Positions 1-64,000 of a stretch of 64,000 bases of DNA are shown here, in pieces. Below the pieces are notes generated by a model, which made no database searches, was not told where the DNA came from, and saw only the letters and a list, made by a program, of their open reading frames with translations. The first letter of the stretch is position 1. Each line of letters opens with the position of its first letter. The DNA is taken from assembly GCF_017696075.1 (NCBI RefSeq), contig NZ_JAAORI010000004.1:124001-188000 (forward strand), written 5' to 3'. The translations under genes were made by a program, and so were the position numbers. Origin of the DNA: Prochlorococcus marinus XMU1411 (GTDB lineage: Bacteria; Cyanobacteriota; Cyanobacteriia; PCC-6307; Cyanobiaceae).

Positions 1-114
1 ATGACATCATTAGATTTGAAGATAATTACGGACGTAATAGTTAAAGTTATTGCACTCTCCAAAAATTACCAAATTAGATTAAATTTTCACAAATTATTTA
101 TTCTTTTTGAATAA
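1..114 (+). CDS. C-terminal end of a CDS cut by the window edge, possibly a polyprenyl-phosphate sugar transferase
   Basis: The first 37 codons are open from base 1 to a TAA at 112-114. An ATG occurs at base 1, but the frame probably continues upstream. The visible peptide has the form SLDLKIITDVIVKVIAL. This resembles the short C-terminal helix (SLxLDLKIIxxT pattern) that ends WbaP/WcaJ-type initiating sugar transferases, a family often placed next to gmd. That reading is an inference from a short tail; it could equally be a small unrelated or decayed frame. Bases 115-239 hold only A/T-rich leader for gmd. Confidence 0.35.
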   Translation: MTSLDLKIITDVIVKVIALSKNYQIRLNFHKLFILFE

Positions 115-174
115 ATTTGATTAAAAATTAAATTTTGAAATTTATTTAAATTGAAGATTTTTTAAATATAAAAT

Positions 175-199
175 TTGACTAAAGATTTTTCACTATAAT
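175..199 (+). promoter_or_regulatory. Candidate promoter of the gmd-fcl-wecB operon
   Basis: A perfect TATAAT (194-199) lies 40 bases before the gmd start codon, and a TTGACT is found at 175-180. The 13-base spacer is shorter than the usual 16-18, so the -35 assignment is doubtful. Such hexamers also arise by chance in DNA this A/T-rich. Confidence 0.3.
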
Positions 200-239
200 A
201 TAAATTGAAGTCTACAAACAAAATCAATATTTTCACTTA

Positions 240-1361
240 ATGTCTAAACGAAAGAAAGCTTTAATAACTGGAATAACTGGTCAAGATGGTAGTTACTTAT
301 CAGAATTTTTATTAAACAAAAACTATGAAGTGCATGGAATTAAAAGAAGGTCAAGTAGTTTTAATACTTCAAGGATTGACCATCTTTATCAAGATCCCCA
401 TAATAATGAACAATCATTCATACTCCATTATGGAGATTTAACTGATAGCACAAATCTAATAAGAATTATTCAACAAGTTCAGCCTGATGAAATATACAAT
501 TTAGGAGCTCAAAGTCATGTAGCAGTTAGTTTTGAGACTCCAGAATATACTGCAAATTGTGACGCTTTAGGTACCTTAAGAATTCTTGAAGCGATAAGAA
601 TTCTCCGTCTTACAGAGAAAACAAAGATCTATCAAGCAAGTACCAGCGAACTATATGGACTTATTCAAGAGAGTCCACAAAGTGAGCAAACTCCTTTTTA
701 TCCTAGGAGCCCATACGGTGTAGCCAAACTTTATGCTTACTGGATAACTGTTAATTATAGAGAAGCTTACAACATGTTTGCTTGTAATGGAATCTTATTC
801 AATCATGAAAGTCCTAGAAGGGGTGAAACTTTTATAACAAGAAAAATTACAAGAGGATTAACAAGAATAAATGCAAATTTAGATAAGTTTTTATATTTGG
901 GTAATCTTGATGCCAAAAGAGATTGGGGTCACGCAAAGGATTATGTTGCAATGCAATGGCTAATGCTGCAGCAGGATAAACCTGATGACTTTGTGATTGC
1001 AACTGGTCGAACAGAAACGGTAAGGAAATTTGTTGAAATGAGTGCCAAAGAACTGGGATGGGGCAAAAATAATAATGATCCTGCAATAATATGGGAAGGT
1101 GAAGGAATAAATGAGATCGGGAAAAGAGCTGATAATGGTGAAATAGTGATTAAAGTTGATCCTAAATATTTTCGTCCTACTGAGGTAGATCAATTAATGG
1201 GTAACCCCAAAAAGGCCTACGAAATACTTGGTTGGGTTCCTGAAACTAGTTTAGAAGAATTAGTCAAAGAAATGATTGCTTTTGATAAAGAAGAGGCCTT
1301 AAAAGAATCATTATTAAGAAAAAAAGGTTTCAAGGTTGCCAGTTTCAATGAGACGCCTTAG
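240..1361 (+). CDS. gmd: GDP-mannose 4,6-dehydratase
   Basis: This cytoplasmic enzyme converts GDP-D-mannose to GDP-4-keto-6-deoxy-D-mannose, the first step to GDP-L-fucose and related deoxysugars. The 373-residue protein has the family's usual length. An extended-SDR Rossmann motif [10 protein letters not shown] starts at residue 11, and the catalytic STSELYG block lies at about 134-140. The active-site pair Tyr159/Lys163 is in SPYGVAK, and the [11 protein letters not shown] substrate block is present. The ATG at 240 is the only sensible start. fcl follows directly and should use its product, so the two are probably co-transcribed. The assignment is firm from motifs. Confidence 0.96.
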
Positions 1362-1401
1362 TCGCGGCAAGTCTCAAAGAAATTTTAAGTTTAAAACTGA
1401 T

Positions 1402-2412
1402 ATGGAAAAAAAGATTTCACTAAAAGAAAAAATTTTAGTAGCTGGTGCAAAAGGTATGGTTGGCAGCGCAATATGCAGGGCTTTAAAAAAATCTAATTAT
1501 GGGAATCCTAATAATGGAGGTTCTATTCTTAGTCCCTCTAAAAAGGAATTAAATTATCTGGACTTTTCCACATTGCAAGACTGGTTTAAAAAAAATAAAC
1601 CTTCAATAGTAATTATTGCAGCGGCAAAAGTTGGAGGGATCCTAGCAAACTCATCTAAACCAGCTGATTTTATTATTGAAAATCTCAAAATACAAAATAA
1701 TCTTATAGAAACATCTTGGAAAAATGGCGTGAAAAGACTTTTATTTCTTGGTAGCAGTTGTATCTATCCCAAGCATGCTTCTCAACCTTTAAAAGAAGAA
1801 TATCTTTTAACTGGTGCTTTGGAATCTACAAACGAATTTTATGCAATTTCAAAAATTAGTGGAATTAAGCTTTGTCAAGCACTTAATATTCAATATGGTT
1901 TTGATGCAATAAGTTTAATGCCAACAAACTTATATGGGACTGGAGATAATTATGATATAAACAATAGTCATGTATTACCCGCTTTGATAAGAAAATTTTC
2001 CGAGGCATCTGAGAAATCATTATCATCTGTTACTTGTTGGGGGACAGGAAATGTATTAAGGGAATTTCTACATGTGGATGATTTAGCAAGAGCTGTAGTT
2101 TTTTCATTAGAGAATTGGGATCCTAAAGATTCTTCATCTCCAAAAGATATATATGGGAATCCACTTTATTTCTTAAATGTTGGGACAGGTAAAGATATTA
2201 CTATAAAAAATTTAGCTTTAAAAATTGCAAATGCTACTTCATTTAATGGTGAAATTCATTGGGATAATACGAAGCCTGATGGCACCCCAAAAAAACAACT
2301 CAATATAGAAAGAATTCTCAAGCTAGGATGGGTTCCAAAAGTTGATTTAGATGAAGGTATTTCACAAACAGTCTTTGAATTTTTGAAAAAAGAAAATTTA
2401 AGAGGTATTTGA
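1402..2412 (+). CDS. fcl: GDP-L-fucose synthase (GDP-4-keto-6-deoxymannose 3,5-epimerase/4-reductase)
   Basis: This enzyme epimerises and reduces the Gmd product to GDP-L-fucose with NADPH. From the ATG at 1402 it has 336 residues. It carries the nucleotide-binding motif VAGAKGMVGS (Gly15-Gly21), the SSCIYPK block with Ser118/Ser119 and Cys120, and the Tyr147/Lys151 catalytic pair. The frame is open upstream to a TTG at 1336, inside gmd. The added residues ([10 protein letters not shown]...) do not look like this family, and 1402 leaves a normal 40-base gap after gmd, so I chose 1402. The gene forms an operon with gmd and wecB. Fucose is a common O-antigen sugar in picocyanobacterial islands. 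Confidence 0.94.
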   Translation: MEKKISLKEKILVAGAKGMVGSAICRALKKSNYGNPNNGGSILSPSKKELNYLDFSTLQDWFKKNKPSIVIIAAAKVGGILANSSKPADFIIENLKIQNNLIETSWKNGVKRLLFLGSSCIYPKHASQPLKEEYLLTGALESTNEFYAISKISGIKLCQALNIQYGFDAISLMPTNLYGTGDNYDINNSHVLPALIRKFSEASEKSLSSVTCWGTGNVLREFLHVDDLARAVVFSLENWDPKDSSSPKDIYGNPLYFLNVGTGKDITIKNLALKIANATSFNGEIHWDNTKPDGTPKKQLNIERILKLGWVPKVDLDEGISQTVFEFLKKENLRGI

Positions 2413-2443
2413 GTCTAGTATAGTAGCTGAAAAAACCAAATTG

Positions 2444-3556
2444 ATGCAGAGACCTTTAGTTACTTTTGTTTTAGGTACAAGACCAGAAGCTATCAAACTA
2501 TCGCCATTGATAATCGCTTTTAAAGCTTCTGAAAAGGTTCAAACAAGGGTGATTTTAACTGGGCAACACATAGAGATGGTAACCCAAGTAACAAATATAT
2601 TTAATATAAAAGAGGATTTCAATCTTAATTTGATGCAACATGGTCAGAGTTTAACATTTATTACTAATTCGATTCTGAATGGCCTTGATGCGGAGTTCTC
2701 GAAAAACAAGCCCCAATTCATATTAGTCCAAGGAGATACAACTACAGCATTTGCTGGGGCTTTGGCAGCCTTTTATAAAAATATTCCTATAGGTCATGTT
2801 GAAGCAGGATTAAGGACTGGTTCATTAGATAATCCTTTTCCAGAGGAAGCCAACAGAAGATTAATATCTCAGATTTCAACACTTCATTTTGCACCTACAA
2901 AAAATGCATATTTAAATCTTATAAATTCAGGAATTAATAAAGAAAATATTCAAATAACAGGTAATACTGTAGTTGATGCCTTGAAGATCATAGCTGAAAA
3001 GGATCTTAAAAATAAATGTAATGAAATCTATTCTGGCGGAGATTATCTTATTCTATTAACAGTACATAGAAGAGAAAATTGGGGAGAAAACCTTAAAAAT
3101 ATAATAATTGCTATTAAAAAAATCGTTCAGTTCCATACTAATATTTCAATTGTTTTACCCATGCATAAAAACAAAATAGTTAGAGATATTTTAAAAAATG
3201 AGCTTGGGGAAAATCCCAAAGTTATTCTTACTGAAACACTGCCATATGATCAATTAATATCTGTAATGAAAAAAAGTTACTTTATTATTACTGACTCAGG
3301 CGGCATTCAAGAAGAAGCACCTACTTTAGCAAAACCTGTCCTAGTCATAAGAGAAACCACAGAAAGAACTGAGAGTATTGAAGCAAAAACTTCAAAGTTA
3401 ATAGGTACCAATCCAGATAATATATTTAAAGAAGTTTCAGAATTAATTTTAAATAAAACTAAGTATCAAAAAATGGCAAAAGCTATTAATCCATATGGAG
3501 ATGGTAATTCAAGCAAACGAATTCTAAGTCACTGTCTTAATTTTTTGAAAATTTGA
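2444..3556 (+). CDS. wecB: UDP-N-acetylglucosamine 2-epimerase (non-hydrolysing)
   Basis: This enzyme interconverts UDP-GlcNAc and UDP-ManNAc in the cytoplasm. The roughly 370-residue protein carries the family landmarks in order: GTRPEAIKLSPL near the N terminus, EAGLRTG, FPEEANRR, TGNTVVDAL, TVHRRENWG and the UDP-binding ITDSGGIQEE block. The track start is TTG at 2441; the adjacent ATG at 2444 gives the standard MQRPL beginning. The gene follows fcl by about 30 bases. The matching UDP-ManNAc dehydrogenase (wecC) lies at 5488-6714 on the other strand, so UDP-ManNAcA is a likely product. Its non-hydrolysing type differs from the NeuC-like protein at 23.0-24.2 kb. Confidence 0.95.
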   Translation: MQRPLVTFVLGTRPEAIKLSPLIIAFKASEKVQTRVILTGQHIEMVTQVTNIFNIKEDFNLNLMQHGQSLTFITNSILNGLDAEFSKNKPQFILVQGDTTTAFAGALAAFYKNIPIGHVEAGLRTGSLDNPFPEEANRRLISQISTLHFAPTKNAYLNLINSGINKENIQITGNTVVDALKIIAEKDLKNKCNEIYSGGDYLILLTVHRRENWGENLKNIIIAIKKIVQFHTNISIVLPMHKNKIVRDILKNELGENPKVILTETLPYDQLISVMKKSYFIITDSGGIQEEAPTLAKPVLVIRETTERTESIEAKTSKLIGTNPDNIFKEVSELILNKTKYQKMAKAINPYGDGNSSKRILSHCLNFLKI

Positions 3557-3658
3557 TGCTATAACTTTGCAAATATCAGGTGAAATAATTATCTCTTTTC
3601 TTAAATCATAGTTAATTTATTTTAATTAAATTTCTCTTTTATTAATAAAAATATATTG

Positions 3659-5506
3659 CTAGGCATTGCAATTATTTTTAATCTTAACAGGAATTTCTAT
3701 TTTTTTTATTCCACTGCTTATTTCCCCTGTCAGGCACAAACTCAAACGTTTTTCTCTTATCCCAAAACCCTCAGAATAATATGTTTCGCAAATTGTATGT
3801 TTTGCTCCGTACTTTTCTTCTGCGATTTTAATTATATTTTTTAAAACTTTTTTATCTACTTTAGGACCTAAATGCCACCATTGACGCCAATACAAATCTA
3901 TTCTGGAACTTATTTGATCTATTAGTACAAAGTCAAGATTACCATCGATATCTAACGATATTGAAATTTCCCTTCTATGAGCAGCATTGATTTTCTTAAG
4001 CGAATCATTTTCTCCTGAAACAACTAATTTATTATTAATTTTAAGAGACTTATTAAATAGGGATTGAGACTTTCTTGCTGCACGAAAACTTTTCCATACT
4101 TCAACTGATTCAATCCAGTTTATTTTTTTCTTATTAAAATCAGATTTGATAGCAAATTGGATTAGGTTATGAGCCTCACCAGAACGCTCGTATAATCTTT
4201 CAGATATATTTTCATATCCGCTAGTTCCCACTTCTGCAAAAACAGGTGCTCCTTTAAAAAATAAATCGAAAGTTAATTGATCAGAATGAACATGTGCTGC
4301 CTGATGTTTTGGACAAGGTGTTCCATTTTTAAAAACTAATTCCCAGCTCGATCCTGGTCTTAAAAAATACCATCCAGTATCTTTAAGTTCTCTTATTCCT
4401 AATTTATTATCTATTGATATATACCTGTTAGAGTTATTTTTAATTTCATTGCTAAAAATCAAGTCAATTAAATTATCTCTAACAGGTGTTAATATTTTTC
4501 TTTCTTTATTTAAGAAAGATTTAGCAAAATTCAGAATATCTGTATTAGATTCGTACAAATTATTAGGAGAATCATTGAATCTTGGCATCCTTCCTTTTTC
4601 TAAAGATGCTATCTCTATCCACTCAACCATTAAATGAATTTTTTCTATAAGCCAAAAAGGTCTTTCTTGTTTAAAATATTCTATTATTATTGCCAGTTCA
4701 GTTAATCTATCAAGCAAAAGTATGTGATATGAGGCGCTCCTTTCTTGATGACCTCCATCTTTTAGTATTTGAGAATCTAATTCCTCCTTTAAACTAATTA
4801 TTGCATATTCATATATCTCTTCTGATTTAATCGAATTAAATTGAAGACTAGAAATAATTAAAGATATAATATTTTCTAGCCAATGATTGCCTCCATGGCA
4901 TTTTTCAGGATGACTATATAACCAACAAGTTTGTATCCAAAGTGAATTCAATCTTTTTTTTGTTGCAAGCTCAGGGAAAAATCTAAACAACAAAATCCAA
5001 TTTCTTATCCTTAAGGAAAGTGTATAACTATGCCATCCATCACCTTTTGAGATTGGGTTGAAATCAATCCAATTATCAATTAAATGAGGCAAGTATTTAA
5101 GATATTTGATTTGTTTTTTTTCTAGTAAAATTTCTTCAAGCCAAGATCTAGACCAATCAAAATAATGGAGATTAAATTGCCATAATCTTGAACTTTTATT
5201 ATTCCAATCCTTAATAGGCAATTCCAAATCTTCTCTAACATTTAAGAATTTGAAAGAAATCTTATTTAATTTTTTATGTTCCTTATCAAGAAAATAATTA
5301 TAATTAGCCAATTCGAGCATTTTATTTTTTTTATAAATTAGTTTCTTAGTATTTTTAATTACAAAAAACTTAACTATATATTTGGGTAAAAAATTATCTA
5401 ATAATCTTCTAGATTCATATCTGAATCTCAAAAAAAGTCTATAAAAACCAACATCCTTTAATGTATGAAAATATAAGTAAATTTTTCTCAATTTACTAAT
5501 CCGCAA
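3659..5506 (-). CDS. Heparinase II/III family protein (copy 1)
   Basis: The protein is about 610 residues, a length typical of heparinase II/III-like (alginate lyase-like) proteins. It has an alpha/alpha-toroid N-terminal half with the HGGNHWLEN motif and a beta-sandwich C-terminal half with HVHSDQLTFDLFF. These Asn-His and His-x-x-Asp-Gln-Leu blocks are the conserved, probably catalytic, positions of the family. No signal peptide is visible, so it may act in the cytoplasm. Proteins of this type in capsule clusters are thought to modify uronic-acid-containing glycans, but their reaction is not established. The annotated TTG start overlaps wecC by 19 bases; a second TTG five codons later nearly removes the overlap. 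A second copy occurs at 12357-14579. Confidence 0.82.
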   Translation of the reverse strand: MRISKLRKIYLYFHTLKDVGFYRLFLRFRYESRRLLDNFLPKYIVKFFVIKNTKKLIYKKNKMLELANYNYFLDKEHKKLNKISFKFLNVREDLELPIKDWNNKSSRLWQFNLHYFDWSRSWLEEILLEKKQIKYLKYLPHLIDNWIDFNPISKGDGWHSYTLSLRIRNWILLFRFFPELATKKRLNSLWIQTCWLYSHPEKCHGGNHWLENIISLIISSLQFNSIKSEEIYEYAIISLKEELDSQILKDGGHQERSASYHILLLDRLTELAIIIEYFKQERPFWLIEKIHLMVEWIEIASLEKGRMPRFNDSPNNLYESNTDILNFAKSFLNKERKILTPVRDNLIDLIFSNEIKNNSNRYISIDNKLGIRELKDTGWYFLRPGSSWELVFKNGTPCPKHQAAHVHSDQLTFDLFFKGAPVFAEVGTSGYENISERLYERSGEAHNLIQFAIKSDFNKKKINWIESVEVWKSFRAARKSQSLFNKSLKINNKLVVSGENDSLKKINAAHRREISISLDIDGNLDFVLIDQISSRIDLYWRQWWHLGPKVDKKVLKNIIKIAEEKYGAKHTICETYYSEGFGIREKRLSLCLTGEISSGIKKIEIPVKIKNNCNA

Positions 5507-6714
5507 AAATCTAATACATTTTTATTTAGGAAATCTAATTGATAAAATTCAGAATGGGAAACAAGTAAGATATGAATATCAACCGAATGATATATTTCAT
5601 CCAAAGATACCAAATCAAATAGATCAATATTTTTGATATTAGGGTCGCATACAACCACATCAAAATTATTGGATAATAATTCTAATACTATTTTCAAAGC
5701 AGGGGATTCTCTAGTATCGTCTACATTAGGTTTAAATGAGATCCCATAGCATCCTATTTTAATTTCTTTTTTTAACTTGCCTCTTATTTTTTCAACATAA
5801 TCCATAATTTTATTCAATACCCAAGTTTCCTTATGCAGATTAACCTCCCTTGCAGTTCTTATTAAAGAGGAATTATCAGGGAAACTAGAAGTTATAAACC
5901 ATGGATCAATTGCAATGCAATGACCTCCAACTCCACAACCTGGTTGTAATATATTTACTCTTGGATGATGATTTGATAAACTTATCAACTCATTTGCATC
6001 TATACCAATTTCATCGCAAATAATGGAAAGTTGATTAGCAAATGCAATATTTAAATCTCTATAGGAATTTTCAGTGAGTTTGACCATCTCTGCAGTTTTA
6101 GTAGAAGTGATAAATAATTTACCTTTACAAAAAGATCGATAGAAAGCCTCTGCTAATTTTGATGATCTTGAATTAATGCCTCCAATTACTCTGTCATTAT
6201 TTGTCAATTCAAACAAAATATTTCCAGGCAATACTCTTTCAGGACAATAAGCAACATTTAATTCTGAAAAGTCAATATTAGAATTTTCTTGGAGCTTTTT
6301 TGCAATTATATTTGAAGTTCCAACTGGGCAAGTTGATTCTAGTATTATGAGATCTCCCTTTTTTATAAAAGGAGTTATTGAATCTATAGCATTCAAAACA
6401 TATGAGATATCTGGCTTAGGCAGTTTATTATTATTTATTTGCAAAGGGGTTGGAACACAAATAATGAAAATATCTGATTGAGCTGGTTTGGTTGAAACTT
6501 TTAATAATTTTTTTGATACTGCTCTTGAAATTAAATCTTTAAGACCATTTTCTTTAATATGAATTTCACCTTTTTTGATTATGTTAACTACGGAATCATT
6601 TGTATCAACACCTAATACATTAAAACCAGCTCTAGTCAATATTGCAGCAGTAGGTAAACCAATATATCCCAGACCAAGTATACATATTTTAAGATCTTTA
6701 AATTCTTTTTTCAT
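5488..6714 (-). CDS. wecC: UDP-N-acetyl-D-mannosamine dehydrogenase (UDP-ManNAcA synthesis)
   Basis: This NAD-dependent four-electron dehydrogenase oxidises UDP-ManNAc to UDP-ManNAcA. It has 408 residues, with the Rossmann motif ILGLGYIGLPTA near residue 12, the CPERVLPGN block, and the catalytic-cysteine segment GCGVGGHCIAIDPWF. The FKPNVDDTRESPA block, common to the UDP-glucose/ManNAc dehydrogenase family, is also present. GVGGHCIAIDPWF is the WecC form rather than the UDP-glucose dehydrogenase form. The gene is probably co-transcribed with the downstream heparinase-like gene, which suggests that ManNAcA or a related uronate is in the substrate of that protein. It completes the pathway begun by wecB at 2444-3556. 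Confidence 0.92.
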   Translation of the reverse strand: MKKEFKDLKICILGLGYIGLPTAAILTRAGFNVLGVDTNDSVVNIIKKGEIHIKENGLKDLISRAVSKKLLKVSTKPAQSDIFIICVPTPLQINNNKLPKPDISYVLNAIDSITPFIKKGDLIILESTCPVGTSNIIAKKLQENSNIDFSELNVAYCPERVLPGNILFELTNNDRVIGGINSRSSKLAEAFYRSFCKGKLFITSTKTAEMVKLTENSYRDLNIAFANQLSIICDEIGIDANELISLSNHHPRVNILQPGCGVGGHCIAIDPWFITSSFPDNSSLIRTAREVNLHKETWVLNKIMDYVEKIRGKLKKEIKIGCYGISFKPNVDDTRESPALKIVLELLSNNFDVVVCDPNIKNIDLFDLVSLDEIYHSVDIHILLVSHSEFYQLDFLNKNVLDFCGLVN

Positions 6715-6923
6715 TTTATAAATTTAGTAAAATCTCGAACAATTAATTTTTTATTGGTAAATTATCATGTTTCATATAAATTTAAAAATTAGTTAGGCTT
6801 TTATCAATAGAATTTATATTACATTAAAACCTAATTAAATTAATTTAAAGACAATAAATTTTTATTAAATTAGGCTTATTGTTAGAATATTAAAAAGGCT
6901 ATAAATTATCTTAATATTTAGCA

Positions 6924-9044
6924 TTGAAACAACTTTTCCAATCATTATCAGACGGTAAAACTTGTATTCAAGAGGTGCCAATTCCTAATCTAAGTAAAGG
7001 CAATCTTCTAATAAAAACGCATTGCTCATTATTATCCTCTGGAACTGAGAGAATGCTAATAGAATTCGGAAAATCAAACCTTATCGGCAAAGCAAAACAA
7101 CAACCGGATAAAGTAAAAGAGGTATTAAATAAACTTAAAACTGACGGTATATTATCAACAATAGAAACTGTTAAAAACAAATTAGAATTACCAATCCCTC
7201 TAGGTTATTGCAATGTTGGAGAGGTTATCAGAATAGGGGAAGAAGTATCAGGATTTAAATTAGGAGATCGAGTTATCTCCAATGGTTCTCATGCCGAAAT
7301 AGTTTCTGTTCCCAAAAATTTATGTGCACTTATACCAAATGAAGTAAGTAATGATAGAGCTGTTTTTACCGTACCTGCATCTATAGCTTTACAAGGCATA
7401 AGGCTTGCAGAGCCAACTTTTGGAGAAAAATTTGTGGTTATTGGTCTTGGATTAATTGGCCTTTTAACAGCGCAGGTTTTACTAGCTCAAGGATGTGAAG
7501 TTATTGGAATTGATAACGATTTTTCCAAATGCAAGTTTGCAGAAAAATTAGGTATAAAAACTTTTCACAATAAAGAAGGTTTTGATTCAGTTGATGTTTT
7601 ACTAGGCAAATCTGACTATATTGGATTTGATGGGATATTAATTGCAGCCTCAACTCCTTCAAGTGAACCAATTAATTTTGCAGCAAAGATTTGTAGAAAA
7701 AAAGGTAGAATTATTTTAATTGGAAGCACAGGAATTGATATTTCTAGAGATAATTTTTATAAAAAAGAATTAACCTTTAAAGTAAGTTGCTCTTATGGAC
7801 CTGGGAGATATGATCAGAGTTACGAAAATGACGGTCAGGATTATCCTATAGGATATGTTAGATGGACAGAACAAAGAAATTTTAAGGCAATTCTCTCTTC
7901 TATGGAGAAAAATTTAATTAAGCCAGAAGTTATAATTTCAAGTAAATTTGAATTCAAAAATGCTTTGGAAGCCTATGATGAATTACTAAACGATAAAGCA
8001 AGTTTAGGAATCGTTCTTGAATATACCAAAAGCAATAATAATATTGTTAAATCTACTATTATCCTAAATAAAGATAAAAACCCCTCAGAGAAAAATCTTT
8101 TAACAGACTTTATAGGTGGTGGTAATTATGCTGGCAAAACACTTATTCCTATTTTCAAACAATCAGGAGCAAAACTTAATACATTATCAACAATTTCAGG
8201 CTTGAATTCGTCACATCTTGGTAAAAAATTTGGTTTTAAAAAAATAACTACAAATAGAAATTTAATCTTTGATGAAAAAGAAGCGAATATATTAGCAATT
8301 GCATCACAACATGATTCTCATGCAGAATACATCATAAAAGGATTAAAAGAAAAAAGAAAAATTTTTGTCGAAAAACCTTTATGCATAAATAGAATACAAT
8401 TCAACGAAATAAAGAAAACTTATCTAGATCTTATTGAAAATAATAGGAATAATTCAACTCCAATTTTGATGGTTGGTTATAATAGAAGATTTTCAAAATT
8501 TATAAAAAAAATAAAAACCAAAATTGACCAACTTAACTGTCCAAAAGCATTTATATACAAGTGCAATGCAGGCTATATACCTGAAAGTCACTGGACACAA
8601 GATAGAAATAAAGGAGGAGGCAGACTTATTGGAGAAGCATGCCATTTTATTGACTTATTGAGATTCCTCGCCAACGATAAAATAAAAAATATAAATTTTA
8701 CTGAGTTAGTACAAGAAAACTCCTTAAATGATACATTTACACTTAACATAACTTTTGTTAATGGATCTATAGGCACAGTGCATTATTTTTCTAATGGGAA
8801 CAAATCTTATCCCAAAGAGACTTTGGAGATATTCGCTGAAAATTCTATTATAAAATTAGATAACTTCAGAAAAATCAGATCATGGGGCATTAATCTAAAT
8901 GAATCTAATAATTTCAGGCAAGATAAAGGTCAAAAAGAATGTATTAGATCCTTTTTAGAAACTGTAAGATTAGGCAAGGAACAACCAATACCAATTAATG
9001 AAATTTTTGAAGTTCAAGATTGGATTTTAAAAATAATGAATTAA
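6924..9044 (+). CDS. Bi-domain oxidoreductase: MDR (zinc-dehydrogenase-like) fused to Gfo/Idh/MocA (copy 1)
   Basis: The 706-residue protein has two halves. Residues 1-375 are a medium-chain dehydrogenase with the cofactor motif VIGLGLIGLLTAQ near 173. Residues 390-706 are a Gfo/Idh/MocA domain with FIGGGNYAG, the EKPLCI catalytic-lysine block and GGGRLIGEACHF. The MDR half starts SLLSSGTE where zinc enzymes have a Cys ligand, so it looks zinc-less. This architecture occurs in polysaccharide loci beside heparinase-like proteins, but its substrate is unknown to me; a nucleotide- or lipid-linked sugar redox step is likely. The start is TTG at 6924. It is transcribed divergently from wecC across about 210 bases. 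A paralogue lies at 14607-16760. Confidence 0.85.
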   Translation: MKQLFQSLSDGKTCIQEVPIPNLSKGNLLIKTHCSLLSSGTERMLIEFGKSNLIGKAKQQPDKVKEVLNKLKTDGILSTIETVKNKLELPIPLGYCNVGEVIRIGEEVSGFKLGDRVISNGSHAEIVSVPKNLCALIPNEVSNDRAVFTVPASIALQGIRLAEPTFGEKFVVIGLGLIGLLTAQVLLAQGCEVIGIDNDFSKCKFAEKLGIKTFHNKEGFDSVDVLLGKSDYIGFDGILIAASTPSSEPINFAAKICRKKGRIILIGSTGIDISRDNFYKKELTFKVSCSYGPGRYDQSYENDGQDYPIGYVRWTEQRNFKAILSSMEKNLIKPEVIISSKFEFKNALEAYDELLNDKASLGIVLEYTKSNNNIVKSTIILNKDKNPSEKNLLTDFIGGGNYAGKTLIPIFKQSGAKLNTLSTISGLNSSHLGKKFGFKKITTNRNLIFDEKEANILAIASQHDSHAEYIIKGLKEKRKIFVEKPLCINRIQFNEIKKTYLDLIENNRNNSTPILMVGYNRRFSKFIKKIKTKIDQLNCPKAFIYKCNAGYIPESHWTQDRNKGGGRLIGEACHFIDLLRFLANDKIKNINFTELVQENSLNDTFTLNITFVNGSIGTVHYFSNGNKSYPKETLEIFAENSIIKLDNFRKIRSWGINLNESNNFRQDKGQKECIRSFLETVRLGKEQPIPINEIFEVQDWILKIMN

Positions 9045-9048
9045 TTTG

Positions 9049-10197
9049 CTAACAAAATAATTCTTTATTACTTTTCAAAATTTTTTCAATATTTATTTTA
9101 TTTTTTACAAACTTTACAGAGTCTAATCTTTTCTTTTCGTACTCTTTTGGTGAAAGCTTCGCGATATTATTTATAGAATCAACGAAATCTAACTTATTTA
9201 ACAAGGAAATATCCCAACCTGCATTATGTTTAGATAAATCCCTCCAAGGAGTTTGATTAGAGATTAATACAGGGGTCCCCACTGATAAGGACTCGAATAT
9301 TGTATGACCATAGTTCTCACTTTTTGTTGGCAGAAAAAAAAGATGGTTTTGACTAATTATTTCTCCAACTTCTTTATGGTCTATAGAGCCTAAATAACTA
9401 TATGAAATATTAAAAGGTAGTTCTTTCAACAACTTAAGGCAATAATCCCAAAAATCCTTATCGCATATAGGTCCCACTATTTCAAAGTGAACATTTATTT
9501 TTAACTCTTTTAAAACCTTAATCGCAAAATCTAAGTTCTTTATAGAAGAAATTCTTGACAAAAAAATTATTTTTAGTGGATTCATTGACAAACTTAAATT
9601 ATTAACATTTCGATCAAGATTAATTTCTGGTATATCAGGAGCAATTTTAATATTTAATATTCTACTTTTGAAAATATTTTGTATATCATTTAATTCATAA
9701 ACACTTGATGCCTGCCAAATAACATCTTGATCTAGATTTAAAAACTTAAATATATTTAAATAAATAATTTTACGAAATTTCTTGATACTTAATGCGCTTA
9801 ACGAAAATTCACCTCTAGGGGCGATAATTATTTTAGTTCGTGGAATTATTTTTAGGTACAACATTATTATAACTATTATTGAAAATTGAAATGAAAAAAA
9901 ACTATTTAAATAAATATAGTCGTATGATTCACGCCTAAAAAATCTTGGGAATTTATATAGAAAATATAAAAAATTTGATATATAAAATATCCTACTATTA
10001 TAAGCTTCATTCCAATCATCTACTTTAATATTTTGGAAAGAATTTAAATCATAAACATCTCTATCAGAAGTTACTATGTGAAAGAAATAATCATTACCTA
10101 TTTTGTTAATTAAATTAGCTATTGTTCTTACAGGACCACCGGATTTATAACCCGGTAAATAATATTTTATGAAGCAAATTATTTTTTTTTTATACAT
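9049..10197 (-). CDS. Glycosyltransferase, GT4-like (GT-B fold)
   Basis: This protein transfers a sugar from a nucleotide donor to the growing glycan at the inner membrane's cytoplasmic face. It has 382 residues. A glycine-rich acceptor-domain start contains GYKSGGPVRTIANL at about residues 16-29. A Glycos_transf_1 C-terminal half includes IIFLSRISSIKNLD and the nucleotide-binding segment SENYGHTIFESLSVGTPV with the family's E-x7-E pattern. The donor cannot be told from sequence. It ends 4 bases from the convergent end of the bi-domain oxidoreductase. It is the last gene of a minus-strand run (16760 to 9049) that also holds a putative polymerase, a GT and the second heparinase-like gene. Confidence 0.85.
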   Translation of the reverse strand: MYKKKIICFIKYYLPGYKSGGPVRTIANLINKIGNDYFFHIVTSDRDVYDLNSFQNIKVDDWNEAYNSRIFYISNFLYFLYKFPRFFRRESYDYIYLNSFFSFQFSIIVIIMLYLKIIPRTKIIIAPRGEFSLSALSIKKFRKIIYLNIFKFLNLDQDVIWQASSVYELNDIQNIFKSRILNIKIAPDIPEINLDRNVNNLSLSMNPLKIIFLSRISSIKNLDFAIKVLKELKINVHFEIVGPICDKDFWDYCLKLLKELPFNISYSYLGSIDHKEVGEIISQNHLFFLPTKSENYGHTIFESLSVGTPVLISNQTPWRDLSKHNAGWDISLLNKLDFVDSINNIAKLSPKEYEKKRLDSVKFVKNKINIEKILKSNKELFC

Positions 10198-10226
10198 AAT
10201 TTTAATTATATATTACTTTGTTTAGA

Positions 10227-11180
10227 TTAAAATCCAGTACCGTAAGTTAAGATTTTATCAATAAATAAGATGTTTTTATAGAAAAAGTATGAGAGTATTA
10301 AAAGATAAAGAGGACTGCTTGATTTTTTTTCTTTTATTATGAAGAAAGATGCAATAGTAAAACTAATCATATTTACTCTAAATCCACCCAATACAATTAG
10401 TGGAATTATCAATGGTAAATACATTAAAGAAAATTTAAACTTTTCTTTAATTAATAAAAAAGGTACTGTAAATAATATTACAAAATTAATAAAATCATTT
10501 AAACTAAAAAGTCCCAAAGAGATATAGTTAATTATTTTATAAATAAATGTTTGCAATGCGAATAAAATAAAAGCAGACATTATGGTTGCAAAAATAATTA
10601 AATCTTTTATAAAGTTTTTCCGAATAGTGAATTTATAAAATATTTTTTTCAAATCCTCAGATAATCTGCCAAGATATGAAGATACTACAATTACCAATGA
10701 CTGTAAATGAGCAAAAGGAGATATAAGTATAAGCAAATAAGTTAAATTTGTTGGTACTAATTGTGCATAAATATATAAAATATATGCGAATTTAAGTCTC
10801 TCTGCAGCAAACAATAATACTGAAATGTAAAAATTTCCGAAAATTAAAATTTGCGGTAATACTTTTACCTTTTCTTTTTGAAAAAATAAATAAAGACCAA
10901 AAACAAGTACAAGATTATAAATTGTTACGTATAAATTCTTATCAATATTAAGTACTGCTGAACCAATCCACATTAAATATAGATGAATCGGCTCAATGGC
11001 ATTAAGCCAATAATAACCTAGAAAAGGTACTTTTAAAAAACCTACATCAGAAACAGCTTCATAGAAAATCCAATATGCGCCTTGGTCGCCACCAGTATAT
11101 CTTGATTGTAAAAAATATAATATAGGAGCGATAATAGGTATTGATAAAATTATCCAAAAAATATTTTTATTTAATCTCAT
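10227..11180 (-). CDS. Multi-pass membrane protein, EpsG/Wzy-like candidate polysaccharide polymerase
   Basis: The 317-residue protein is almost wholly hydrophobic, with roughly eight or nine membrane segments and short polar loops. An early loop with YTGGDQGAYW and a central AAERLKFAYIL segment resemble the conserved region of EpsG-like proteins (Arg/Lys-rich stretch before a membrane helix). EpsG/Wzy proteins join repeat units on the outer side of the membrane. It sits between two glycosyltransferases, the classical place for a polymerase. Sequence conservation in this group is low, so the call rests on topology, size and context. It could be another integral membrane protein of the locus. 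Confidence 0.5.
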   Translation of the reverse strand: MRLNKNIFWIILSIPIIAPILYFLQSRYTGGDQGAYWIFYEAVSDVGFLKVPFLGYYWLNAIEPIHLYLMWIGSAVLNIDKNLYVTIYNLVLVFGLYLFFQKEKVKVLPQILIFGNFYISVLLFAAERLKFAYILYIYAQLVPTNLTYLLILISPFAHLQSLVIVVSSYLGRLSEDLKKIFYKFTIRKNFIKDLIIFATIMSAFILFALQTFIYKIINYISLGLFSLNDFINFVILFTVPFLLIKEKFKFSLMYLPLIIPLIVLGGFRVNMISFTIASFFIIKEKKSSSPLYLLILSYFFYKNILFIDKILTYGTGF

Positions 11181-11190
11181 TTTTAATTAA

Positions 11191-12342
11191 TCAACTTTCA
11201 AAGTTTTGCAAAACTGTTCTTAGTAATTTCTTTTTCTCATAATAAAATCTATTTTCCTTGATAAATTCTTTTAAATTAAATTTATAATAATCGTAATCAG
11301 CTAAAACTTCTAAAATATTTTTAGAAAATTCATATAAATAACTTTTAATTTGTTTTTGTTTAATGGTTTTACCAATTTCAAATCCATCAATTAATCTACT
11401 TAGTGTTTTTTGACCAGTTCCAATAACTGGTATTCCAGCATGAGCATATTCATAAACTTTATTTGGTGAACAAAGAATATTATTTATATTAATATTTGAA
11501 TAATATATAAGGCCTAAATCGAAAAAAGACAAAACATCTTGAAGATGTGAATTTGGAATTTTATTTATTATATGAATCCTTCCGTAAAAAATTGAGTTAG
11601 ATTTTTTTAATAATTCGATATTTTTTTTTGCAGGTCCAGATCCAATTAAAACAAGAGATATACTCAAAGGTAAAATTTTTAATAAATCGATAAAAAAATT
11701 AAGTCCCCTTTCTTCAGCAAAATATCCAGAATAAACAAGATATTTTTGATCCGGTTTAATTTCAAAGTCAATATATTTTTCTTTTATTTCTTTTGGTGAA
11801 ATAGTTCCAATGGTAGATTGTGATATATTTCTTATTGATAGTGGCAAGTTTTTTAATTTAAAGTGTCTTTTCATAACTGCAGCTCTTTCTTTATTAGCCG
11901 ATATTAAAATATCAAATTTTGATAAACAAAATTTTTCAGTAAAGTATAAAAGTAAATTAAAAATATTTAACTTGTATTTCTTCTCAGGTAATAGTAATTC
12001 ATGTGCATCATATATAGTCTTTGAATTAAATAATCTAGATATAACAAAGGTAATCAAACAAAGATATCTATCATGACCATATATTATTTTTGGTTTAATT
12101 AGAATCGAATAAAAAAACAATTCAAAATAAAAAATTATTAAAGATATAGAAGTAGGAAGTTTATTCCAAGTTATACGGGAAGATATATAAACTACATCAT
12201 TTTCTGTATATTTTTCCTTAAATTTATTAGAGGGTGAGAATAAATAAATACTATATATTTCTCTAAGAGACTCGATTGACCTTTTAACTCTTCCATCATT
12301 TTCAATGGGTGAGTAAACAGACATTAATAATTTCTTTTTCAT
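11191..12342 (-). CDS. Glycosyltransferase, GT-B fold
   Basis: The 383-residue protein begins KKLLMSVYSPIENDGRVKRS, the typical start of GT4-type enzymes in which Asp-Gly-Arg-Val lies in the first loop. It has YDAHELLLP in the middle of the N-terminal domain and PDQKYLVYSGYFAEERGL at the start of the donor domain. The C-terminal half has SPNKVYEYAHAGIPVIGTGQ, matching the E-x-x-x-x-G-x-P-V nucleotide-sugar site. Its donor is unknown. It lies 10 bases upstream of the putative polymerase and 14 bases after the heparinase-like gene, so it is surely in the same operon. Confidence 0.82.
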   Translation of the reverse strand: MKKKLLMSVYSPIENDGRVKRSIESLREIYSIYLFSPSNKFKEKYTENDVVYISSRITWNKLPTSISLIIFYFELFFYSILIKPKIIYGHDRYLCLITFVISRLFNSKTIYDAHELLLPEKKYKLNIFNLLLYFTEKFCLSKFDILISANKERAAVMKRHFKLKNLPLSIRNISQSTIGTISPKEIKEKYIDFEIKPDQKYLVYSGYFAEERGLNFFIDLLKILPLSISLVLIGSGPAKKNIELLKKSNSIFYGRIHIINKIPNSHLQDVLSFFDLGLIYYSNININNILCSPNKVYEYAHAGIPVIGTGQKTLSRLIDGFEIGKTIKQKQIKSYLYEFSKNILEVLADYDYYKFNLKEFIKENRFYYEKKKLLRTVLQNFES

Positions 12343-12356
12343 CTCAAATTAAAAAA

Positions 12357-14579
12357 TTAATTTTCAAGCATTCCATAACTAGGAGAATAATATAATTTAT
12401 GACGAGCATCATCTTTAGAAAGAAACTTTTCTTTATTAGATTTTGATTCACTCCCCATAAGAATAAGAACTTTTTTATTGGTAAAATACATAACTAATTT
12501 ATCAATAGAATATTCTGATATGTAAATACCTGAAAATCCTTTTATACCAGAATATGAACAATTTACAGATGTAATTTCCAAGTTTTCAAAAAGTGCCTTA
12601 TCTGTATCAGGTTCGTAACTTGTTGGAAAGTGAATTTTTCTCGATCTATATGAATTTCTCAATTTAGGAAATGGGGTATAAATATAAGATCCAAAATCCT
12701 TAAAAATATGCTTATCATTTAATTTTAAAGTAATAGATAATTGATCTTCATGAAAATGAGATTTTATAAAAGGGTTTTTCTTCTGAATAGATCTTATAGA
12801 GATAAAAATAAAACTATTTTTCCATAAATGAATACCAAAATCAGGATAATATCTATATGATATTTTAAAATCAGAAATATTTTGGGGAAGCTTTATTTCT
12901 TTTTTTAAAAAATTATTCTTATTATTCTTAATTATTTCTTTTTTAAGCAAATCTAAATTTCTTTCTTCACCATAAGGATTTATGAAATAAAAATTTTTAG
13001 GTTTTAGGATATCAAAAGTTTTATTTTCTGCTATATATTTTCCAAATTCATAGTAAAATGAATTTTTTATTTTTTTTGAATTTACAATTCCAACAGATTT
13101 TGCCAATTCTATAACATTTTTAATTAATAATGGTTGTTGGAATAAATAATTTGAATTTTTAAAATTTTTAGGAGATTTAAATTTAACTTTTGCATCTTTA
13201 TTTTTTATTTTTTTCCAATTTGGTCTTAAATTTAAAAATCTTCCAGAATCATTATCCCCAACTTGAGGATGCATACCCTGTTGATCTGAACAATCTTCTA
13301 GAAAAGTACAGGCTTTTACGAGTAACTGTAAAGTAGAATTCGGATAAAGAGAATATATTTTTTTATCTTGAAAAATAACATTTTTATATAATTTATTTTT
13401 TAAAGGGGTCTTTGCGTAAAATGGTAGAAAATTGTAGCTTACAGGTCTTAATTTAGATATTTTTATTAACCTTGATTCCTTATTATTTAATGAAATAATT
13501 ACAGAAAACAAAATCATTTCCAAACTTAAATTATGATAGGCTGTAGACCCTTCAAAATTACTTCCATCAGAATTAAATTGATGATGAATCTCTCTATTAA
13601 GTTCAGCGATTGCAAAAGATAACCATCGATTAGTTTGAAAAGTTTCTGGTAATAAAGATGATAAGCATAATATCCCACAGATATTAGTTAAATAGTGGTT
13701 ACCTCTATTTTTAGACCACTCAAGGTTATTTAATATATATTTTGCATGGTCATATAAACTATTAATTATTATATTGTTGTGTTTTCTCCAAATAAACATT
13801 TCTTTATTTGACATTAAAGATATTGCCATCAAAATATTAACTGCTCTAATTGCAACCTCCATCGTACAACTCCAATTAACTCCATATAGAGGAGGATTAA
13901 AGGCTATAAAATCCAAAATCTGATTATATATTTCTTTCTCAATATTTTTGGCTTTATTACTTCGTTTATCTAAAGTATTTAAATAAATAGTTAATTGAGG
14001 TAAATGTTGTAATCTGGCAAGCTCCCATGGATATTTAATATCAGATCCTATTTTATTTCCATATTTAATGCCTGTATACCATTGTTTCTCAGACCATCTA
14101 AAACCTGATTTAATATCAATATGCCAATCTATATTTTTATAAGATTTAGAAATATATTTTGCTACTTCAGAACATTTAGATTTATTTGCATAATTTAAAT
14201 TATTAATGTTATGACTATTAAAATTTTCTTGTTTTTTTTTCGTAAATAATTTAAATTTACTAATTTTTTTTTGTTTGATATATTTATTACAATCACACCA
14301 GCCACTCCCTAATAAATCAAATTCATGATTTAGATAATTTCTAAAAATTATTTCATCAGTTTTTTGCTTGTAAAATTTATTTAGAACTTTTTTAGGAAAT
14401 GGCTTTATATCATTTAATCTATTTGTACTAATTTGTTTTTCATAAGATGGAATATAAGAAAAATAAATTTTACATAAAAATTTGTGAATAATATAAAAAA
14501 TTCTAGATATAAATCTTAATCTGTATTTATTTTTTGAAATTAAAAATTTTATTTTCGTTAACTTGAAAGGTATATTCAT
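12357..14579 (-). CDS. Heparinase II/III (alginate lyase) family protein (copy 2)
   Basis: This is a longer paralogue of the protein at 3659-5506 (740 residues against about 610). The N-terminal toroid domain has SGFRWSEKQWYTGIKYG and KYPWELARLQHLPQL, a signature of the alginate-lyase-like branch. NRGNHYLTNICGI corresponds to the Asn-His motif. The C-terminal sandwich has HFHEDQLSITLKL, matching His-x-His-x-Asp-Gln-Leu. About 130 basic residues precede the conserved part and no signal peptide is obvious. The gene follows the bi-domain oxidoreductase at 14607 by 27 bases, so the same two families are paired again. The reaction is unknown; a role in uronate-glycan modification is inferred. Confidence 0.82.
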   Translation of the reverse strand: MNIPFKLTKIKFLISKNKYRLRFISRIFYIIHKFLCKIYFSYIPSYEKQISTNRLNDIKPFPKKVLNKFYKQKTDEIIFRNYLNHEFDLLGSGWCDCNKYIKQKKISKFKLFTKKKQENFNSHNINNLNYANKSKCSEVAKYISKSYKNIDWHIDIKSGFRWSEKQWYTGIKYGNKIGSDIKYPWELARLQHLPQLTIYLNTLDKRSNKAKNIEKEIYNQILDFIAFNPPLYGVNWSCTMEVAIRAVNILMAISLMSNKEMFIWRKHNNIIINSLYDHAKYILNNLEWSKNRGNHYLTNICGILCLSSLLPETFQTNRWLSFAIAELNREIHHQFNSDGSNFEGSTAYHNLSLEMILFSVIISLNNKESRLIKISKLRPVSYNFLPFYAKTPLKNKLYKNVIFQDKKIYSLYPNSTLQLLVKACTFLEDCSDQQGMHPQVGDNDSGRFLNLRPNWKKIKNKDAKVKFKSPKNFKNSNYLFQQPLLIKNVIELAKSVGIVNSKKIKNSFYYEFGKYIAENKTFDILKPKNFYFINPYGEERNLDLLKKEIIKNNKNNFLKKEIKLPQNISDFKISYRYYPDFGIHLWKNSFIFISIRSIQKKNPFIKSHFHEDQLSITLKLNDKHIFKDFGSYIYTPFPKLRNSYRSRKIHFPTSYEPDTDKALFENLEITSVNCSYSGIKGFSGIYISEYSIDKLVMYFTNKKVLILMGSESKSNKEKFLSKDDARHKLYYSPSYGMLEN

Positions 14580-14606
14580 ATTAATTTAATTATTTTTTTT
14601 TGATTT

Positions 14607-16760
14607 TTAAGTTATTAAATCGTTTATATCCAGGGAAATTTGGCACGCTTTAATTTGATCATTTAGTGATATAGGGTATTTGCCCATTTTGATACCATTT
14701 GCGAAAGCTTTTAATTCTTCGAGATGTCCTTTTTCATTATTTTTGGTTGAAAAATTATTTCTTCTTTTCTCATAGAAACTCATTTTTCTAAAGTCCTCCA
14801 TTGAAACGACTTCACCATCTTGAAAAAAATCAAAACTTTCTTTAGGAAACTTGTTATTTCCTAAAGCTGTAAAAATTAAATTGCAGATTGACCCATTTTT
14901 ATATTTGAATGTTGCAACAAAATTGTCAGTATTTGTATATAGACCAAATGAATTATTTAATGTTGGTTGAATATTAATAGAATGAGCAGAGAAACATTCT
15001 ATTTCCGAATCAGCAAGAAAATTAAAGATGTCATAGAAATGGCATGCTTCACCAATATTTCTTCCACCACCTTCATCTTTGTGAACCCAATTATCTAAAT
15101 TTATAAATCCTGCATTAACTTTATAATTAAAAATAAATGGATTTAAAGATTTTTTTCTTATATTTTTTAATTTTTCAAAATAAATAGAAAATCTTCTATT
15201 GTAACCTGTCATTAATATTTGATTTTCACTATTTTTATTAAGAAATAATTTTATCTTATCAAGTTGAAGTTGAGAAATAGATAAAGGTTTTTCAACGAAA
15301 ACATGTTTGCCAGCTTTTAATGATTCTATAACAATCTCAGAATGCAAGTCATGTCTAGTTGAGATTAAAACAGCATCTATATTAGGGTTATTAATTATTT
15401 CTTCAAAATTATTACAAATATTTTTAATAGAAAATTGTTCAGCTATTGAAAGTGAAGTAAATCCATTTTTGTTGACTATGGAATCTATAGAATATAGGTT
15501 CTTAAGTTTTTTCAAATTTGGCAAATGTACACTTCTTGTAAAATTTCCACAACCAATAATTCCGATATTAATCTTCTTATTATTTTTTTTAAAAATATTA
15601 TGTTTTTTAATATTTATAGAATTAGAAATTAAATTTTCTGATTTTAATCTATTGGGATATTCGAGAACAGCTAAAACTTTCTTTTCTTCCGATTGCAATG
15701 ATGCGTATGCCTCTTCAAATTTATCTAGAGAAAATTTATTAGATATGAATTCATCAACAGATAAATTTCCTTCATTGATTAATCTGAGATACTCCTGCAT
15801 ATTCCTATTTTCTGTCCATCTAATATAGGGTAAAGGGTAATCTAATCCTTCTTCTTCATATCTTTGATCATATCTACCTGGACCATATGATGTAGAAACA
15901 AGAAAATCAATTTCTTTAGAATAAATATCATCTCTATTTAATTTAAGGCCCACATCTCCAACTAATATAACTCTAGCTTTTTTTCTACAGCATCTAAAAG
16001 CGGTTGAAACTACAGAATCTGAATTTGTTGAAGCAGTTATTATTACACAATCTACTCCATATCCATTAGTAATTTTTAGTATCTTATTTTCTATTTCTTT
16101 ATCATTTAAGAATCCTTCTTTTAAACCTAACGATTTTGCTAAATTAACTCTTTTTTTATCTAAATCTAAACCAAAAACATTACAGCCATTTGATCTCAAT
16201 AATTGACTTGTAAGCTGTCCAAGTATTCCCAATCCTAAAACAAGTACATTTTCACCCAATGTTAGATTTGCCCTTCTGACACCTTGAAGAGCTATAGCTC
16301 CCAAAGTAACAGTTGAAGCTTTTTCTAAGGAAAGTCCATTTGGAACAAGCACGCATAATTTTTCAGGTATACAAATATATTCAGAATGATAAGCATATTT
16401 TGCGCCTGCACAAGCAACTTTATCACCCAAAGAAAAAGAAGTAACATTTTTTCCTAGAGCAATTATTTCTCCTGCTGCTGAATAACCAATTGGAAGATAA
16501 TCAAATTCTTTTTGTGAAATGATTTCATTGGTTAAAGCAAAACCTTTTTCTTTAAGCAATTTGAAACCGGTAATAATCTTTTTAGGATCTTTTACTGCTT
16601 TAACTAATAGTGAATCTGCAGTTGAACCTATTGATTTAATTTCAGTTCCTGGAGAGAGTGCAGAATAATGAAGTTTAACTAGTATTTCATTATTATTTAT
16701 TGCAGGGAAAGGTACCTCAAAAAGATCTGGTTTTCCATTTCTAATTAATATTTGCTTCAT
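14607..16760 (-). CDS. Bi-domain oxidoreductase: MDR fused to Gfo/Idh/MocA (copy 2)
   Basis: The 717-residue paralogue of 6924-9044 has the same domain order. The MDR half carries YSALSPGTE in place of a zinc-Cys loop, LPIGYSAAGEIIALG, and the cofactor motif VLGLGILGQLTSQ. The Gfo/Idh half begins near residue 395 with NIGIIGCGNFTRSVHLP, followed by EKPLSISQLQ with the catalytic lysine and GGGRNIGEACHFYD. It shares the SYGPGRYD block with copy 1. It is the first gene of the heparinase-glycosyltransferase-polymerase operon running to 9049. Divergence between the copies is large, so they may act on different sugars or be acquired separately. Confidence 0.86.
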   Translation of the reverse strand: MKQILIRNGKPDLFEVPFPAINNNEILVKLHYSALSPGTEIKSIGSTADSLLVKAVKDPKKIITGFKLLKEKGFALTNEIISQKEFDYLPIGYSAAGEIIALGKNVTSFSLGDKVACAGAKYAYHSEYICIPEKLCVLVPNGLSLEKASTVTLGAIALQGVRRANLTLGENVLVLGLGILGQLTSQLLRSNGCNVFGLDLDKKRVNLAKSLGLKEGFLNDKEIENKILKITNGYGVDCVIITASTNSDSVVSTAFRCCRKKARVILVGDVGLKLNRDDIYSKEIDFLVSTSYGPGRYDQRYEEEGLDYPLPYIRWTENRNMQEYLRLINEGNLSVDEFISNKFSLDKFEEAYASLQSEEKKVLAVLEYPNRLKSENLISNSINIKKHNIFKKNNKKINIGIIGCGNFTRSVHLPNLKKLKNLYSIDSIVNKNGFTSLSIAEQFSIKNICNNFEEIINNPNIDAVLISTRHDLHSEIVIESLKAGKHVFVEKPLSISQLQLDKIKLFLNKNSENQILMTGYNRRFSIYFEKLKNIRKKSLNPFIFNYKVNAGFINLDNWVHKDEGGGRNIGEACHFYDIFNFLADSEIECFSAHSINIQPTLNNSFGLYTNTDNFVATFKYKNGSICNLIFTALGNNKFPKESFDFFQDGEVVSMEDFRKMSFYEKRRNNFSTKNNEKGHLEELKAFANGIKMGKYPISLNDQIKACQISLDINDLIT

Positions 16761-16820
16761 GATTTTATTTATACATTTATAATGATCATATCAAAATTAA
16801 AAAATCCATCTCTCAAAAAT

Positions 16821-17504
16821 TTATTTATAACATCTAATATATTTTAAAGGGCTATTAATCTTTTTATCAAATTCGCAACTAAAACCTAAAGATTCCGATA
16901 ATAATACCCATTCGTTTATAGGCATTCTATTTTTTGAAATTTTAATTGTTTTAAAAAAATCATGATACCTTGTGAACTTTATAAATTGCCAGAAGGGAAA
17001 TCTAGATAGAAATCTAAGTTTTTCTTCATTAATTCTGATTGGATGTCTCATATCAGGCACGGTAAATATTAAAAACCCAGGTTTTTTTAGAACTCTATAA
17101 GATTCAGAAATTAACAACTCAGGATTCATATGATATTCAAGGACACTAGAAATAATAACGACATCAAATTTTGTATTATCCAAGGGAAGATGTCCTGATT
17201 CATCTATAACAACCCAATTAATAGATTTTTCAAAAAATCTACTTGATGATTTAGCAATCATCATATTAGAAACATCTAATGATGTTAGAAAATTTCCTTT
17301 GTCATGCAAATAAGCTGAAATATCGCCGGTCCCGCAACCAACATCAAGAATTTTTAATTTTTCCTTTGAAAATAATTTTATATATTTATAAAAATTTCTC
17401 GATCTTTTCGAAATAGGATTTTCTTTATCAAGATAATTATTGGCCCAAATACCTGCTTTCTTGTCAAAAAATCTTCTTGTTTCAGATTTTCTATTAACTT
17501 GCAT
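16821..17504 (-). CDS. Class I SAM-dependent methyltransferase
   Basis: The 227-residue protein has a Methyltransf_11-type core. ILDVGCGTGDISAYL is motif I (about residues 53-67), SLDVSNMMI lies at the end of beta-2, FDVVIISSVLEY is the post-motif segment, and a YRVLKKPGFLIFTVPD strand follows. The N terminus (RRFFDKKAGIWANNY) resembles ubiquinone/phospholipid-type methyltransferases that act on small acceptors. In this setting a methyl group on a sugar or lipid carrier is more likely, but the acceptor cannot be read from sequence. The gene lies between the oxidoreductase operon and a second methyltransferase. Confidence 0.85.
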   Translation of the reverse strand: MQVNRKSETRRFFDKKAGIWANNYLDKENPISKRSRNFYKYIKLFSKEKLKILDVGCGTGDISAYLHDKGNFLTSLDVSNMMIAKSSSRFFEKSINWVVIDESGHLPLDNTKFDVVIISSVLEYHMNPELLISESYRVLKKPGFLIFTVPDMRHPIRINEEKLRFLSRFPFWQFIKFTRYHDFFKTIKISKNRMPINEWVLLSESLGFSCEFDKKINSPLKYIRCYK

Positions 17505-17582
17505 TTAGAATTTATATTTCATTAATAATATTAATCTAGATGATAGTTTTTATTTAGATAGTAAAACCTTAATTAAAAATTT

Positions 17583-18437
17583 TTAAATATTTTTACCCAC
17601 AAGGTATCTTCTGAATTTTACCCAAAAATTAAGAGGGGATTTAAATTTCTTTAATTTTGATGAGTTTTTTTTAACAATAAACATCCAATCCGAAACCAAG
17701 ATATTAGGCAAATAATCGGCAATCTGAGAATTTAAATTTGAAAGATTCAATTTATTAATTAATATATCTATTGGATCACCACAGATAAAAGTTCTATTTT
17801 TATGAGAAATTATTTGATATCCAGAATAATATATTAATTTTTTAATATCTTTAAAATTAAAAAAATTAATATGTGGGCTATCAGCTAATGTATCTGAAAT
17901 TCTATAATTTGATTTTTCATTATTTTGGGTAACTGTAATTCGAGGAATGAATATTCTTTTAAAATTTCTTATTTTATTAGTAAGTTTAAAAAAATCAAGT
18001 ATTCTCATTAAAGTGCTTACCATTTCAAAAGGTCCATATCCATTTGGTATCGTAATAAATAAAATACCAGAATCTGATAATTTACTTTTTATATCTAAAA
18101 GTAATTTTTGTGGTTTCTCAACATGTTCTAAAACCTCAGAAATTATAATAATATCGTAAGTATAATTTTCCTTTTCTGAATTAGAATTTCTAAACACTAA
18201 GTTAGATAGACTATTTTTCTGATTTGCAAATTCAATACTTTGTATATCAATATCTTCTCCAACAAATGAGATTTTTTTAAAATGTCTTGCTAAAGGATAA
18301 AGAATCCCAAAACCAGTTCCACATCCTATCTCAAGTACATTTTTTACATTTTTATTTTTTTTAATATAATCCAATAAATAATGTATTCTCTTTTTATAAC
18401 CATAAGAATCCTCTTTGAGATATTTAATATTATTCAT
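17583..18437 (-). CDS. Class I SAM-dependent methyltransferase
   Basis: The 284-residue protein contains VLEIGCGTGFGILYPLA (motif I, about residues 34-50), FVGEDIDIQSIEFA, YDIIIISEVLEHVEKPQ and a GILFITIPNGYGPFE strand. This is the standard layout of Methyltransf_11/23 enzymes that modify sugars or lipids in O-antigen loci. The C-terminal 130 residues hold no further recognised domain. The gene is 29 bases downstream of the glycosyltransferase at 18467-19768 and follows it in the operon. It is not closely similar to the neighbouring methyltransferase, so this is not a recent duplication. Confidence 0.84.
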   Translation of the reverse strand: MNNIKYLKEDSYGYKKRIHYLLDYIKKNKNVKNVLEIGCGTGFGILYPLARHFKKISFVGEDIDIQSIEFANQKNSLSNLVFRNSNSEKENYTYDIIIISEVLEHVEKPQKLLLDIKSKLSDSGILFITIPNGYGPFEMVSTLMRILDFFKLTNKIRNFKRIFIPRITVTQNNEKSNYRISDTLADSPHINFFNFKDIKKLIYYSGYQIISHKNRTFICGDPIDILINKLNLSNLNSQIADYLPNILVSDWMFIVKKNSSKLKKFKSPLNFWVKFRRYLVGKNI

Positions 18438-18466
18438 ATCACAATCAAATTTACCTAGTTATTATA

Positions 18467-19768
18467 TTAAGCCCTATTAATACTCACACTATCGCGTAAT
18501 ACTTTTTGAAATTCGTCTCTAACATTTTTTGCGTGATGAAATTGATAAAATGTCTTTTTTGCATTTTTTACTATTTTTTTATTATACATATTGTCATGCA
18601 ACAACCTCAAAATTGTATTTTTTAATTCTCCAATACTTCTCTTACTTACAACATAGGCCCATTCATTCTCAGTCGCATATTTTATTTGAGCTACATCTTT
18701 AGGTCCATAAGCAATAATTGGTGTGTTCGAAATCAGATAAGAAGGAACTTTTGTTGGCATTGAATATCTTATGAAATTTTTTGTATAGTTATCAAAATTA
18801 ACAGGGAGTAATAATCCTGAAGAATTATTTAAAACCTCAAAGAATTGATTATCATCTGTTATCGCATCATGAATTTTTATTGAAGAATCTATTAATCTTA
18901 ATTTATTTATATAATAGACTGATATTAAAAGAGGAGTATAAATCTCACAAATTATATTATATCCTTCATTACGTAATCCCTTAATGGCTTTTGTAATGTC
19001 AATTAAACTATAAAATTGTGCAAATGGAAGAATTGATCCAGTATAAGTAAATGTAAATTTATCATTATTTTTTTTTGTAAAACTTAAAGTATTTATTTTT
19101 AGGTTTTCAATATCTATACAATTTTGAAAAGCAAGAAATTCTCTTTTATATCTATGAGAATATTCAATTTTCATTTGTTCACTTATAGCTAGGCAAACAT
19201 TTGCCTTGTTAATTATTTTTTTTAAAAGATATTTCATTTTTCTTCTTTCAAATAAAGAAAAAATACCTTTTTTATAGATACAGCTTTGCCAGTCATCCAT
19301 AAAATGTATTGTTAAAGGTAATTTATACTTATGATGAATATGATCTACCATAGACATAAAAAAGTTGGAACCCAAGATTGTATAAATTATTGTTGGATTA
19401 AAGTCTTCAATAAAGAATTTTAATTCTTTAGAAAAAGAAAAAGATTGGGGGATAGAGTCTCCAAATAAGATATCTTTAAATTTTCTCAATAATTTATGGT
19501 CCTTTATCTTTGAGGAAATTTGAGTAGTATTATTTTTAGATATTTTATTTTTTTTTCTAAAAAACTGATAAAATTTTTTCTGTTCTCTCTGACTTATTTT
19601 AAAATATTTATTGCAAATTTCTTCATCTTGTTCTAATTCATCTGCATGAACAACTGCGATTTGATCAATCGGCCAACCTTTAAAAAGATTTCTAAAAGTC
19701 ACTCCCCCACCGGTAACAAAATTAAACCCAACAGGGGTTATAAATAATAGTCTTACTTTTTTATCCAT
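18467..19768 (-). CDS. Glycosyltransferase, GT4-like
   Basis: The 433-residue protein starts with LLFITPVGFNFVTGGGVTFRNL, a glycine-rich acceptor loop typical of GT-B enzymes. IHFMDDWQS appears near the end of the N-terminal domain, followed by ANVCLAISEQMKIEY. The second domain begins FTFTYTGSILPF, and its donor region TKVPSYLISNTPIIAYGP includes the G/N-T-P-I loop. The family match is moderate and the donor is unknown. It lies 48 bases from the dehydrogenase gene upstream and 29 from the methyltransferase downstream, within a continuous minus-strand block. Confidence 0.78.
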   Translation of the reverse strand: MDKKVRLLFITPVGFNFVTGGGVTFRNLFKGWPIDQIAVVHADELEQDEEICNKYFKISQREQKKFYQFFRKKNKISKNNTTQISSKIKDHKLLRKFKDILFGDSIPQSFSFSKELKFFIEDFNPTIIYTILGSNFFMSMVDHIHHKYKLPLTIHFMDDWQSCIYKKGIFSLFERRKMKYLLKKIINKANVCLAISEQMKIEYSHRYKREFLAFQNCIDIENLKINTLSFTKKNNDKFTFTYTGSILPFAQFYSLIDITKAIKGLRNEGYNIICEIYTPLLISVYYINKLRLIDSSIKIHDAITDDNQFFEVLNNSSGLLLPVNFDNYTKNFIRYSMPTKVPSYLISNTPIIAYGPKDVAQIKYATENEWAYVVSKRSIGELKNTILRLLHDNMYNKKIVKNAKKTFYQFHHAKNVRDEFQKVLRDSVSINRA

Positions 19769-19816
19769 TTCAAAAACTTTTATTGAATTTTAAATATACT
19801 AAAATTTCAATTAAAC

Positions 19817-21151
19817 TCACATGATTCTAATTGGATTAAGTTCACGAGGTATTATTCCCTTAAGGTCAAGAAAAAAACCATTATTTTTTATTAGTTTTTT
19901 CCAAGCTAATACATTAATATTTTTAAAGTAATTATGTCCTACTGCTGTAAGTAATATGTCATATTTATGTCCTATGGGAATATCTTTTAGAATTTTTAGT
20001 TTATGTTTATCAAAAGCTAATTTTGCATCAGCGTAAGGATCAACAATTGTAATTTTCATATTGGATTTATTTAATTTGTTTATCAAATTTATTACTAAAG
20101 AATTCCTTAAATCGGGGCAATTCTCTTTAAAAGTAATACCTAAAATAAGAATCTCAGATCCAGAGATATTTATATCTTTTTTATTCATTATAAAAAACAA
20201 TTTATCAACTATCCAATTAGGCATATTATCGTTAATCTTTCTTCCAGCTAAAACTAATTGAGGATAATATCCTATCTCTTCGGCTTTAAAAGTTAAGTAA
20301 TAAGGATCAACTCCAATACAATGACCTCCAACTAAACCTGGCCTAAACTTTAGAAAGTTCCATTTTGTTGCTGCAGCCTCTAGAACATCATTATTATCAA
20401 TGTTCAACTTGTCAAAAATAATTGCTAATTCATTCATTAATGCAATATTTAAATCCCTTTGGGTATTCTCAATAATCTTTGCTGCTTCAGCAACTTTTAT
20501 ACTTTTGGCCTTAAAAACTCCTGCATCTATAATAGTTTTATAAAATTCAAGAATCCAATTAGCGCAATCTTTATTAGATCCACTTACTACCTTTTTGATA
20601 TCTCTTAGTTTATGATCCGAATCACCAGGATTAATCCTTTCAGGACTATAGCCACAAACAAAGTCTATATTAAGTTTCATCGATGAAATTTCTTCAATAA
20701 TTGGGATACAAATTTCTTCGGTTGCGCCAGGAAAAACAGTACTTTCATAAATAACTATAGGCATAATTGAACTTTTTCTTTTCTTTAAAATTGTCCCAAT
20801 TGTTTTACAAGCATTTTTTAAAGGACTTAAATCAGGCTTTTTATTTTCATCTATAGGAGTTGGAACAGTAACTATAAAGACATCACATTTATGTATCTTT
20901 TCTACATCCGAAGTAAGTTCTAATAGTGAAGGTAAATCTTCTTTTTTTAAATCTATTTCGTTCGTATTATCTAGTCCTTTATTTAATTCATTTATTCTTT
21001 CTTCATTAATGTCAAAACCTATTACTTTTCTCTCAATTAATATATTATTTAATCTTTTTTGGGGTTTTGATAATTCAAATGCGAGAGGAAATCCAACATA
21101 TCCCAATCCAATAATACTTACTGAACATTTATTTATATCTGGAAATTTCAT
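19817..21151 (-). CDS. tviB: UDP-sugar 6-dehydrogenase of the TviB/WbpO type
   Basis: This member of the UDP-glucose/GDP-mannose dehydrogenase family has about 444 residues. It has the Rossmann motif IIGLGYVGFPLAFELSK and VPTPIDENKKPDLSPL. The catalytic-Cys segment GLVGGHCIGVDPYYL follows, and then TFKENCPDLRNSLV. GHCIGVDPYYLT and KENCPDLRNS are characteristic of the WbpO/TviB branch, which oxidises UDP-GlcNAc or UDP-GalNAc to the uronic acid. The upstream TTG at 21157 is in frame, but the ATG at 21151 gives a better start. With galE 3' of the promoter side, UDP-GalNAcA is a plausible product. The exact N-acetyl sugar is an inference. Confidence 0.82.
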   Translation of the reverse strand: MKFPDINKCSVSIIGLGYVGFPLAFELSKPQKRLNNILIERKVIGFDINEERINELNKGLDNTNEIDLKKEDLPSLLELTSDVEKIHKCDVFIVTVPTPIDENKKPDLSPLKNACKTIGTILKKRKSSIMPIVIYESTVFPGATEEICIPIIEEISSMKLNIDFVCGYSPERINPGDSDHKLRDIKKVVSGSNKDCANWILEFYKTIIDAGVFKAKSIKVAEAAKIIENTQRDLNIALMNELAIIFDKLNIDNNDVLEAAATKWNFLKFRPGLVGGHCIGVDPYYLTFKAEEIGYYPQLVLAGRKINDNMPNWIVDKLFFIMNKKDINISGSEILILGITFKENCPDLRNSLVINLINKLNKSNMKITIVDPYADAKLAFDKHKLKILKDIPIGHKYDILLTAVGHNYFKNINVLAWKKLIKNNGFFLDLKGIIPRELNPIRIM

Positions 21152-21281
21152 ATGCAATAGAGGTTCTTTAATTTCAAAAGATGTTGCTAAGAAATAAATT
21201 ATAAAATTACTTAAATCACTTTAACATTATCGATAAATATAAATATTATTTTTATAGCTATAGGATAAATTTTTTATTATT

Positions 21282-22325
21282 TTAAGAGCTATTTTTTAAA
21301 TACCACCTCCATGCATGTCTTATTATTGTTTCTAAATCTGAAAAAACAGGTCGCCATTGCAATTCTTTCATAATCTTTTTTGGAGATGCGATAAGGATTG
21401 GAGGATCACCCAACCGTCTCTCAACAAAATCCACTTTAAGTGCTAATCCTGTAACTTCTTTACATGTTTCAATAACCTCAATAACTGAATAACCTTTCCC
21501 AGTTCCTAAATTGTAAAAGTCGCAGATATTATTTTTGATTATTTTCTCAAGTGCTGCTACATGCGCTTCAGCTAAGTCATAGACGTGTATAAAATCTCTT
21601 ATACATGTTCCATCTTTTGTTGGATAATCTCTCCCGAATACTTTAATTGAATTCTCATTATCTCCTAAAGCATCAAGGATGAGAGGTATTAAATGTGTTT
21701 CTGGATTATGGTCTTCTCCAAGTTCGCATTCTGGATCTGCCCCAGCTGCATTAAAGTATCTCAAACTTATAGAAGGAATCTCATAAGCATTGTGAAAATC
21801 CTCAAGAATTTTCTCAATCATTAATTTTGATCTCCCATAAGGGTTTATGGGATTCTGAGTATTATTCTCAGAAATTGGGATATCCTTTAACTCAGGCACT
21901 CCAAAGGTTGCACAAGTTGAACTAAAAACAAAAGGAATCTTTAATGGGGATATTTTTTTTTCTTCCCTTAATTTAACTTGATCAATCAAAACCTCCAAAA
22001 TAGATAATGTTTCTCCTAAATTATTTCTGTAGTATTTTGCTGGTTTCTCCATAGATTCTCCAATATTCGCAAATGCTGCGAGATGAATTATTGCATCTAT
22101 GGTTCTACCTTTTAGTTTGGGATGATTTCCTAAAAGAATATTTTTTAATAGTTCCTTATCTCCTGCTTGACCTACAATTAAAGGTACTTTTAAAATATCT
22201 TCAATTAAATGCTTATGTCCATGTATTAAGTTATCTAAAACAATTGGATAATATCCTTTTTTTTTAATTGCTTTTGTAGTTTGAGAACCTATATATCCAG
22301 CCCCACCAATTATCAATATATTCAT
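21282..22325 (-). CDS. galE: UDP-glucose 4-epimerase
   Basis: GalE interconverts UDP-Glc and UDP-Gal, and some forms also the N-acetyl sugars. The 347-residue protein has GGAGYIGSQTTKAI at residue 7, VLDNLIHGH, FSSTCATFG and the Tyr-x3-Lys pair in NPYGRSKLMIE. LRYFNAAGADPE, TKDGTCIRDFIHV and the late YNLGTGKGYSV are also present. This motif set is specific to bacterial GalE. It lies 2 bases from neuA upstream and is in the same block as the nucleotide-sugar dehydrogenase, so it probably supplies galacto-configured sugars to the polymer. Confidence 0.94.
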   Translation of the reverse strand: MNILIIGGAGYIGSQTTKAIKKKGYYPIVLDNLIHGHKHLIEDILKVPLIVGQAGDKELLKNILLGNHPKLKGRTIDAIIHLAAFANIGESMEKPAKYYRNNLGETLSILEVLIDQVKLREEKKISPLKIPFVFSSTCATFGVPELKDIPISENNTQNPINPYGRSKLMIEKILEDFHNAYEIPSISLRYFNAAGADPECELGEDHNPETHLIPLILDALGDNENSIKVFGRDYPTKDGTCIRDFIHVYDLAEAHVAALEKIIKNNICDFYNLGTGKGYSVIEVIETCKEVTGLALKVDFVERRLGDPPILIASPKKIMKELQWRPVFSDLETIIRHAWRWYLKNSS

Positions 22326-22327
22326 TA

Positions 22328-23026
22328 TTATTTATAATTACTTTTATATTTTAAAAACAATTCTGCTTTTGCTAGATCCTCAAGACTATCAATATCTATT
22401 GAGTCTATTTCATTCATAAAATAAGGAATTATGTTTCCTCCAAAGATGAATTTATTAATACATTCTGACTTAGTTAAATAAATTGCAGCTCCATTTCTTG
22501 CGTAATATATCTTCTTATCTTGCCTTCTTGTAATCTTAGATGCTTTTAAATAGTTATCTAAATATCCTTGATTATTTAATTCCATAATTGATTCGGGATT
22601 AAATATGTGAGGTAACCTTATACAGCTCACTAAGCTATCAGCATAATTATCTTTGTTGAAAATATTAATTGCTTCATCAATATGAGTGGAGGTTCTTAAT
22701 GGTGAAGTAGGTTGCAGGGTAAGAATTATATCTGGTTTATAGCTACTGGTTAAAACTGATTTGTAAGCATGGAGTATTGCTGAATGGGAAGTGGCAGCAT
22801 CAGTTGAAAGCTTAGCCGGTCTTTTAATTACCTCCAAATTAAATTCTCTGCCTATTGAAGCAATTTCTTGATCATCTGTGGTTAAAATAAGCTTTGAGAT
22901 ATTTTTTGATAATTTTGCAGCTTCAATTGTATGCACAATAAGTGGTTTACCTGATAATTTAATTAAATTCTTTTTAGGAATTCCTTTTGAACCTCCTCTT
23001 GCTGGAATAACTGCAAGAATATTCAT
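22328..23026 (-). CDS. neuA: CMP-nonulosonate cytidylyltransferase (NeuA-like)
   Basis: This enzyme activates a nine-carbon acid sugar with CTP to the CMP-sugar. The 232-residue protein has the signature IPARGGSKGIPKKNL near the N terminus (mononucleotide-binding) and LTTDDQEIA. It also has LSTDAATSHSAILH, LTLQPTSPLRTSTHI and a NGAAIYLTK strand near residue 180. All are characteristic of the NeuA/PseF/LegF family. No C-terminal acetylhydrolase domain is fused. The family alone does not tell sialic from legionaminic or pseudaminic acid. It follows the neuC-like gene by about 10 bases, completing a neuB-neuC-neuA operon. Confidence 0.9.
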   Translation of the reverse strand: MNILAVIPARGGSKGIPKKNLIKLSGKPLIVHTIEAAKLSKNISKLILTTDDQEIASIGREFNLEVIKRPAKLSTDAATSHSAILHAYKSVLTSSYKPDIILTLQPTSPLRTSTHIDEAINIFNKDNYADSLVSCIRLPHIFNPESIMELNNQGYLDNYLKASKITRRQDKKIYYARNGAAIYLTKSECINKFIFGGNIIPYFMNEIDSIDIDSLEDLAKAELFLKYKSNYK

Positions 23027-23035
23027 TTTATTAAA

Positions 23036-24190
23036 TTAATAAGTGATGCATTTCTGAATATTTATTTCTTTTAGTTCATATAAAATTCTAGCCATCTGTT
23101 CACCGGCAGTTCCATTCCCATATATGTCCTCCATTTCATATTTACCTTTTTGAATTTGTTTCTTAATACCATTAAAAATATCATCTACATTTGATTTCAC
23201 ATCCAAAACATTTTTTCCTCTTTCACGATTACTTTGTCTAGAACCAATATTGACAACAGGAGTACCTATAAATGCTCCTTCTCTAATTCCACTTGATGAA
23301 TTACCTACTAAACAAGATGTCATTTGCATTAATTTAATATATGTATCAACTGGCAAATTTTTAAAAAAATGCATTTTAGAATCAAAACCTCTCTCTCTCC
23401 ATTTTCTTATCCCTTTAGCTATATCATCTGATCCAGCATCAGCATTTGGCCAAAGAATAATTGCTTGCATATCTAATCTCTTAATAGCTTTTAATGTAGC
23501 CTCTATTTGATCTTTTCCTTCTCCATACTCAGTTGTTACTGGATGCTGACTTACAAGAATAAATGGCTTACTAAAATCTATTTTGTCTCCAACTCCAAGA
23601 TTAAGTAGTTTTTCCAAATTTATTTGTTCTTGATTATTTAAAATTTTTGCTACTAAATCTATTCTTGGACAACCTACATTAAATACCAAATGGCTTGGTT
23701 CCCCAAGTTTAATTATTCGTCTATATGCATCATCACTTGCTGGGAAATGAAGATGAGATAATTTTGTAACGGCATGTCTAATACTTTCATCTATAGTTCC
23801 TGAAACTTCACCTCCCATGGTATGTGCGACTATGATATTCATATATGAAGCAGCTATTGCAGTTGACATTGTTTCAAATCTATCTCCTACAGTAATAACA
23901 ATATCAGGATTTATTCTCTCAAAAACTGATGTCAGTTCAATTAAACCAATCCCAGTTGATTTAGCCATTAATGATGGTGTTTCTCCTTCTAAAAGCATGT
24001 ATATTTTTTCTTCGATATGAAACCCATCTTTTTCTATTAGGTCTATTACACTTCCATACCTCTCCAACAAAGCTGATGCTGTAGCAACAATTTTTAAATC
24101 CAATCCAGGATGATTATCAATTGCTTCCATCGCAGATTTAATGGAACTATAGTTAGCTCTTGATCCTATAACAATACAAATCTTTTTCAT
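23036..24190 (-). CDS. neuC: Hydrolysing UDP-GlcNAc 2-epimerase (NeuC/LegG-like)
   Basis: This enzyme releases UDP while epimerising at C2, giving free ManNAc (or a diacetyl analogue in LegG) for nonulosonic acid synthesis. The 384 residues include VIGSRANYSSIKSAM at the start and the hydrolysing-type block GGEVSGTIDESIRHA in the middle. HLHFPASDDAYRRI and LVSQHPVTTEYG are followed by VGNSSSGIREGAF near the C terminus. GGExSGxIDE is diagnostic of NeuC/LegG and differs from the WecB at 2444. It overlaps neuB by 4 bases (ATGA-type), so translation is coupled. No legB/legC/legH-like genes are nearby, which favours the ManNAc/sialic acid route over legionaminic acid within this window. Confidence 0.88.
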   Translation of the reverse strand: MKKICIVIGSRANYSSIKSAMEAIDNHPGLDLKIVATASALLERYGSVIDLIEKDGFHIEEKIYMLLEGETPSLMAKSTGIGLIELTSVFERINPDIVITVGDRFETMSTAIAASYMNIIVAHTMGGEVSGTIDESIRHAVTKLSHLHFPASDDAYRRIIKLGEPSHLVFNVGCPRIDLVAKILNNQEQINLEKLLNLGVGDKIDFSKPFILVSQHPVTTEYGEGKDQIEATLKAIKRLDMQAIILWPNADAGSDDIAKGIRKWRERGFDSKMHFFKNLPVDTYIKLMQMTSCLVGNSSSGIREGAFIGTPVVNIGSRQSNRERGKNVLDVKSNVDDIFNGIKKQIQKGKYEMEDIYGNGTAGEQMARILYELKEINIQKCITY

Positions 24191-25197
24191 TTAAAATTTT
24201 CCCAATTTAATTTATGATTCGCTGGGAGATTTTTTTTAGTAACTTTGCCAATTATTTCTTTGTATTTTGATGCTGCGATACCATCTCCTGGTTTCTTAAA
24301 TGACAAATCATCAAATTGCAAAGGGATACCTGAATCGATCGATCTAGAAGTAAATATACTTTTTTGAAATATCTTTTTCATTTCCATATATTCTTGGATA
24401 TTGTCTTTATCTATAGGATTCTCTAGCATTGTCCATGTTTGCTTAATCCCTTCACAATACTTTATAAAGTCTTTTGGCTCTAAGGCATTTTTTGCATCAC
24501 TTCCATACATTTTTTTTGAAAAGGTCAGATGTTTCTCAATTACTTTTGCCCCTAATGCTGCTGCTGCAATTCCAGCAGAAATATCGGTTGTATGATCAGA
24601 AAAACCAATAGAAATAGAATTACCATACCTTTTCTTCAATTCATTTAAAACATTTAAGCCAACATCTTTATATTGGCAAGGATATTTGGAAGAACATTGC
24701 ATTACACATAATTCTGTATTATTTAAAAGCAATTCGATAGCAAAATTTAATTCTTCCCAGTTACTCATTCCTGAAGAAAGAATAACTGGCTTACCAATTG
24801 CAGCTAATTTTTCTAACAAAGGAGTATTTGTAACTTCCCCAGATGGAACTTTGAATTTCTTGATCCCTAAATCATTTAAAAGTTCTGCTGCTTGAATTGA
24901 AAAAGGAGAGGATAAAAATTCAATTTGATTCTCATCACAATATTTCTTGAGTTTTTCCCAATTATTTTTAGAGAATGATGTTCTTTCAAAATATTCATAT
25001 CTAGGTTCACCTTTAAAATAATTTGGCATTGGAGCATTTTTAATAGTTTCGTACTCAGCCAGATGAGTTTGAAACTTTACTATATTTGCACCACACTCTT
25101 TTGCAAGTTTTATAAGATTACAAGCATTTCCAAAAGAGCCATCATGAACAGAACCTATTTCAGCTATTATTGAGTTTCTAAAAGCAGTATCTAACAA
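24187..25197 (-). CDS. neuB: N-acetylneuraminate (nonulosonate) synthase
   Basis: This enzyme condenses phosphoenolpyruvate with ManNAc or a related hexosamine to give a nine-carbon acid. The 336-residue protein has the NeuB TIM-barrel domain and a C-terminal SAF (antifreeze-like) domain. Visible blocks are IAEIGSVHDGSFGNA, IVKFQTHLAEYET, FLSSPFSIQAAELL, KVPSGEVTNTPLLEKLA and GFSDHTTDISAGIAA. The barrel ends with KVIEKHLTFSKKM. The SAF part begins near residue 275 with IFTSRSIDSGIPL and has FKKPGDGI. It is the first gene of the neuB-neuC-neuA group and follows the UDP-glucuronate epimerase-like gene after 56 bases containing a long A/T palindrome. Confidence 0.93.
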   Translation of the reverse strand: MLDTAFRNSIIAEIGSVHDGSFGNACNLIKLAKECGANIVKFQTHLAEYETIKNAPMPNYFKGEPRYEYFERTSFSKNNWEKLKKYCDENQIEFLSSPFSIQAAELLNDLGIKKFKVPSGEVTNTPLLEKLAAIGKPVILSSGMSNWEELNFAIELLLNNTELCVMQCSSKYPCQYKDVGLNVLNELKKRYGNSISIGFSDHTTDISAGIAAAALGAKVIEKHLTFSKKMYGSDAKNALEPKDFIKYCEGIKQTWTMLENPIDKDNIQEYMEMKKIFQKSIFTSRSIDSGIPLQFDDLSFKKPGDGIAASKYKEIIGKVTKKNLPANHKLNWENFK

Positions 25198-25248
25198 ATC
25201 AATTGTAAATTTAATTATTTTACAATGTAATTAAAAATAAAAACCACA

Positions 25249-25285
25249 ATTATTTAATTAAAAAAATTTTTTTTAATTAAATAAT
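25249..25285. terminator. Perfect 18-bp A/T palindrome across the end of the UDP-glucuronate epimerase gene
   Basis: Bases 25249-25266 and 25268-25285 are exact reverse complements separated by a single T. The palindrome spans the stop codon (25254-25256) of the upstream minus-strand gene. RNA from either strand could form a long hairpin made only of A-U pairs. It sits exactly between the epimerase gene and neuB, so it may attenuate or protect the transcript. An all-A/T stem is weak, and its function is inferred. Confidence 0.4.
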
Positions 25286-26294
25286 ACTTTTTGTACCAAT
25301 CTATAAATTTAGAAACTCCCTCTTTAACTGATGTAGAAGGTTTATATCCAATCCATAGCTTAAGTTTTTCACAATTAGCGGAAGTTGCTTCTACATCGCC
25401 TGGTTGCATTGGTAAAAACTCTTTTTTTGCCTCTATGCCCAATGATTCTTCTATTGCTTTAATGTAGTCCAACAAAGGAGTCGGCTTTGAATTGCCGATA
25501 TTAAAAATTTTGAATGGAGCCCAACTATCTTCTGCGGATGGGATAAATGAAGAAGCTCTATTATTTTCTATTGGAGGCTTGCTAATTAATCTATAGAGGC
25601 TCTCAATAAGATCTTCGATATATGTAAAGTCTCTTAGCATATCGCCATTATTAAATATTTTTATTGGTTCATTATTTAAAATTGCTTTTGTAAATAAAAA
25701 TAATGCCATATCAGGTCTTCCCCATGGACCATAAACTGTAAAAAACCTTAATCCTGTTGTTGGCAAAGAATATAAATGACTATATGTATGAGCCATCAAT
25801 TCATTAGCTCTTTTACTGGCTGCATACAAACTAATTGGATGATTAACTCCATGAGACTCTTTAAAAGGAAGATCTTTGTTGCCTCCATAAACAGAACTAC
25901 TACTGGCATATACCAAATGGTGAACATTGAATTCTCTACAACATTCCAATATATTTCCGAAACCTACTAAATTAGATTGTACATAAGCAGAGGGATTTTC
26001 AATAGAATATCTAACCCCTGCCTGAGCAGCTAAGTTGATTACATTTTTTGGATTATCTATTTTAAAAATTTCCTTTAATAATTTATAGTCTTCTAAATTA
26101 CCTTTAACGAATTTAAATTCTGTACCATATTTTTTACTTAAAGTATGGATATATTTAAGTCTTGCTTCTTTTAAAGAGCTGTCATAATAATTATTTAGGT
26201 TATCAAAGCCAACAACTGATTTACCTTCTTTTATTAACTTGCAACTTAAGTGAAAACCAATAAATCCAGCGGCTCCAGTAATTAAATTATTCAT
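25254..26294 (-). CDS. Nucleotide-sugar epimerase, UDP-glucuronate 4-epimerase type
   Basis: This extended SDR of 346 residues has GAAGFIGFHLSCKL at residue 6, DNLNNYYDSSLKEARL and NLAAQAGVRYSIENP. YASSSSVYGGNKDLPF is followed by the catalytic Tyr/Lys in LYAASKRANELMAH, then TGLRFFTVYGPWGRPDMA. NYYDxxLKxARL and AAQAGVRYSIxNP are the marks of the CapI/WbnF/LspL group, which converts UDP-GlcA to UDP-GalA. The UDP-glucose dehydrogenase at 34583-35998 can provide the UDP-GlcA. It is the most upstream gene of the 16.8-26.3 kb minus-strand block and may be co-transcribed with neuB. Confidence 0.88.
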   Translation of the reverse strand: MNNLITGAAGFIGFHLSCKLIKEGKSVVGFDNLNNYYDSSLKEARLKYIHTLSKKYGTEFKFVKGNLEDYKLLKEIFKIDNPKNVINLAAQAGVRYSIENPSAYVQSNLVGFGNILECCREFNVHHLVYASSSSVYGGNKDLPFKESHGVNHPISLYAASKRANELMAHTYSHLYSLPTTGLRFFTVYGPWGRPDMALFLFTKAILNNEPIKIFNNGDMLRDFTYIEDLIESLYRLISKPPIENNRASSFIPSAEDSWAPFKIFNIGNSKPTPLLDYIKAIEESLGIEAKKEFLPMQPGDVEATSANCEKLKLWIGYKPSTSVKEGVSKFIDWYKKYYLIKKNFFN

Positions 26295-26579
26295 ATTTTC
26301 TTTTATTCATTTAAGTTAATCTAACTTTATAAAATCAATAAGTTTTTAATTTTACTCCAATATTTAACATTTTTTAGCTAAAGGATGCTTAAAAAAAATT
26401 TTTATGATTTTTCACTTCCTTATAAATCTTATTTTTTTTGATATTTGGTTTTTAATTGAATCTATTTTTTTATAAAAATATCTTGCCTTATTAATAAAGA
26501 AAACCTATTATGTATTGAATAACTATAGAAAACTTTAATATTCTAAATAAGTATTTTTAGAATTTATTAGAAAATATAT

Positions 26580-26843
26580 ATGAACAAAACTCTTTATAAT
26601 ATTTTTATAAAATTAAAGATTAATAGAAGAAAACAATTAAACTTATTACTATTAATTAGTATAAATATTGTAATTTCAGAGAAACTAAATATAGCTGAGA
26701 TAGGAACATTCCTTTTATTTTTAAATGAATCATATAAATTGCTAAAAAATCAACTATATAAATTTTTTACGATCTTTTTTAATATTTTGTCTAAGAAAGA
26801 AATTATATTATTGACAACTATTCCAATACAAAAATACTATTAA
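26580..26843 (+). pseudogene. Remnant: N-terminal fragment of an ABC-type polysaccharide/lipid exporter
   Basis: The 87-codon frame reads KINRRKQLNLLLLISINIV followed by an AEIGTFLLFLN stretch and ends KKEIILLTTI. This follows, position by position, the first membrane helix of MsbA/PglK-like exporters: an Arg/Lys-Arg-Lys-x-Leu start, a hydrophobic helix, Ala-Glu and then Pro-Phe-Leu in the intact gene beginning at 63805. It stops after about 87 codons of an expected 580 or so, with no nucleotide-binding domain nearby. A small independent membrane protein cannot be excluded. Five bases separate it from the outer-membrane barrel gene. Confidence 0.5.
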
Positions 26844-26848
26844 AATCA

Positions 26849-28663
26849 ATGATTTTCAAAAATAATTCAAATAAATTTTATGCATACTTTTTATTTGTTA
26901 TCTTTTTTGGGAACCCATTTTTAATATTTTTTGCCGAAGAAATAAAATGGGATTTAGATGCAAATAATAAATTCAAAAAAAACAATAAATTAAAATGGGA
27001 AAAGTATTATCCAGAAAAAATTTCTGAAGAATCAGAAAATGAATTTTTGAAATATAAATTTCAAAAAGATTCCAAAATAAATAATTATTTTGTATCAGAA
27101 AATAATGAAGTAAAAACTAATGAATTATTATATTTAGGTTTTGCTGTTCCTAATTCTTATGTGATGCATAAAAAAGATTTTATGATATACGCTGATCAGC
27201 AATTTCCATATTATAAAAGTGAATTAGAAAAAGGCGCCTCAAACCAAAATTATTCTGTTTTTCTTAGTTACGGAATAAATGACCATATGACTTTGATGGG
27301 ATTTTTTTCTCACAGTGATGATCCTTTATACAGCAAGATTAACAATATAGAAAAACAGCCTGCTAATAAATGGATAAGTTCAGGATTAGGTTCAAGAATA
27401 AACATATTTAAAAGCAATAAATTATTAACTTCTTTAGATACATCAATAGAGTCATGGTATGTCAAAAGTGGAGGATGTAATGGTATTGGTTGCGAAAGTA
27501 ATTCTTCAAATATTTTTGATAAAACTCTTGACGAATTTAAAAATTTAAATTTGATAGGATCTTTTGCTTTACCAAGCACATTTAAAATCTCAAGAAGGAC
27601 GAATTTAGTTGTTTCGCCAAAATTAACATTCCTACCCGAAGAACAAGTAAATGAAAATAGTTCTGGGTCTTTTTATGGATTAAACTCTGGTATCGGATTA
27701 GGTTTTTCCCACAATTTTAATGAGAGGTTCCATATTTATAATTCAACTTATTTTCCATTGAGTGGAAAAAATTATTTTGACGAAAATCTGACTTTTAAAA
27801 AAGCAATTATTTATAATTTTGGTTTTAATTATTCAATTGATCCAAAAGTATCATTTCAAAGTTATTTAACTAATAGTTTTGGTGCAACTCCAGCTACTGG
27901 GATTCTAACAATCCCTAGTAACAACAATTTAATATTAGGGACAAGATTGATTTATAAGCCAACTTCATCAGATTTTAAAGAAAATTCTGATATTAGTAAT
28001 GAATATAAATTTGAGGGTTTAAGTGTTACTAATACAGAAATTATTAAACCAGGTCAAATATTAATAGATTTCTCTTTTGATAATAATGCGGAAATATGGA
28101 CGAATATTAATACTGGAATTTCCAGAAATTTCAATTTTGAAATAAGCACTGGTAGATCTAACCTTAAACAAAATAAGGAAAATTATCATTCAAGTACATA
28201 TGTTGGTTCTAATTTACAGAATATAAGATTTGGAGGAAAAGCTATCTTAATTAAACAAAATGAATACTTTCCAATTACTTCTGGAATAAGAATGACTTTT
28301 GGAAGAGCGTTAGGAGATACTTGGCCTGGTTACCTTTTCTTAGAAAATATCAACACAATAAATCTTTTCGAAAAATTTAGATTTAATATTACTCCCAAAA
28401 TTGCATGGACTGATTCAGATAGTCCAATCGCCCTTGGATCAAGTTTAATTTTCGATATAAATGACAAATATTCAATAATACTTGAGAGGAATACTGCTTT
28501 AAAAAATGCAGACAGCAATTTCACCTCAGCATTAAGGATTTCAAAAAATCGATATAAGTTTATTGATTTATATGTAAGTGATGCACTTAGTTTTAATGAT
28601 ATTGGAGAAATGATAAATGCCAAAGAAACTTATTTTGGTTTTAAGTTAGGGTTTAAGTTTTAA
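26849..28663 (+). CDS. Predicted outer-membrane beta-barrel protein
   Basis: The 604-residue protein has a signal peptide: a Lys-containing start, a hydrophobic core FYAYFLFVIFFGNPFLIFF and likely cleavage near residue 29-30. Residues 30-100 are charged and Lys/Glu/Asn-rich. The rest alternates short polar and aromatic strands with glycine turns, and it ends FGFKLGFKF, a typical C-terminal beta-signal with terminal Phe recognised by BamA. I do not recognise a named family; similar barrels are common in marine picocyanobacteria with unknown function. In this setting it could help export or anchor polysaccharide, but no motif shows this. The ATG at 26849 is well placed. Confidence 0.65.
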   Translation: MIFKNNSNKFYAYFLFVIFFGNPFLIFFAEEIKWDLDANNKFKKNNKLKWEKYYPEKISEESENEFLKYKFQKDSKINNYFVSENNEVKTNELLYLGFAVPNSYVMHKKDFMIYADQQFPYYKSELEKGASNQNYSVFLSYGINDHMTLMGFFSHSDDPLYSKINNIEKQPANKWISSGLGSRINIFKSNKLLTSLDTSIESWYVKSGGCNGIGCESNSSNIFDKTLDEFKNLNLIGSFALPSTFKISRRTNLVVSPKLTFLPEEQVNENSSGSFYGLNSGIGLGFSHNFNERFHIYNSTYFPLSGKNYFDENLTFKKAIIYNFGFNYSIDPKVSFQSYLTNSFGATPATGILTIPSNNNLILGTRLIYKPTSSDFKENSDISNEYKFEGLSVTNTEIIKPGQILIDFSFDNNAEIWTNINTGISRNFNFEISTGRSNLKQNKENYHSSTYVGSNLQNIRFGGKAILIKQNEYFPITSGIRMTFGRALGDTWPGYLFLENINTINLFEKFRFNITPKIAWTDSDSPIALGSSLIFDINDKYSIILERNTALKNADSNFTSALRISKNRYKFIDLYVSDALSFNDIGEMINAKETYFGFKLGFKF

Positions 28664-29028
28664 ATAATTACATACACAGAATTTTAAAAGTCTATTTTAT
28701 TATTGAACTTTTTAATTAATAATAATGTTTAGATTAATTATTTTATCTATTTTTAATTTAATAAATTTCATTGAATAAAAGGTGTTTACTTATTAAATTT
28801 TTTGATTATTTATTTATATATTTTTAAGATATCATTACTCATAAAAAAAATTTTTACACAATATAACTTATATTTATAAATTTTTTAAATATTAATGATT
28901 AAGCCATGTTATTGTTATGTCTTAGCATTTATTTTAATACAAGTAAAATGGGGAAATTAGAAATCCAAATCCAATAAGTTAAATTTAATTTTCATATTCA
29001 ATCTAATAAAAACTTTTTTAAAAATTTA
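28664..29028. other. Intergenic stretch, no gene seen
   Basis: These 365 bases are A/T-rich with stops in all frames. No inverted repeat with a T-tract, RNA-like structure or decayed coding frame was recognised. It presumably holds the terminator of the barrel gene and the promoter of the membrane-protein gene. Confidence 0.5.
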
Positions 29029-29625
29029 ATGATTTTAGAAATTATTGCTTATACTTTCCTTATTTTTATAACTGCAGTTTCACCTTTACCAGGATTGCCA
29101 TTCGTAATTCTTAATTATGAGCAAAATCCTATAATCATAGCTGGATTTACAACTATCGCAGGTGGACTAATGGCAGGTTTTGTACATTACAAATTTGCAA
29201 ATTTAATATATACAAAATTCGTAAGGAAAAATTTTCCTAAAATTTATTTAAAAACAAAAAAATATACGCCAATAATAAAACGAATGAGTTTTTTAGAACT
29301 TTTTTTATTAATTCTTTCTTCAGTAATACCAGCATCACTTATTGCTTTTGCTGCAGGAAGTTGCAAAATTCCATATAAAAAATATTTCACCTGTTCTGTT
29401 TTAACATTTATACCTTCCCAATTTCTTTATATTTTTGCTGCAAGTAAATCTAAAAATATTAAAGAACAATTTATCGGGCTTGGATTTAATAAATCTGAAG
29501 CTTTAATTGTTTCAATTTCTATAGGTTGTATTATTGTCTTCGTAATTCTATTCCTAATAAGAATAATAAGAAACAATTTATATAAGAAATCAAAGAGAAA
29601 GAAAAAACTTTTGGGTAAAATTTAA
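29029..29625 (+). CDS. Multi-pass membrane protein, DedA/VTT (SNARE-associated)-like
   Basis: The 198-residue protein has about four hydrophobic segments. The first holds a re-entrant-type SPLPGLPFVILNYEQNP turn. A GGLMAGFVHYKFANLIYTKF stretch follows, and a second hairpin contains SSVIPASLIAFAAGSCKIPYKKYF. The Pro-rich turn followed by Gly/Pro residues and the pattern xxxIPxxxIxxxAG-x-x-x-I-x-Y-x-x-F match the VTT/DedA fold, which is linked to lipid-carrier recycling. The C-terminal tail is strongly basic (KKSKRKKKLLGKI) and cytoplasmic. A role in undecaprenyl-phosphate handling would fit the locus but is inferred. It converges with the acyltransferase gene, 11 bases away. Confidence 0.6.
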   Translation: MILEIIAYTFLIFITAVSPLPGLPFVILNYEQNPIIIAGFTTIAGGLMAGFVHYKFANLIYTKFVRKNFPKIYLKTKKYTPIIKRMSFLELFLLILSSVIPASLIAFAAGSCKIPYKKYFTCSVLTFIPSQFLYIFAASKSKNIKEQFIGLGFNKSEALIVSISIGCIIVFVILFLIRIIRNNLYKKSKRKKKLLGKI

Positions 29626-29636
29626 AAAATTTATAT

Positions 29637-31400
29637 TCAATTTTTCAGTATTCTTATTTTCTCTAATAAAAAATTATTTTCTTTAAGACTATCTCCTAAA
29701 ATCCTTACGCCAGCTCCTGATAAATGTATTCCATCAAAAGAAACTAAATTACCATTCTTATCAGTAATTTTTTTAAAACCTTTTTCATCAAGAAAAGGTT
29801 GAATATCGCTTAAAACCAACTGACCATTTTTGGTAATTTTGAATAAATCCTTTTTTATTTCAGAATCTTTAGCTCTAAAGTTAATCCTTTCATTAATATC
29901 TTTTTTATGAAAAAGTGGGTTAATATTATGTATAAAATTCTTTCTTGTTTCTACTAATATTATTTTATTTGCTGGCTGGTTTGTCAGCTTTTCATGGTCC
30001 ATTTGTGTAAAAACAAGTTGTGAATTATTAGCAATTTTTTTATGTAAATTATTTTGAGGATCATAAGAGCCAATATAGGATAAGTCAAATTTTGTATTCA
30101 ATTCCTCTTCAATAAGTATGAAAGCATTTACTAAATCTCTAATTTTACTATCACCAATAAATAAAATTCTAATTTCATTATCATTGAAGTTAAATTCTTT
30201 GTTTAAAAATTTATATGCTATGTCCGTATATTCTTTACCTCCTAAGAAACCTAAAGGTATTTCACCATTTATAAGAAGATAAGGAAATCTTGATTCAAAC
30301 CAGCCTTTTCCTAAAACACCCCAAAAAGATATACTTCCTATAATTAAAGAAAAAAATAGTAGTGCAATTGTCCTCAAATTTTCACTATATTTATTAAATA
30401 ATTTTAAAAAAATATTCCCTTTTTTTTCAATTAATTCATACATTATTGTTCCTAACAAAATTGAAATAAATATAATCAAAATGCTTGAATTCTGATCCAA
30501 TTTTTCATATGAACTTAATCTTGCAAATGCTAGTAATGGCTGATGATATAAATAAATCGAATAACTTGCCAAGCCTAAATATAAAATGGGTTTAAAGCTA
30601 AGAAGTTTTTGTGTATTATTTTTAGGAGAATCTATACAAATTAGAGCAATACAAGTTAATGGAATAAAGAATAATACTGATGGTGCATCTTGTGGAATAG
30701 TGAAATTCTCAAATATAAAGAAAATAATTACACCAAATGATATAGGTGATACATAATTAGGCAATTTATATTGCTTTTCAGAAATCCAAGCACCGATAAT
30801 ACCAAGGCCAAACTCCCAAAATCTTGAGGGCAGTAAAAGATAATTTGATTTATGAAGAAAAAAACCATTATTAAAGCAAAAAAATATGCTTGTTATAAAC
30901 AAAATAAAACCGAATAAAAATACTAATTTTTTTCTTTTCTTAAAGTCAAATAAAACAAAAAACAAAGATAATAATAAATAAAACTGTTCCTCTAAGGCAA
31001 GACTCCAAGTAGTATATAAAGGCTTTAATTCATTTGCAGTCCCCCAGTAGCCTGAGGTTAAAGCTAATAAAATATTATTAGCTGCCAATAAAGTAGCGAC
31101 ACATGACTGAAAAAAATTCTCCAATAAATTTGGAGACATTATAAATAATGAAAAAAAAGTACAAATTAAAATACATATTAATAACTGAGGATATAATCTA
31201 ATAATTCTTCTTTTCCAGAAATTAATAAAATTAAAATCATTCTCTGTGAATATATATTTTTTTGATATTACATAACCGCTAATAACGAGAAAATAATCAA
31301 CACCGATATAAGCATTTGGAAATATATCAGGTAAAGCATGAAATAAAACAACTGAAATTACAGAAAAAGCTCTTAATCCATCAATGTGTTTTATTCTCAT
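29637..31400 (-). CDS. Acyltransferase 3 (OafA/YrhL-like) with C-terminal SGNH-like domain
   Basis: This integral membrane protein probably O-acetylates the surface glycan. Of its 587 residues, 1-370 form about ten membrane helices with the family start HIDGLRAFSVISVVLFHA (catalytic His), a basic RRIIRLYPQL loop, and WSLALEEQFYLL. The C-terminal 200 residues resemble an SGNH hydrolase: LFIGDSK replaces the usual GDSH block, and FDGIHLSGAG carries the Asp-x-x-His pair. The Asn/Gly blocks are not clear. It is 13 bases downstream of a glycosyltransferase gene in the asnB operon. A second, longer member lies at 61315-63330. Confidence 0.85.
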   Translation of the reverse strand: MRIKHIDGLRAFSVISVVLFHALPDIFPNAYIGVDYFLVISGYVISKKYIFTENDFNFINFWKRRIIRLYPQLLICILICTFFSLFIMSPNLLENFFQSCVATLLAANNILLALTSGYWGTANELKPLYTTWSLALEEQFYLLLSLFFVLFDFKKRKKLVFLFGFILFITSIFFCFNNGFFLHKSNYLLLPSRFWEFGLGIIGAWISEKQYKLPNYVSPISFGVIIFFIFENFTIPQDAPSVLFFIPLTCIALICIDSPKNNTQKLLSFKPILYLGLASYSIYLYHQPLLAFARLSSYEKLDQNSSILIIFISILLGTIMYELIEKKGNIFLKLFNKYSENLRTIALLFFSLIIGSISFWGVLGKGWFESRFPYLLINGEIPLGFLGGKEYTDIAYKFLNKEFNFNDNEIRILFIGDSKIRDLVNAFILIEEELNTKFDLSYIGSYDPQNNLHKKIANNSQLVFTQMDHEKLTNQPANKIILVETRKNFIHNINPLFHKKDINERINFRAKDSEIKKDLFKITKNGQLVLSDIQPFLDEKGFKKITDKNGNLVSFDGIHLSGAGVRILGDSLKENNFLLEKIRILKN

Positions 31401-31413
31401 AATTAAATTATAT

Positions 31414-32661
31414 TCATTTAGTTAAGTTGTTTTCTTGAATAATATTTTCATATATTTTTATTATGGAAGAAATTTCTTTATCTTTTGAAAAATTCTCCTT
31501 TATTATTCTTCTACTATTAAAACCTGCTTTTCTTCTCCATTCCTCATTAGATAATATAAAGTCAAGGTTATTAAATAATGATTTTGCATCATTCGGTGAA
31601 GATAAAAGTCCATTAACATTATGATTAATGACATCTTTTATACCACCAGTATCAATCGCAACTATAGGTTTTCCGCATGACATAGATTCAAGAATTGTAT
31701 TTGGTAAATTATCCAAAGAAGAGGGAACGCAAACTACGTCACACGCAGAGTAAGTGGTCCTTATGAAATCTAGATCATTATTAAATTCAAATGGATACAC
31801 ATCAATTGGGATTTTTTTCAACCATTTGTGAGAATTAATACCAACTGGAATGAAAAATATATCTGACCTTTTTTTAAATTTCAATAAAGCTTCTAATAAA
31901 ATATCTGTACCTTTTCTTGGATTATCAAATGCTACATGGGCACAAAATAAAATAGCTTTTCTTGATTCATCAAATATTCCTAGCTTTTTTCTTGCTTTAT
32001 TTCGATCAATTATTTTAAATTGATCTGTATCTATACCATTATGAACTAAATGAATCTTCTTTCTATTAAAAAGAGGACTTAATTTGGCAGCATCTCTTGT
32101 CCAAGATGAAGGAGCAATAATTGTTAAATTAGCAGCAAGATAACTATTTTTTTTCTTTTCCCAAAGTAAATTTGATGTATCTATTCCTATGGAAGGATAA
32201 CTTTTGAGATCAGGGCAACTGTTACAGCCGTCTATCCATTTATCACAATTAACTGGATATGCACAATGCCCAGTTATTGGCCATAAATCAGAGAGTCTCC
32301 AAACTATTGGTTTTTTTCTAGCTATTTTATTAAATAAATTAAATGAAAAATAACCCCCATGTATATTAAAAAGTTGAATAATATCTGCGTCTAAAATCCA
32401 TGGATGATTATGCAAATTTATTGATGATGGTATAAATCCATATTGAATTCCAAATTTTTGAAGTAACTTATTTGAGTAGTAGTCAAATTTTTTAATAATT
32501 ATATTTCTGGATACTTCTTTAATATCATTATCACTAGAAGATTTATCGCAAACAAACATTTTTGAACTAATGCCTTTATTTTTTAATCCATTATGAATTC
32601 TTGAAGCAGACTTAGCAGATCCCCCAATTTTGTCACTTGTAGAAAAATGTAGTATATGCAT
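31414..32661 (-). CDS. Glycosyltransferase GT4, WcaC-like
   Basis: The 415-residue protein starts ILHFSTSDKIGGSAKSASRI, with the acceptor loop GGS-x-K-S seen in WcaC-like enzymes. A region rich in Cys follows (HCAYPVNCDKWIDGCNSC), also typical of that group. The donor domain holds FCAHVAFDNPRKGTDILLEAL and SSLDNLPNTILESMSCGKPIV with the E-x7-E motif. The donor sugar is not predictable. It lies 7 bases downstream of asnB and 13 upstream of the acyltransferase, forming a three-gene minus-strand operon. The WcaC resemblance rests on the visible motifs only. Confidence 0.87.
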   Translation of the reverse strand: MHILHFSTSDKIGGSAKSASRIHNGLKNKGISSKMFVCDKSSSDNDIKEVSRNIIIKKFDYYSNKLLQKFGIQYGFIPSSINLHNHPWILDADIIQLFNIHGGYFSFNLFNKIARKKPIVWRLSDLWPITGHCAYPVNCDKWIDGCNSCPDLKSYPSIGIDTSNLLWEKKKNSYLAANLTIIAPSSWTRDAAKLSPLFNRKKIHLVHNGIDTDQFKIIDRNKARKKLGIFDESRKAILFCAHVAFDNPRKGTDILLEALLKFKKRSDIFFIPVGINSHKWLKKIPIDVYPFEFNNDLDFIRTTYSACDVVCVPSSLDNLPNTILESMSCGKPIVAIDTGGIKDVINHNVNGLLSSPNDAKSLFNNLDFILSNEEWRRKAGFNSRRIIKENFSKDKEISSIIKIYENIIQENNLTK

Positions 32662-32668
32662 TAAATCC

Positions 32669-34459
32669 TCAACGCAAATTATTTTCTTTCCACAATTGAA
32701 ACATTAATAAAGTCCAAATTTTTATGGAGTTGTTACTTTTACCTTCAAAATGTGGAAGGACATATCTACTATAAATATCTGGATTAAATATTCCCTCTTT
32801 TTTTAAGCGCATCGGATCTAAATATTCTTTAGTAAGACCCATTAAATTAGTTCTCAACCATCTATCTATTGGCAAAATAAATCCCTTTTTTTTTGCATTT
32901 AAAATTTCATCTGGGAGAATACCACTTAATGTTTTTCTTAAAAGATATTTCAAATCTTTTTGTTTTGTTCTTAAATTAGATGGTATTTTTAAAATCAAAT
33001 CAATTAATTCATTATCAAGAAAAGGTGTTCTTGCTTCTAAAGAATGTGCCATTGAAAATCTATCATTCATTAAAAGAAATTCATCTGGGAGCTGAGTTAA
33101 CCAATCAGTACATGCAATAGAGTCTCTAATATTGGAAGCTTTTGAATTTAAAAAAAGATCGTAAAAATAATCAGAAGTATTTGAGAATTGCTTTTCCATA
33201 TTTTCTATGATAGAAATCTTGTCCGAATTTTTAAAGTAGTAGAATTTATTAAAGAATTTATTTTCAAATACTTTTCGCGTTATTTTGTATTTAGATCTAG
33301 TTCTATATATCCAAGGTAATTTTTTTTCTAGACCACACCATTTTCCATAATTACCAAATAGTTCATCTCCCCCAGTACCAGTTAAACCAACCTTAAGATA
33401 TTTAGACATAAACTTAAAAACGAACCATGTAGGTAATCCTCCAGCATATGGTTCATCGATTGATGAAATCATAGAATTTAAATCTTCAAGAATATCTTCA
33501 GGTTTTAAAATTATTTCCATATGCTCAGTACCAAATTCTAAAGCAACTTTTCTAGCCAAAGGCAATTCATCTAAATCTTTTGCATATTCATCATCAAATC
33601 CTAATGAGAAAGTCTTAATAGATTTACCCAATTTGTGAGATAAGGCAACAATTGCAGATGAATCAAGTCCTCCAGATAAACAAGCGCCAATATCTACATC
33701 AGAAATAGTCCATCTTTTTATTGAAGATTGAAGTTTGTCTAAAATTTCATTGGAAATATTATTAATATTTAAATCATTATTTGGATTAAATAATGGCTCC
33801 CACCATCTAATTATTTTTAATTCTTTCCTTCCTAAATCATATTCTAATATATGTCCTGGGTTTAAACGTTTTATACCCTCTATAATGGAATCATAACCAT
33901 TTACATAAGATAAACTAAGATAGTTAAATAGACTTTGCATATTTATATCTCTTTTTATAAAAGGTAAACTTAAAATACTTTTTAACTCAGAAGAAAAGGC
34001 AAAAAAACCATTTTGAGTAGTGTAATAAAGTGGTTTAATTCCAAAACGATCCCTAGCAAGAAAAAGTTTATTGTTTACTTTATCTAAAAAAGCAAAAGAA
34101 AACATGCCATTAAGTTTACGGACAGAATAAATTCCCTCCTTTTGCAGTATTTTAAAAAGCAGTTCAGTATCAGAATTATTAGTATTAAATATTTCTCCCT
34201 TTTTTTCTAAATCAAAGCGTAAATCAAATGCATTAAATATCTCCCCATTATATATAAGAACATATTGCCTATCATTGGAAATTAAAGGTTGACTTCCTCC
34301 TTCAATATCCATTATTGATAAGCGCCTCATTGCTAATGAAATCTCATCTCCATCACTATATAGTCCATCTTCATCTGGACCTCTATGATACTGCGCATCA
34401 TTCATCTCATTAATCCAGTTTCCAGATTGTGAACCTATCAACCCAACAATTCCGCACAT
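32669..34459 (-). CDS. asnB: Asparagine synthase (glutamine-hydrolysing)-type amidotransferase
   Basis: The 596-residue protein has the two AsnB domains. The N-terminal Ntn glutaminase starts MCGIVGLIG with catalytic Cys2, followed by YHRGPDEDG and LIYNGEIFN. The synthetase domain has the PP-loop ACLSGGLDSSAIVAL and GTGGDELFGNYGKW. Its C terminus has HSLEARTPFLDNELIDL. In O-antigen and capsule loci such proteins (for example WbpS) amidate uronic acids instead of making asparagine. Here it starts a sugar operon next to a UDP-glucose dehydrogenase transcribed divergently, so uronamide formation is the likely role. Free asparagine synthesis remains possible. Confidence 0.9.
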   Translation of the reverse strand: MCGIVGLIGSQSGNWINEMNDAQYHRGPDEDGLYSDGDEISLAMRRLSIMDIEGGSQPLISNDRQYVLIYNGEIFNAFDLRFDLEKKGEIFNTNNSDTELLFKILQKEGIYSVRKLNGMFSFAFLDKVNNKLFLARDRFGIKPLYYTTQNGFFAFSSELKSILSLPFIKRDINMQSLFNYLSLSYVNGYDSIIEGIKRLNPGHILEYDLGRKELKIIRWWEPLFNPNNDLNINNISNEILDKLQSSIKRWTISDVDIGACLSGGLDSSAIVALSHKLGKSIKTFSLGFDDEYAKDLDELPLARKVALEFGTEHMEIILKPEDILEDLNSMISSIDEPYAGGLPTWFVFKFMSKYLKVGLTGTGGDELFGNYGKWCGLEKKLPWIYRTRSKYKITRKVFENKFFNKFYYFKNSDKISIIENMEKQFSNTSDYFYDLFLNSKASNIRDSIACTDWLTQLPDEFLLMNDRFSMAHSLEARTPFLDNELIDLILKIPSNLRTKQKDLKYLLRKTLSGILPDEILNAKKKGFILPIDRWLRTNLMGLTKEYLDPMRLKKEGIFNPDIYSRYVLPHFEGKSNNSIKIWTLLMFQLWKENNLR

Positions 34460-34582
34460 TTTTTAATGTATCCTGGATAATCAAACTATAGCTAATGCTA
34501 CAGTATTCAATGATCTTAATGTTATTTAACCATAGATAACTTATATTATTACCCAATATTATTAATCAAAAAATTTTAATTG

Positions 34583-35998
34583 ATGAATTATAAGATAAAA
34601 AATATTTGTTGTATTGGAGCTGGTTTCGTAGGTGGTCCTTCTATGGCAGTTATTGCTTCTAAATGTCCAAATATTAATGTAACGGTAGTAGATATTAATG
34701 AAAAAAGGATTGAAGCATGGAATGATAAGAATCTCTCAAATTTACCAATATATGAACCAGGTTTAGATGTATTAATAAAGAAATGTAGAGATAAGAATCT
34801 GTTTTTCAAAACTAATATTGAACAAGCAATATTTGAAGCGGATATGATTTTCTTATCTGTTAATACTCCTACTAAACAAACAGGAGTAGGAGCAGGACAA
34901 GCATTAGATCTAAGATGGGTTGAAGCATCTGCTAGACAGATTTCAAAATTTTCAACTGGAAATACTATTGTGGTTGAGAAGAGTACACTGCCCGTAAGAA
35001 CTGCAGAGACAGTTAAATCAATCCTCATTTCTAACAAAGATTCATTAGATAAAAAAAATATGCCCAATTCAAAAAGTTTTTCGGTTCTATCAAACCCTGA
35101 ATTTCTCGCTGAGGGTACTTCAATTAATGATTTAGAAAATCCTGATAGAGTACTAATTGGTGGAGATGATTTAAAAGCTATAGAAGCGCTTGAAAATATT
35201 TATTTAAATTGGGTGGAACCTCAAAAAATTTTAAAAACAAATTTATGGAGTTCTGAATTAAGTAAACTAACAGCTAATGCCTTCCTTGCTCAAAGAATAA
35301 GTTCAATTAATTCAATTTCAGCAATATGTGAATCTACTGGAGCTGATATTAGCGATGTAGCCGAAGCAGTTGGAATGGATAATAGAATTGGTTCAAATTT
35401 TTTGAAAGCAGGTCCAGGCTTTGGAGGCAGTTGTTTTAAAAAAGATATTTTGAATCTTGTTTATTTAAGTAATTATTATGGCTTGGAGGAAGTAGCCTCT
35501 TATTGGGAGAAAATTTTAGATATTAATAATTGGCAACAAAAAAGGATTTCAGAAATTATAGTCCACAAACTCTTTGGAACCCTATCAAATAAATGTATAG
35601 GTATATTAGGTTTTGCATTTAAAGCAAACACAAATGATACTCGTGAATCTCCTGCAATTAATATTTGTAGGGATTTAATAGAAGAAGGAGCTAAACTAAA
35701 AATATACGATCCAAAAGTCAACAACCTACAAATTGATATGGATTTAAAAAATGCATGTATTAGTAGTAATGTTGAATACAGTAGTGACTCATGGTTAGTA
35801 GAAGATAATTTATATAAAACTGCAAATAATTCAGATGCTCTGGTTGTATTAACAGAATGGGAGGAATTTGCAAATATTAATTGGCATGAGATTTCATGTA
35901 TTATGAGATCACCATCTTGGCTTTTTGATACACGAGGAATTACAAATAAATATATCGCAAAGAAAAATAATATAAATATTTGGCAAGTAGGTGTTTAA
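34583..35998 (+). CDS. ugd: UDP-glucose 6-dehydrogenase (eukaryote-like type)
   Basis: This enzyme oxidises UDP-glucose to UDP-glucuronate with two NAD. It has 471 residues from the ATG at 34583 (a TTG at 34580 precedes it). NICCIGAGFVGGPSMAVIA and VTVVDINEKRIEAWN lie at the N terminus, and STLPVRTAE and LSNPEFLAEGTSINDL in the middle. The catalytic-Cys loop GPGFGGSCFKKDILNLVYL and AFKANTNDTRESPA are intact. The GGPSMAVIA, VEASARQI and IGSNFLKAGPGFGG segments match the long animal/plant-like UGDH form. It supplies UDP-GlcA for the 4-epimerase at 25254 and possibly for AsnB amidation. Confidence 0.93.
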   Translation: MNYKIKNICCIGAGFVGGPSMAVIASKCPNINVTVVDINEKRIEAWNDKNLSNLPIYEPGLDVLIKKCRDKNLFFKTNIEQAIFEADMIFLSVNTPTKQTGVGAGQALDLRWVEASARQISKFSTGNTIVVEKSTLPVRTAETVKSILISNKDSLDKKNMPNSKSFSVLSNPEFLAEGTSINDLENPDRVLIGGDDLKAIEALENIYLNWVEPQKILKTNLWSSELSKLTANAFLAQRISSINSISAICESTGADISDVAEAVGMDNRIGSNFLKAGPGFGGSCFKKDILNLVYLSNYYGLEEVASYWEKILDINNWQQKRISEIIVHKLFGTLSNKCIGILGFAFKANTNDTRESPAINICRDLIEEGAKLKIYDPKVNNLQIDMDLKNACISSNVEYSSDSWLVEDNLYKTANNSDALVVLTEWEEFANINWHEISCIMRSPSWLFDTRGITNKYIAKKNNINIWQVGV

Positions 35999-36000
35999 CA

Positions 36001-36399
36001 AATTTTGGAGTTAGATATATCCAAAATAATTATAGATCTTAAACAAAATTGATATCATATTACAAAAGATTTAATTTCAATAGATATTTACAATTTAGCG
36101 AGAAAAGAAGCCAACTAATTCTTCAAAGAAAGTAATTTACAAAATAAAAAGCCAGGCGAATTACTTTTCTTTGTTGGATCCCTTTCTCATGTAAAAAAAA
36201 TATATAAATTAAGGAACTAGAAAAATAGCATTATTTATAATCCCAACTTATTTATCTATATGCGTATTTTAAAGAATTTGAATATGGGGTGATAAAGAAA
36301 TAGATAATATTCCAAAAAGAGCTAAGAAAAAATTGTTAATTTACTAGATAAATTATCAATGATTGGTATTTTATTTTTAAGAAAACTAAATAAATAAAT
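36001..36399 (+). pseudogene. Decayed coding frame of unknown family
   Basis: The stretch after ugd contains a readable plus-strand frame broken by stops. Readable parts include ISIDIYNLARKEAN, then after a TAA KKPGELLFFVGSLSHVKKI, and, after a shift near 36285, GDKEIDNIPKRAKKK. The shifted-back frame ends IVNLLDKLSMIGILFLRKLNK. The stops fall where Gln/Lys codons would be restored by one base change. The composition is that of a real protein tail of about 130 residues. I do not recognise the family. The alternative is random A/T-rich sequence, which rarely gives such balanced amino-acid content. No other feature was seen in this gap. Confidence 0.4.
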
Positions 36400-36405
36400 A
36401 ATTAT

Positions 36406-37350
36406 CTAACAATTTAAATTCCCATAAGTATTTAGTAATATCCCATTACCTCCTACTCCTACATTAAATTTCTTAACTGGTAAATTAGTTGCAAATTTTT
36501 TTAACTTTCTTAAACTCCATGGTTCGTCATATTTAGCTCCTAAAGCATCAAAAGTATCCATAATAGACCACTCTATTAGGTTTGTTTTTTCTTGAATAAC
36601 ACTTTCCTTACCAGAATAATTCCAACATGGTATAGGAATACAACCTGCTAAAACATTACCAATTTTGGGAATACTTTTAATAAAAGTATCAAAATCAAAA
36701 TATAAAGGTATATAAGTTTCTATTATTTTTAATAAAATTTTTGGATCAATATTTTTTGTAATTGGGCGCCAAAAATATTTAGGATGATAATAAGGGTTAG
36801 GAATATAATATTTTTTATAGTGATCAAAAGCACATAAGCCATTAGATTTTGAAAACTCTATACATGTTAAATATGTTTTAACTAAATTTGGTGTATGTTG
36901 AACAACGCCATAACATAATACAAAATCAAAAGAATTATAATTTAGAGGTAGGTTATAAAGACTTTCTTTTATCAATAAGAGATTTTCGCAAGAATTATTT
37001 TTTGAATTTGCAAAAACTGCATTTGACATATCTATACTGACTACTTTTGCACCATACTTAAGTAAAATTTCAGTAAATCTTCCAGCCCCAGAACCAATTT
37101 CTAAAACAAATTTATTTTTAAGAGAATTAGAATTCCATCCTGAACATTGAAATAATCTTTGTTCAGAATTTGATGTCCCATTATATGAATCAAATTGAGT
37201 TAATTGAAATTTATTCCATTGTAATCCAAAATTATCAGCATATCCCTGATAATTTTTAAAACCCTTTCTAATCCAAACACCTTTACTATTTATATAATTT
37301 GAGAACAATTCACTATTGATGACTTTCTCAAACTTAATTTTGTTCATCAT
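36406..37350 (-). CDS. SAM-dependent methyltransferase
   Basis: The 314-residue protein has motif I FVLEIGSGAGRFTEILLKYG in its first third, VVSIDMSNAV at the end of beta-2, FDFVLCYGVVQHTPN, and an LCAFDHYKKYYIP stretch. The N-terminal region (ESxF-like NKFQLTQFDSY) and QHTP block recall class I methyltransferases that follow KpsC/S-type or glycosyltransferase genes in O-antigen loci. The C-terminal 130 residues include SGKESVIQEKTNLIEWSIMDTFDALGAKY-like segments often seen in this family. The target is unknown. It lies 16 bases after the KpsC/S-like gene and probably shares its promoter. Confidence 0.82.
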   Translation of the reverse strand: MMNKIKFEKVINSELFSNYINSKGVWIRKGFKNYQGYADNFGLQWNKFQLTQFDSYNGTSNSEQRLFQCSGWNSNSLKNKFVLEIGSGAGRFTEILLKYGAKVVSIDMSNAVFANSKNNSCENLLLIKESLYNLPLNYNSFDFVLCYGVVQHTPNLVKTYLTCIEFSKSNGLCAFDHYKKYYIPNPYYHPKYFWRPITKNIDPKILLKIIETYIPLYFDFDTFIKSIPKIGNVLAGCIPIPCWNYSGKESVIQEKTNLIEWSIMDTFDALGAKYDEPWSLRKLKKFATNLPVKKFNVGVGGNGILLNTYGNLNC

Positions 37351-37365
37351 AATATTATATATTAT

Positions 37366-39000
37366 CTAAATTAATTTTTTAAAAAATATTTCAGACATCA
37401 AGTCACTATTTATGGGGTTAACCATCCAATCAGTGATATAATCAACATCTAAAAAGTTGTTAGAAAATCGCCTATCAACAAATGTATTAGATTGGAAATT
37501 AGAATTTTCTTTATTGGGATAGTTTACAATTTTAAAACTATTTGTTTTAATTTGCTTCCCATATAAAACTGCATAAACATACTTTTGAGCCCTTAATATT
37601 TCTTCTTTTGATAATTTAGATAAATTATGAATATTTTCTAAAGTTTGTTGATAAGTTTTTATATCGTCAGGATCTATTGTGAAACCATTTCCAGAATATC
37701 TTCCAGTTCCTGCAGTAACAACAGGTATCCCCCAACAAGGTAATTCCATACCAATTGTTCCTCTAACTGTTAATCCATAATCAATTAAATTAAACAAAGA
37801 ATAAGTATTAACCTTACTATCAGCGTGAAGGAAACGAACATGAGAAGGTAAACTACCAATATGCTTCTTTACTGATATTAATTCTAATTGTTCCAAAGGC
37901 TTTTTATCCATTTTGCTTCTCCAAACATTTACGGGATGAACCTTAATAATCCAATCTAAATTAGTATTATCAATAGCAAATTTAATAGTTTCTATAAGCC
38001 ATTTTTCATAATCTTCAAAAATGTTATTTCCATAAAAAAAAGTAGCATCATATAAGATATGTGAAAAAATCACAGCAACCTTTCTCCCTTTTTCTACTTT
38101 TAATAATTTTCTAGTTTCATCAGGGGAAAATATTAATTTACCCAATTGTAATTGTTGCCTATTAAACCATTTACCATCTTCATAATTAGATTTTATTTTA
38201 TCAATTATTTTCTTTTGATCTTGAGAATCAAATTTTAAATTATTTAAAACTTTCATGGTATCTTTACCTATAGAAATAGGATGATCATTTTTATTTTTTG
38301 AGTTATAACTTTTAAAGATTAGATTATTATTTTCAGGACCACTAAGATATTGAATTACATTTATACCCATATTCAAGGCATTGTCAAAAAGTTCTCCTGA
38401 AGGGCTATAACCTCTCTCTATAAAAATTAAAAGGTTTGGCTTTATGTAATTAAGAATTCTTTCAGTTGCTACTTTTGAATTTAAAGATAATAAAAGATTT
38501 TTTTCTATTTCTTTAATATGTTGCTGATTTTCAAAATTTAATGAACCTATTCTTAATTTTCTTAATGTAGATGATAATGCATTTCTTCCAAGTCGCACAT
38601 TATTTTCCTCGTAATTAAAAAGACTTCTAGTATTCTTATTCTGAGAGATTATTTTTTTAACTCTTTTTTTGCTTATTTTGTAGTCTTCTGGAAAAATAAA
38701 GTCTTCTAAATAAATAAATTCTACTTTACCCAAAATAACGTAAATTAATTGAGTATAAATATTTTTTTTGTTCAATAAAACAACAATTTTATGATTTTTC
38801 TTCCTTAGTCCTATTGTAAATATTGCGTCTACTTTTGAAGAAGCAATATTTGAATGTAAATTACTTATTAAGGCAATTTGGTGATTATCAAAACTTTTCT
38901 GAAAAAGTAAATGTTTTTTTTGAAAATAAGAAGTCCAATTTAAAAAATCTAAAATAATTTCAAAATAAAAAGTTAATTTTAAAATAATTTTCCTCAACAT
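37366..39000 (-). CDS. Capsular polysaccharide biosynthesis protein, KpsC/KpsS-like glycosyltransferase
   Basis: The protein is about 544 residues from the ATG at 39000; a TTG lies three bases upstream. The N-terminal half contains LISNLHSNIASSKVDAIFTI and scattered basic segments. The C-terminal half has VIFSHILYDATFFYGNNIF, WIIKVHPVNVW and the segment TVRGTIGMELPCWGIPVVTAG, ending GNGFTIDPD. The His-Pro after a hydrophobic strand and the RGTIGxELP-x-x-G-x-P-V loop are marks of Capsule_synth (KpsC/KpsS-type, Kdo-transferase-like) GT-B proteins. The donor need not be Kdo here. It forms a pair with the downstream methyltransferase. Confidence 0.65.
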   Translation of the reverse strand: MLRKIILKLTFYFEIILDFLNWTSYFQKKHLLFQKSFDNHQIALISNLHSNIASSKVDAIFTIGLRKKNHKIVVLLNKKNIYTQLIYVILGKVEFIYLEDFIFPEDYKISKKRVKKIISQNKNTRSLFNYEENNVRLGRNALSSTLRKLRIGSLNFENQQHIKEIEKNLLLSLNSKVATERILNYIKPNLLIFIERGYSPSGELFDNALNMGINVIQYLSGPENNNLIFKSYNSKNKNDHPISIGKDTMKVLNNLKFDSQDQKKIIDKIKSNYEDGKWFNRQQLQLGKLIFSPDETRKLLKVEKGRKVAVIFSHILYDATFFYGNNIFEDYEKWLIETIKFAIDNTNLDWIIKVHPVNVWRSKMDKKPLEQLELISVKKHIGSLPSHVRFLHADSKVNTYSLFNLIDYGLTVRGTIGMELPCWGIPVVTAGTGRYSGNGFTIDPDDIKTYQQTLENIHNLSKLSKEEILRAQKYVYAVLYGKQIKTNSFKIVNYPNKENSNFQSNTFVDRRFSNNFLDVDYITDWMVNPINSDLMSEIFFKKLI

Positions 39001-39171
39001 CAAATCTTAGATTTAAATTTTATATTTTAAAGTATGTGAGATTGTTCAGATTTATCACATAATCATATCTAATTTTAATTGAATATTTATCTTTTTTTTC
39101 AATTCTTAAGTAATCTTCAATTAATTAATTGTTTTTAAGAACATTTACGATAAGATTATAAAAAAAAATTT

Positions 39172-40491
39172 ATGGCAAAAATACTTTATTTAACTACAGG
39201 AGCAATATCAAAAAAGCAAGGCGGTTCAGGCTTATTTAATTATCAAGTAATAGAGTATTTTTTTAAAAAAAAACATGATTTAACCCTTGGGATCTGGTCT
39301 GAAAATGAATTTTTAAGCAAATTTGATTCCAAAAAATACTTTAAACAGATTCTTGAAAGTAATAATTCAGGGGGGGAAAATAAAGTTGAATCAGGATCAA
39401 TAGAATTAAAAATTTTTAATTATGAAAGTCAAATAGATTATGAAATTAATACTAGATATTCAAAAAGATTTAGATTTTTTTCTAATCTTTTTCCCTACTT
39501 TGTTTCCTCAAAAGAACTCAAATTAAAATATAAATTATTAGATAAACTACATCAAGAGCCATATGATAGGGTTTTAATTTTTGCAGATTTCGGTTGGATA
39601 ATTGCAAGCCTTTTTTTCTCAAAAAAAGGCTTAATTATTTTTGGAGATAGTAGAGAACTGAAACATCTTGAACTTTTTATATCTAATTGTAAACTCTTAA
39701 TAAATAAAAATTTAAAAATAAAAAATTTAAAATCAACTTTAATTAGTTTTATTGTTTTCATTAATCTATATCTTCAAAGTATATTTGTTATTAAATTGAT
39801 AAAATATTCAAAAAGAAAAAAGAAAAATAATTTAAAGCTTTCTACATTTAGTCCATTTGAGAAATACTTTTATAATTTAAGAGGCCTTGACATAAGTTTA
39901 ACAAAATATTTTACTCCTCAACCTGAAGAATTAAATACATTAAATAACAAAAAAGAAGGATTTCATATTATACACGTTGGAGATTTAAGAACTACTGCTA
40001 GTTCATTAATGATAAGCGAAATGATCAAAATACTTAATGATTTTGAGAATATTTATGAAGAGAATATCATTATTAACTTAGTTGGACATTTTGATTATAA
40101 TTCTGAAAAAGCATTCAGCAAAATTTCAAAAAATATTAAGGTAAATTTCCTTGGAAATATTGAAAATATTCAAGATCTATATTCTTCTAATGATGTTTTT
40201 TTTGCACCAATGAATTACCATGTTGGCATTCGTACAAGAATAATAAGTGCCTTATCAAATTCAATTCCAGTAATTGCCCATAAAAGTAGTGGGTATGGAT
40301 TGATTGAAGCCATTAATGATAGAGACTTATTTCTATGCGATGATCATAATGATTTTGTTCAAAAACTTTATTTATTAGCAAAAAATCCTGAGATTTCGAA
40401 AAAATTATCTAAAAAAGGAAGAATATTATGGGATAAATCTTATAATCCAAAGTATAACCTCCCTTTACTAGAAGAAACTTTGTTTAGTTGA
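39172..40491 (+). CDS. Glycosyltransferase, GT-B fold
   Basis: The 439-residue protein begins KILYLTTGAISKKQGGSGLFN, a GT4-like first strand and glycine loop. The C-terminal domain starts IIHVGDLRTTASSLMISEM near residue 263. NVFFAPMNYHVGIRTRIISALSNSIPVIAH-type sequence follows (split here into FFAPMNYHVGIRTRIIS and ALSNSIPVIAHKSS). The R-x-x-x-x-A-L-x-x-x-x-P-V loop is the donor-binding segment. A Lys-rich linker of about 60 residues separates the domains. The donor is unknown. It stands alone on the plus strand, with its own upstream spacer of 170 bases. Confidence 0.72.
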   Translation: MAKILYLTTGAISKKQGGSGLFNYQVIEYFFKKKHDLTLGIWSENEFLSKFDSKKYFKQILESNNSGGENKVESGSIELKIFNYESQIDYEINTRYSKRFRFFSNLFPYFVSSKELKLKYKLLDKLHQEPYDRVLIFADFGWIIASLFFSKKGLIIFGDSRELKHLELFISNCKLLINKNLKIKNLKSTLISFIVFINLYLQSIFVIKLIKYSKRKKKNNLKLSTFSPFEKYFYNLRGLDISLTKYFTPQPEELNTLNNKKEGFHIIHVGDLRTTASSLMISEMIKILNDFENIYEENIIINLVGHFDYNSEKAFSKISKNIKVNFLGNIENIQDLYSSNDVFFAPMNYHVGIRTRIISALSNSIPVIAHKSSGYGLIEAINDRDLFLCDDHNDFVQKLYLLAKNPEISKKLSKKGRILWDKSYNPKYNLPLLEETLFS

Positions 40492-40763
40492 TTTTTAAAT
40501 TAACTTTTAAATAATATGTTTAAAGCAATTTATGATAAATTACGTTTTTAATATCACATATATTTATTAGTTTGTTTATGAATAGTATCTTATTGATTAA
40601 GCTTTAAAAACTTTTAATTAAATTATTCTTACTAAATCTAGTTTATAATTTCTAAAAAATCCAATAATAAGCCTAAATTTACCAAAAATAAAACTAAAAA
40701 GTAAATTGTCAAATTTCAGAATAATCTATTTGCTAAAATAAAAAATATGGTGTTTTCAAAATC

Positions 40764-42131
40764 ATGAAATGTGAGATATTAATATCTATAGGAGAATTAG
40801 TAGATAAAATTACAATCTTACAAATAAAATCAGAGAAAATTAAGAACCCAATTTCTTTAAAAAATATAAAATACGAATTATTTATTCTTCAAAAAAAATT
40901 TGATTTGTTGGATTTATCGAACTCTTTAAAATCTTTAGAGAGAAAATTATTTGAAACAAACTATAGTTTATGGAATGTTTGTGAACAACGAAGAAACTTA
41001 GATAGAGAAAAATCTTTTGGGGAAAACTATGTTGAATTATCCAAACTGGAATATAAATTGAATGATGAAAGAGCTAAAATCAAAAAGCTAATTAACAAAA
41101 TTACTAACAGTGATATTAAAGAAGAAAAAAGTTATAATGAACTACAAGATAAAGATAATTACATAACAGATCTTGAGGAAAATAAAAACTTAAAAGACAT
41201 AGGTAGGAAAGTTATAAATGACGCAATCTTTGGACTAATAAAATTAAATCAAAGCCTTAACTCAAATTTTGTTTTCTTTTGCGAAGAAATTGAAAAAAAT
41301 GTTGGAAAAGTAATTTTCTGTGGAATAGGCAAATCAGGACACATTGCAAAAAAACTTTCTGCAACATTTTCTTCCCTTGGTATTTCCTCAATCTTTCTTC
41401 ATGCCTCAGAGGCTTTACATGGAGATATGGGCGTAATAAAAGAAAACGATTGCGTGATTTTCATCTCAAAATCAGGGGAAGCAAATGAATTTCCACCAAT
41501 TATTTCTTTATGTAATAAAAAAAAAATAAGTGTTTTAGCAATAACTTTCTCTGAAAAATCTTCGTTAACTAAGTTAATCGATAAAGAAAGGGTACTTTTA
41601 TTACCAGATACTGGAGAAGCATGTTCTTTAGGATTAGCTCCAACAACCTCTGCAATTGTTACTTTATCAATTGGCGATGCAATAGCACTTACAGTATCTC
41701 AAAGAAAAAATCACAGCAAAGATGATTTTGCAGAAGTTCACCCTGCAGGCAAATTAGGAAAAATGTTAACACCTGTTCATCAAGTTATGCATAAAAAACT
41801 ACCTATAATAAGAATAAATGAATTGAAATTTAGTGATATTTTAACCAAATTTATTCAAGGAAGATTTGGGATAGTAGGAGTTGTAGATGAAGAAGATAAG
41901 CTATTAGGAATAATTTCAGATTTTGACCTTCGAAAATTAATTGAAAAAGGAGAAATTAATAATCCTATATCAGCAGTAAATAAAAATTTTTGCAGAATTA
42001 ATAAGGAAATAACTCTTGGAGAAGCAGCAAATTATTTAAAAGAAAAAAGAATAATCTCATGCTTTGTATTAGAAGATGATTTTAAAATAGTTGGTTTAAT
42101 AAGTGTTTATGATGTTCTTGAAATTATATAA
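40764..42131 (+). CDS. Fusion: DUF6165 domain + KpsF/GutQ-type sugar-phosphate isomerase (SIS) + two CBS domains
   Basis: Three regions are visible in 455 residues. Residues 1-130 match DUF6165: ISIGELVDKITILQIKSEKI at the start, then LWNVCEQRRNLD and Glu/Lys-rich helices. Residues 141-330 are a KpsF/GutQ SIS domain with FCGIGKSGHIAKKLSATF, LHASEALHGDMG, FISKSGEANE and FAEVHPAGKLGK. Residues 335-455 hold two CBS repeats. KpsF-type enzymes isomerise ribulose-5-P to arabinose-5-P in the Kdo path. DUF6165 is a family of unknown function found in polysaccharide loci. I know of no standard enzyme with this fusion. The gene starts a three-gene operon with 2-base and -4-base spacings. Confidence 0.85.
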   Translation: MKCEILISIGELVDKITILQIKSEKIKNPISLKNIKYELFILQKKFDLLDLSNSLKSLERKLFETNYSLWNVCEQRRNLDREKSFGENYVELSKLEYKLNDERAKIKKLINKITNSDIKEEKSYNELQDKDNYITDLEENKNLKDIGRKVINDAIFGLIKLNQSLNSNFVFFCEEIEKNVGKVIFCGIGKSGHIAKKLSATFSSLGISSIFLHASEALHGDMGVIKENDCVIFISKSGEANEFPPIISLCNKKKISVLAITFSEKSSLTKLIDKERVLLLPDTGEACSLGLAPTTSAIVTLSIGDAIALTVSQRKNHSKDDFAEVHPAGKLGKMLTPVHQVMHKKLPIIRINELKFSDILTKFIQGRFGIVGVVDEEDKLLGIISDFDLRKLIEKGEINNPISAVNKNFCRINKEITLGEAANYLKEKRIISCFVLEDDFKIVGLISVYDVLEII

Positions 42132-42133
42132 AC

Positions 42134-43720
42134 ATGAAATATACACTTTTAATACAAGCTGGAGGAAGTGGGAAGAGACTTAAAACTTTTACCAAAAATA
42201 AACCTAAAGCATTAGTTACATATAATTCAAAACCTTTAGTAAGTCATTTAATAGATGTTTTTTCAATTAGAAACATATGTGAAAGAGTAATAATTATTGT
42301 TGATTATAAAGAGGATATTTTTATGGAATATTTGCCTTACTTGAAAAATTTCCATCCTGAAATAAAGATTGACCTTATATCAAGTAAACCAGCCAAAGGG
42401 ACTGTAGCAGGTCTAAAAAAAACAATTAAAGAATTTGATATTTCATCACCAATTTTATATTCATGGTGTGATTTAGTTCCTACTTATGATTACCAATACT
42501 ATAAAAAAATGATAAAGGAAGTTATTAAGATAAAAGATAAGATTACAATTTTCTATTCAAAAGGAGTAACTTGTCGTTGGTCCATAGAAAGAAAAAATAA
42601 CAAAATTAATCTAATTGAAAAATCATCCTCCGAAAAAGGAGTTTTAGGTATATTTTATATTCCCAATAAAAAATTAATTGATTTTTATGGAGATTCTGGA
42701 GAATTTGTTCGTTTAATGAGCGAAAAAATTAATTTTAAATTTATAAACATAAAATCAATAGATGGATTTCTTGAACTTGGTGATTATGAAAATCTAATAT
42801 CACTTTACAACGAAAAAAATACGACTCGTTATTTTAATAAAATAAAATTTGATAATGGCAAAATTATAAAAGAATCAGTTTTTAAAGATTTCCAGAAGTT
42901 AATAAAACGAGAATATAAATGGTATCTTGAGGTTTTAAAATTAGGATATATGGATATTCCTAAAGGAATAATTAAAGATGGTAATAAATTAATTATGGAG
43001 AAAATTAATGGAAAAAGTTATTTTGAAATTCAAAATGAAGATGAGATGTTGCAATATACAAAATATTGTTATAGCTCCTTATCTAATCTTCATAATCTAA
43101 ATAAAGTTCCAATAAAAATAAATTCATTGGAAGAAGTTTACTTAAACAAAACAATTCAAAGAATTGAGTCTGTATTCTCTCTTCTACCAAAAAAAGAATC
43201 TAAAATTTTAATTAACAATATAGAATGCATTAATTTGGTTGCTCATAGTAATTGGCGAGATCTACTAAAAGAAAAATTTAAGAGATTATCTTTTATTAGC
43301 CACTTTAGACCTATTCACGGAGACCCTACTTTATCCAATAATATCTATAAATCTGATTCTAATTGCGTGAAATTTATTGATCCAAGAGGATATTTCTATG
43401 ATGAAGGAATTTATGGAGATCCAAGATATGATTTAGCAAAATTGTATTATAGTATTAAAGGAGGATACGACTTTTTTAATAGGAAACTTTTTGATTATGA
43501 ATACAATGAGAAAGTTTTCAACTTTTCGATATGGAGAAAAGATAATTTATATCTTAAAAGTATAAAATGGCTTGAAAAAAAAATAAAAAATATAGATGAC
43601 ATTAAAATTATTCATTCCTTTATATGGTTAAGCCTAACTGGTTATTGCGTAGATGATTATGATTCAATAATAACTTCCTATTTTATAGGATGTCAGTATT
43701 TTTCTCTTCTTAAAAAATGA
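42134..43720 (+). CDS. Fusion: sugar-phosphate nucleotidyltransferase + choline-kinase/APH-type phosphotransferase
   Basis: This 528-residue protein has two enzymes. Residues 1-225 are a nucleotidyltransferase with LIQAGGSGKRLKTFTKNKPKAL (Gly10-Leu16 loop) and SWCDLVPTYDY as the metal-binding acidic block. Residues 235-525 are a phosphotransferase of the APH/choline-kinase fold, with HGDPTLSNN at 395-403 (catalytic Asp397) and FIDPRGY with metal-binding Asp416. The gene follows the KpsF fusion by 2 bases and overlaps the HAD gene by 4. The set suggests isomerisation, phosphorylation and nucleotide activation of one sugar or polyol. The specific substrate cannot be read from sequence. Confidence 0.83.
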   Translation: MKYTLLIQAGGSGKRLKTFTKNKPKALVTYNSKPLVSHLIDVFSIRNICERVIIIVDYKEDIFMEYLPYLKNFHPEIKIDLISSKPAKGTVAGLKKTIKEFDISSPILYSWCDLVPTYDYQYYKKMIKEVIKIKDKITIFYSKGVTCRWSIERKNNKINLIEKSSSEKGVLGIFYIPNKKLIDFYGDSGEFVRLMSEKINFKFINIKSIDGFLELGDYENLISLYNEKNTTRYFNKIKFDNGKIIKESVFKDFQKLIKREYKWYLEVLKLGYMDIPKGIIKDGNKLIMEKINGKSYFEIQNEDEMLQYTKYCYSSLSNLHNLNKVPIKINSLEEVYLNKTIQRIESVFSLLPKKESKILINNIECINLVAHSNWRDLLKEKFKRLSFISHFRPIHGDPTLSNNIYKSDSNCVKFIDPRGYFYDEGIYGDPRYDLAKLYYSIKGGYDFFNRKLFDYEYNEKVFNFSIWRKDNLYLKSIKWLEKKIKNIDDIKIIHSFIWLSLTGYCVDDYDSIITSYFIGCQYFSLLKK

Positions 43721-44124
43721 TTATCAATCCAAATAATAATAAAATAAATTTAAAAATTAGTAAACTATCACATACTTGGTTTATTGATTTAGACGGAACG
43801 ATATTTAAACACAATAAATACAAAGAAAATGGTTTTGATATAATAGTCAACTCTAATGTGCAAAAATTCTTTGATCAGATTTCAGAAAATGATTTTTTAA
43901 TTTTTACTACTTCTAGGAGTTCTTCTTTGTCTAAATTGTGTGAAACTTCTTTAAAAGAAATTCTTAATATTAAACAGAATTTTACCATTATTTATGGACT
44001 ACCCCACGGAGAAAGAATTCTAATAAATGACTCCAAGCCATCAGGCATGATTACTTCTTTAGCTATTAATATTGATAGAGATAATTTTCCTGAATTTATT
44101 TTAAATGAAGACCAAAGTATTTAA
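43717..44124 (+). CDS. Small HAD-like phosphatase
   Basis: The 135-residue protein has the HAD motif I FIDLDGTIF (nucleophile Asp) near residue 24. FLIFTTSRSSS corresponds to motif II Thr/Ser, and ERILINDSKPSGM supplies the acidic motif IV region. It lacks a cap domain, as in small capsule-locus phosphatases of the C2/C0 type. It overlaps the preceding fusion gene by four bases (ATGA), so its product is made in step with it. It most likely dephosphorylates the intermediate handled by the two upstream fusion enzymes. The final residues (EFILNEDQSI) show no domain. Confidence 0.75.
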   Translation: MIINPNNNKINLKISKLSHTWFIDLDGTIFKHNKYKENGFDIIVNSNVQKFFDQISENDFLIFTTSRSSSLSKLCETSLKEILNIKQNFTIIYGLPHGERILINDSKPSGMITSLAINIDRDNFPEFILNEDQSI

Positions 44125-44474
44125 ATAAATAGTTTTTAAGATTATAACTATTTAATAAAAATATATAAATGTTAAACATAATAAAATAAATTTTAATTAA
44201 ATATTTTTAATCCTATTAATTATTAATTGAAAATAATCTTTAATATTAATTTAAAGATTTATTTCTATTAGTTAAGCAAATTTAGTTTGTTCAAAAATCT
44301 TTATTATTCTTTATTTTTTTTTATGTATTTTAAAAAGTTCTTAATAATAGTTTAAATATAATTTATATTCTATTTATTAAAGTATAAACAAAAAAAGAAA
44401 TTTCACTAATCGAATTAAAAATAATTTAAGAATTTCCTAATTTATTTTTAAGTAATTTTTTAAAAAAAAAAAAA
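44125..44474. other. Intergenic stretch before tRNA-Ala, no gene seen
   Basis: This stretch is about 350 bases of very A/T-rich DNA between the convergent HAD gene and the tRNA. It ends in a run of 13 A on the plus strand (44462-44474). Read from the minus strand this is a T-run starting right after the tRNA 3' end, and it may stop tRNA transcription. No protein remnant or stable hairpin was recognised. Confidence 0.5.
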
Positions 44475-44547
44475 TGGAGCCAAGCGGACTCGAACCGCTG
44501 GCCACCTGCATGCCATGCAGGTGCTCTACCAGCTGAGCTATGGCCCC
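44475..44547 (-). tRNA. tRNA-Ala (anticodon GGC)
   Basis: The 73-base minus-strand sequence folds as a complete cloverleaf. It has a 7-bp acceptor stem GGGGCCA/TGGCTCC with the G3-U70 alanine identity pair, a D arm GCTC/GAGC, an anticodon stem CCTGC/GCAGG with loop ATGGCAT (anticodon GGC), a 5-base variable loop, and a T arm AGCGG/CCGCT with TTCGAGT. The discriminator base is A. CCA is not encoded beyond it. This is the only RNA gene found in the window. Confidence 0.97.
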
Positions 44548-44558
44548 AAATCTTTAAA

Positions 44559-44600
44559 CGTTAGTCTTATCAATCTATTATGAGATTTTTTACTAACGCC
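44559..44600 (-). promoter_or_regulatory. Probable tRNA-Ala promoter within a nested inverted repeat
   Basis: On the minus strand CATAAT (44582-44577) lies about 30 bases before the tRNA 5' end; an ATTACA hexamer lies about 18 bases further up. The -10 is the loop of an inverted repeat AATCT/AGATT (44572-44576, 44583-44587). That repeat is itself enclosed by CGTTAG/CTAACG (44559-44564, 44593-44598). The nested symmetry may be an operator or the end signal of apt. The promoter call is moderate; the repeats are exact. Confidence 0.4.
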
Positions 44601-44733
44601 TGTAATTTCTATATTACTTTAAAGGATTTTATAAATCAAATCTTTGGTTAAAAATTTAAGAGAAAAAAAAGTTAAATTATTGATTATATTGAAAGCAAAA
44701 TTAAATCTCACCAGCACTAAAAAACTATTTTTA

Positions 44734-45252
44734 TTAATAAATTAATTGAGATTCTACAGGGAAATTAAATTTAGATTTTGCATTTAAGTCTTTAAGTTCT
44801 ATAACTACTGATAAACCTGTTACTTGTTTATTTTGAGAATTTATAATATCTACAACACAATTTACTGTGCCCCCTGTTGCTAATAAATCGTCAATAATAA
44901 AAAAAGTTTGAAAGTCAGAAATAGAGTTTTTCTGAATTGATAATGAGTTGGAAGCGTATTCCAAATCATATGATTTACTTATAATTTCACCTGGCAATTT
45001 ACCAGGCTTACGAGCAACAATTAATGGCTTGGCCAAGTGAAATGATATTGCAGAACCAAATATAAAACCTCTAGCATCTATAGCGATTATGGCATCAGAA
45101 CTTTTAAGAAGATTATTAGAAGACATTTTTTTAATTAAAAAATTAAAAACTTCAGGATTTTTTAAAATTGGAAGTACATCTCTAAAAACTATCCCTTCTA
45201 TAGGAAAGTCTTTATATGAATCAATTGCAAATTTCAACTTGTTATTTTTCAT
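44734..45252 (-). CDS. apt: Adenine phosphoribosyltransferase
   Basis: Apt salvages adenine with PRPP to AMP. The 172-residue protein has SYKDFPIEGIVFRDVLPIL near the N terminus and IAIDARGFIFGSAISF. RKPGKLPG is the mobile-loop segment, and the PRPP-binding motif FFIIDDLLATGGTVNC lies near residue 120. These are diagnostic of Apt. It lies divergently from the MTA/SAH nucleosidase gene, with 44 bases between the start codons. The nucleosidase releases adenine, so the two genes form a purine-salvage pair. This is housekeeping content inside an otherwise polysaccharide region. Confidence 0.95.
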   Translation of the reverse strand: MKNNKLKFAIDSYKDFPIEGIVFRDVLPILKNPEVFNFLIKKMSSNNLLKSSDAIIAIDARGFIFGSAISFHLAKPLIVARKPGKLPGEIISKSYDLEYASNSLSIQKNSISDFQTFFIIDDLLATGGTVNCVVDIINSQNKQVTGLSVVIELKDLNAKSKFNFPVESQLIY

Positions 45253-45296
45253 TTTGATGAAATTACTTTATATTTAAGGGCATTGTATCTAAAAAT

Positions 45297-46058
45297 ATGG
45301 AATCTATAAATATAGGTCTGCTTAGCGCAATGCCTGAAGAGATTGGGACTGCTATTGATAACTTAGAGAATGTAACTTTATCTGAATATGGAGATTTAAA
45401 AATATACTATGGGAAATTAAAGAAAAAAATTCCAAATTATAAATCTGTATATGTAACTTTAGCTTGGAGTGGATGGGGTAAAGTAAGCTCTGCTAGAGCA
45501 ATAACAAGAATTCTATCAGGCATTAACAAAGTAGATTTAATCCTTTTTACAGGAGTTGCAGGAGCGGCAAATAAAAATCTAAATCAATGGGATATAGTCA
45601 TCGCTGATGAAGTAATGCAGCATGATATGGATGCCAGACCAATTTTTGATAAATTTGTTCTACCATCTCTAAAAAAGGCAAAAATAAAGTGTAATAATTA
45701 TTTGATCGACTGGATTTTTAATTCACTAACAAATCGCTTAAATAATGGCTCTTTAAAAAAATTTGGAGTGATTAGAAAGGGATTAATTGCTACAGGAGAT
45801 TCATTTATTTCAGATGAAAGTGTAATAAAAAGATTAAAAGATCAAATACCTAACTTAGAAGCTATTGAAATGGAAGGAGCTGCAGTTGCTCAAGTTGCGG
45901 AGCAAGAAAGGATTCCCTGGGCAATCATAAGAGTGATTTCAGATAGTGCTAATTCTAATTCTATGATTGACTTTGATCAATTTCTCAAAGATTATGTTTT
46001 CTATTCTTGGGAATTATTAGATTGTATATTAGAAGATATTCCAAAGATACTGGTTTGA
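45297..46058 (+). CDS. mtnN: 5'-methylthioadenosine/S-adenosylhomocysteine nucleosidase
   Basis: This enzyme cleaves MTA and SAH to adenine plus the ribose product, removing SAM-reaction by-products. The 253-residue protein has GLLSAMPEEI at residue 7 (catalytic Glu) and LFTGVAGAAN in the glycine loop. DEVMQHDMDARP contributes to substrate binding, and EMEGAAVAQVA supplies the Met-Glu pair that contacts ribose. RVISDSAN near the C terminus carries the catalytic Asp. Its adenine would be recycled by the adjacent apt. Several SAM methyltransferases in the island would feed it, though it is an ordinary core gene. Confidence 0.93.
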   Translation: MESINIGLLSAMPEEIGTAIDNLENVTLSEYGDLKIYYGKLKKKIPNYKSVYVTLAWSGWGKVSSARAITRILSGINKVDLILFTGVAGAANKNLNQWDIVIADEVMQHDMDARPIFDKFVLPSLKKAKIKCNNYLIDWIFNSLTNRLNNGSLKKFGVIRKGLIATGDSFISDESVIKRLKDQIPNLEAIEMEGAAVAQVAEQERIPWAIIRVISDSANSNSMIDFDQFLKDYVFYSWELLDCILEDIPKILV

Positions 46059-46211
46059 GTATTAATTAGATTTTTAATTTTATTGATTATACAAAAAATG
46101 AAAATTATTTATAAGTTGAATTTAAGTAAGTTTTTAAAATTAACTTCATTAAATAATGCTAAATCATTCAGAGGATGTTAACTTAATCTATTATTACCAA
46201 TCAATAAGAAG

Positions 46212-46805
46212 ATGATACATAAAGAAAAGATAACTTCTAGTAAAGATATTTCTTTCTTAAACGATTATTGGTCTAGATATTACAAGATATTATTCGAAGC
46301 AAGAGATGATAAAAAATTGATTGAGGCAAGAGATCTCATTCTTAATACTACCGACCAAGGAGGTAAATTAATATTTGTAGGCAATGGTGCAAGCGCCTCA
46401 CTTGCAAGTCATGCTTCAACTGACTTTACTAAACAAGCAAAAATAAAATCTATCTCGTTTAATGATCACAATCTTATAACTGCCTTATCAAATGATTATG
46501 GATATGAAAAATGGGTAGAAAAAGCACTTTCCTATTATGCGGAGAAAAGAGATCTTGTTTTTTTTATAAGCGTTAGTGGACAATCTAAAAATTTAATCAA
46601 TGGATTTCATTACGCAAAGCAAAAAAATATTAAAACAATAAGTTTTACAGGCGCAGATAAAAAAAACTTATTAAATACAAATTCTGATTGTGCTCTTTGG
46701 GTAAATAGTAGAGCTTATAACATCGTCGAATCAATACATACTATTTGGTTGACCTTAATTATAGATTTAATTGTTGGTGAAGCAGAGTATTCTGTTTCCT
46801 CATAA
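46212..46805 (+). CDS. gmhA: SIS-domain sugar isomerase, GmhA-like
   Basis: GmhA converts sedoheptulose-7-P to D-glycero-D-manno-heptose-7-P. The 197-residue protein has a helical N terminus and a single SIS domain: LIFVGNGASASLASHASTDF, FFISVSGQSKNLINGF and ISFTGADKKN. The late segment NIVESIHTIWLTLIIDLIVG carries the Glu-x-x-His metal/active-site pair typical of GmhA/DiaA-like proteins. The substrate may differ, but HldE-like, HddC-like and GmhB-like genes on the facing strand (46882-49815) support heptose synthesis. It converges with the HldE-like gene, separated by a palindrome. Confidence 0.8.
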   Translation: MIHKEKITSSKDISFLNDYWSRYYKILFEARDDKKLIEARDLILNTTDQGGKLIFVGNGASASLASHASTDFTKQAKIKSISFNDHNLITALSNDYGYEKWVEKALSYYAEKRDLVFFISVSGQSKNLINGFHYAKQKNIKTISFTGADKKNLLNTNSDCALWVNSRAYNIVESIHTIWLTLIIDLIVGEAEYSVSS

Positions 46806-46859
46806 AGAACTTATAAGATAATTATGTATTTGAAGATTGATTATAAATTTTTAAAGTAA

Positions 46860-46890
46860 TTTAATTAATTTAATTGATAAATTAATTAAA
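46860..46890. terminator. A/T palindrome between convergent gmhA and the HldE-like gene
   Basis: TTTAATTAATTT (46860-46871) and its exact reverse complement (46879-46890) flank a 7-base loop. The repeat lies between two convergent genes and covers the stop codon region of the minus-strand gene. It could act as a bidirectional terminator or transcript end stabiliser. The stem is A/T only, so the call is cautious. Confidence 0.35.
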
Positions 46891-48378
46891 TATTTCTATT
46901 AATTTATCCCTAATTTGACTCATATCTATTGATCTATTCCCCATATTTTGAACAGCAATTCCAGCCATGCAACAACCCAATGCTGCGGAAATCATTATGG
47001 ATTGATTTGAAGACATACCTGTTGCCATAACTGCCAACAATGAATCGCCAGCACCTGTAACGTCTAAAGGGTTTACGCTTAGAGCAGGAAATGATTGTCT
47101 TAATATTTTCGTTTTATCATTACAGTCGTATATCAAAAAACCTTCATGACTTAACTTCATTAATAGATTGGCAGTATTTGTTTCCTTTATTATCTTTTGT
47201 GCTATAACCTCAAGACCTGACTCCTTATCCTGAAGAGCAATACGAGCTTCTTTTTCATTTGGACAAATCAATGTAAATTTTTTGAATTTCGTTACTGATC
47301 CTATCTGACTACTACATTGTAAATCACCAAATAATGGTATTTTGTATTTCGTAGCCAAGTCGATTATTACTTCTAGTATTTTTGGGGTGATAACGCCATA
47401 AACAAAGTCTGAGACAACAATTCCATCAGATATAGGGATGTTTTCTTTTAATATGTTTATTATCTTTTTTTCAATATTTTCATTTATTTTTTTTTCTTCA
47501 ATCCTACTAACTCTAAAAATTTTTTGATTATCAACCATATATCTTTTTTTAAATGTAGTTGGCCTAGTCTTATCTTTTATCAAGTAAGTTTTTATTCCTT
47601 TTTTATTCAACTCTTGCTGTGTGTAATTACCGATATCATCCTCCCCAATTACTGAAATATATTTAGCTTCAGCTCCAAGTGCATTAATATGAGACGCGAC
47701 AATAGAAGCTCCACCTAAAAAGTTTTTATAATTCATTTCTTTCACAACAATTACTGGCGCTTCTGAACTTAGTCCTAAAGGTTCACAAGCAAGATATTGA
47801 TCAATAATTGTATCCCCGATAACTATTATTTTAGTTGATTCCCATTTTTCTAAAGCACTCAAAAGTATTTCAAGGTTTAAAGATTGTCTTGAAATAGATT
47901 CACGAAATTGTTTATACCTATCTTTTTGAATTTTACTCAGAGATTTATCTAAAAGGTTTGTAGATGAATATGTTATTTCCCCAGCATGAAAAAGGATTTC
48001 TTTCTGATTATTTTTATGAATTTTGATAGCAGACTTTATATTTTGTGTTTGTTCTTTTTCATGATTCTTGCCAAAAATTAAAACTTCTGGATTAACTATA
48101 CTTACTGCCGCTTCTAACTCGTCACCTTCTAAAAGTATTATATGATCAACTATATCTAGATGGGCTATGGTAGTAGCTCTCTCTTTCTGGTTAAATTGCA
48201 ATTTTACTTTCTCAACTTTAGGATTATCCCCCATTAGAACTAATATTAGAGATTGACCTTGTTGTTTAGCATAATTTAAATATCTAATATGACCATGATG
48301 AAAAGAACTGAAATGACCATATACCATGGAACATTTTTTTACTGGATAAGCATCTTTAATTGAATATATCTTTGTCAT
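46882..48378 (-). CDS. HldE-like bifunctional enzyme with reversed domain order (cytidylyltransferase-type domain then PfkB sugar kinase)
   Basis: The 498-residue protein starts with a nucleotidyltransferase of the HxGH family: YGHFSSFHHGHIRYL (HHGH at 27-30) and GDNPKVEKVKLQFNQKERA within residues 1-135. Residues 180-495 are a PfkB/RfaE kinase, with IVIGDTIIDQYLACEPLGLS, FLGGASIVASHINAL, FRVSRIEEKKI and NPLDVTGAGDSLLAVMATGM. In E. coli HldE the kinase is N-terminal and the transferase C-terminal, so the order here is swapped. It may activate a heptose-type sugar 1-phosphate. It is the last gene of the 55.3-46.9 kb operon. Confidence 0.83.
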   Translation of the reverse strand: MTKIYSIKDAYPVKKCSMVYGHFSSFHHGHIRYLNYAKQQGQSLILVLMGDNPKVEKVKLQFNQKERATTIAHLDIVDHIILLEGDELEAAVSIVNPEVLIFGKNHEKEQTQNIKSAIKIHKNNQKEILFHAGEITYSSTNLLDKSLSKIQKDRYKQFRESISRQSLNLEILLSALEKWESTKIIVIGDTIIDQYLACEPLGLSSEAPVIVVKEMNYKNFLGGASIVASHINALGAEAKYISVIGEDDIGNYTQQELNKKGIKTYLIKDKTRPTTFKKRYMVDNQKIFRVSRIEEKKINENIEKKIINILKENIPISDGIVVSDFVYGVITPKILEVIIDLATKYKIPLFGDLQCSSQIGSVTKFKKFTLICPNEKEARIALQDKESGLEVIAQKIIKETNTANLLMKLSHEGFLIYDCNDKTKILRQSFPALSVNPLDVTGAGDSLLAVMATGMSSNQSIMISAALGCCMAGIAVQNMGNRSIDMSQIRDKLIEIFN

Positions 48379-48424
48379 ACTTCTATTTATTATTTTTATT
48401 TTACACTAATAAAAATATACAATT

Positions 48425-49138
48425 TTAATTTTTAAAAGTATTTTTAGCTAATTCTAAAGTCTCAGGAGTTCCAATATCAATAAATGGCTTATCAGTATGA
48501 AATGTTTGTATTTTGCCAATAAAATCTGGGATAATATCTAAGCTAAAATCATAATAATTTGATAGTGGTTCTTCAAGAGAATCGAATAAATTTTCTTCAA
48601 ATATATAAATAGCAGCATTTGCTCTATTGGATGGAGGATTTTGAATTTTTTCATGAAATCTCTTTACTAAACCTTTCTTATCTATTTCTACTATCCCACT
48701 TGAAGATGGATTAGGGCTATTAAATGTAAGCATAGTAAAAATTGCATTGCGCGACCTTTTATAGTGTGCTTTTAAGAGTAGAGATAAATCAAAGTCTGTT
48801 ACATTATCAGCATGAATCAAAATTCCAATTGAATTTTCGAAAAAATTTTTATTATGAATAAGAGTGCCAGCAGTTCCAAGCAATTTTTTTTCTCTAGAAA
48901 TAGATAGTTTCATTTTTTTATAATTTAAATCATGAATATAATTCTCAACTTTTTCGGCTTTATAGTGCGTGTTTATCAAAACTGCTTCTGTTCCTATTCT
49001 ATCTAATTCTTTTAACCATCTTCCTAAAACTGGGGCACCTGATACTTTAACAAGACATTTAGGAATGCTAGTGGTTAGGGGCTTTAATCTACTTCCAATT
49101 CCTGCTGCTAAAATTAAGGCCCTTACTCTTTTTGTCAT
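48425..49138 (-). CDS. Sugar-1-phosphate nucleotidyltransferase, HddC-like
   Basis: The 237-residue protein has the signature ALILAAGIGSRLKPLTTSIPKCLV, followed by GTEAVLINTHYKAEKV and LLGTAGTLIHNKNFF. The metal-binding LIHADNVTDFD follows, then KPFIDIGTPETLELA near the end. This size and the INTHYKAE/FIDIGTPE blocks fit the group containing HddC (D-manno-heptose-1-P guanylyltransferase) and MurNAc/GlcNAc-1-P uridylyltransferases. Its place between GmhB-like and HldE-like genes favours the heptose role. Two activating enzymes in one operon would be redundant, unless two sugars are made. Confidence 0.8.
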   Translation of the reverse strand: MTKRVRALILAAGIGSRLKPLTTSIPKCLVKVSGAPVLGRWLKELDRIGTEAVLINTHYKAEKVENYIHDLNYKKMKLSISREKKLLGTAGTLIHNKNFFENSIGILIHADNVTDFDLSLLLKAHYKRSRNAIFTMLTFNSPNPSSSGIVEIDKKGLVKRFHEKIQNPPSNRANAAIYIFEENLFDSLEEPLSNYYDFSLDIIPDFIGKIQTFHTDKPFIDIGTPETLELAKNTFKN

Positions 49139-49179
49139 TTTAAAAAATAATTTATAAATTAAATATCATTTATTTGTAA

Positions 49180-49815
49180 TTACAGTTTAATTAATAGATC
49201 GATCGGGAACGACTTCATATCATTTATTAGATACAATGAACTCCTATTTTTATAATTTTGGAAAAATTTTACAACTGAATCTTTTTCTTTTTTTCCATGA
49301 CCTGTTTCGGTATGAATAACATTAACTATACCAGCATTTATTCCAGCGATTAAATCACTTAGTCGATCACCCAAAATTATTGATTTTTTAATATCTATAT
49401 TAATCTTTTTAGCTACATAATTTATCATTTTTGGACTTGGTTTACGCCAGCTATCTTTTTTTGATTCAGGACCCAAACCATTTGCTAATATTGCATTTAT
49501 TGGAAATGGTGATCCAATATCTCTAATAATCCTTTTTGTAACAAGTTCATAATCTTCCCATGAAAAAACCCCCCTTGCTATACCTGATTGATTTGATATT
49601 ACGACTACATACCATCCGTTATTTCTGGCAAGATGCATGATTTTTAAAATCCCTTTTTCAATTTCAACCTTTTCTGGTTCTTTTAGGTAATGGCATTCTT
49701 TAATTAAGACGCCATCTCTATCTAAGAATAAGCAAGGCCTTTTTATGTTCCTTATAGAATCAAATTCATGGAATTTGCTTTCAAAATATTTACAATTTAA
49801 TCCTTCAATTAACAT
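49180..49815 (-). CDS. gmhB: HAD phosphatase, GmhB-like (heptose 1,7-bisphosphate phosphatase)
   Basis: The 211-residue protein has the GmhB order of motifs: LFLDRDGVLIKECHYLKEP (nucleophile Asp and acid Asp), VVVISNQSGIARGVFSW, the linker, WRKPSPKMI with the catalytic Lys, and SIILGDRLSDLIAGINAG. GmhB from E. coli has a Cys/His zinc site between the second and third blocks. Here the corresponding NGLGPESKKDSWRKP stretch has no Cys, so zinc is probably not bound. It should dephosphorylate the bisphosphate before nucleotide transfer by the HddC-like enzyme next door. Confidence 0.8.
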   Translation of the reverse strand: MLIEGLNCKYFESKFHEFDSIRNIKRPCLFLDRDGVLIKECHYLKEPEKVEIEKGILKIMHLARNNGWYVVVISNQSGIARGVFSWEDYELVTKRIIRDIGSPFPINAILANGLGPESKKDSWRKPSPKMINYVAKKINIDIKKSIILGDRLSDLIAGINAGIVNVIHTETGHGKKEKDSVVKFFQNYKNRSSLYLINDMKSFPIDLLIKL

Positions 49816-49837
49816 CTATAAATTCATGAAATATATT

Positions 49838-51034
49838 TTATTTTATAATTTTTTTAATTATATACTTAGAAGTTTGAAAACAGCATGTCCAAGCTGGAGA
49901 AATTGAATTAATCAAATGATACTTATTATCATTATTCAAAAAAATAAAATCCATTTCTAAAGAATTATTTTTTTTATTTATTAATTGTGGTCTTATGCCT
50001 GGTGAATACCACTCAAATAAATTTTGTATGAGTTTAAAATGTGTTAACTTTTGAGCCTCTTTAATAAATTTATCTTTATTTAAAAATGAAATTTCTTTAA
50101 GAGCCAGATCTCTAAATTTAAAATTATTTTTCAAAAACAAACTTGATTGGGTAGCCAAAATTTTTGGTAACAAATTCATATCAATTCCCTTAAATAATGA
50201 ATAATTTTCTGGCGAGAATGCTGGTAAAGCAGTGGGACCTAGTTTTAAATATTTATCAAAAGTTAGAGTTGTATGAATTCCCAAAAATGGCGTTTCAATA
50301 TTTGGAACAGGATAAATATGACAATTAAAATTTCTTAACACATGCTTTGATTTTAAATATAATCCCTTAAATGGAAGAATTTCATAATTAGTTTTTAGTC
50401 CAAGTAATTTTGCGATTTCTAGACAATAGCCTCCAGAATTATTAATTAGCACATCATAGAAATATTTTTTACCTTTTTGGTCAATAACATAATTATCTGA
50501 AGCGCCTATAATTTTTGTTGAATATATAATATTAACTCCTAGTTCGATTAATTCTTTTTCTAAATTATTTATTAAAGCCCTAGGAGAAGCACTCCAAGTA
50601 TTAGGCGACCATAAGAATTTATCTACAGTTTTTGCTAATGGTTCATAATATTGAAGATCTTTTTCTAATAGAAGTTCTACATTGCAATTATTTCTTTTGC
50701 CTCTTTCATATAACAACTCAAGTGTATTAATTTCAGAGGGATTTCTCGTGATTACAACTTTGCCACATTTATTTATTGGAATACCATTTTGAATGCAATA
50801 TTGTCTCATTAATTTATTTGCATTTGAACAAAATTTTCCTTTTTGGGAATTTGGATCATAATAAAATCCAGCATGAATTACCCCACTATTTCTTCTTGAT
50901 GCGTGGGAACCTAATTCTCCCTCTTTTTCAATAAGTAGTACCTTCTTAAAAAATCCACTCTTGATAGCTTCTCTAGCAGTAGTTAAGCCTATTATGCCAC
51001 CACCAATAATTAATAAGGATCCGATTTTTTTCAT
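49838..51034 (-). CDS. FAD-dependent oxidoreductase, L-2-hydroxyglutarate oxidase (LhgO)-like
   Basis: The 398-residue DAO-family protein has the dinucleotide motif IIGGGIIGLTTAREAIKSG at residue 9, then VLLIEKEGELGSHASRRNSG and VIHAGFYYDPNSQKGKFC, which match LhgO. YDVLINNSGGYCLEIAKLLG and LPFKGLYLKSKHV follow. LhgO oxidises L-2-hydroxyglutarate, but homologues inside polysaccharide loci probably act on a 2-hydroxy or polyol sugar intermediate. It lies between the transketolase-like pair and the heptose genes in an unbroken minus-strand operon, so a sugar-related redox step is more likely than central metabolism. That is inferred. Confidence 0.8.
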   Translation of the reverse strand: MKKIGSLLIIGGGIIGLTTAREAIKSGFFKKVLLIEKEGELGSHASRRNSGVIHAGFYYDPNSQKGKFCSNANKLMRQYCIQNGIPINKCGKVVITRNPSEINTLELLYERGKRNNCNVELLLEKDLQYYEPLAKTVDKFLWSPNTWSASPRALINNLEKELIELGVNIIYSTKIIGASDNYVIDQKGKKYFYDVLINNSGGYCLEIAKLLGLKTNYEILPFKGLYLKSKHVLRNFNCHIYPVPNIETPFLGIHTTLTFDKYLKLGPTALPAFSPENYSLFKGIDMNLLPKILATQSSLFLKNNFKFRDLALKEISFLNKDKFIKEAQKLTHFKLIQNLFEWYSPGIRPQLINKKNNSLEMDFIFLNNDNKYHLINSISPAWTCCFQTSKYIIKKIIK

Positions 51035-51090
51035 TAAAAATTTTTTTCTAATTAAATTTCATATCTTTAGAGATAAATTCTAAATATTTA

Positions 51091-52011
51091 TTAACTAGAA
51101 AAATATTGCTTTATCAAAGACATGTCTAATCCACTTTTTTTTAAAAGTTCTTTATGTCCATATATTTCGAAAATATATTTATGTTTTAAATTCATATTCG
51201 AAAAATTATGCTTTAAATTTAAAGGTAATAGTTCAGATGCTAAAGCTTCATATAAACCCCCAGATTGATAATGCTCTTCTATGATTAGGATATTAGATTC
51301 TTTTTCTAAATTTGAAATAATTTCAACTAAAACTTTGATGCTATCATTATTTATTTTAGACAAACAAATAAGAGACGCATCAATATTATTTGAATCTATT
51401 TCACTTAAAATTGAATAAGAAATACTTCCATGAGTAAGAATAATATTTTTACTTAAATTCTTACTTTTAAAACAAAAAATATTCTCAAACAACTTTACTC
51501 TATTCTCTAAATTATTTTCTCCTCCTTTAGATAATCTTATATACGAAGGCTCTTTCTTATCTTTACTAAGCAGATAACTTTTATTAAGAGTATCTACAAC
51601 ATTTTGTGGGTCAAAAGGACAAAAAATATTCAAATTTGGAATTGTACGCGCCAAAGCTATGTCTTCACAGGAGTGATGAGTAGAGCCTAATTTGTCATAA
51701 GCTAATCCGCCACCTACTCCCACAAGAATTACATTTTGATTATTTATACCTATATCAACTCTTATCTGCTCATAAGCCCGCATTATTAAAAAAGGAATAA
51801 TAGTGTAAACAAAAACAATTTTTCCTTCTGAGGCTAAACCTGCAGCTACTGAAACCATATTTTGTTCAGCTATCCCACAATTTATAAATCTATCTGGAAA
51901 CTTATCTATAAATTCGTCAAATATTTTGAATCCAATATCTCCCGCTAATAAATAAATATTTGAATCTTTAGTTGCAAGTTCAACTAATTCTTTAGAGAAA
52001 GCATTCCTAAT
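51091..52011 (-). CDS. Transketolase-like, C-terminal subunit (apparent ATT start)
   Basis: The protein has the transketolase pyrimidine-binding and C-terminal domains. Visible segments are NIYLLAGDIGFKIFDEFID, NCGIAEQNMVSVAAGLASEG with the catalytic Glu, VGGGLAYDKLGSTHHSCEDI and a LIIEEHYQSGGLYEALASEL end. An ATG-started reading begins only at 51858 (255 residues) and would lose the first 51 residues. These are present and conserved in the same frame. The family's expected Met sits at an ATT (52011-52009), giving RNAFSKELVELATKDS next and 306 residues in total. The ATT overlaps the TAG of the N-terminal subunit. A sequencing error or mutated ATG is the alternative. Confidence 0.78.
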   Translation of the reverse strand: MRNAFSKELVELATKDSNIYLLAGDIGFKIFDEFIDKFPDRFINCGIAEQNMVSVAAGLASEGKIVFVYTIIPFLIMRAYEQIRVDIGINNQNVILVGVGGGLAYDKLGSTHHSCEDIALARTIPNLNIFCPFDPQNVVDTLNKSYLLSKDKKEPSYIRLSKGGENNLENRVKLFENIFCFKSKNLSKNIILTHGSISYSILSEIDSNNIDASLICLSKINNDSIKVLVEIISNLEKESNILIIEEHYQSGGLYEALASELLPLNLKHNFSNMNLKHKYIFEIYGHKELLKKSGLDMSLIKQYFSS

Positions 52012-52813
52012 TTTTCTGTTCCTCCAATTCTCTTAAAGCAATTTCATATTCATGATCTTTTATTTTTCTATGATGCCATTTAGGGTCAGCCTCCATAAAA
52101 GAAACTCCTTTTCCTTTGATAGTATCACAAATTAAAACCAAAGGTTTTTCCTTTAGAAATTCAGGATTAAAATGATTATTTATTTCTTCAACTAAATTAT
52201 CAATATTATGGCCATCTATTCTTTTAGCCTCTAAACTCATTCCTCCAATTTTTAATTCTAGGTTCTCTACAGAAAGTATTTCATCGGTTCTTGCAAGAGA
52301 TTCTTGTCTATTATTGTCAATCATAACTAAAATATTATTTAAATTATGTTGTGCCAGAAACATTAACGCTTCCCAAATCGAGCCCTCATTCATTTCTCCA
52401 TCTCCAAGGATACAAATATATTTTTTGTTTTTATTCGCGAATGCTTTCCCACAAGAAATTGATAATCCATGACCAAGAGATCCAGTAGACCATGTTATTG
52501 AATTAGTTGACCCTTTTTTTGGGTGGCCTCCAAATCCAGATTTTTCATTATAAAAATTATTTAATGCATTATTTTTTAATTCACCAGTTCTTACAAGCGT
52601 TGCTATCCAAGCAAGGAGACAATGACCCTTACTCAAAATTAACTCAAAAGAAGAGAACCCTTTAAAGGCGTAAATACTCGATAACATGTCAATTACACTA
52701 AGGGAGCCTCCTAGGTGCCCCCCTTTTACCCTATAAACAGTTTTAATAATATCAATACGACTTAGATAGGAATATTCTTTCGCTTTTACTGAAAATGTCC
52801 TTAAGTTCTGCAT
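52007..52813 (-). CDS. Transketolase-like, N-terminal (thiamine diphosphate-binding) subunit
   Basis: The 268-residue protein from the ATG at 52813 carries the TPP domain of split transketolases: VYRVKGGHLGGSLSVIDML, LSKGHCLLAWIATL, GGHPKKGSTNSITWSTGSLG with HGLSISCGKAFA, and CILGDGEMNEGSIWEALMF as the GDG-x(n)-N TPP motif. GVSFMEADPKWHHRKI is at the end. The start overlaps the phosphotransferase gene upstream by about 60 bases; starting later would remove conserved helix residues. Split transketolase pairs in sugar loci transfer a ketol unit to make unusual or branched sugars. The real acceptor is not known here. Confidence 0.87.
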   Translation of the reverse strand: MQNLRTFSVKAKEYSYLSRIDIIKTVYRVKGGHLGGSLSVIDMLSSIYAFKGFSSFELILSKGHCLLAWIATLVRTGELKNNALNNFYNEKSGFGGHPKKGSTNSITWSTGSLGHGLSISCGKAFANKNKKYICILGDGEMNEGSIWEALMFLAQHNLNNILVMIDNNRQESLARTDEILSVENLELKIGGMSLEAKRIDGHNIDNLVEEINNHFNPEFLKEKPLVLICDTIKGKGVSFMEADPKWHHRKIKDHEYEIALRELEEQKN

Positions 52814-53702
52814 GTTCAATTAATTTTTGGCTTGCTTCAATATATAGTTCAGATTTTTTTAACTGATCCTTTAATATAATATTATATCTTTTAATTCTAG
52901 AAGGATCAGCTAGAGCTCTTAAATTCCATATATTAGGTAAAAATTCATTTAAAACTATTAAGCTCCATTTAAGAGAGAAGAAACAACTGAATAAGTGTAA
53001 ATTAACTAAATCCTTTTTGGATATAAGTTCATTTAGAAAAAATTTTGACCAAATGTCTCTTTTTGTCAATAAAGATTGATTTCTTGGATGAATTAAATAA
53101 TCTATATATTGCTTAATTGGTGAATCAAGACCTGCATATTCTAAATCAATTATATATGATTTTCTATTTTTATTAACTATCGAATTAAGAATACATGTAT
53201 CTGCATGACTAAAAGTTAATTCTGAAAAGATCTCTAAATTTTTAAATTTATCTTCTATAAAAATTAATTTATTTTTTATTTTATTTAGTATTCTTTGATA
53301 ATCTTTATTAGAAATATAGTCATTATTTAAATGCTGATTTAATCTCTTTAATATTTGCTGAAAAGCAATATTTGGGCTCTCAAAAGATTCTTTAGAATAT
53401 AGTAATAATTTTTCTGGTGATCTCAATGTATTTTTTATAATTTTGATAATTAGATCTTCATAAAGATATGTTTTTTGTTCTCCATCAATAAAAATTTCTT
53501 CGATATATTCATAATAAATAGAATTATTTTCTCGATTTATATTAATTATTTTTGGAGTAATTTCAATTGGCAATTTTTGAAGATAAGTTGAGATAAAATA
53601 CTCTTGATAAAAATTTATTTTTCTTTCTTTAGAAAAAGTTTTTTTTAATAAGCAAGTATCATTAACAAATATTTTCTGTATAGCACTATTTCCATGATTC
53701 AT
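52752..53702 (-). CDS. APH/choline-kinase-like phosphotransferase
   Basis: The 316-residue protein has the kinase-fold landmarks of aminoglycoside and choline kinases. TFSHADTCILNSIV carries a His-Ala-Asp-x4-Asn catalytic loop, and SYIIDLEYAGLDSP matches the metal-binding Asp with the usual Glu-Tyr-Ala-Gly-x-D. A QKIFVNDTCLLKK strand pair at the start resembles the ATP lobe. It lies 2 bases from the HAD gene and overlaps the transketolase N subunit. With the HAD phosphatase it may phosphorylate or trim a small sugar or polyol. It is not similar in sequence to the phosphotransferase half at 42134-43720. Confidence 0.68.
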   Translation of the reverse strand: MNHGNSAIQKIFVNDTCLLKKTFSKERKINFYQEYFISTYLQKLPIEITPKIININRENNSIYYEYIEEIFIDGEQKTYLYEDLIIKIIKNTLRSPEKLLLYSKESFESPNIAFQQILKRLNQHLNNDYISNKDYQRILNKIKNKLIFIEDKFKNLEIFSELTFSHADTCILNSIVNKNRKSYIIDLEYAGLDSPIKQYIDYLIHPRNQSLLTKRDIWSKFFLNELISKKDLVNLHLFSCFFSLKWSLIVLNEFLPNIWNLRALADPSRIKRYNIILKDQLKKSELYIEASQKLIEHAELKDIFSKSERIFLSKSY

Positions 53703-53704
53703 AA

Positions 53705-54346
53705 TTATGAGCCATTAAGGTTTTTATAAATATCATTCCATGAATTTATATTTATTACCGATAAGTCTTGATTAATTTTTACTGGCTCAATTAAATTTGA
53801 ACCTTGAAAGAGGAAATTTATACATTGATCTCCAGGCTTTAAATAATCTAAATATTCTTTATGAATACTAATAAGATCATCTATTAATATTTGAGGCTTA
53901 ATATGCTTTATTAAATCAATTTTTTCTTTTTTAGTTTCACAGAATATTACTCCTGATATATATGGCGACAAACTAGTTTCCTTAATCCATTTAAAAATTC
54001 TCAATAATGATATTTCTCTGATATTAATTTTAGAACTAGAACCCATTCCATAATTAGTTCTATGACTAATTAAATATAATTTATATCCTTTATTAGCTAA
54101 AAAAATAAGGCTATTTATTGATCCTTCATAAAACTGAATTCCATGAACCTTAGAGTAAATATCAGATTGTACATTTTGCCAAATATCATCGCCTAATTTC
54201 GACTTTATTATCTCCTTTATTTTAAATACTGATTGTTTAGGATCTATATAATTTACAAAAAAATCAGCATCTATATTTTTTATAAAATTTGCAATAGCTA
54301 ATCTATAATCTACAAGAGTATTATCAATATCAACTATTGCCTTCAT
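53705..54346 (-). CDS. HAD-superfamily hydrolase
   Basis: The 213-residue protein begins KAIVDIDNTLVDYRLAIANF, which is HAD motif I with both Asp residues. YKLYLISHRTNYGM supplies the motif II Ser and following His-Arg. KEKIDLIKHIKPQILIDDLI carries the Lys and the acidic motif IV pair. The overall form resembles NT5C/NagD-like small-molecule phosphatases or the polysaccharide-associated HAD proteins. It overlaps the epimerase gene upstream by four bases and is 2 bases from the phosphotransferase. The substrate is unknown; a sugar phosphate is likely from context. Confidence 0.75.
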   Translation of the reverse strand: MKAIVDIDNTLVDYRLAIANFIKNIDADFFVNYIDPKQSVFKIKEIIKSKLGDDIWQNVQSDIYSKVHGIQFYEGSINSLIFLANKGYKLYLISHRTNYGMGSSSKINIREISLLRIFKWIKETSLSPYISGVIFCETKKEKIDLIKHIKPQILIDDLISIHKEYLDYLKPGDQCINFLFQGSNLIEPVKINQDLSVININSWNDIYKNLNGS

Positions 54347-55293
54347 CTTATAGATAGTTCTTTTAATCTCTTTACAGTGTAGGCCATCTTACTATCATTT
54401 AAAGTGCCTTCTTTAAAAGCTTTTATAATATCATTAATAGCATCATTTACTGTTTTTTCTGGCTTATATCCAAGAGAGAGCAAAAGATCGCTACATTGCC
54501 TATATGATCTTGGATCGTTTGATTCCTCAACTTGTATATTACAGCTAGGGATTTGATTCTTAACTCTTTTAGCTATATCCATTATTGAGATATTTTCAAA
54601 ACCTGCATTAAAGCAACCTGAAGGAATATTATTTGCATTTAAAAGAAAGAATTCATAAATCCCACAAATATCGTCAATATGAATATTAGGTCTAATTTGA
54701 TTACCACCAAATACTTTAATTAAATTATTTTTCAAAGCAGAATAGGTAAGGATATTTACTGCTACATCTAATCTCATTCTGGGAGAAACTCCACAAACTG
54801 TAGCTGGCCTAATACAAAAAATTTTCATATCATTTTGATAACTAAGAAAAACTCTCTCTGCGACCATTTTGGTTTTGTTATATTCTGAAATAGGGCATAA
54901 ATCAATTTTTTCTGTAACTTTTTCTTTATCACTTATACCGTAAACACTACCAGAACTGGCATAGATAATATTTTCTACTCCTGAATCTAATGCGAAGGAA
55001 GCAATTCTTTGACTAGCAAGTACATTAACTTCCCAGCTTAAAATTGGATTCAATTCAACAGCAGGATCATTCGCAATATTAGCCAAATGAATTATTGTAC
55101 TTACATCCTTAAAATCACTTTTAGATATGTTTCGAATATCCTTTATAACTTTTTCTAAATTTGGATGATTTAATAAATAATCACCAAACCAATTGGTATC
55201 TATTGATTTTACTCTATACCCCATAGCTAAAAGTCTATTAACTAATAGAGTTCCTTTATATCCATTACCACCTGTTACTAGAATTTTTTTCAT
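54343..55293 (-). CDS. NAD-dependent nucleotide-sugar epimerase/dehydratase
   Basis: This extended SDR starts KKILVTGGNGYKGTLLVNRLL, giving about 316 residues from the ATG at 55293; an in-frame ATG at 55317 adds eight residues before the fold and is less likely. STIIHLANIANDPAVELNP, YASSGSVYG, the catalytic Tyr-x3-Lys in SEYNKTKMVAERV and FCIRPATVCGVSPRMR are clear. It looks like the WcaG/UDP-glucose epimerase superfamily, and the substrate cannot be set. It is the first gene of the 55.3-46.9 kb operon, with the promoter in the 183-base gap shared with the next plus-strand gene. Confidence 0.83.
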   Translation of the reverse strand: MKKILVTGGNGYKGTLLVNRLLAMGYRVKSIDTNWFGDYLLNHPNLEKVIKDIRNISKSDFKDVSTIIHLANIANDPAVELNPILSWEVNVLASQRIASFALDSGVENIIYASSGSVYGISDKEKVTEKIDLCPISEYNKTKMVAERVFLSYQNDMKIFCIRPATVCGVSPRMRLDVAVNILTYSALKNNLIKVFGGNQIRPNIHIDDICGIYEFFLLNANNIPSGCFNAGFENISIMDIAKRVKNQIPSCNIQVEESNDPRSYRQCSDLLLSLGYKPEKTVNDAINDIIKAFKEGTLNDSKMAYTVKRLKELSIR

Positions 55294-55476
55294 TAAGAAA
55301 ATGATAAGCTTAGTCAAATAATAACATTATGGTTATTTGGATTTCCTTGATAATTAAATTAAAAAATTTTTGATTTTTATATTTATAAATAATTATGAAT
55401 TATTTTATTATTAATTTTTTTTAGATTATAGAAGCTTTTAAAGTTATTACTTAAGATGAATTGCCTTTTATAAAGA

Positions 55477-56478
55477 GTGATATCAGGATTCAAAAAAAAA
55501 TATAAAAATACAATATTAATCATTGGTTCTAATGGTCAAATTTGCTTACCTATAATAAAAAAAATATTACTTTCGTTGGAATTTAATTTAATTATTTGCT
55601 CTAGGGCAAATAATATTGATAGTTCGTTCTTATTAGATAAAAGTGTTGAATATATAAAAGTAAAGACTTATTCATTTGAAAATATTAAAAGCATATTAGA
55701 AATTTATAAACCTGAAATATTAATATATACCTTAGCAGTTGGATCAGTTAGAGGATTAACTTATGAGACTAATGAAATTAATTTTATTAATAAGATATTG
55801 CCTTTAAAACTTATTAATTACTATGATTCTAACCTTACAAATATAAAACCATTATTTATAACTTTTGGAAGTACAGGTGAGTATTCAGGTTTACCATCAA
55901 ATACCAAAATAAATGCTAATACAAATGCAAAACCAATAACTGATTACCAAAAAACGAAATGGGATTTTTTTAAACTAGCTTTAGAATATTCTTATAAAAG
56001 AAATACTATAAACCATTATCATCTTGTTCTAAGTTCTGTATATGGTGGTAATGAAAATAAAACAAGATTAATACCCAAAGTATATGAATCAATTATTTTC
56101 TTAAAATATTTGGAGGTTATAGACAGTTTAAACAAAAGGGACTATATATCTACAAATGATATTTCTGATATTATTTATAATTTAATTTTAGAAAAAGAAG
56201 ACAATTATAATAAAAATTCCCTTTATACAAAAAGAATAATTTGCTGCTCTGGCGAACGATTAACTAATAAATCTATTGTTTTATTAATATCAAATATTTT
56301 AAAACAAGATATCCATAATATAAAATTTACGGAAGATAAAAATGATAAAGATTTATCTTATTCATTAGAGTTTGAAAGTACTCAATTTACGAGAATTCTA
56401 AGAAGAAAACCTCAAAATATCAATAATATAAAAAAAATAGAAAATTTGATTGAATTAAATATATTTAACAAGCAATAA
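55477..56478 (+). CDS. NAD-dependent epimerase/dehydratase family protein (SDR)
   Basis: The 333-residue protein has a degenerate Rossmann start (ILIIGSNGQICLPIIKKILL). It also has FITFGSTGEYSGLPSN and a Tyr-x3-Lys pair in TDYQKTKWDFFKLAL, followed by LVLSSVYGGNENKTRLIPKV. The active-site Thr/Ser-Tyr-Lys set is intact, so it is probably an active sugar-nucleotide modifying SDR, although the glycine motif is GSNGQ rather than GxxGxxG. The start is a GTG at 55477. It is transcribed divergently from the epimerase at 54343-55293, with which it shares fold but little sequence. Confidence 0.72.
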   Translation: MISGFKKKYKNTILIIGSNGQICLPIIKKILLSLEFNLIICSRANNIDSSFLLDKSVEYIKVKTYSFENIKSILEIYKPEILIYTLAVGSVRGLTYETNEINFINKILPLKLINYYDSNLTNIKPLFITFGSTGEYSGLPSNTKINANTNAKPITDYQKTKWDFFKLALEYSYKRNTINHYHLVLSSVYGGNENKTRLIPKVYESIIFLKYLEVIDSLNKRDYISTNDISDIIYNLILEKEDNYNKNSLYTKRIICCSGERLTNKSIVLLISNILKQDIHNIKFTEDKNDKDLSYSLEFESTQFTRILRRKPQNINNIKKIENLIELNIFNKQ

Positions 56479-56557
56479 ATATTATTTAAAATAATCCTTT
56501 TAAATAGCGATTTTTAAACAAAATAATCTTATATGATAAAATTTTAAAATTTGTAGA

Positions 56558-57865
56558 TTGAGGATTATTTGTTTGATTTTTGTAAAAATAAAAAACTTTT
56601 TAAAAAGATTTTTAAAATTGATAAAAAGAAAAATTTTATTTTTAGATTTTCTTTTACTTCCTTTACAAGCTTTATGGGAAACAATTTATTTAGTAAGAAA
56701 TTTACCCGCCGATTCTCATGTAATTGTTATAAACTCTAACTCAAGTTTTGGTTGGCAAGTTACAACCATGGCATATGCAAAAGAAATCTATAAAAATGAA
56801 AAGATATTAAATTTGCAATTATGTAGTAATAGAACAAATAAAGTCATATATAAAACTTTTGGTAGTAATTTTTCTCAGATATTGTATTCTCCATGGTCTT
56901 TTAGATTAAAGTATAGAAGAGGATTAGATATTTTACTAAGAGCCTTTTTTCAATTATCTACAGTTGTTTTAAATATTAAAAAACCTATTGATGAGGATGA
57001 AAATAAGGATCAATATTCAATTTTAATTTGGTATGAACTTTACAAAATTCAGAGACCAAAAGATAAGCAAAAATATTTTACTGTCTCTAATGGAAAAATT
57101 TCTTTAAAAACAAGAACAAGTGATATTTTTCGTATTAATAGGATGCCTCGAAAAAAAAATGATCGATTAGTTTTACCTAATGAACTTAGATCTTTGGCTA
57201 AAAAAATTATTAATGAAAAAAAGCCTGATTTTGACTTTGATAATTTTGTTCTAATAAATGATCGTAAAGCTAGATCTGAAAATGGATCAGACAAAATCAG
57301 GGGATCAAGCTTTGAGATTTATTCCCTACTTATTGATCAAATTTTAAAAGAGGGTAAAAGCATTGCAATTTATTCAAGTTCAATAGATCCAAAAATAATT
57401 AGTAATACAAATCCTTACTTTTTAGATGCATTTAGCATTAATAATGAAAAAGAATTAATCAATAGTTTTTTACTAACTGAATGCAAACAAATGATATCTC
57501 AAAATTGTGGCGCAATTATAGTGCCCTGGCTTTCAAGTATTCCAATATTGACCATTGATCATTTTCCTCTTTACATTGAACTTTCTAAAGCACAAGATAT
57601 TGTAATGCCTTTAAAATTCAAAAAAAATGGTAGATATGTAAGTTTTAAAAAAATTATTAATAAGTACCCTGAGATCTTTCAAAGTATTTCTAGTTCAACA
57701 CTACCAAGAGGTTTTGAAGTTGAAAAAAATTCTGCAAAAGATCTTTTATATGCATATAAAAATATGTATTTAACAAAATATAATAAATTTCCCGCTGAGG
57801 CTCCATACCTTAAAAGAGGCAAATCTTATTTTTATGATTATTCTTTAATAGAACAATCTCAGTAA
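56558..57865 (+). CDS. Putative glycosyltransferase, TIGR04372-like
   Basis: The 435-residue protein has a basic start and a hydrophobic segment FLDFLLLPLQALWETIYLV, then HVIVINSNSSFGWQVTTMAY. A central NFVLINDRKARSENGSDK and RGSSFEIYSLLIDQIL follow. Near the C terminus TECKQMISQNCGAIIVPWL matches the donor-site region. These features resemble the poorly characterised TIGR04372 glycosyltransferase family (N-terminal helix, conserved central arginine strand, late Gly/Pro-rich loop). The likeness is moderate. The start is a TTG at 56558; no ATG gives the leader helix. It lies between the epimerase and a convergent GT2 gene. Confidence 0.45.
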   Translation: MRIICLIFVKIKNFLKRFLKLIKRKILFLDFLLLPLQALWETIYLVRNLPADSHVIVINSNSSFGWQVTTMAYAKEIYKNEKILNLQLCSNRTNKVIYKTFGSNFSQILYSPWSFRLKYRRGLDILLRAFFQLSTVVLNIKKPIDEDENKDQYSILIWYELYKIQRPKDKQKYFTVSNGKISLKTRTSDIFRINRMPRKKNDRLVLPNELRSLAKKIINEKKPDFDFDNFVLINDRKARSENGSDKIRGSSFEIYSLLIDQILKEGKSIAIYSSSIDPKIISNTNPYFLDAFSINNEKELINSFLLTECKQMISQNCGAIIVPWLSSIPILTIDHFPLYIELSKAQDIVMPLKFKKNGRYVSFKKIINKYPEIFQSISSSTLPRGFEVEKNSAKDLLYAYKNMYLTKYNKFPAEAPYLKRGKSYFYDYSLIEQSQ

Positions 57866-57886
57866 TTTATGATTATTTGATTTCTT

Positions 57887-59158
57887 TTAAAAAACCATTT
57901 CAATAACTTCACTTGAGGGATATTTTAGTAACGTTTTATTAGTTAATTTTTTTATAAGAGTTTCACTTTGATTTATGATTATAAATCTAAAATTAAATTT
58001 TTCCTTTAAAGAAAATTCATCCAGCTTCATTATTGGAATAAAATCTTGATTACTTAAATTATAAGTTCCATTTCTTGCATCATCTAAAATCACACTAACC
58101 TTTATATTGTGTTTTAAAAATAATAATCTTGAGAAAACAAATGTAAGTGGAGATGCAAGCCAAAAACAATATTTAATATTTTTATCTGAATCAATTATTT
58201 TTTTTAAACATAACTCTAGGTCCTGAGAAAGTCTATCAATTTTTATATCAATTTCATTATTTAAATTATTTTTGAATATATTTTTATAAATTGAGTTTAT
58301 TTTGCATTCTTTAATATTATCAATTGTTGAGTTTTTAGAAAAAAAATTATGTATTGCCACAGATCTTATAAATGAATCTTGATAGAATTTATATAAATCA
58401 ATCTTTGTTTTTGAAATTAATTTATTTTTCTCAAATTGCAAAAGTGAAAATGATTTATTAAGTATTCTTAAATATGATTTAGTAACTGAGTCACCTATAT
58501 AGCTTGATAGACCTAAATTATATGTTTTATGAAGAACAATTTTTGGATAAAAAGACCATGTTTTTGATTTTAGAAGATATTCCAATAAAAAAATTACATC
58601 TTCCCCAACTATTGCATCAATAAATTGAATTGAATACTTTTTTATAATTGAGTTTTTAAATATAACACCCCAACATTCACCCATTCTTAATTTATACTTA
58701 CATATTAAAAAATATAAAATATCAATATTAATTTCTTTATTTATTTGATCTGATATTTGTAGAATTTCCTTTTCAAAATTGACTTGAGAATTTCTATATG
58801 GAACTAACTTTGAAAAAAATATCATATCTGATTTAAGAAAATATTCTTCCTGTTCAATTGTGAAATTACTTTCTTTGAGATAGTCATCTGAATCTATGAA
58901 GAAAAAATAATCACTTGAAACAGCCTCTAGAGCTATCTGCCTATTTTTTCCGACTCCTTTATTGCTTTCAGAAGTTATAATTTTATGCTCTCTACCTTTT
59001 AAAAGATTTCTTGCGATTTCAATCGTTTTATCTTTAGAAAAATCATCAGATATGATAATTCTTACAGGTAAACCCAAGATTTTTTTTGGTATTGATTCTA
59101 TGCATTTGTTTATTACTTTCTCGTCATTAAAAGTAGTAATTAAACAATCAATTTTCAT
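57887..59158 (-). CDS. Glycosyltransferase family 2 with C-terminal extension
   Basis: The GT-A fold occupies residues 1-220 of 423. CLITTFNDEKVINKCIESIP lies at the N terminus, then IISDDFSKDKTIEIARNLL, GVGKNRQIALEAV and FFIDSDDYLKESNF, which holds the Asp-x-Asp metal motif. IVGEDVIFLLEYLL gives the Glu-Asp catalytic base region. The C-terminal 200 residues hold no recognised catalytic motif, but contain a KYCFWLASPLTFVFSRLLFL stretch and a Rossmann-like KVSVILDDARNG segment similar to the one starting the radical SAM protein next to it. The donor and acceptor are unknown. It converges with the TIGR04372-like gene at 22 bases. Confidence 0.85.
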   Translation of the reverse strand: MKIDCLITTFNDEKVINKCIESIPKKILGLPVRIIISDDFSKDKTIEIARNLLKGREHKIITSESNKGVGKNRQIALEAVSSDYFFFIDSDDYLKESNFTIEQEEYFLKSDMIFFSKLVPYRNSQVNFEKEILQISDQINKEINIDILYFLICKYKLRMGECWGVIFKNSIIKKYSIQFIDAIVGEDVIFLLEYLLKSKTWSFYPKIVLHKTYNLGLSSYIGDSVTKSYLRILNKSFSLLQFEKNKLISKTKIDLYKFYQDSFIRSVAIHNFFSKNSTIDNIKECKINSIYKNIFKNNLNNEIDIKIDRLSQDLELCLKKIIDSDKNIKYCFWLASPLTFVFSRLLFLKHNIKVSVILDDARNGTYNLSNQDFIPIMKLDEFSLKEKFNFRFIIINQSETLIKKLTNKTLLKYPSSEVIEMVF

Positions 59159-59202
59159 TTTTTATTTCTAAATGTACTAAAAAAAAAATTTAACAGACTT
59201 TA

Positions 59203-60417
59203 TTAATACTTTCTGTATTCAAGAGGCTTCTTAGTCTGAATTGCGGGATCAATTTGTGGAGAATCCCATGATCTACCTTTGCAATAATTACAAGCAGGCA
59301 AATATTTAATATCCTTTGTATATTTAACAATATCTTTAGGGCTAGCTGTAATTTCAACATAATTTTCTTTATTATGAGGTATTCCTTGAAGCCTGTCAGC
59401 ATTAGCAGCGAATGGGCATCTATATATTTTGTTATCTGTCAAAGTTAATAAATTTTTGCCACAACAATTTTCAAAAAGAACCTCTAGCTCTTCTTTTGTT
59501 CTATCTTCGTGAATAATTCTTCCACTATCAGTCCACCATTCAGGAGAGTGCGCTCTGTAGGGGATTTTCAATTGATCAAGACCTTCTGTTACCTGTTTCA
59601 ACTGTCTTGACAGTTCTTCTCCATAGTTAGTTATTTGAAAACTTATTTTCTTTAGATTAGATCCATTATTTTTTAGCTTTTCAATATTTAATGGCACAGT
59701 AGCATTTGTAAAAAGGACGACATAACTAACCTTCTTTAGATTTGAGGAATAAGCGATCATGTCATATATGTGTCTGTTAACGAATGGTTCACCTCCTATC
59801 AATCTTATTTCGTATAGATGATCAATCTTTGATAACAAAATTTCTATCTCATTTATCATTTGATCTACTTCAATGTTTTCTGGCTTTTTATAGTATTGCA
59901 TCAAGTTTGAACAATCTTGGCATTTCATAGAACATCTCTCAGTTACTAATATATCGATACTTCTTAAAAAGATTCCTTGCCCCAAAAAATAAGACGAATG
60001 TGACTCTTTAACTGCATTTAGAAAATAACCTAAAAATTCTCCACTAACATCAGCAACTTCTGATAATGGATGATCATTCAAAAAAAGTCCTAATGGAACT
60101 TGTAAATCAGGATTTAGATCTAAACCTTTTTGCCAGGTTTCAGATATCTCAGTAACAGTATTAATTATTAAAACTTTACCTTTATTTTTTGTAATCTTTC
60201 TTTCTAATAGATCTTTATAGTAAATAACCTTGGTACCATTATGTTCATGCGTTGATTTCTTTAAGTCACACTCTATAAAACCCAGAACTTTGATTTTTCC
60301 ATTTAATTTATCGTTAATCCATTTACCAGCCGAAGCGAATCCATATATATATATATAATCATAATCCTCAACTAAGTTAAGGAGATCTTGCCAATTTCGT
60401 TTTTTATTAAAATTCAT
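59203..60417 (-). CDS. Radical SAM protein with N-terminal Rossmann-like domain
   Basis: The 404-residue protein has two parts. Residues 15-120 form a Rossmann-like domain (YIYIYGFASAGKWINDKL, KVLGFIECD) of the kind found in front of sugar and FkbM enzymes. From residue 155 there is a radical SAM domain with the cluster motif Cys162-x3-Cys166-x2-Cys169 (RCSMKCQDCSN) and EIRLIGGEPFVNRHIYDMI, the GGE motif that holds SAM. Later Cys residues in ENCCGKNLL, YRCPFAANA and ACNYCKGR suggest a SPASM-like auxiliary cluster. It may remodel a sugar or an attached peptide. Polysaccharide-linked examples exist, but its reaction is unknown. Confidence 0.85.
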   Translation of the reverse strand: MNFNKKRNWQDLLNLVEDYDYIYIYGFASAGKWINDKLNGKIKVLGFIECDLKKSTHEHNGTKVIYYKDLLERKITKNKGKVLIINTVTEISETWQKGLDLNPDLQVPLGLFLNDHPLSEVADVSGEFLGYFLNAVKESHSSYFLGQGIFLRSIDILVTERCSMKCQDCSNLMQYYKKPENIEVDQMINEIEILLSKIDHLYEIRLIGGEPFVNRHIYDMIAYSSNLKKVSYVVLFTNATVPLNIEKLKNNGSNLKKISFQITNYGEELSRQLKQVTEGLDQLKIPYRAHSPEWWTDSGRIIHEDRTKEELEVLFENCCGKNLLTLTDNKIYRCPFAANADRLQGIPHNKENYVEITASPKDIVKYTKDIKYLPACNYCKGRSWDSPQIDPAIQTKKPLEYRKY

Positions 60418-60840
60418 TATTATTGATAAAAAAAGCTTATAAAATAAATTTATTCTATATTATTTTTTAGATAATGAACTACATATTCCTAAATAAAAAT
60501 AATTTATTTAATAATAAGTAGAAATTTTTAATTTATAAATTATTATATTTAATTTTCTATATTTTTTAAAATTAGAAAAATTAATTTTAATATTAATGTA
60601 AAATTAGAATTAAAATTAACTGCTAATTTTTGTAATTTATTAATAAGTAATTTAAGTATATATTGGCAATAGATTCATTTTTAAGATTAGATAAAAAACT
60701 ATTATTTATTAATAAAATCTTATTAAATAATGCTATCTAATTAAAATCTATCACAGCTTATATTATTTATTAAATTATACTGCTGAACTTAAGTTTAATT
60801 TAGATTTATGTGCCAATTACGTTGAATCATAAAATTTACA
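60418..60840. other. Intergenic stretch, no gene seen
   Basis: The stretch is over 400 bases of extreme A/T content with stops in all frames. No hairpin followed by a T-run and no coding-like segment was recognised until about 60841, where the decayed FkbM frame begins. Confidence 0.45.
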
Positions 60841-61189
60841 AATGATAGGATTTTAAATATAAATAGAAGAGAGTATGGGACTATTTATTTTTCTTATTAT
60901 GAATTCGGTTGAAATCTAAATACATTTGATTTATATAAACTTGATGAATTAATTATCTTTAGCCATATTACTTTAATGAAAGAGAGGCTATATGTAAGAC
61001 GAATCAATTTTAAATAAAAACCCTACCTAATTCAGAAATCATCAAAGGTATTGATTTAATAAAGCTTAATAAAGAGGGATTTTTTTACAAAAGAAAAGTT
61101 GGGAGTCAGTTTCTGATTTTGATGATAAGCCTTTATGCCATAAGGATGTTATTTTATTTATTTCAATTAATAGAGAGCAGCGTTTTTAA
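60841..61189 (+). pseudogene. Remnant of an FkbM-family methyltransferase
   Basis: A broken plus-strand frame reads NRREYGTIYFSYYEFG, a TGA, then NLNTFDLYKLDELIIFSHI up to a stop near 61014. In another frame (61082-61189) it resumes as LQKKSWESVSDFDDKPLCHK and VILFISINREQRF. The first part resembles the start of marine FkbM proteins (YELIIF-type segment before the SAM-binding strand). The last part resembles their ending (SQK-x-W...V-x-D...LFISN). The SAM-binding and catalytic middle is missing, so it is a deletion remnant. Family assignment is from pattern memory and should be tested by a profile search. Confidence 0.5.
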
Positions 61190-61314
61190 GTAAAAATTTC
61201 CAAAATAGATTTTATTTAGCCTTTTTTCATAAAGTTCTAAAAAAGTTAAAAAAATGGGAGCAATTTTTAAATTTATCCAAATGTTTTATAATTAAAGAAG
61301 TAAAAAGTACCAGT

Positions 61315-63330
61315 TTGAAAAATATTCAAAGCTTAAAAAATAAGCTTTATAGAAAAGAAATTGATGGACTAAGAGGAGTTGCTGTAATAGCAGTAATTAT
61401 AAATCACTTTAATAGTAAATTTCTAAGTTCAGGTTATTTAGGTGTTGATATCTTTTTTGTTATTTCTGGATTTGTTATTACATCATCTATTGATAGAAAT
61501 TCTTACAAAAATTTTCTTGATTTTTTAATAAGCTTTTATGAAAAAAGAGTTAAAAGAATATTACCTACACTAATTTTATTTGTTGTATTAACATCTCTCT
61601 TTATTTGCTTTATAATCCCTGGCCCAGATTACTATCTCATACTTGGGAGAAGATCTTTATTAGGTATTTCAAATATCCTACTTTATAAAAATTCAACTGA
61701 CTATTTTGCTGCTGCAGCAGATCTTAATCCTTTTTTACACACATGGTCATTATCAGTTGAAGAACAATTCTATTTTCTTTTTCCATTTTTAATATGGTTT
61801 ACAGGTTTTGCAAAAAAAAATAAAAATGGTTTAAAAAATTTCTATTTAGTTTTAACTTTACTTACGAGTATATCTCTTATTAGTTTCCTCTCTTTTTATG
61901 AGAAAAATTTTTCGGCCACATATTTTTTAATGCCTTTTAGGTTTTGGGAAATTGGTATTGGATCATTATCTTATTTATTACTTAAAAGTGATCCTGAAAA
62001 TAAATTATCTTTGGCATTTAAAAAATTCTTTAATGAAAAGATTTCTAATTTTTTATTTCTAATAATAATTTTATTATTATTTGTTCCAAATAATTTTGGT
62101 AAATTTTCATCGATATTGATAGTATTTTCAACTGCGATTCTTATCTTTTCAATAAAAAAATCTTCTATTTCATACAAAATACTTACTAATGGAAAATTAC
62201 TAAAAATAGGTTTATTGTCATATTCACTTTATCTTTGGCATTGGGGAATTATTGTTTTTAGTCGATGGACAATAGGGATCCATTGGTGGTCAATTCCAAT
62301 TCAAATTTCATTTATTTATTTTTTGGCATTACTAACATATCTATTTGTAGAAAGACCTATAAGAAATTTTAGAAATAAAAAAAAATCTACTTATTTTTCT
62401 GCTTTTTTAACTCTAATAAGTTTGTATAGTGGCCTCAAGTATTTTTCTTTACAAGAAAATTTTATTTCTAATATTTATCGGCTAAATCCATTATCGGATG
62501 AACTCATAAATTCAAAAAAATGGACTTCAACTGAAGTTAGATGTTTAGATCTTAATACATCATTAATTCACAATTATAATTGCAAAAAAGTTGCTATCAA
62601 TCCAAAGCTTAAAAACCTTATAATTATTGGTGATTCTCATGGCCAACAAGCCACTTTCATAGTAAATAAATCTTTAACAAAGGGTGAATATAATCATGGT
62701 TATATTCAACCGAAAAATTATGGAGATAAAGATTTACCTGGGGTTTTATACGGACTTGGAAATCTTGAAGAAGCAGAATTAATGCAATATATTCTAGATA
62801 ATGTAAAAACAGGAGATATTATTGTAATCGCATTTCACAGAGGTAGATTTAATAATTTGGTCGATCATCATATAGATCTCTCAAAAGATAGGAAACTTAC
62901 TAAAAGAGGAATTAAATCAGCACATACAATCTTTAAAATAGGTAGAAAAATAAATTCAAAAGGAGGAAAATTGATATTATTTAGAGATACTCCACTTCTT
63001 CCAGAAAATGTTAAAGATGTCTCAATTTGCAATACTTGGAGAAAACTAAATTTAAAAGATTGCGAGATTTCATTAAATCAAGATTTACACACAAGACTCA
63101 TGCAAGACAAAGTCTTTGATCTTGCAATTAAATTATCCAAAGATCAAGGATTTGAAATTTATTCTTGGGACCCAATTTTTCATTTATATGAAGATAAAAA
63201 AGAATTTAAAGATATAGATAAATTTGGTAATTTGTTGATGCAAGATCAAAATCATATTACTAAGTTTACAGGAAATAAATTAAGTAAATTTTTTAAGCAA
63301 TTCTTATATGAAAAAAAGATTATAAATTAA
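61315..63330 (+). CDS. Acyltransferase 3 (OafA-like) with SGNH domain
   Basis: The 671-residue integral membrane protein probably O-acylates the polysaccharide. It starts YRKEIDGLRGVAVIAVIINH with the catalytic His, then YLGVDIFFVISGFVI, EKRVKRILPTL, and WSLSVEEQFYFLFPFLIWF. About ten helices run to residue 375. The periplasmic C-terminal part holds a complete-looking SGNH set: LIIGDSHGQQATF (GDSH), then a Gly/Asn region and DQNHITKFTG with Asp-x-x-His. This is the classic OafA-type two-domain form. The start is a TTG at 61315, since no in-frame ATG precedes the conserved region. A shorter, variant relative lies at 29637-31400. Confidence 0.88.
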   Translation: MKNIQSLKNKLYRKEIDGLRGVAVIAVIINHFNSKFLSSGYLGVDIFFVISGFVITSSIDRNSYKNFLDFLISFYEKRVKRILPTLILFVVLTSLFICFIIPGPDYYLILGRRSLLGISNILLYKNSTDYFAAAADLNPFLHTWSLSVEEQFYFLFPFLIWFTGFAKKNKNGLKNFYLVLTLLTSISLISFLSFYEKNFSATYFLMPFRFWEIGIGSLSYLLLKSDPENKLSLAFKKFFNEKISNFLFLIIILLLFVPNNFGKFSSILIVFSTAILIFSIKKSSISYKILTNGKLLKIGLLSYSLYLWHWGIIVFSRWTIGIHWWSIPIQISFIYFLALLTYLFVERPIRNFRNKKKSTYFSAFLTLISLYSGLKYFSLQENFISNIYRLNPLSDELINSKKWTSTEVRCLDLNTSLIHNYNCKKVAINPKLKNLIIIGDSHGQQATFIVNKSLTKGEYNHGYIQPKNYGDKDLPGVLYGLGNLEEAELMQYILDNVKTGDIIVIAFHRGRFNNLVDHHIDLSKDRKLTKRGIKSAHTIFKIGRKINSKGGKLILFRDTPLLPENVKDVSICNTWRKLNLKDCEISLNQDLHTRLMQDKVFDLAIKLSKDQGFEIYSWDPIFHLYEDKKEFKDIDKFGNLLMQDQNHITKFTGNKLSKFFKQFLYEKKIIN

Positions 63331-63499
63331 TCTTTAGCTTTATTTTTAATTCTAAAAAGAGTTATTTTAAAACTGCATATTTACTCTAGAACTTATTATA
63401 TTATTTATGCCAATTTCAAATTAAAGGTATATAAAATTTATAATTTAAACTTATTTTTTGCCCTTTATTATTTTTAACTTTAATTGATGATATATTCAG
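63331..63499. other. Leader part of the 474-base gap before the ABC exporter gene, no gene seen
   Basis: A/T-rich spacer following the acyltransferase gene. No terminator or coding remnant was recognised in this first part. The rest of the gap is covered by the interrupted frame listed next. Confidence 0.4.
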
Positions 63500-63790
63500 A
63501 TAAATAATCTAATAAAAATTTTGTTACCAGAGCAGCTTGGTTATATGGGGTCTCATTTTAAACATGGCAATTTAACCAAAAAAAAGTTTATTAGGGTTCA
63601 TTAATACTACTTAAAACTCTTTAGAAATAAAAGCAAAAAAATATTTACTAATGGAATTATAGATACTTTTCCAAGTTCTCCTCTGATAATAATACTATTA
63701 AGCAATGGATAAACTTTAAGTCAAACACCCCATTAAAACTTAGAGTGTCTAGATTCGTTTCATGGTATAGTGATTCAAAAAAAAAAAAAA
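63500..63790 (+). pseudogene. Interrupted coding-like frame of unknown family
   Basis: One plus-strand frame gives LLPEQLGYMGSHFKHGN, then after TAA codons LFRNKSKKIFTNGIIDTFP, PLIIILLSNG and LECLDSFHGIVIQ. Three stops occur in about 95 codons, fewer than expected in DNA of this composition, and the residue mix looks protein-like. I do not recognise the family. It ends in a run of 16 A (63777-63792) just before the ABC exporter start. A chance frame is possible. Confidence 0.28.
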
Positions 63791-63804
63791 AATAATAATA
63801 TATT

Positions 63805-64000
63805 ATGATGAGTTCTCTTATTGATAAAAATAATTTAATTTACAATCTATACAAATTAATCACTTTATTAAACAGGAAAAATAAGTTTCGAATTATTTAT
63901 TTATTAATAATTCTCTTTTTAAGTACCATTGCTGAAATGATTTCTCTTTCATTAATAATTCCTTTTTTAGCAGCCTTTAATGATCCTCAATTAATTTGGG
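63805..64000 (+). CDS. ABC-type exporter (MsbA/PglK-like), N-terminal part, cut by window edge
   Basis: Starting at ATG 63805 (or 63808), 65 codons are visible, and the gene runs past the window. The protein begins SSLIDKNNLIYNLYKLITLL, then NRKNKFRIIYLLIILFLSTI, AEMISLSLIIPFLAAFNDP. This is the N-terminal cytoplasmic helix and first membrane helix of the fused ABC exporter family that moves lipid-linked sugars or lipid A. The AE-M-I-S-L...PFL pattern is characteristic. The nucleotide-binding domain would lie downstream. A fragment of a related protein sits at 26580-26843. It is probably an export component of this island. Confidence 0.75.
   Translation, partial: MMSSLIDKNNLIYNLYKLITLLNRKNKFRIIYLLIILFLSTIAEMISLSLIIPFLAAFNDPQLIW

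Follow-up and report, generated by a model that had tools for sequence, protein, structure and literature searches.

A bi-domain oxidoreductase and a heparinase-like protein that recur together in bacterial surface polysaccharide gene clusters, most likely as a sugar-remodelling cassette

Genes of the window

The window, a stretch of 64,000 nucleotides from Prochlorococcus marinus XMU1411, carries two bi-domain oxidoreductases (BI1 and BI2) and two heparinase II/III-like proteins (HEP1 and HEP2). Based on Pfam, NCBIfam and family profile searches, the following genes were assigned:

2441..3556, + strand: WecB-type UDP-GlcNAc 2-epimerase (UDP-ManNAc supply); NCBIfam TIGR00236 wecB, 461 bits, cut-off 210
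3659..5506, - strand: HEP1, heparinase II/III-like, class I (HxHxD motif); Pfam, AF2 model and hydropathy; no hydrophobic N-terminus
5488..6714, - strand: WecC-type UDP-ManNAc dehydrogenase (yielding UDP-ManNAcA); NCBIfam PRK11064, 466 bits, cut-off 459
6924..9044, + strand: BI1, zinc-less MDR plus Gfo/Idh/MocA bi-domain oxidoreductase; Pfam, AF2 model and fold matches
9049..10197, - strand: GT4-type glycosyltransferase, last of the pair-2 gene run; Pfam Glycos_transf_1
10227..11180, - strand: 317-aa protein with hydrophobic N-terminus; unmatched in Pfam and NCBIfam at E 0.001
11191..12342, - strand: glycosyltransferase directly after HEP2; remote GT2-profile match (E 1.8e-17, 55 bits)
12357..14579, - strand: HEP2, divergent heparinase II/III-like, catalytic residues retained; Pfam and residue alignment
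14607..16760, - strand: BI2, divergent bi-domain oxidoreductase; Pfam; nearest relatives seen L148 (45%) and L149 (39%)
31414..32661, - strand: glycosyltransferase, the window's strongest GT2-family match (GT2 profile E 1e-17, 56 bits)
32669..34459, - strand: asparagine synthase-like amidotransferase; Pfam Asn_synthase

An earlier note on this DNA had described two MDR and Gfo/Idh fusions and two heparinase-like proteins; the open reading frames lie exactly where it placed them and their Pfam domains agree. Both BIs matched ADH_zinc_N/ADH_N followed by GFO_IDH_MocA. HEP1 matched Hepar_II_III_C (E 6e-23) and Hepar_II_III_N, both above cut-off, while HEP2 matched Hepar_II_III_N (E 9e-18) with a C-domain score of 21.2 bits, slightly under the curated cut-off of 24. 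At E <= 0.001, PF07940 matched no other protein of the 1.67-Mb genome.

The genes of pair 2 are adjacent, BI2 and HEP2 being 27 bp apart on the same strand in the order BI-HEP-GT. Those of pair 1, HEP1 (-) and BI1 (+), lie on opposite strands with the WecC-type dehydrogenase in between. The 3' end of that wecC gene overlaps the start of HEP1 by 19 bp. The paralogues are indeed related but divergent: BI1 and BI2 share 35% identity over their full length, and HEP1 and HEP2 share 30%, the similarity being confined to 145 aa. Local tandem duplication was rejected as the source of both pairs, each BI being closer to other loci (BI1 to Prochlorococcus loci L003 and L004, 53-54%) than to the other BI of the window; the two pairs are old, separate lineages. 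As regards phage origin, the Gfo/Idh half had a single partial hit in a phage collection.

The 317-aa protein is perhaps the putative polymerase of the earlier note, which is a guess. The glycosyltransferase at 31414..32661 and the neighbouring amidotransferase are possible partners of the cassette, though not adjacent to it here; the family of the latter was present in 22 of the best 80 of 581 loci (described below), its commonest position being directly before BI.

Domain structure and predicted folds

Thirty-one of the 80 BIs were aligned with both BIs of the window, giving 33 rows. In the MDR half, which has an MDR fold by structural comparison, the dinucleotide site G174xG176xxG179 is invariant. 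In place of GHE the consensus has GYC and BI2 has GYS, and Ser stands in place of the Cys (by eye); we take these positions to be the catalytic-zinc ligands of the MDR family, which the MDR domains of the BIs appear to lack. In the Gfo/Idh half the EKP motif of the Rossmann domain (E483-K484-P485) and the catalytic His (H574) are invariant, with Gly four residues before H574, the position of an Asp in the usual Gfo/Idh/MocA pattern. BI has two dinucleotide sites within one chain. Fold matches to the Gfo/Idh half of the BI1 model (AF2, mean pLDDT 86.2) included GenD2, KanD2, levoglucosan dehydrogenase and oxidoreductive sulfoquinovosidases, several of which are sugar C3 oxidases, but also PmdC and 1,5-AF reductase, which are not known to be.

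The AF2 model of HEP1 (mean pLDDT 85.7) has a toroid plus beta-sandwich fold like that of solved PL12 enzymes, matching heparinase III (4mmh, 4mmi, 5jmd, 4fnv, 5jmf) with Z 31-32 over 473-491 residues. It also matched human dermatan sulfate epimerase 1 (6hzn; Z 19.1, rmsd 4.3, 474 aligned, 15% identity). Candidate active-site residues of HEP1 are N207, H208, Y260, H405 and H446. The HEP alignment comprised 61 of the 73 HEPs (520-625 aa) and the two of the window. Asn207, His208, Tyr260 and His446 are conserved in 75/75 HEPs and align with the heparinase III motifs, in which Asn, Tyr and His have catalytic roles; HEP1 and HEP2 both retain these three. The position of the heparinase III catalytic His holds His in 52/75 HEPs and Pro in 23/75, the latter being the class II HEPs.

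A strongly hydrophobic N-terminus was absent in 61 of 62 HEPs (those of the 75 with 520-620 aa) by a simple hydropathy scan, which is not a signal-peptide predictor. Against a mark of 1.8, HEP1 scored 0.35 and HEP2, scored apart, 1.22.

Pairing of BI and HEP in other genomes

GTDB genomes were scanned for BI, and from 581 confirmed loci the best 80, judged by similarity to BI1, were taken with flanks of 10 kb at most; this set leans to BI1-type loci. A HEP was located within 10 kb of BI in 73 of these 80, downstream on the same strand in 70, and immediately next to BI in 54, of which 18 showed a 4-bp overlap. The remaining seven had no HEP, nor any match to a HEP2-type profile; three of them (L007, L026, L081) have less than 3 kb of sequence downstream, and in four (L004, L008, L058, L070) none was found within about 10 kb downstream.

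The second sample consisted of 348 genomes. Its centre genome, the BI of which is identical to one of the 80, was left out of the co-occurrence counts; none of the nine remaining high-scoring BIs exceeds 88% identity to any of the 80. A HEP above 400 bits was present in 9/9 high-scoring BI genomes against 3/338 others (Fisher p 1.2e-15), and in 8/9 it was within 0.73 kb of BI. The pair is also adjacent on plasmids of P. distasonis and Streptomyces KN37.

The co-occurrence check proposed in the earlier note therefore places the pairing far above chance, in keeping with a conserved unit, but the unit is not obligate, each gene occurring without the other. At the thresholds used, BI was without HEP in G127, G162, G314, G412 and G416, and HEP was found with a WcaI-family glycosyltransferase (GT2) but no BI in L093, L151 and L152. 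Genome G352 gave no HEP match at E 1e-25 but has a HEP2-type gene 1.5 kb from its BI. The HEP profile matched 84 places in 78 genomes of the second sample, 68 of them below 260 bits. Among these 68 only the HEP2-type match of G422 (256 bits) shares a contig with BI; two (G119, G156) are on other contigs of BI genomes, and the remaining 65 come from genomes in which no BI reached the threshold. The association is thus specific to one HEP subfamily.

Neighbouring genes and HEP classes

HEP is linked to GT2 as closely as to BI, and both BI and HEP are linked to WecB/WecC, which supply UDP-ManNAcA. Genes for WecB and for a UDP-sugar dehydrogenase were present in 36 and 35 of the best 80 of 581 loci, respectively, and so were missing from more than half of them within flanks of at most 10 kb. 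A genome-wide search covering 50 of the 80 locus genomes revealed WecC above cut-off in 34/50, with 16/50 lacking it, against 1/14 control genomes; in the 348-genome sample the counts were 7/9 high-scoring BI genomes against 48/329 without BI (p 6e-5). The P. distasonis plasmid has the gene order BI-HEP-wecC-wecB-GT4.

PglD was present in 18/23 class II HEP loci against 1/50 of the others, and DegT in 22/23 against 7/50. The ratio of between-class to within-class distance was 2.70 for HEP, 1.45 for GT2 and 1.06 for BI; the slight difference in BI was reached in 2 of 2000 shuffles. HEP class switches 10 times on the BI tree. In nine independent pairs, DegT+PglC differed in the same direction as class in 7.5 (average), in the opposite direction in 0 and not at all in 1.5 (median p 0.008), while PglD alone gave 5.6, 0 and 3.4 (median p 0.031, up to 0.22). 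HEP class therefore follows the neighbouring primer-sugar genes in some 7-8 of 9 independent comparisons and BI barely splits. Transfer of a HEP-GT2-pgl block as one piece could account for part of this link. In 199 Pseudomonas genomes, scanned for class I stand-ins for strain PA14, no class I HEP was found, all five matches being class II.

BI and HEP distances were correlated within class I (r 0.62, 41 loci) and class II (r 0.82, 22 loci), and over all loci only at r 0.26-0.34, because partners were swapped between HEP classes. Over the 63 loci with GT2 distances, and with host relatedness still included, r was 0.40 for BI-GT2, 0.47 for HEP-GT2 and 0.26 for BI-HEP. The two closest relatives seen of BI2 (L148, L149) have the two best matches seen to HEP2 within 1.5-2 kb. 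The second check of the earlier note thus also came out in its favour: the two pairs of the window co-evolved, although the correlation over all loci is modest.

Proposed pathway and alternatives

The best explanation makes BI and HEP biosynthetic enzymes that belong to a single cassette for sugar remodelling. We give a rough probability of 0.42 to the reading in which HEP is a candidate cytoplasmic uronate C5-epimerase and BI inverts C3, together converting D-ManNAcA to L-GalNAcA; an epimerase or redox step on a uronate, as suggested in the earlier note, is a well-motivated proposal. UDP-D-ManNAcA would be made by WecB and WecC, and GT2 would transfer the uronate to the first sugar, a lipid-linked "primer", on the inner side of the membrane. 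HEP, remaining in the cytoplasm, would use lyase chemistry, Tyr/His taking the C5 proton while Asn holds the carboxylate. Because O4 still bears nothing, C5 would then be re-protonated from the other face instead of undergoing elimination; we infer, accordingly, an epimerase and not a lyase, with a lipid-linked substrate. The Gfo/Idh domain of BI would oxidise a ring hydroxyl, most likely at C3, at one nucleotide site, and the zinc-less MDR domain would reduce it from the other face at the second, inverting C3. Since D-manno and L-galacto differ by inversion at C3 and C5, HEP alone would yield L-GulNAcA, and HEP with BI L-GalNAcA. The choice of C3, the order of steps and the product are likewise inferred.

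In favour of this scheme are the co-occurrence and gene order, the WecB/WecC link, the predicted HEP fold with its likeness to heparinase III and dermatan sulfate epimerase 1, the retained catalytic residues, the lack of a strongly hydrophobic N-terminus, the tracking of primer genes by HEP class, the Gfo/Idh fold matches, the need for both genes in the V. vulnificus capsule, and the uronate of PA14. Several observations count against it. Should GT2 belong to the retaining GT4 enzymes, inversion at C5 of its product would give a beta-L sugar, and PA14 has alpha-L-GalNAcA. Further points are the Pro of class II HEPs, PmdC and 1,5-AF reductase among the fold matches, the differing phenotypes of the PA14 hepP and zbdP mutants (PMC5732420), the loci and genomes in which WecB or WecC was missing, the slight difference of BI between HEP classes, the possible transfer of HEP-GT2-pgl as a block, the correlations of both BI and HEP with GT2, the BIs without HEP and the single strain with a solved structure. 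It is possible, though rather doubtful, that a heparinase-fold lyase has become a cytoplasmic C5-epimerase recognising the lipid-linked primer, each of the two HEP classes serving its own primer and BI deciding between L-GulNAcA (without it) and L-GalNAcA (with it).

An unlikely alternative is that BI oxidises and then re-reduces C4, with HEP exchanging the C3 and C5 protons of a 4-keto uronate. The two dinucleotide sites of BI would suit it, and the same D-manno to L-galacto change has been proposed for Bordetella WbmG/WbmH with the 3,5-epimerase WbmF (PMC2279256). The HEP-GT2 cassettes lacking BI, however, suggest that HEP needs no keto intermediate, and the C3 oxidases among the Gfo/Idh fold matches point to another carbon.

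BI and HEP might also act on different residues, or in unrelated steps, of one repeat unit and be neighbours as that unit is common, which we consider a little less probable again. The occurrence of each gene without the other, the modest correlation over all loci and the different phenotypes of the PA14 mutants (PMC5732420) are consistent with this, but not the high within-class correlations, the retention of HEP2 partners by the divergent BI2 lineage in the two relatives seen, or the immediate neighbourhood in fixed order at 54 of the best 80 of 581 loci.

It is improbable that HEP is a true lyase. The idea is that it would trim or clean up stray polymer, with BI salvaging the product, much as the alginate lyase AlgL has a clean-up role in alginate synthesis. 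The HEPs retain lyase catalytic residues, rHepP of PA14 cuts heparin (PMC5732420), and this role is favoured by the authors of the V. vulnificus study, in which, however, deletion of the HEP gene abolished the capsule (PMC6037467). HEP class, moreover, tracks primer-sugar genes. Wzy-type polymer is synthesized outside the cytoplasm, yet 61/62 HEPs are without a strongly hydrophobic N-terminus.

A deoxy sugar formed by BI oxidation, HEP elimination of a substituent and double-bond reduction by the zinc-less MDR is very improbable. In its favour, HEP has a lyase-type active site and zinc-less MDRs include double-bond reductases; against it, the sole known structure, that of PA14, contains no deoxyuronate (PMC2997053).

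Significance

Heparinase-like genes of O-antigen and capsule clusters have been treated as degradative or virulence heparinases (PMC6037467, PMC5732420); the evidence says that those of these clusters belong to synthesis. BI-HEP is most likely a widespread bacterial cassette by which the shape of an acidic sugar is flipped while a surface polysaccharide is built. It would allow structure to be predicted from genotype, HEP class indicating the primer sugar and BI distinguishing L-galacto from L-gulo uronate, in clusters of unknown chemistry including picocyanobacterial ones. BI with HEP is a candidate source of L-GalNAcA. If this is true, the D-manno to L-galacto conversion would have been solved twice by unrelated means, the one described here occurring in many bacterial phyla.

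Comparison with known systems

Only one strain, PA14, links BI and HEP genes to a solved structure. Its zbdP-hepP genes (PA14_23420/PA14_23430) lie 8 bp apart within the O-antigen cluster and, by their published domain descriptions, encode an MDR plus Gfo/Idh protein and then a heparinase-like protein with heparinase activity and no detected export signal (PMC5732420, PMC1794565). In pair 2 of the window HEP likewise comes straight after BI on one strand; pair 1, split by wecC, departs from this order, and the window's two pairs are divergent. The only uronate of the PA14 O-antigen is alpha-L-GalNAcA, next to QuiNAc (PMC2997053, with PMC1794565). The hepP mutant lost biofilm and virulence, from which the zbdP mutant was largely spared (PMC5732420); other reports list both as attenuated. 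The genes were studied in connection with a virulence-related heparinase, and the portions available brought up neither a biosynthetic step nor L-GalNAcA (PMC5732420, PMC1794565), nor an O-antigen assay or polymer chemistry of a deletion mutant. In the open-licence literature searched, neither a link between heparinase and L-GalNAcA nor an assigned L-GalNAcA pathway was found, and the main text of papers on P. aeruginosa L-GalNAcA gene clusters contained no mention of heparinase. A review of P. aeruginosa LPS contained no relevant term.

V. vulnificus YJ016 VV0357-VV0358, described as a zinc-binding dehydrogenase and a heparinase-like protein, resemble the window pairs by that description; each gene is required for a capsule that the authors suggest is heparosan- or alginate-like (PMC6037467). 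In Bordetella the proposed D-manno to L-galacto hexosaminuronate conversion employs two oxidoreductases and one epimerase (PMC2279256). Unlike BI and HEP, all three enzymes belong to the SDR family and use a UDP-sugar as substrate; they have no heparinase fold and neither of the two BI domains.

Heparinase III (PL12) resembles the HEP1 model in fold and the HEPs in active-site motifs. It differs in that known members are lyases degrading glycans, in the export expected of the family, of which the hydropathy scan gave no sign in 61 of 62 HEPs, in sharing only 16-20% identity, and in the catalytic His that class II HEPs have lost. Human dermatan sulfate epimerase 1, to which the HEP1 model appears related in fold, epimerises uronate at C5 on the finished polymer in the Golgi.

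Gene pairs of the window

Both zinc-less MDR + Gfo/Idh fusion oxidoreductases (BI) and both heparinase II/III-like proteins (HEP) described in the earlier note were found, with the domains claimed, at exactly the coordinates claimed. The features are as follows.

3659-5506, minus strand, HEP1 (pair 1)
6924-9044, plus strand, BI1 (pair 1)
12357-14579, minus strand, HEP2 (pair 2)
14607-16760, minus strand, BI2 (pair 2)
19817-21157, TviB-like dehydrogenase (best match TviB, below the TviB cut-off), part of the 19817-26294 cluster

The gene order of pair 1 is wecB(+), HEP1(-), wecC(-), BI1(+), with wecC overlapping the start of HEP1, while pair 2 reads BI2, HEP2, glycosyltransferase on the minus strand. 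Apart from HEP1 and HEP2, nothing in the 1.67-Mb genome matches PF07940 at E <= 0.001. A match to BI at E 1e-60 was found in one of 36 other genomes of the genus searched (G033), which also gives a weak HEP match; the trait is accessory in the genus. Adjoining pair 2 is a second sugar-acid cluster (19817-26294) carrying NeuB, an Epimerase_2 protein, a cytidylyltransferase and SDRs. At the thresholds applied, Pfam gave no match for four long ORFs (10227-11180, 26849-28663, 37366-39003 and 56558-57865), the first of which sits within the pair 2 gene run.

Judged from sequence relationships, pairs 1 and 2 appear to be two old lineages, with only two relatives behind the BI2/HEP2 lineage. The closest relatives of BI2 seen were in loci L148 (45%) and L149 (39%). 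Among the HEP2 matches seen, the best (27% over 535 aa, E 2e-59) is a protein of L149 whose gene lies 1.5 kb from the BI of that locus. The second-best (31% over 213 aa, E 8e-27) belongs to L148, where the distance to BI is 2 kb; the catalytic motifs are retained in all three proteins. L148 resembles the window in its content of wecB, a dehydrogenase, BI2-type and HEP2-type genes, and also a HEP1-type gene with GT2, the WcaI-family glycosyltransferase discussed below. This gene set suggests two remodelled uronates within one repeat. The locus has a single BI2-type oxidoreductase for its two types of HEP.

Conservation of the pairing

A scan of GTDB for BI, from which the best 80 of 581 loci were kept, covered many phyla, judged by record title, the closest relatives in the scan being in two Prochlorococcus genomes. 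The proposal that the two families form a conserved unit was supported: a HEP lies within 10 kb of BI in 73 of these best 80 loci, on the same strand and downstream in 70, and as the immediate neighbour in 54, of which 18 show a 4-bp overlap.

BI, HEP and WecC were also sought in 348 Pseudomonadota genomes, sampled separately. BI was present at E 1e-120 in 19, ten of which scored >1000 bits; one of the ten was the centre genome and was dropped, leaving nine. HEP was within 0.73 kb in eight of the nine and on another contig in one (G119). Among nine lower-scoring BI genomes, HEP was directly upstream of BI in G298 and G302, downstream at 2 and 8 kb in G422 (the genome of L148), and represented by a HEP2-type gene 1.5 kb from BI in G352; at E 1e-25 it was not found in G127, G162, G314, G412 and G416. 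HEPs of >400 bits occurred in 13 sample genomes, namely the ten high-scoring BI genomes including the centre, G422, and the BI-less G278 and G373 (9/9 high-scoring BI genomes versus 3/338 others, p 1.2e-15). Six plasmid records carried BI at E 1e-60. HEP adjoins BI on those of P. distasonis and Streptomyces KN37 and, from tblastn coordinates, on those of Sphingobium and Streptomyces NBC_01483; no HEP was found within 9 kb of the Thalassospira plasmid BI.

Co-evolution of BI and HEP was also recovered within HEP classes (distance correlation r 0.62 and 0.82), and BI-GT2 and HEP-GT2 distances likewise correlate. BI and HEP are very likely a conserved biosynthetic unit (probability about 0.9).

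The wider cassette and HEP without BI

By neighbour clustering, GT2 was present in 68 of the best 80 of 581 loci, its commonest place being two genes after BI; the two members typed, WcaI-family GT4 enzymes, had NF007640 as best NCBIfam match, below cut-off. The same 80 loci contained a sugar-phosphate transferase (34), DegT aminotransferase (30), CapD-type dehydratase (26) and PglD-type acetyltransferase (19), together with a WecB-type epimerase in at least 36 and a UDP-sugar dehydrogenase in at least 35, lower bounds because the locus flanks were short. Nine dehydrogenases were typed: five exceeded the WecC cut-off (window 5488-6714, L034, L079, L066, L020), TviB was best for two (window 19817-21157, below cut-off; L017, above), and L006 and L035 were assigned to neither. 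WecC over cut-off was found in 34 of 50 genomes searched from the best-80 loci, and in 7/9 high-scoring BI genomes versus 48/329 without BI in the 348-genome sample (p 6e-5). Upstream of BI, often directly, are WbpG/HisH/HisF-like genes (13-15 of the best 80 of 581 loci) or asparagine synthase-like genes (22), pointing to uronate amidation.

HEP also occurs apart from BI. E. coli plasmid pCRE10.2 (L093) carries wecB, wecC, a polymerase, HEP (652 bits to the family profile) and GT4 (507 bits) flanked by IS26 copies. No E. coli plasmid was among the BI matches in the plasmid collection (E 1e-60). This plasmid (NZ_CP034402.1) is conjugative, its O-antigen-like cluster includes two glycosyltransferases, and HEP matches of equal score were seen on further E. 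coli and Enterobacter plasmids. Both sample genomes with a HEP of >400 bits and no BI (at the threshold used) carry HEP-GT2-transferase, preceded by wecB-wecC-(477 aa) in G278 and followed by PglD-DegT-CapD in G373. GT2 shares the locus (about 4.6-4.9 kb) with 12 of the 13 HEPs of >400 bits, and BI with 9 of 13; given also the BI-less cassettes, HEP + GT2 therefore looks like the cassette core, with BI an addition.

HEP classes and the primer sugar

The third catalytic position of 75 HEPs is His in 52 (class I, about 545 aa) and Pro in 23 (class II, about 605 aa); HEP1 and HEP2 of the window belong to class I. PglD and DegT accompany class II in 18/23 and 22/23 loci, and class I in 1/50 and 7/50. 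Genes of this group make the first sugar (diNAcBac-type). The ratio of between- to within-class distance was 2.70 for HEP, 1.45 for GT2 and 1.06 for BI, the last, despite the small split, being matched by only 2 of 2000 shuffles. Along the BI tree (quick tree method) HEP class switches 10 times. Across nine independent pairs, DegT+PglC shifted with class in 7.5 on average and in the opposite direction never (median p 0.008), PglD alone being weaker (5.6/9, median p 0.031, up to 0.22). Read most simply, these results have HEP and GT2 contacting the primer sugar, so that HEP would act on a lipid-linked uronate, and BI making no such contact. Transfer of the HEP-GT2-pgl genes as one block would account for some of the association.

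Structure and predicted function

HEP1 was modelled with AlphaFold2 (mean pLDDT 85.7); the model has heparinase III as its best match (Z 31-32), and dermatan sulfate epimerase 1 scores Z 19.1. In profile alignment heparinase III places its GNH and YH motifs, which have catalytic roles, opposite the Asn-His and Tyr that are invariant in HEP, and its third catalytic residue opposite the HxHxD histidine. Asn207, His208, Tyr260 and His446 were present in 75/75 HEPs. A strongly hydrophobic N-terminus was detected in 1 of 62 by a simple hydropathy scan. HEP seems to have the architecture of an active lyase yet an intracellular location. It is slightly more likely than not a uronate C5-epimerase.

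In the BI1 model (mean pLDDT 86.2) the MDR half is near sorbitol and other dehydrogenases, and the Gfo/Idh half is near GenD2, KanD2, levoglucosan dehydrogenase, oxidoreductive sulfoquinovosidases, PmdC and 1,5-AF reductase (Z 31-33). Two dinucleotide sites are conserved in the BI alignment, from which the MDR zinc ligands seem absent. Residues 291-319 of BI1 (YGPGRYD...RWTExRN) rank among the best-conserved stretches, and 291-312 are of low model confidence (pLDDT <50); the stretch may be a mobile active-site loop closing over substrate.

Comparison with known systems

The BI-HEP type of operon and its requirement for capsule are already published. Both P. aeruginosa PA14 genes (zbdP, hepP) lie within O-antigen region PA14R38 (PMC1794565) and form one operon (PMC5732420). 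PA14 HepP (61.9 kDa) has the size of a class I HEP. For its capsule V. vulnificus needs each of the two genes (PMC6037467), a point in favour of synthesis over clean-up. The hepP and zbdP mutants of PA14 are described in PMC5732420 as unlike in biofilm and worm killing, which counts against a simple linear pathway; other reports have both attenuated.

The literature search found no published link between the BI-HEP pair and L-GalNAcA. The PA14 O-antigen is given in PMC2997053 as ->4)-alpha-L-GalNAcA-(1-3)-alpha-D-QuiNAc-(1-3)-alpha-L-Rha, so by that structure L-GalNAcA is the sole uronate and is placed on QuiNAc. D-ManNAcA and L-GalNAcA differ solely at C3 and C5, and the same change was proposed in Bordetella for the 3-acetamido analogue (PMC2279256). 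BI is tentatively, and with less confidence than HEP, assigned the second inversion, yielding L-GalNAcA. Inversion of D-ManNAcA at C5 by itself gives L-GulNAcA, which V. cholerae VPS probably derives from ManNAcA (PMC3901696).
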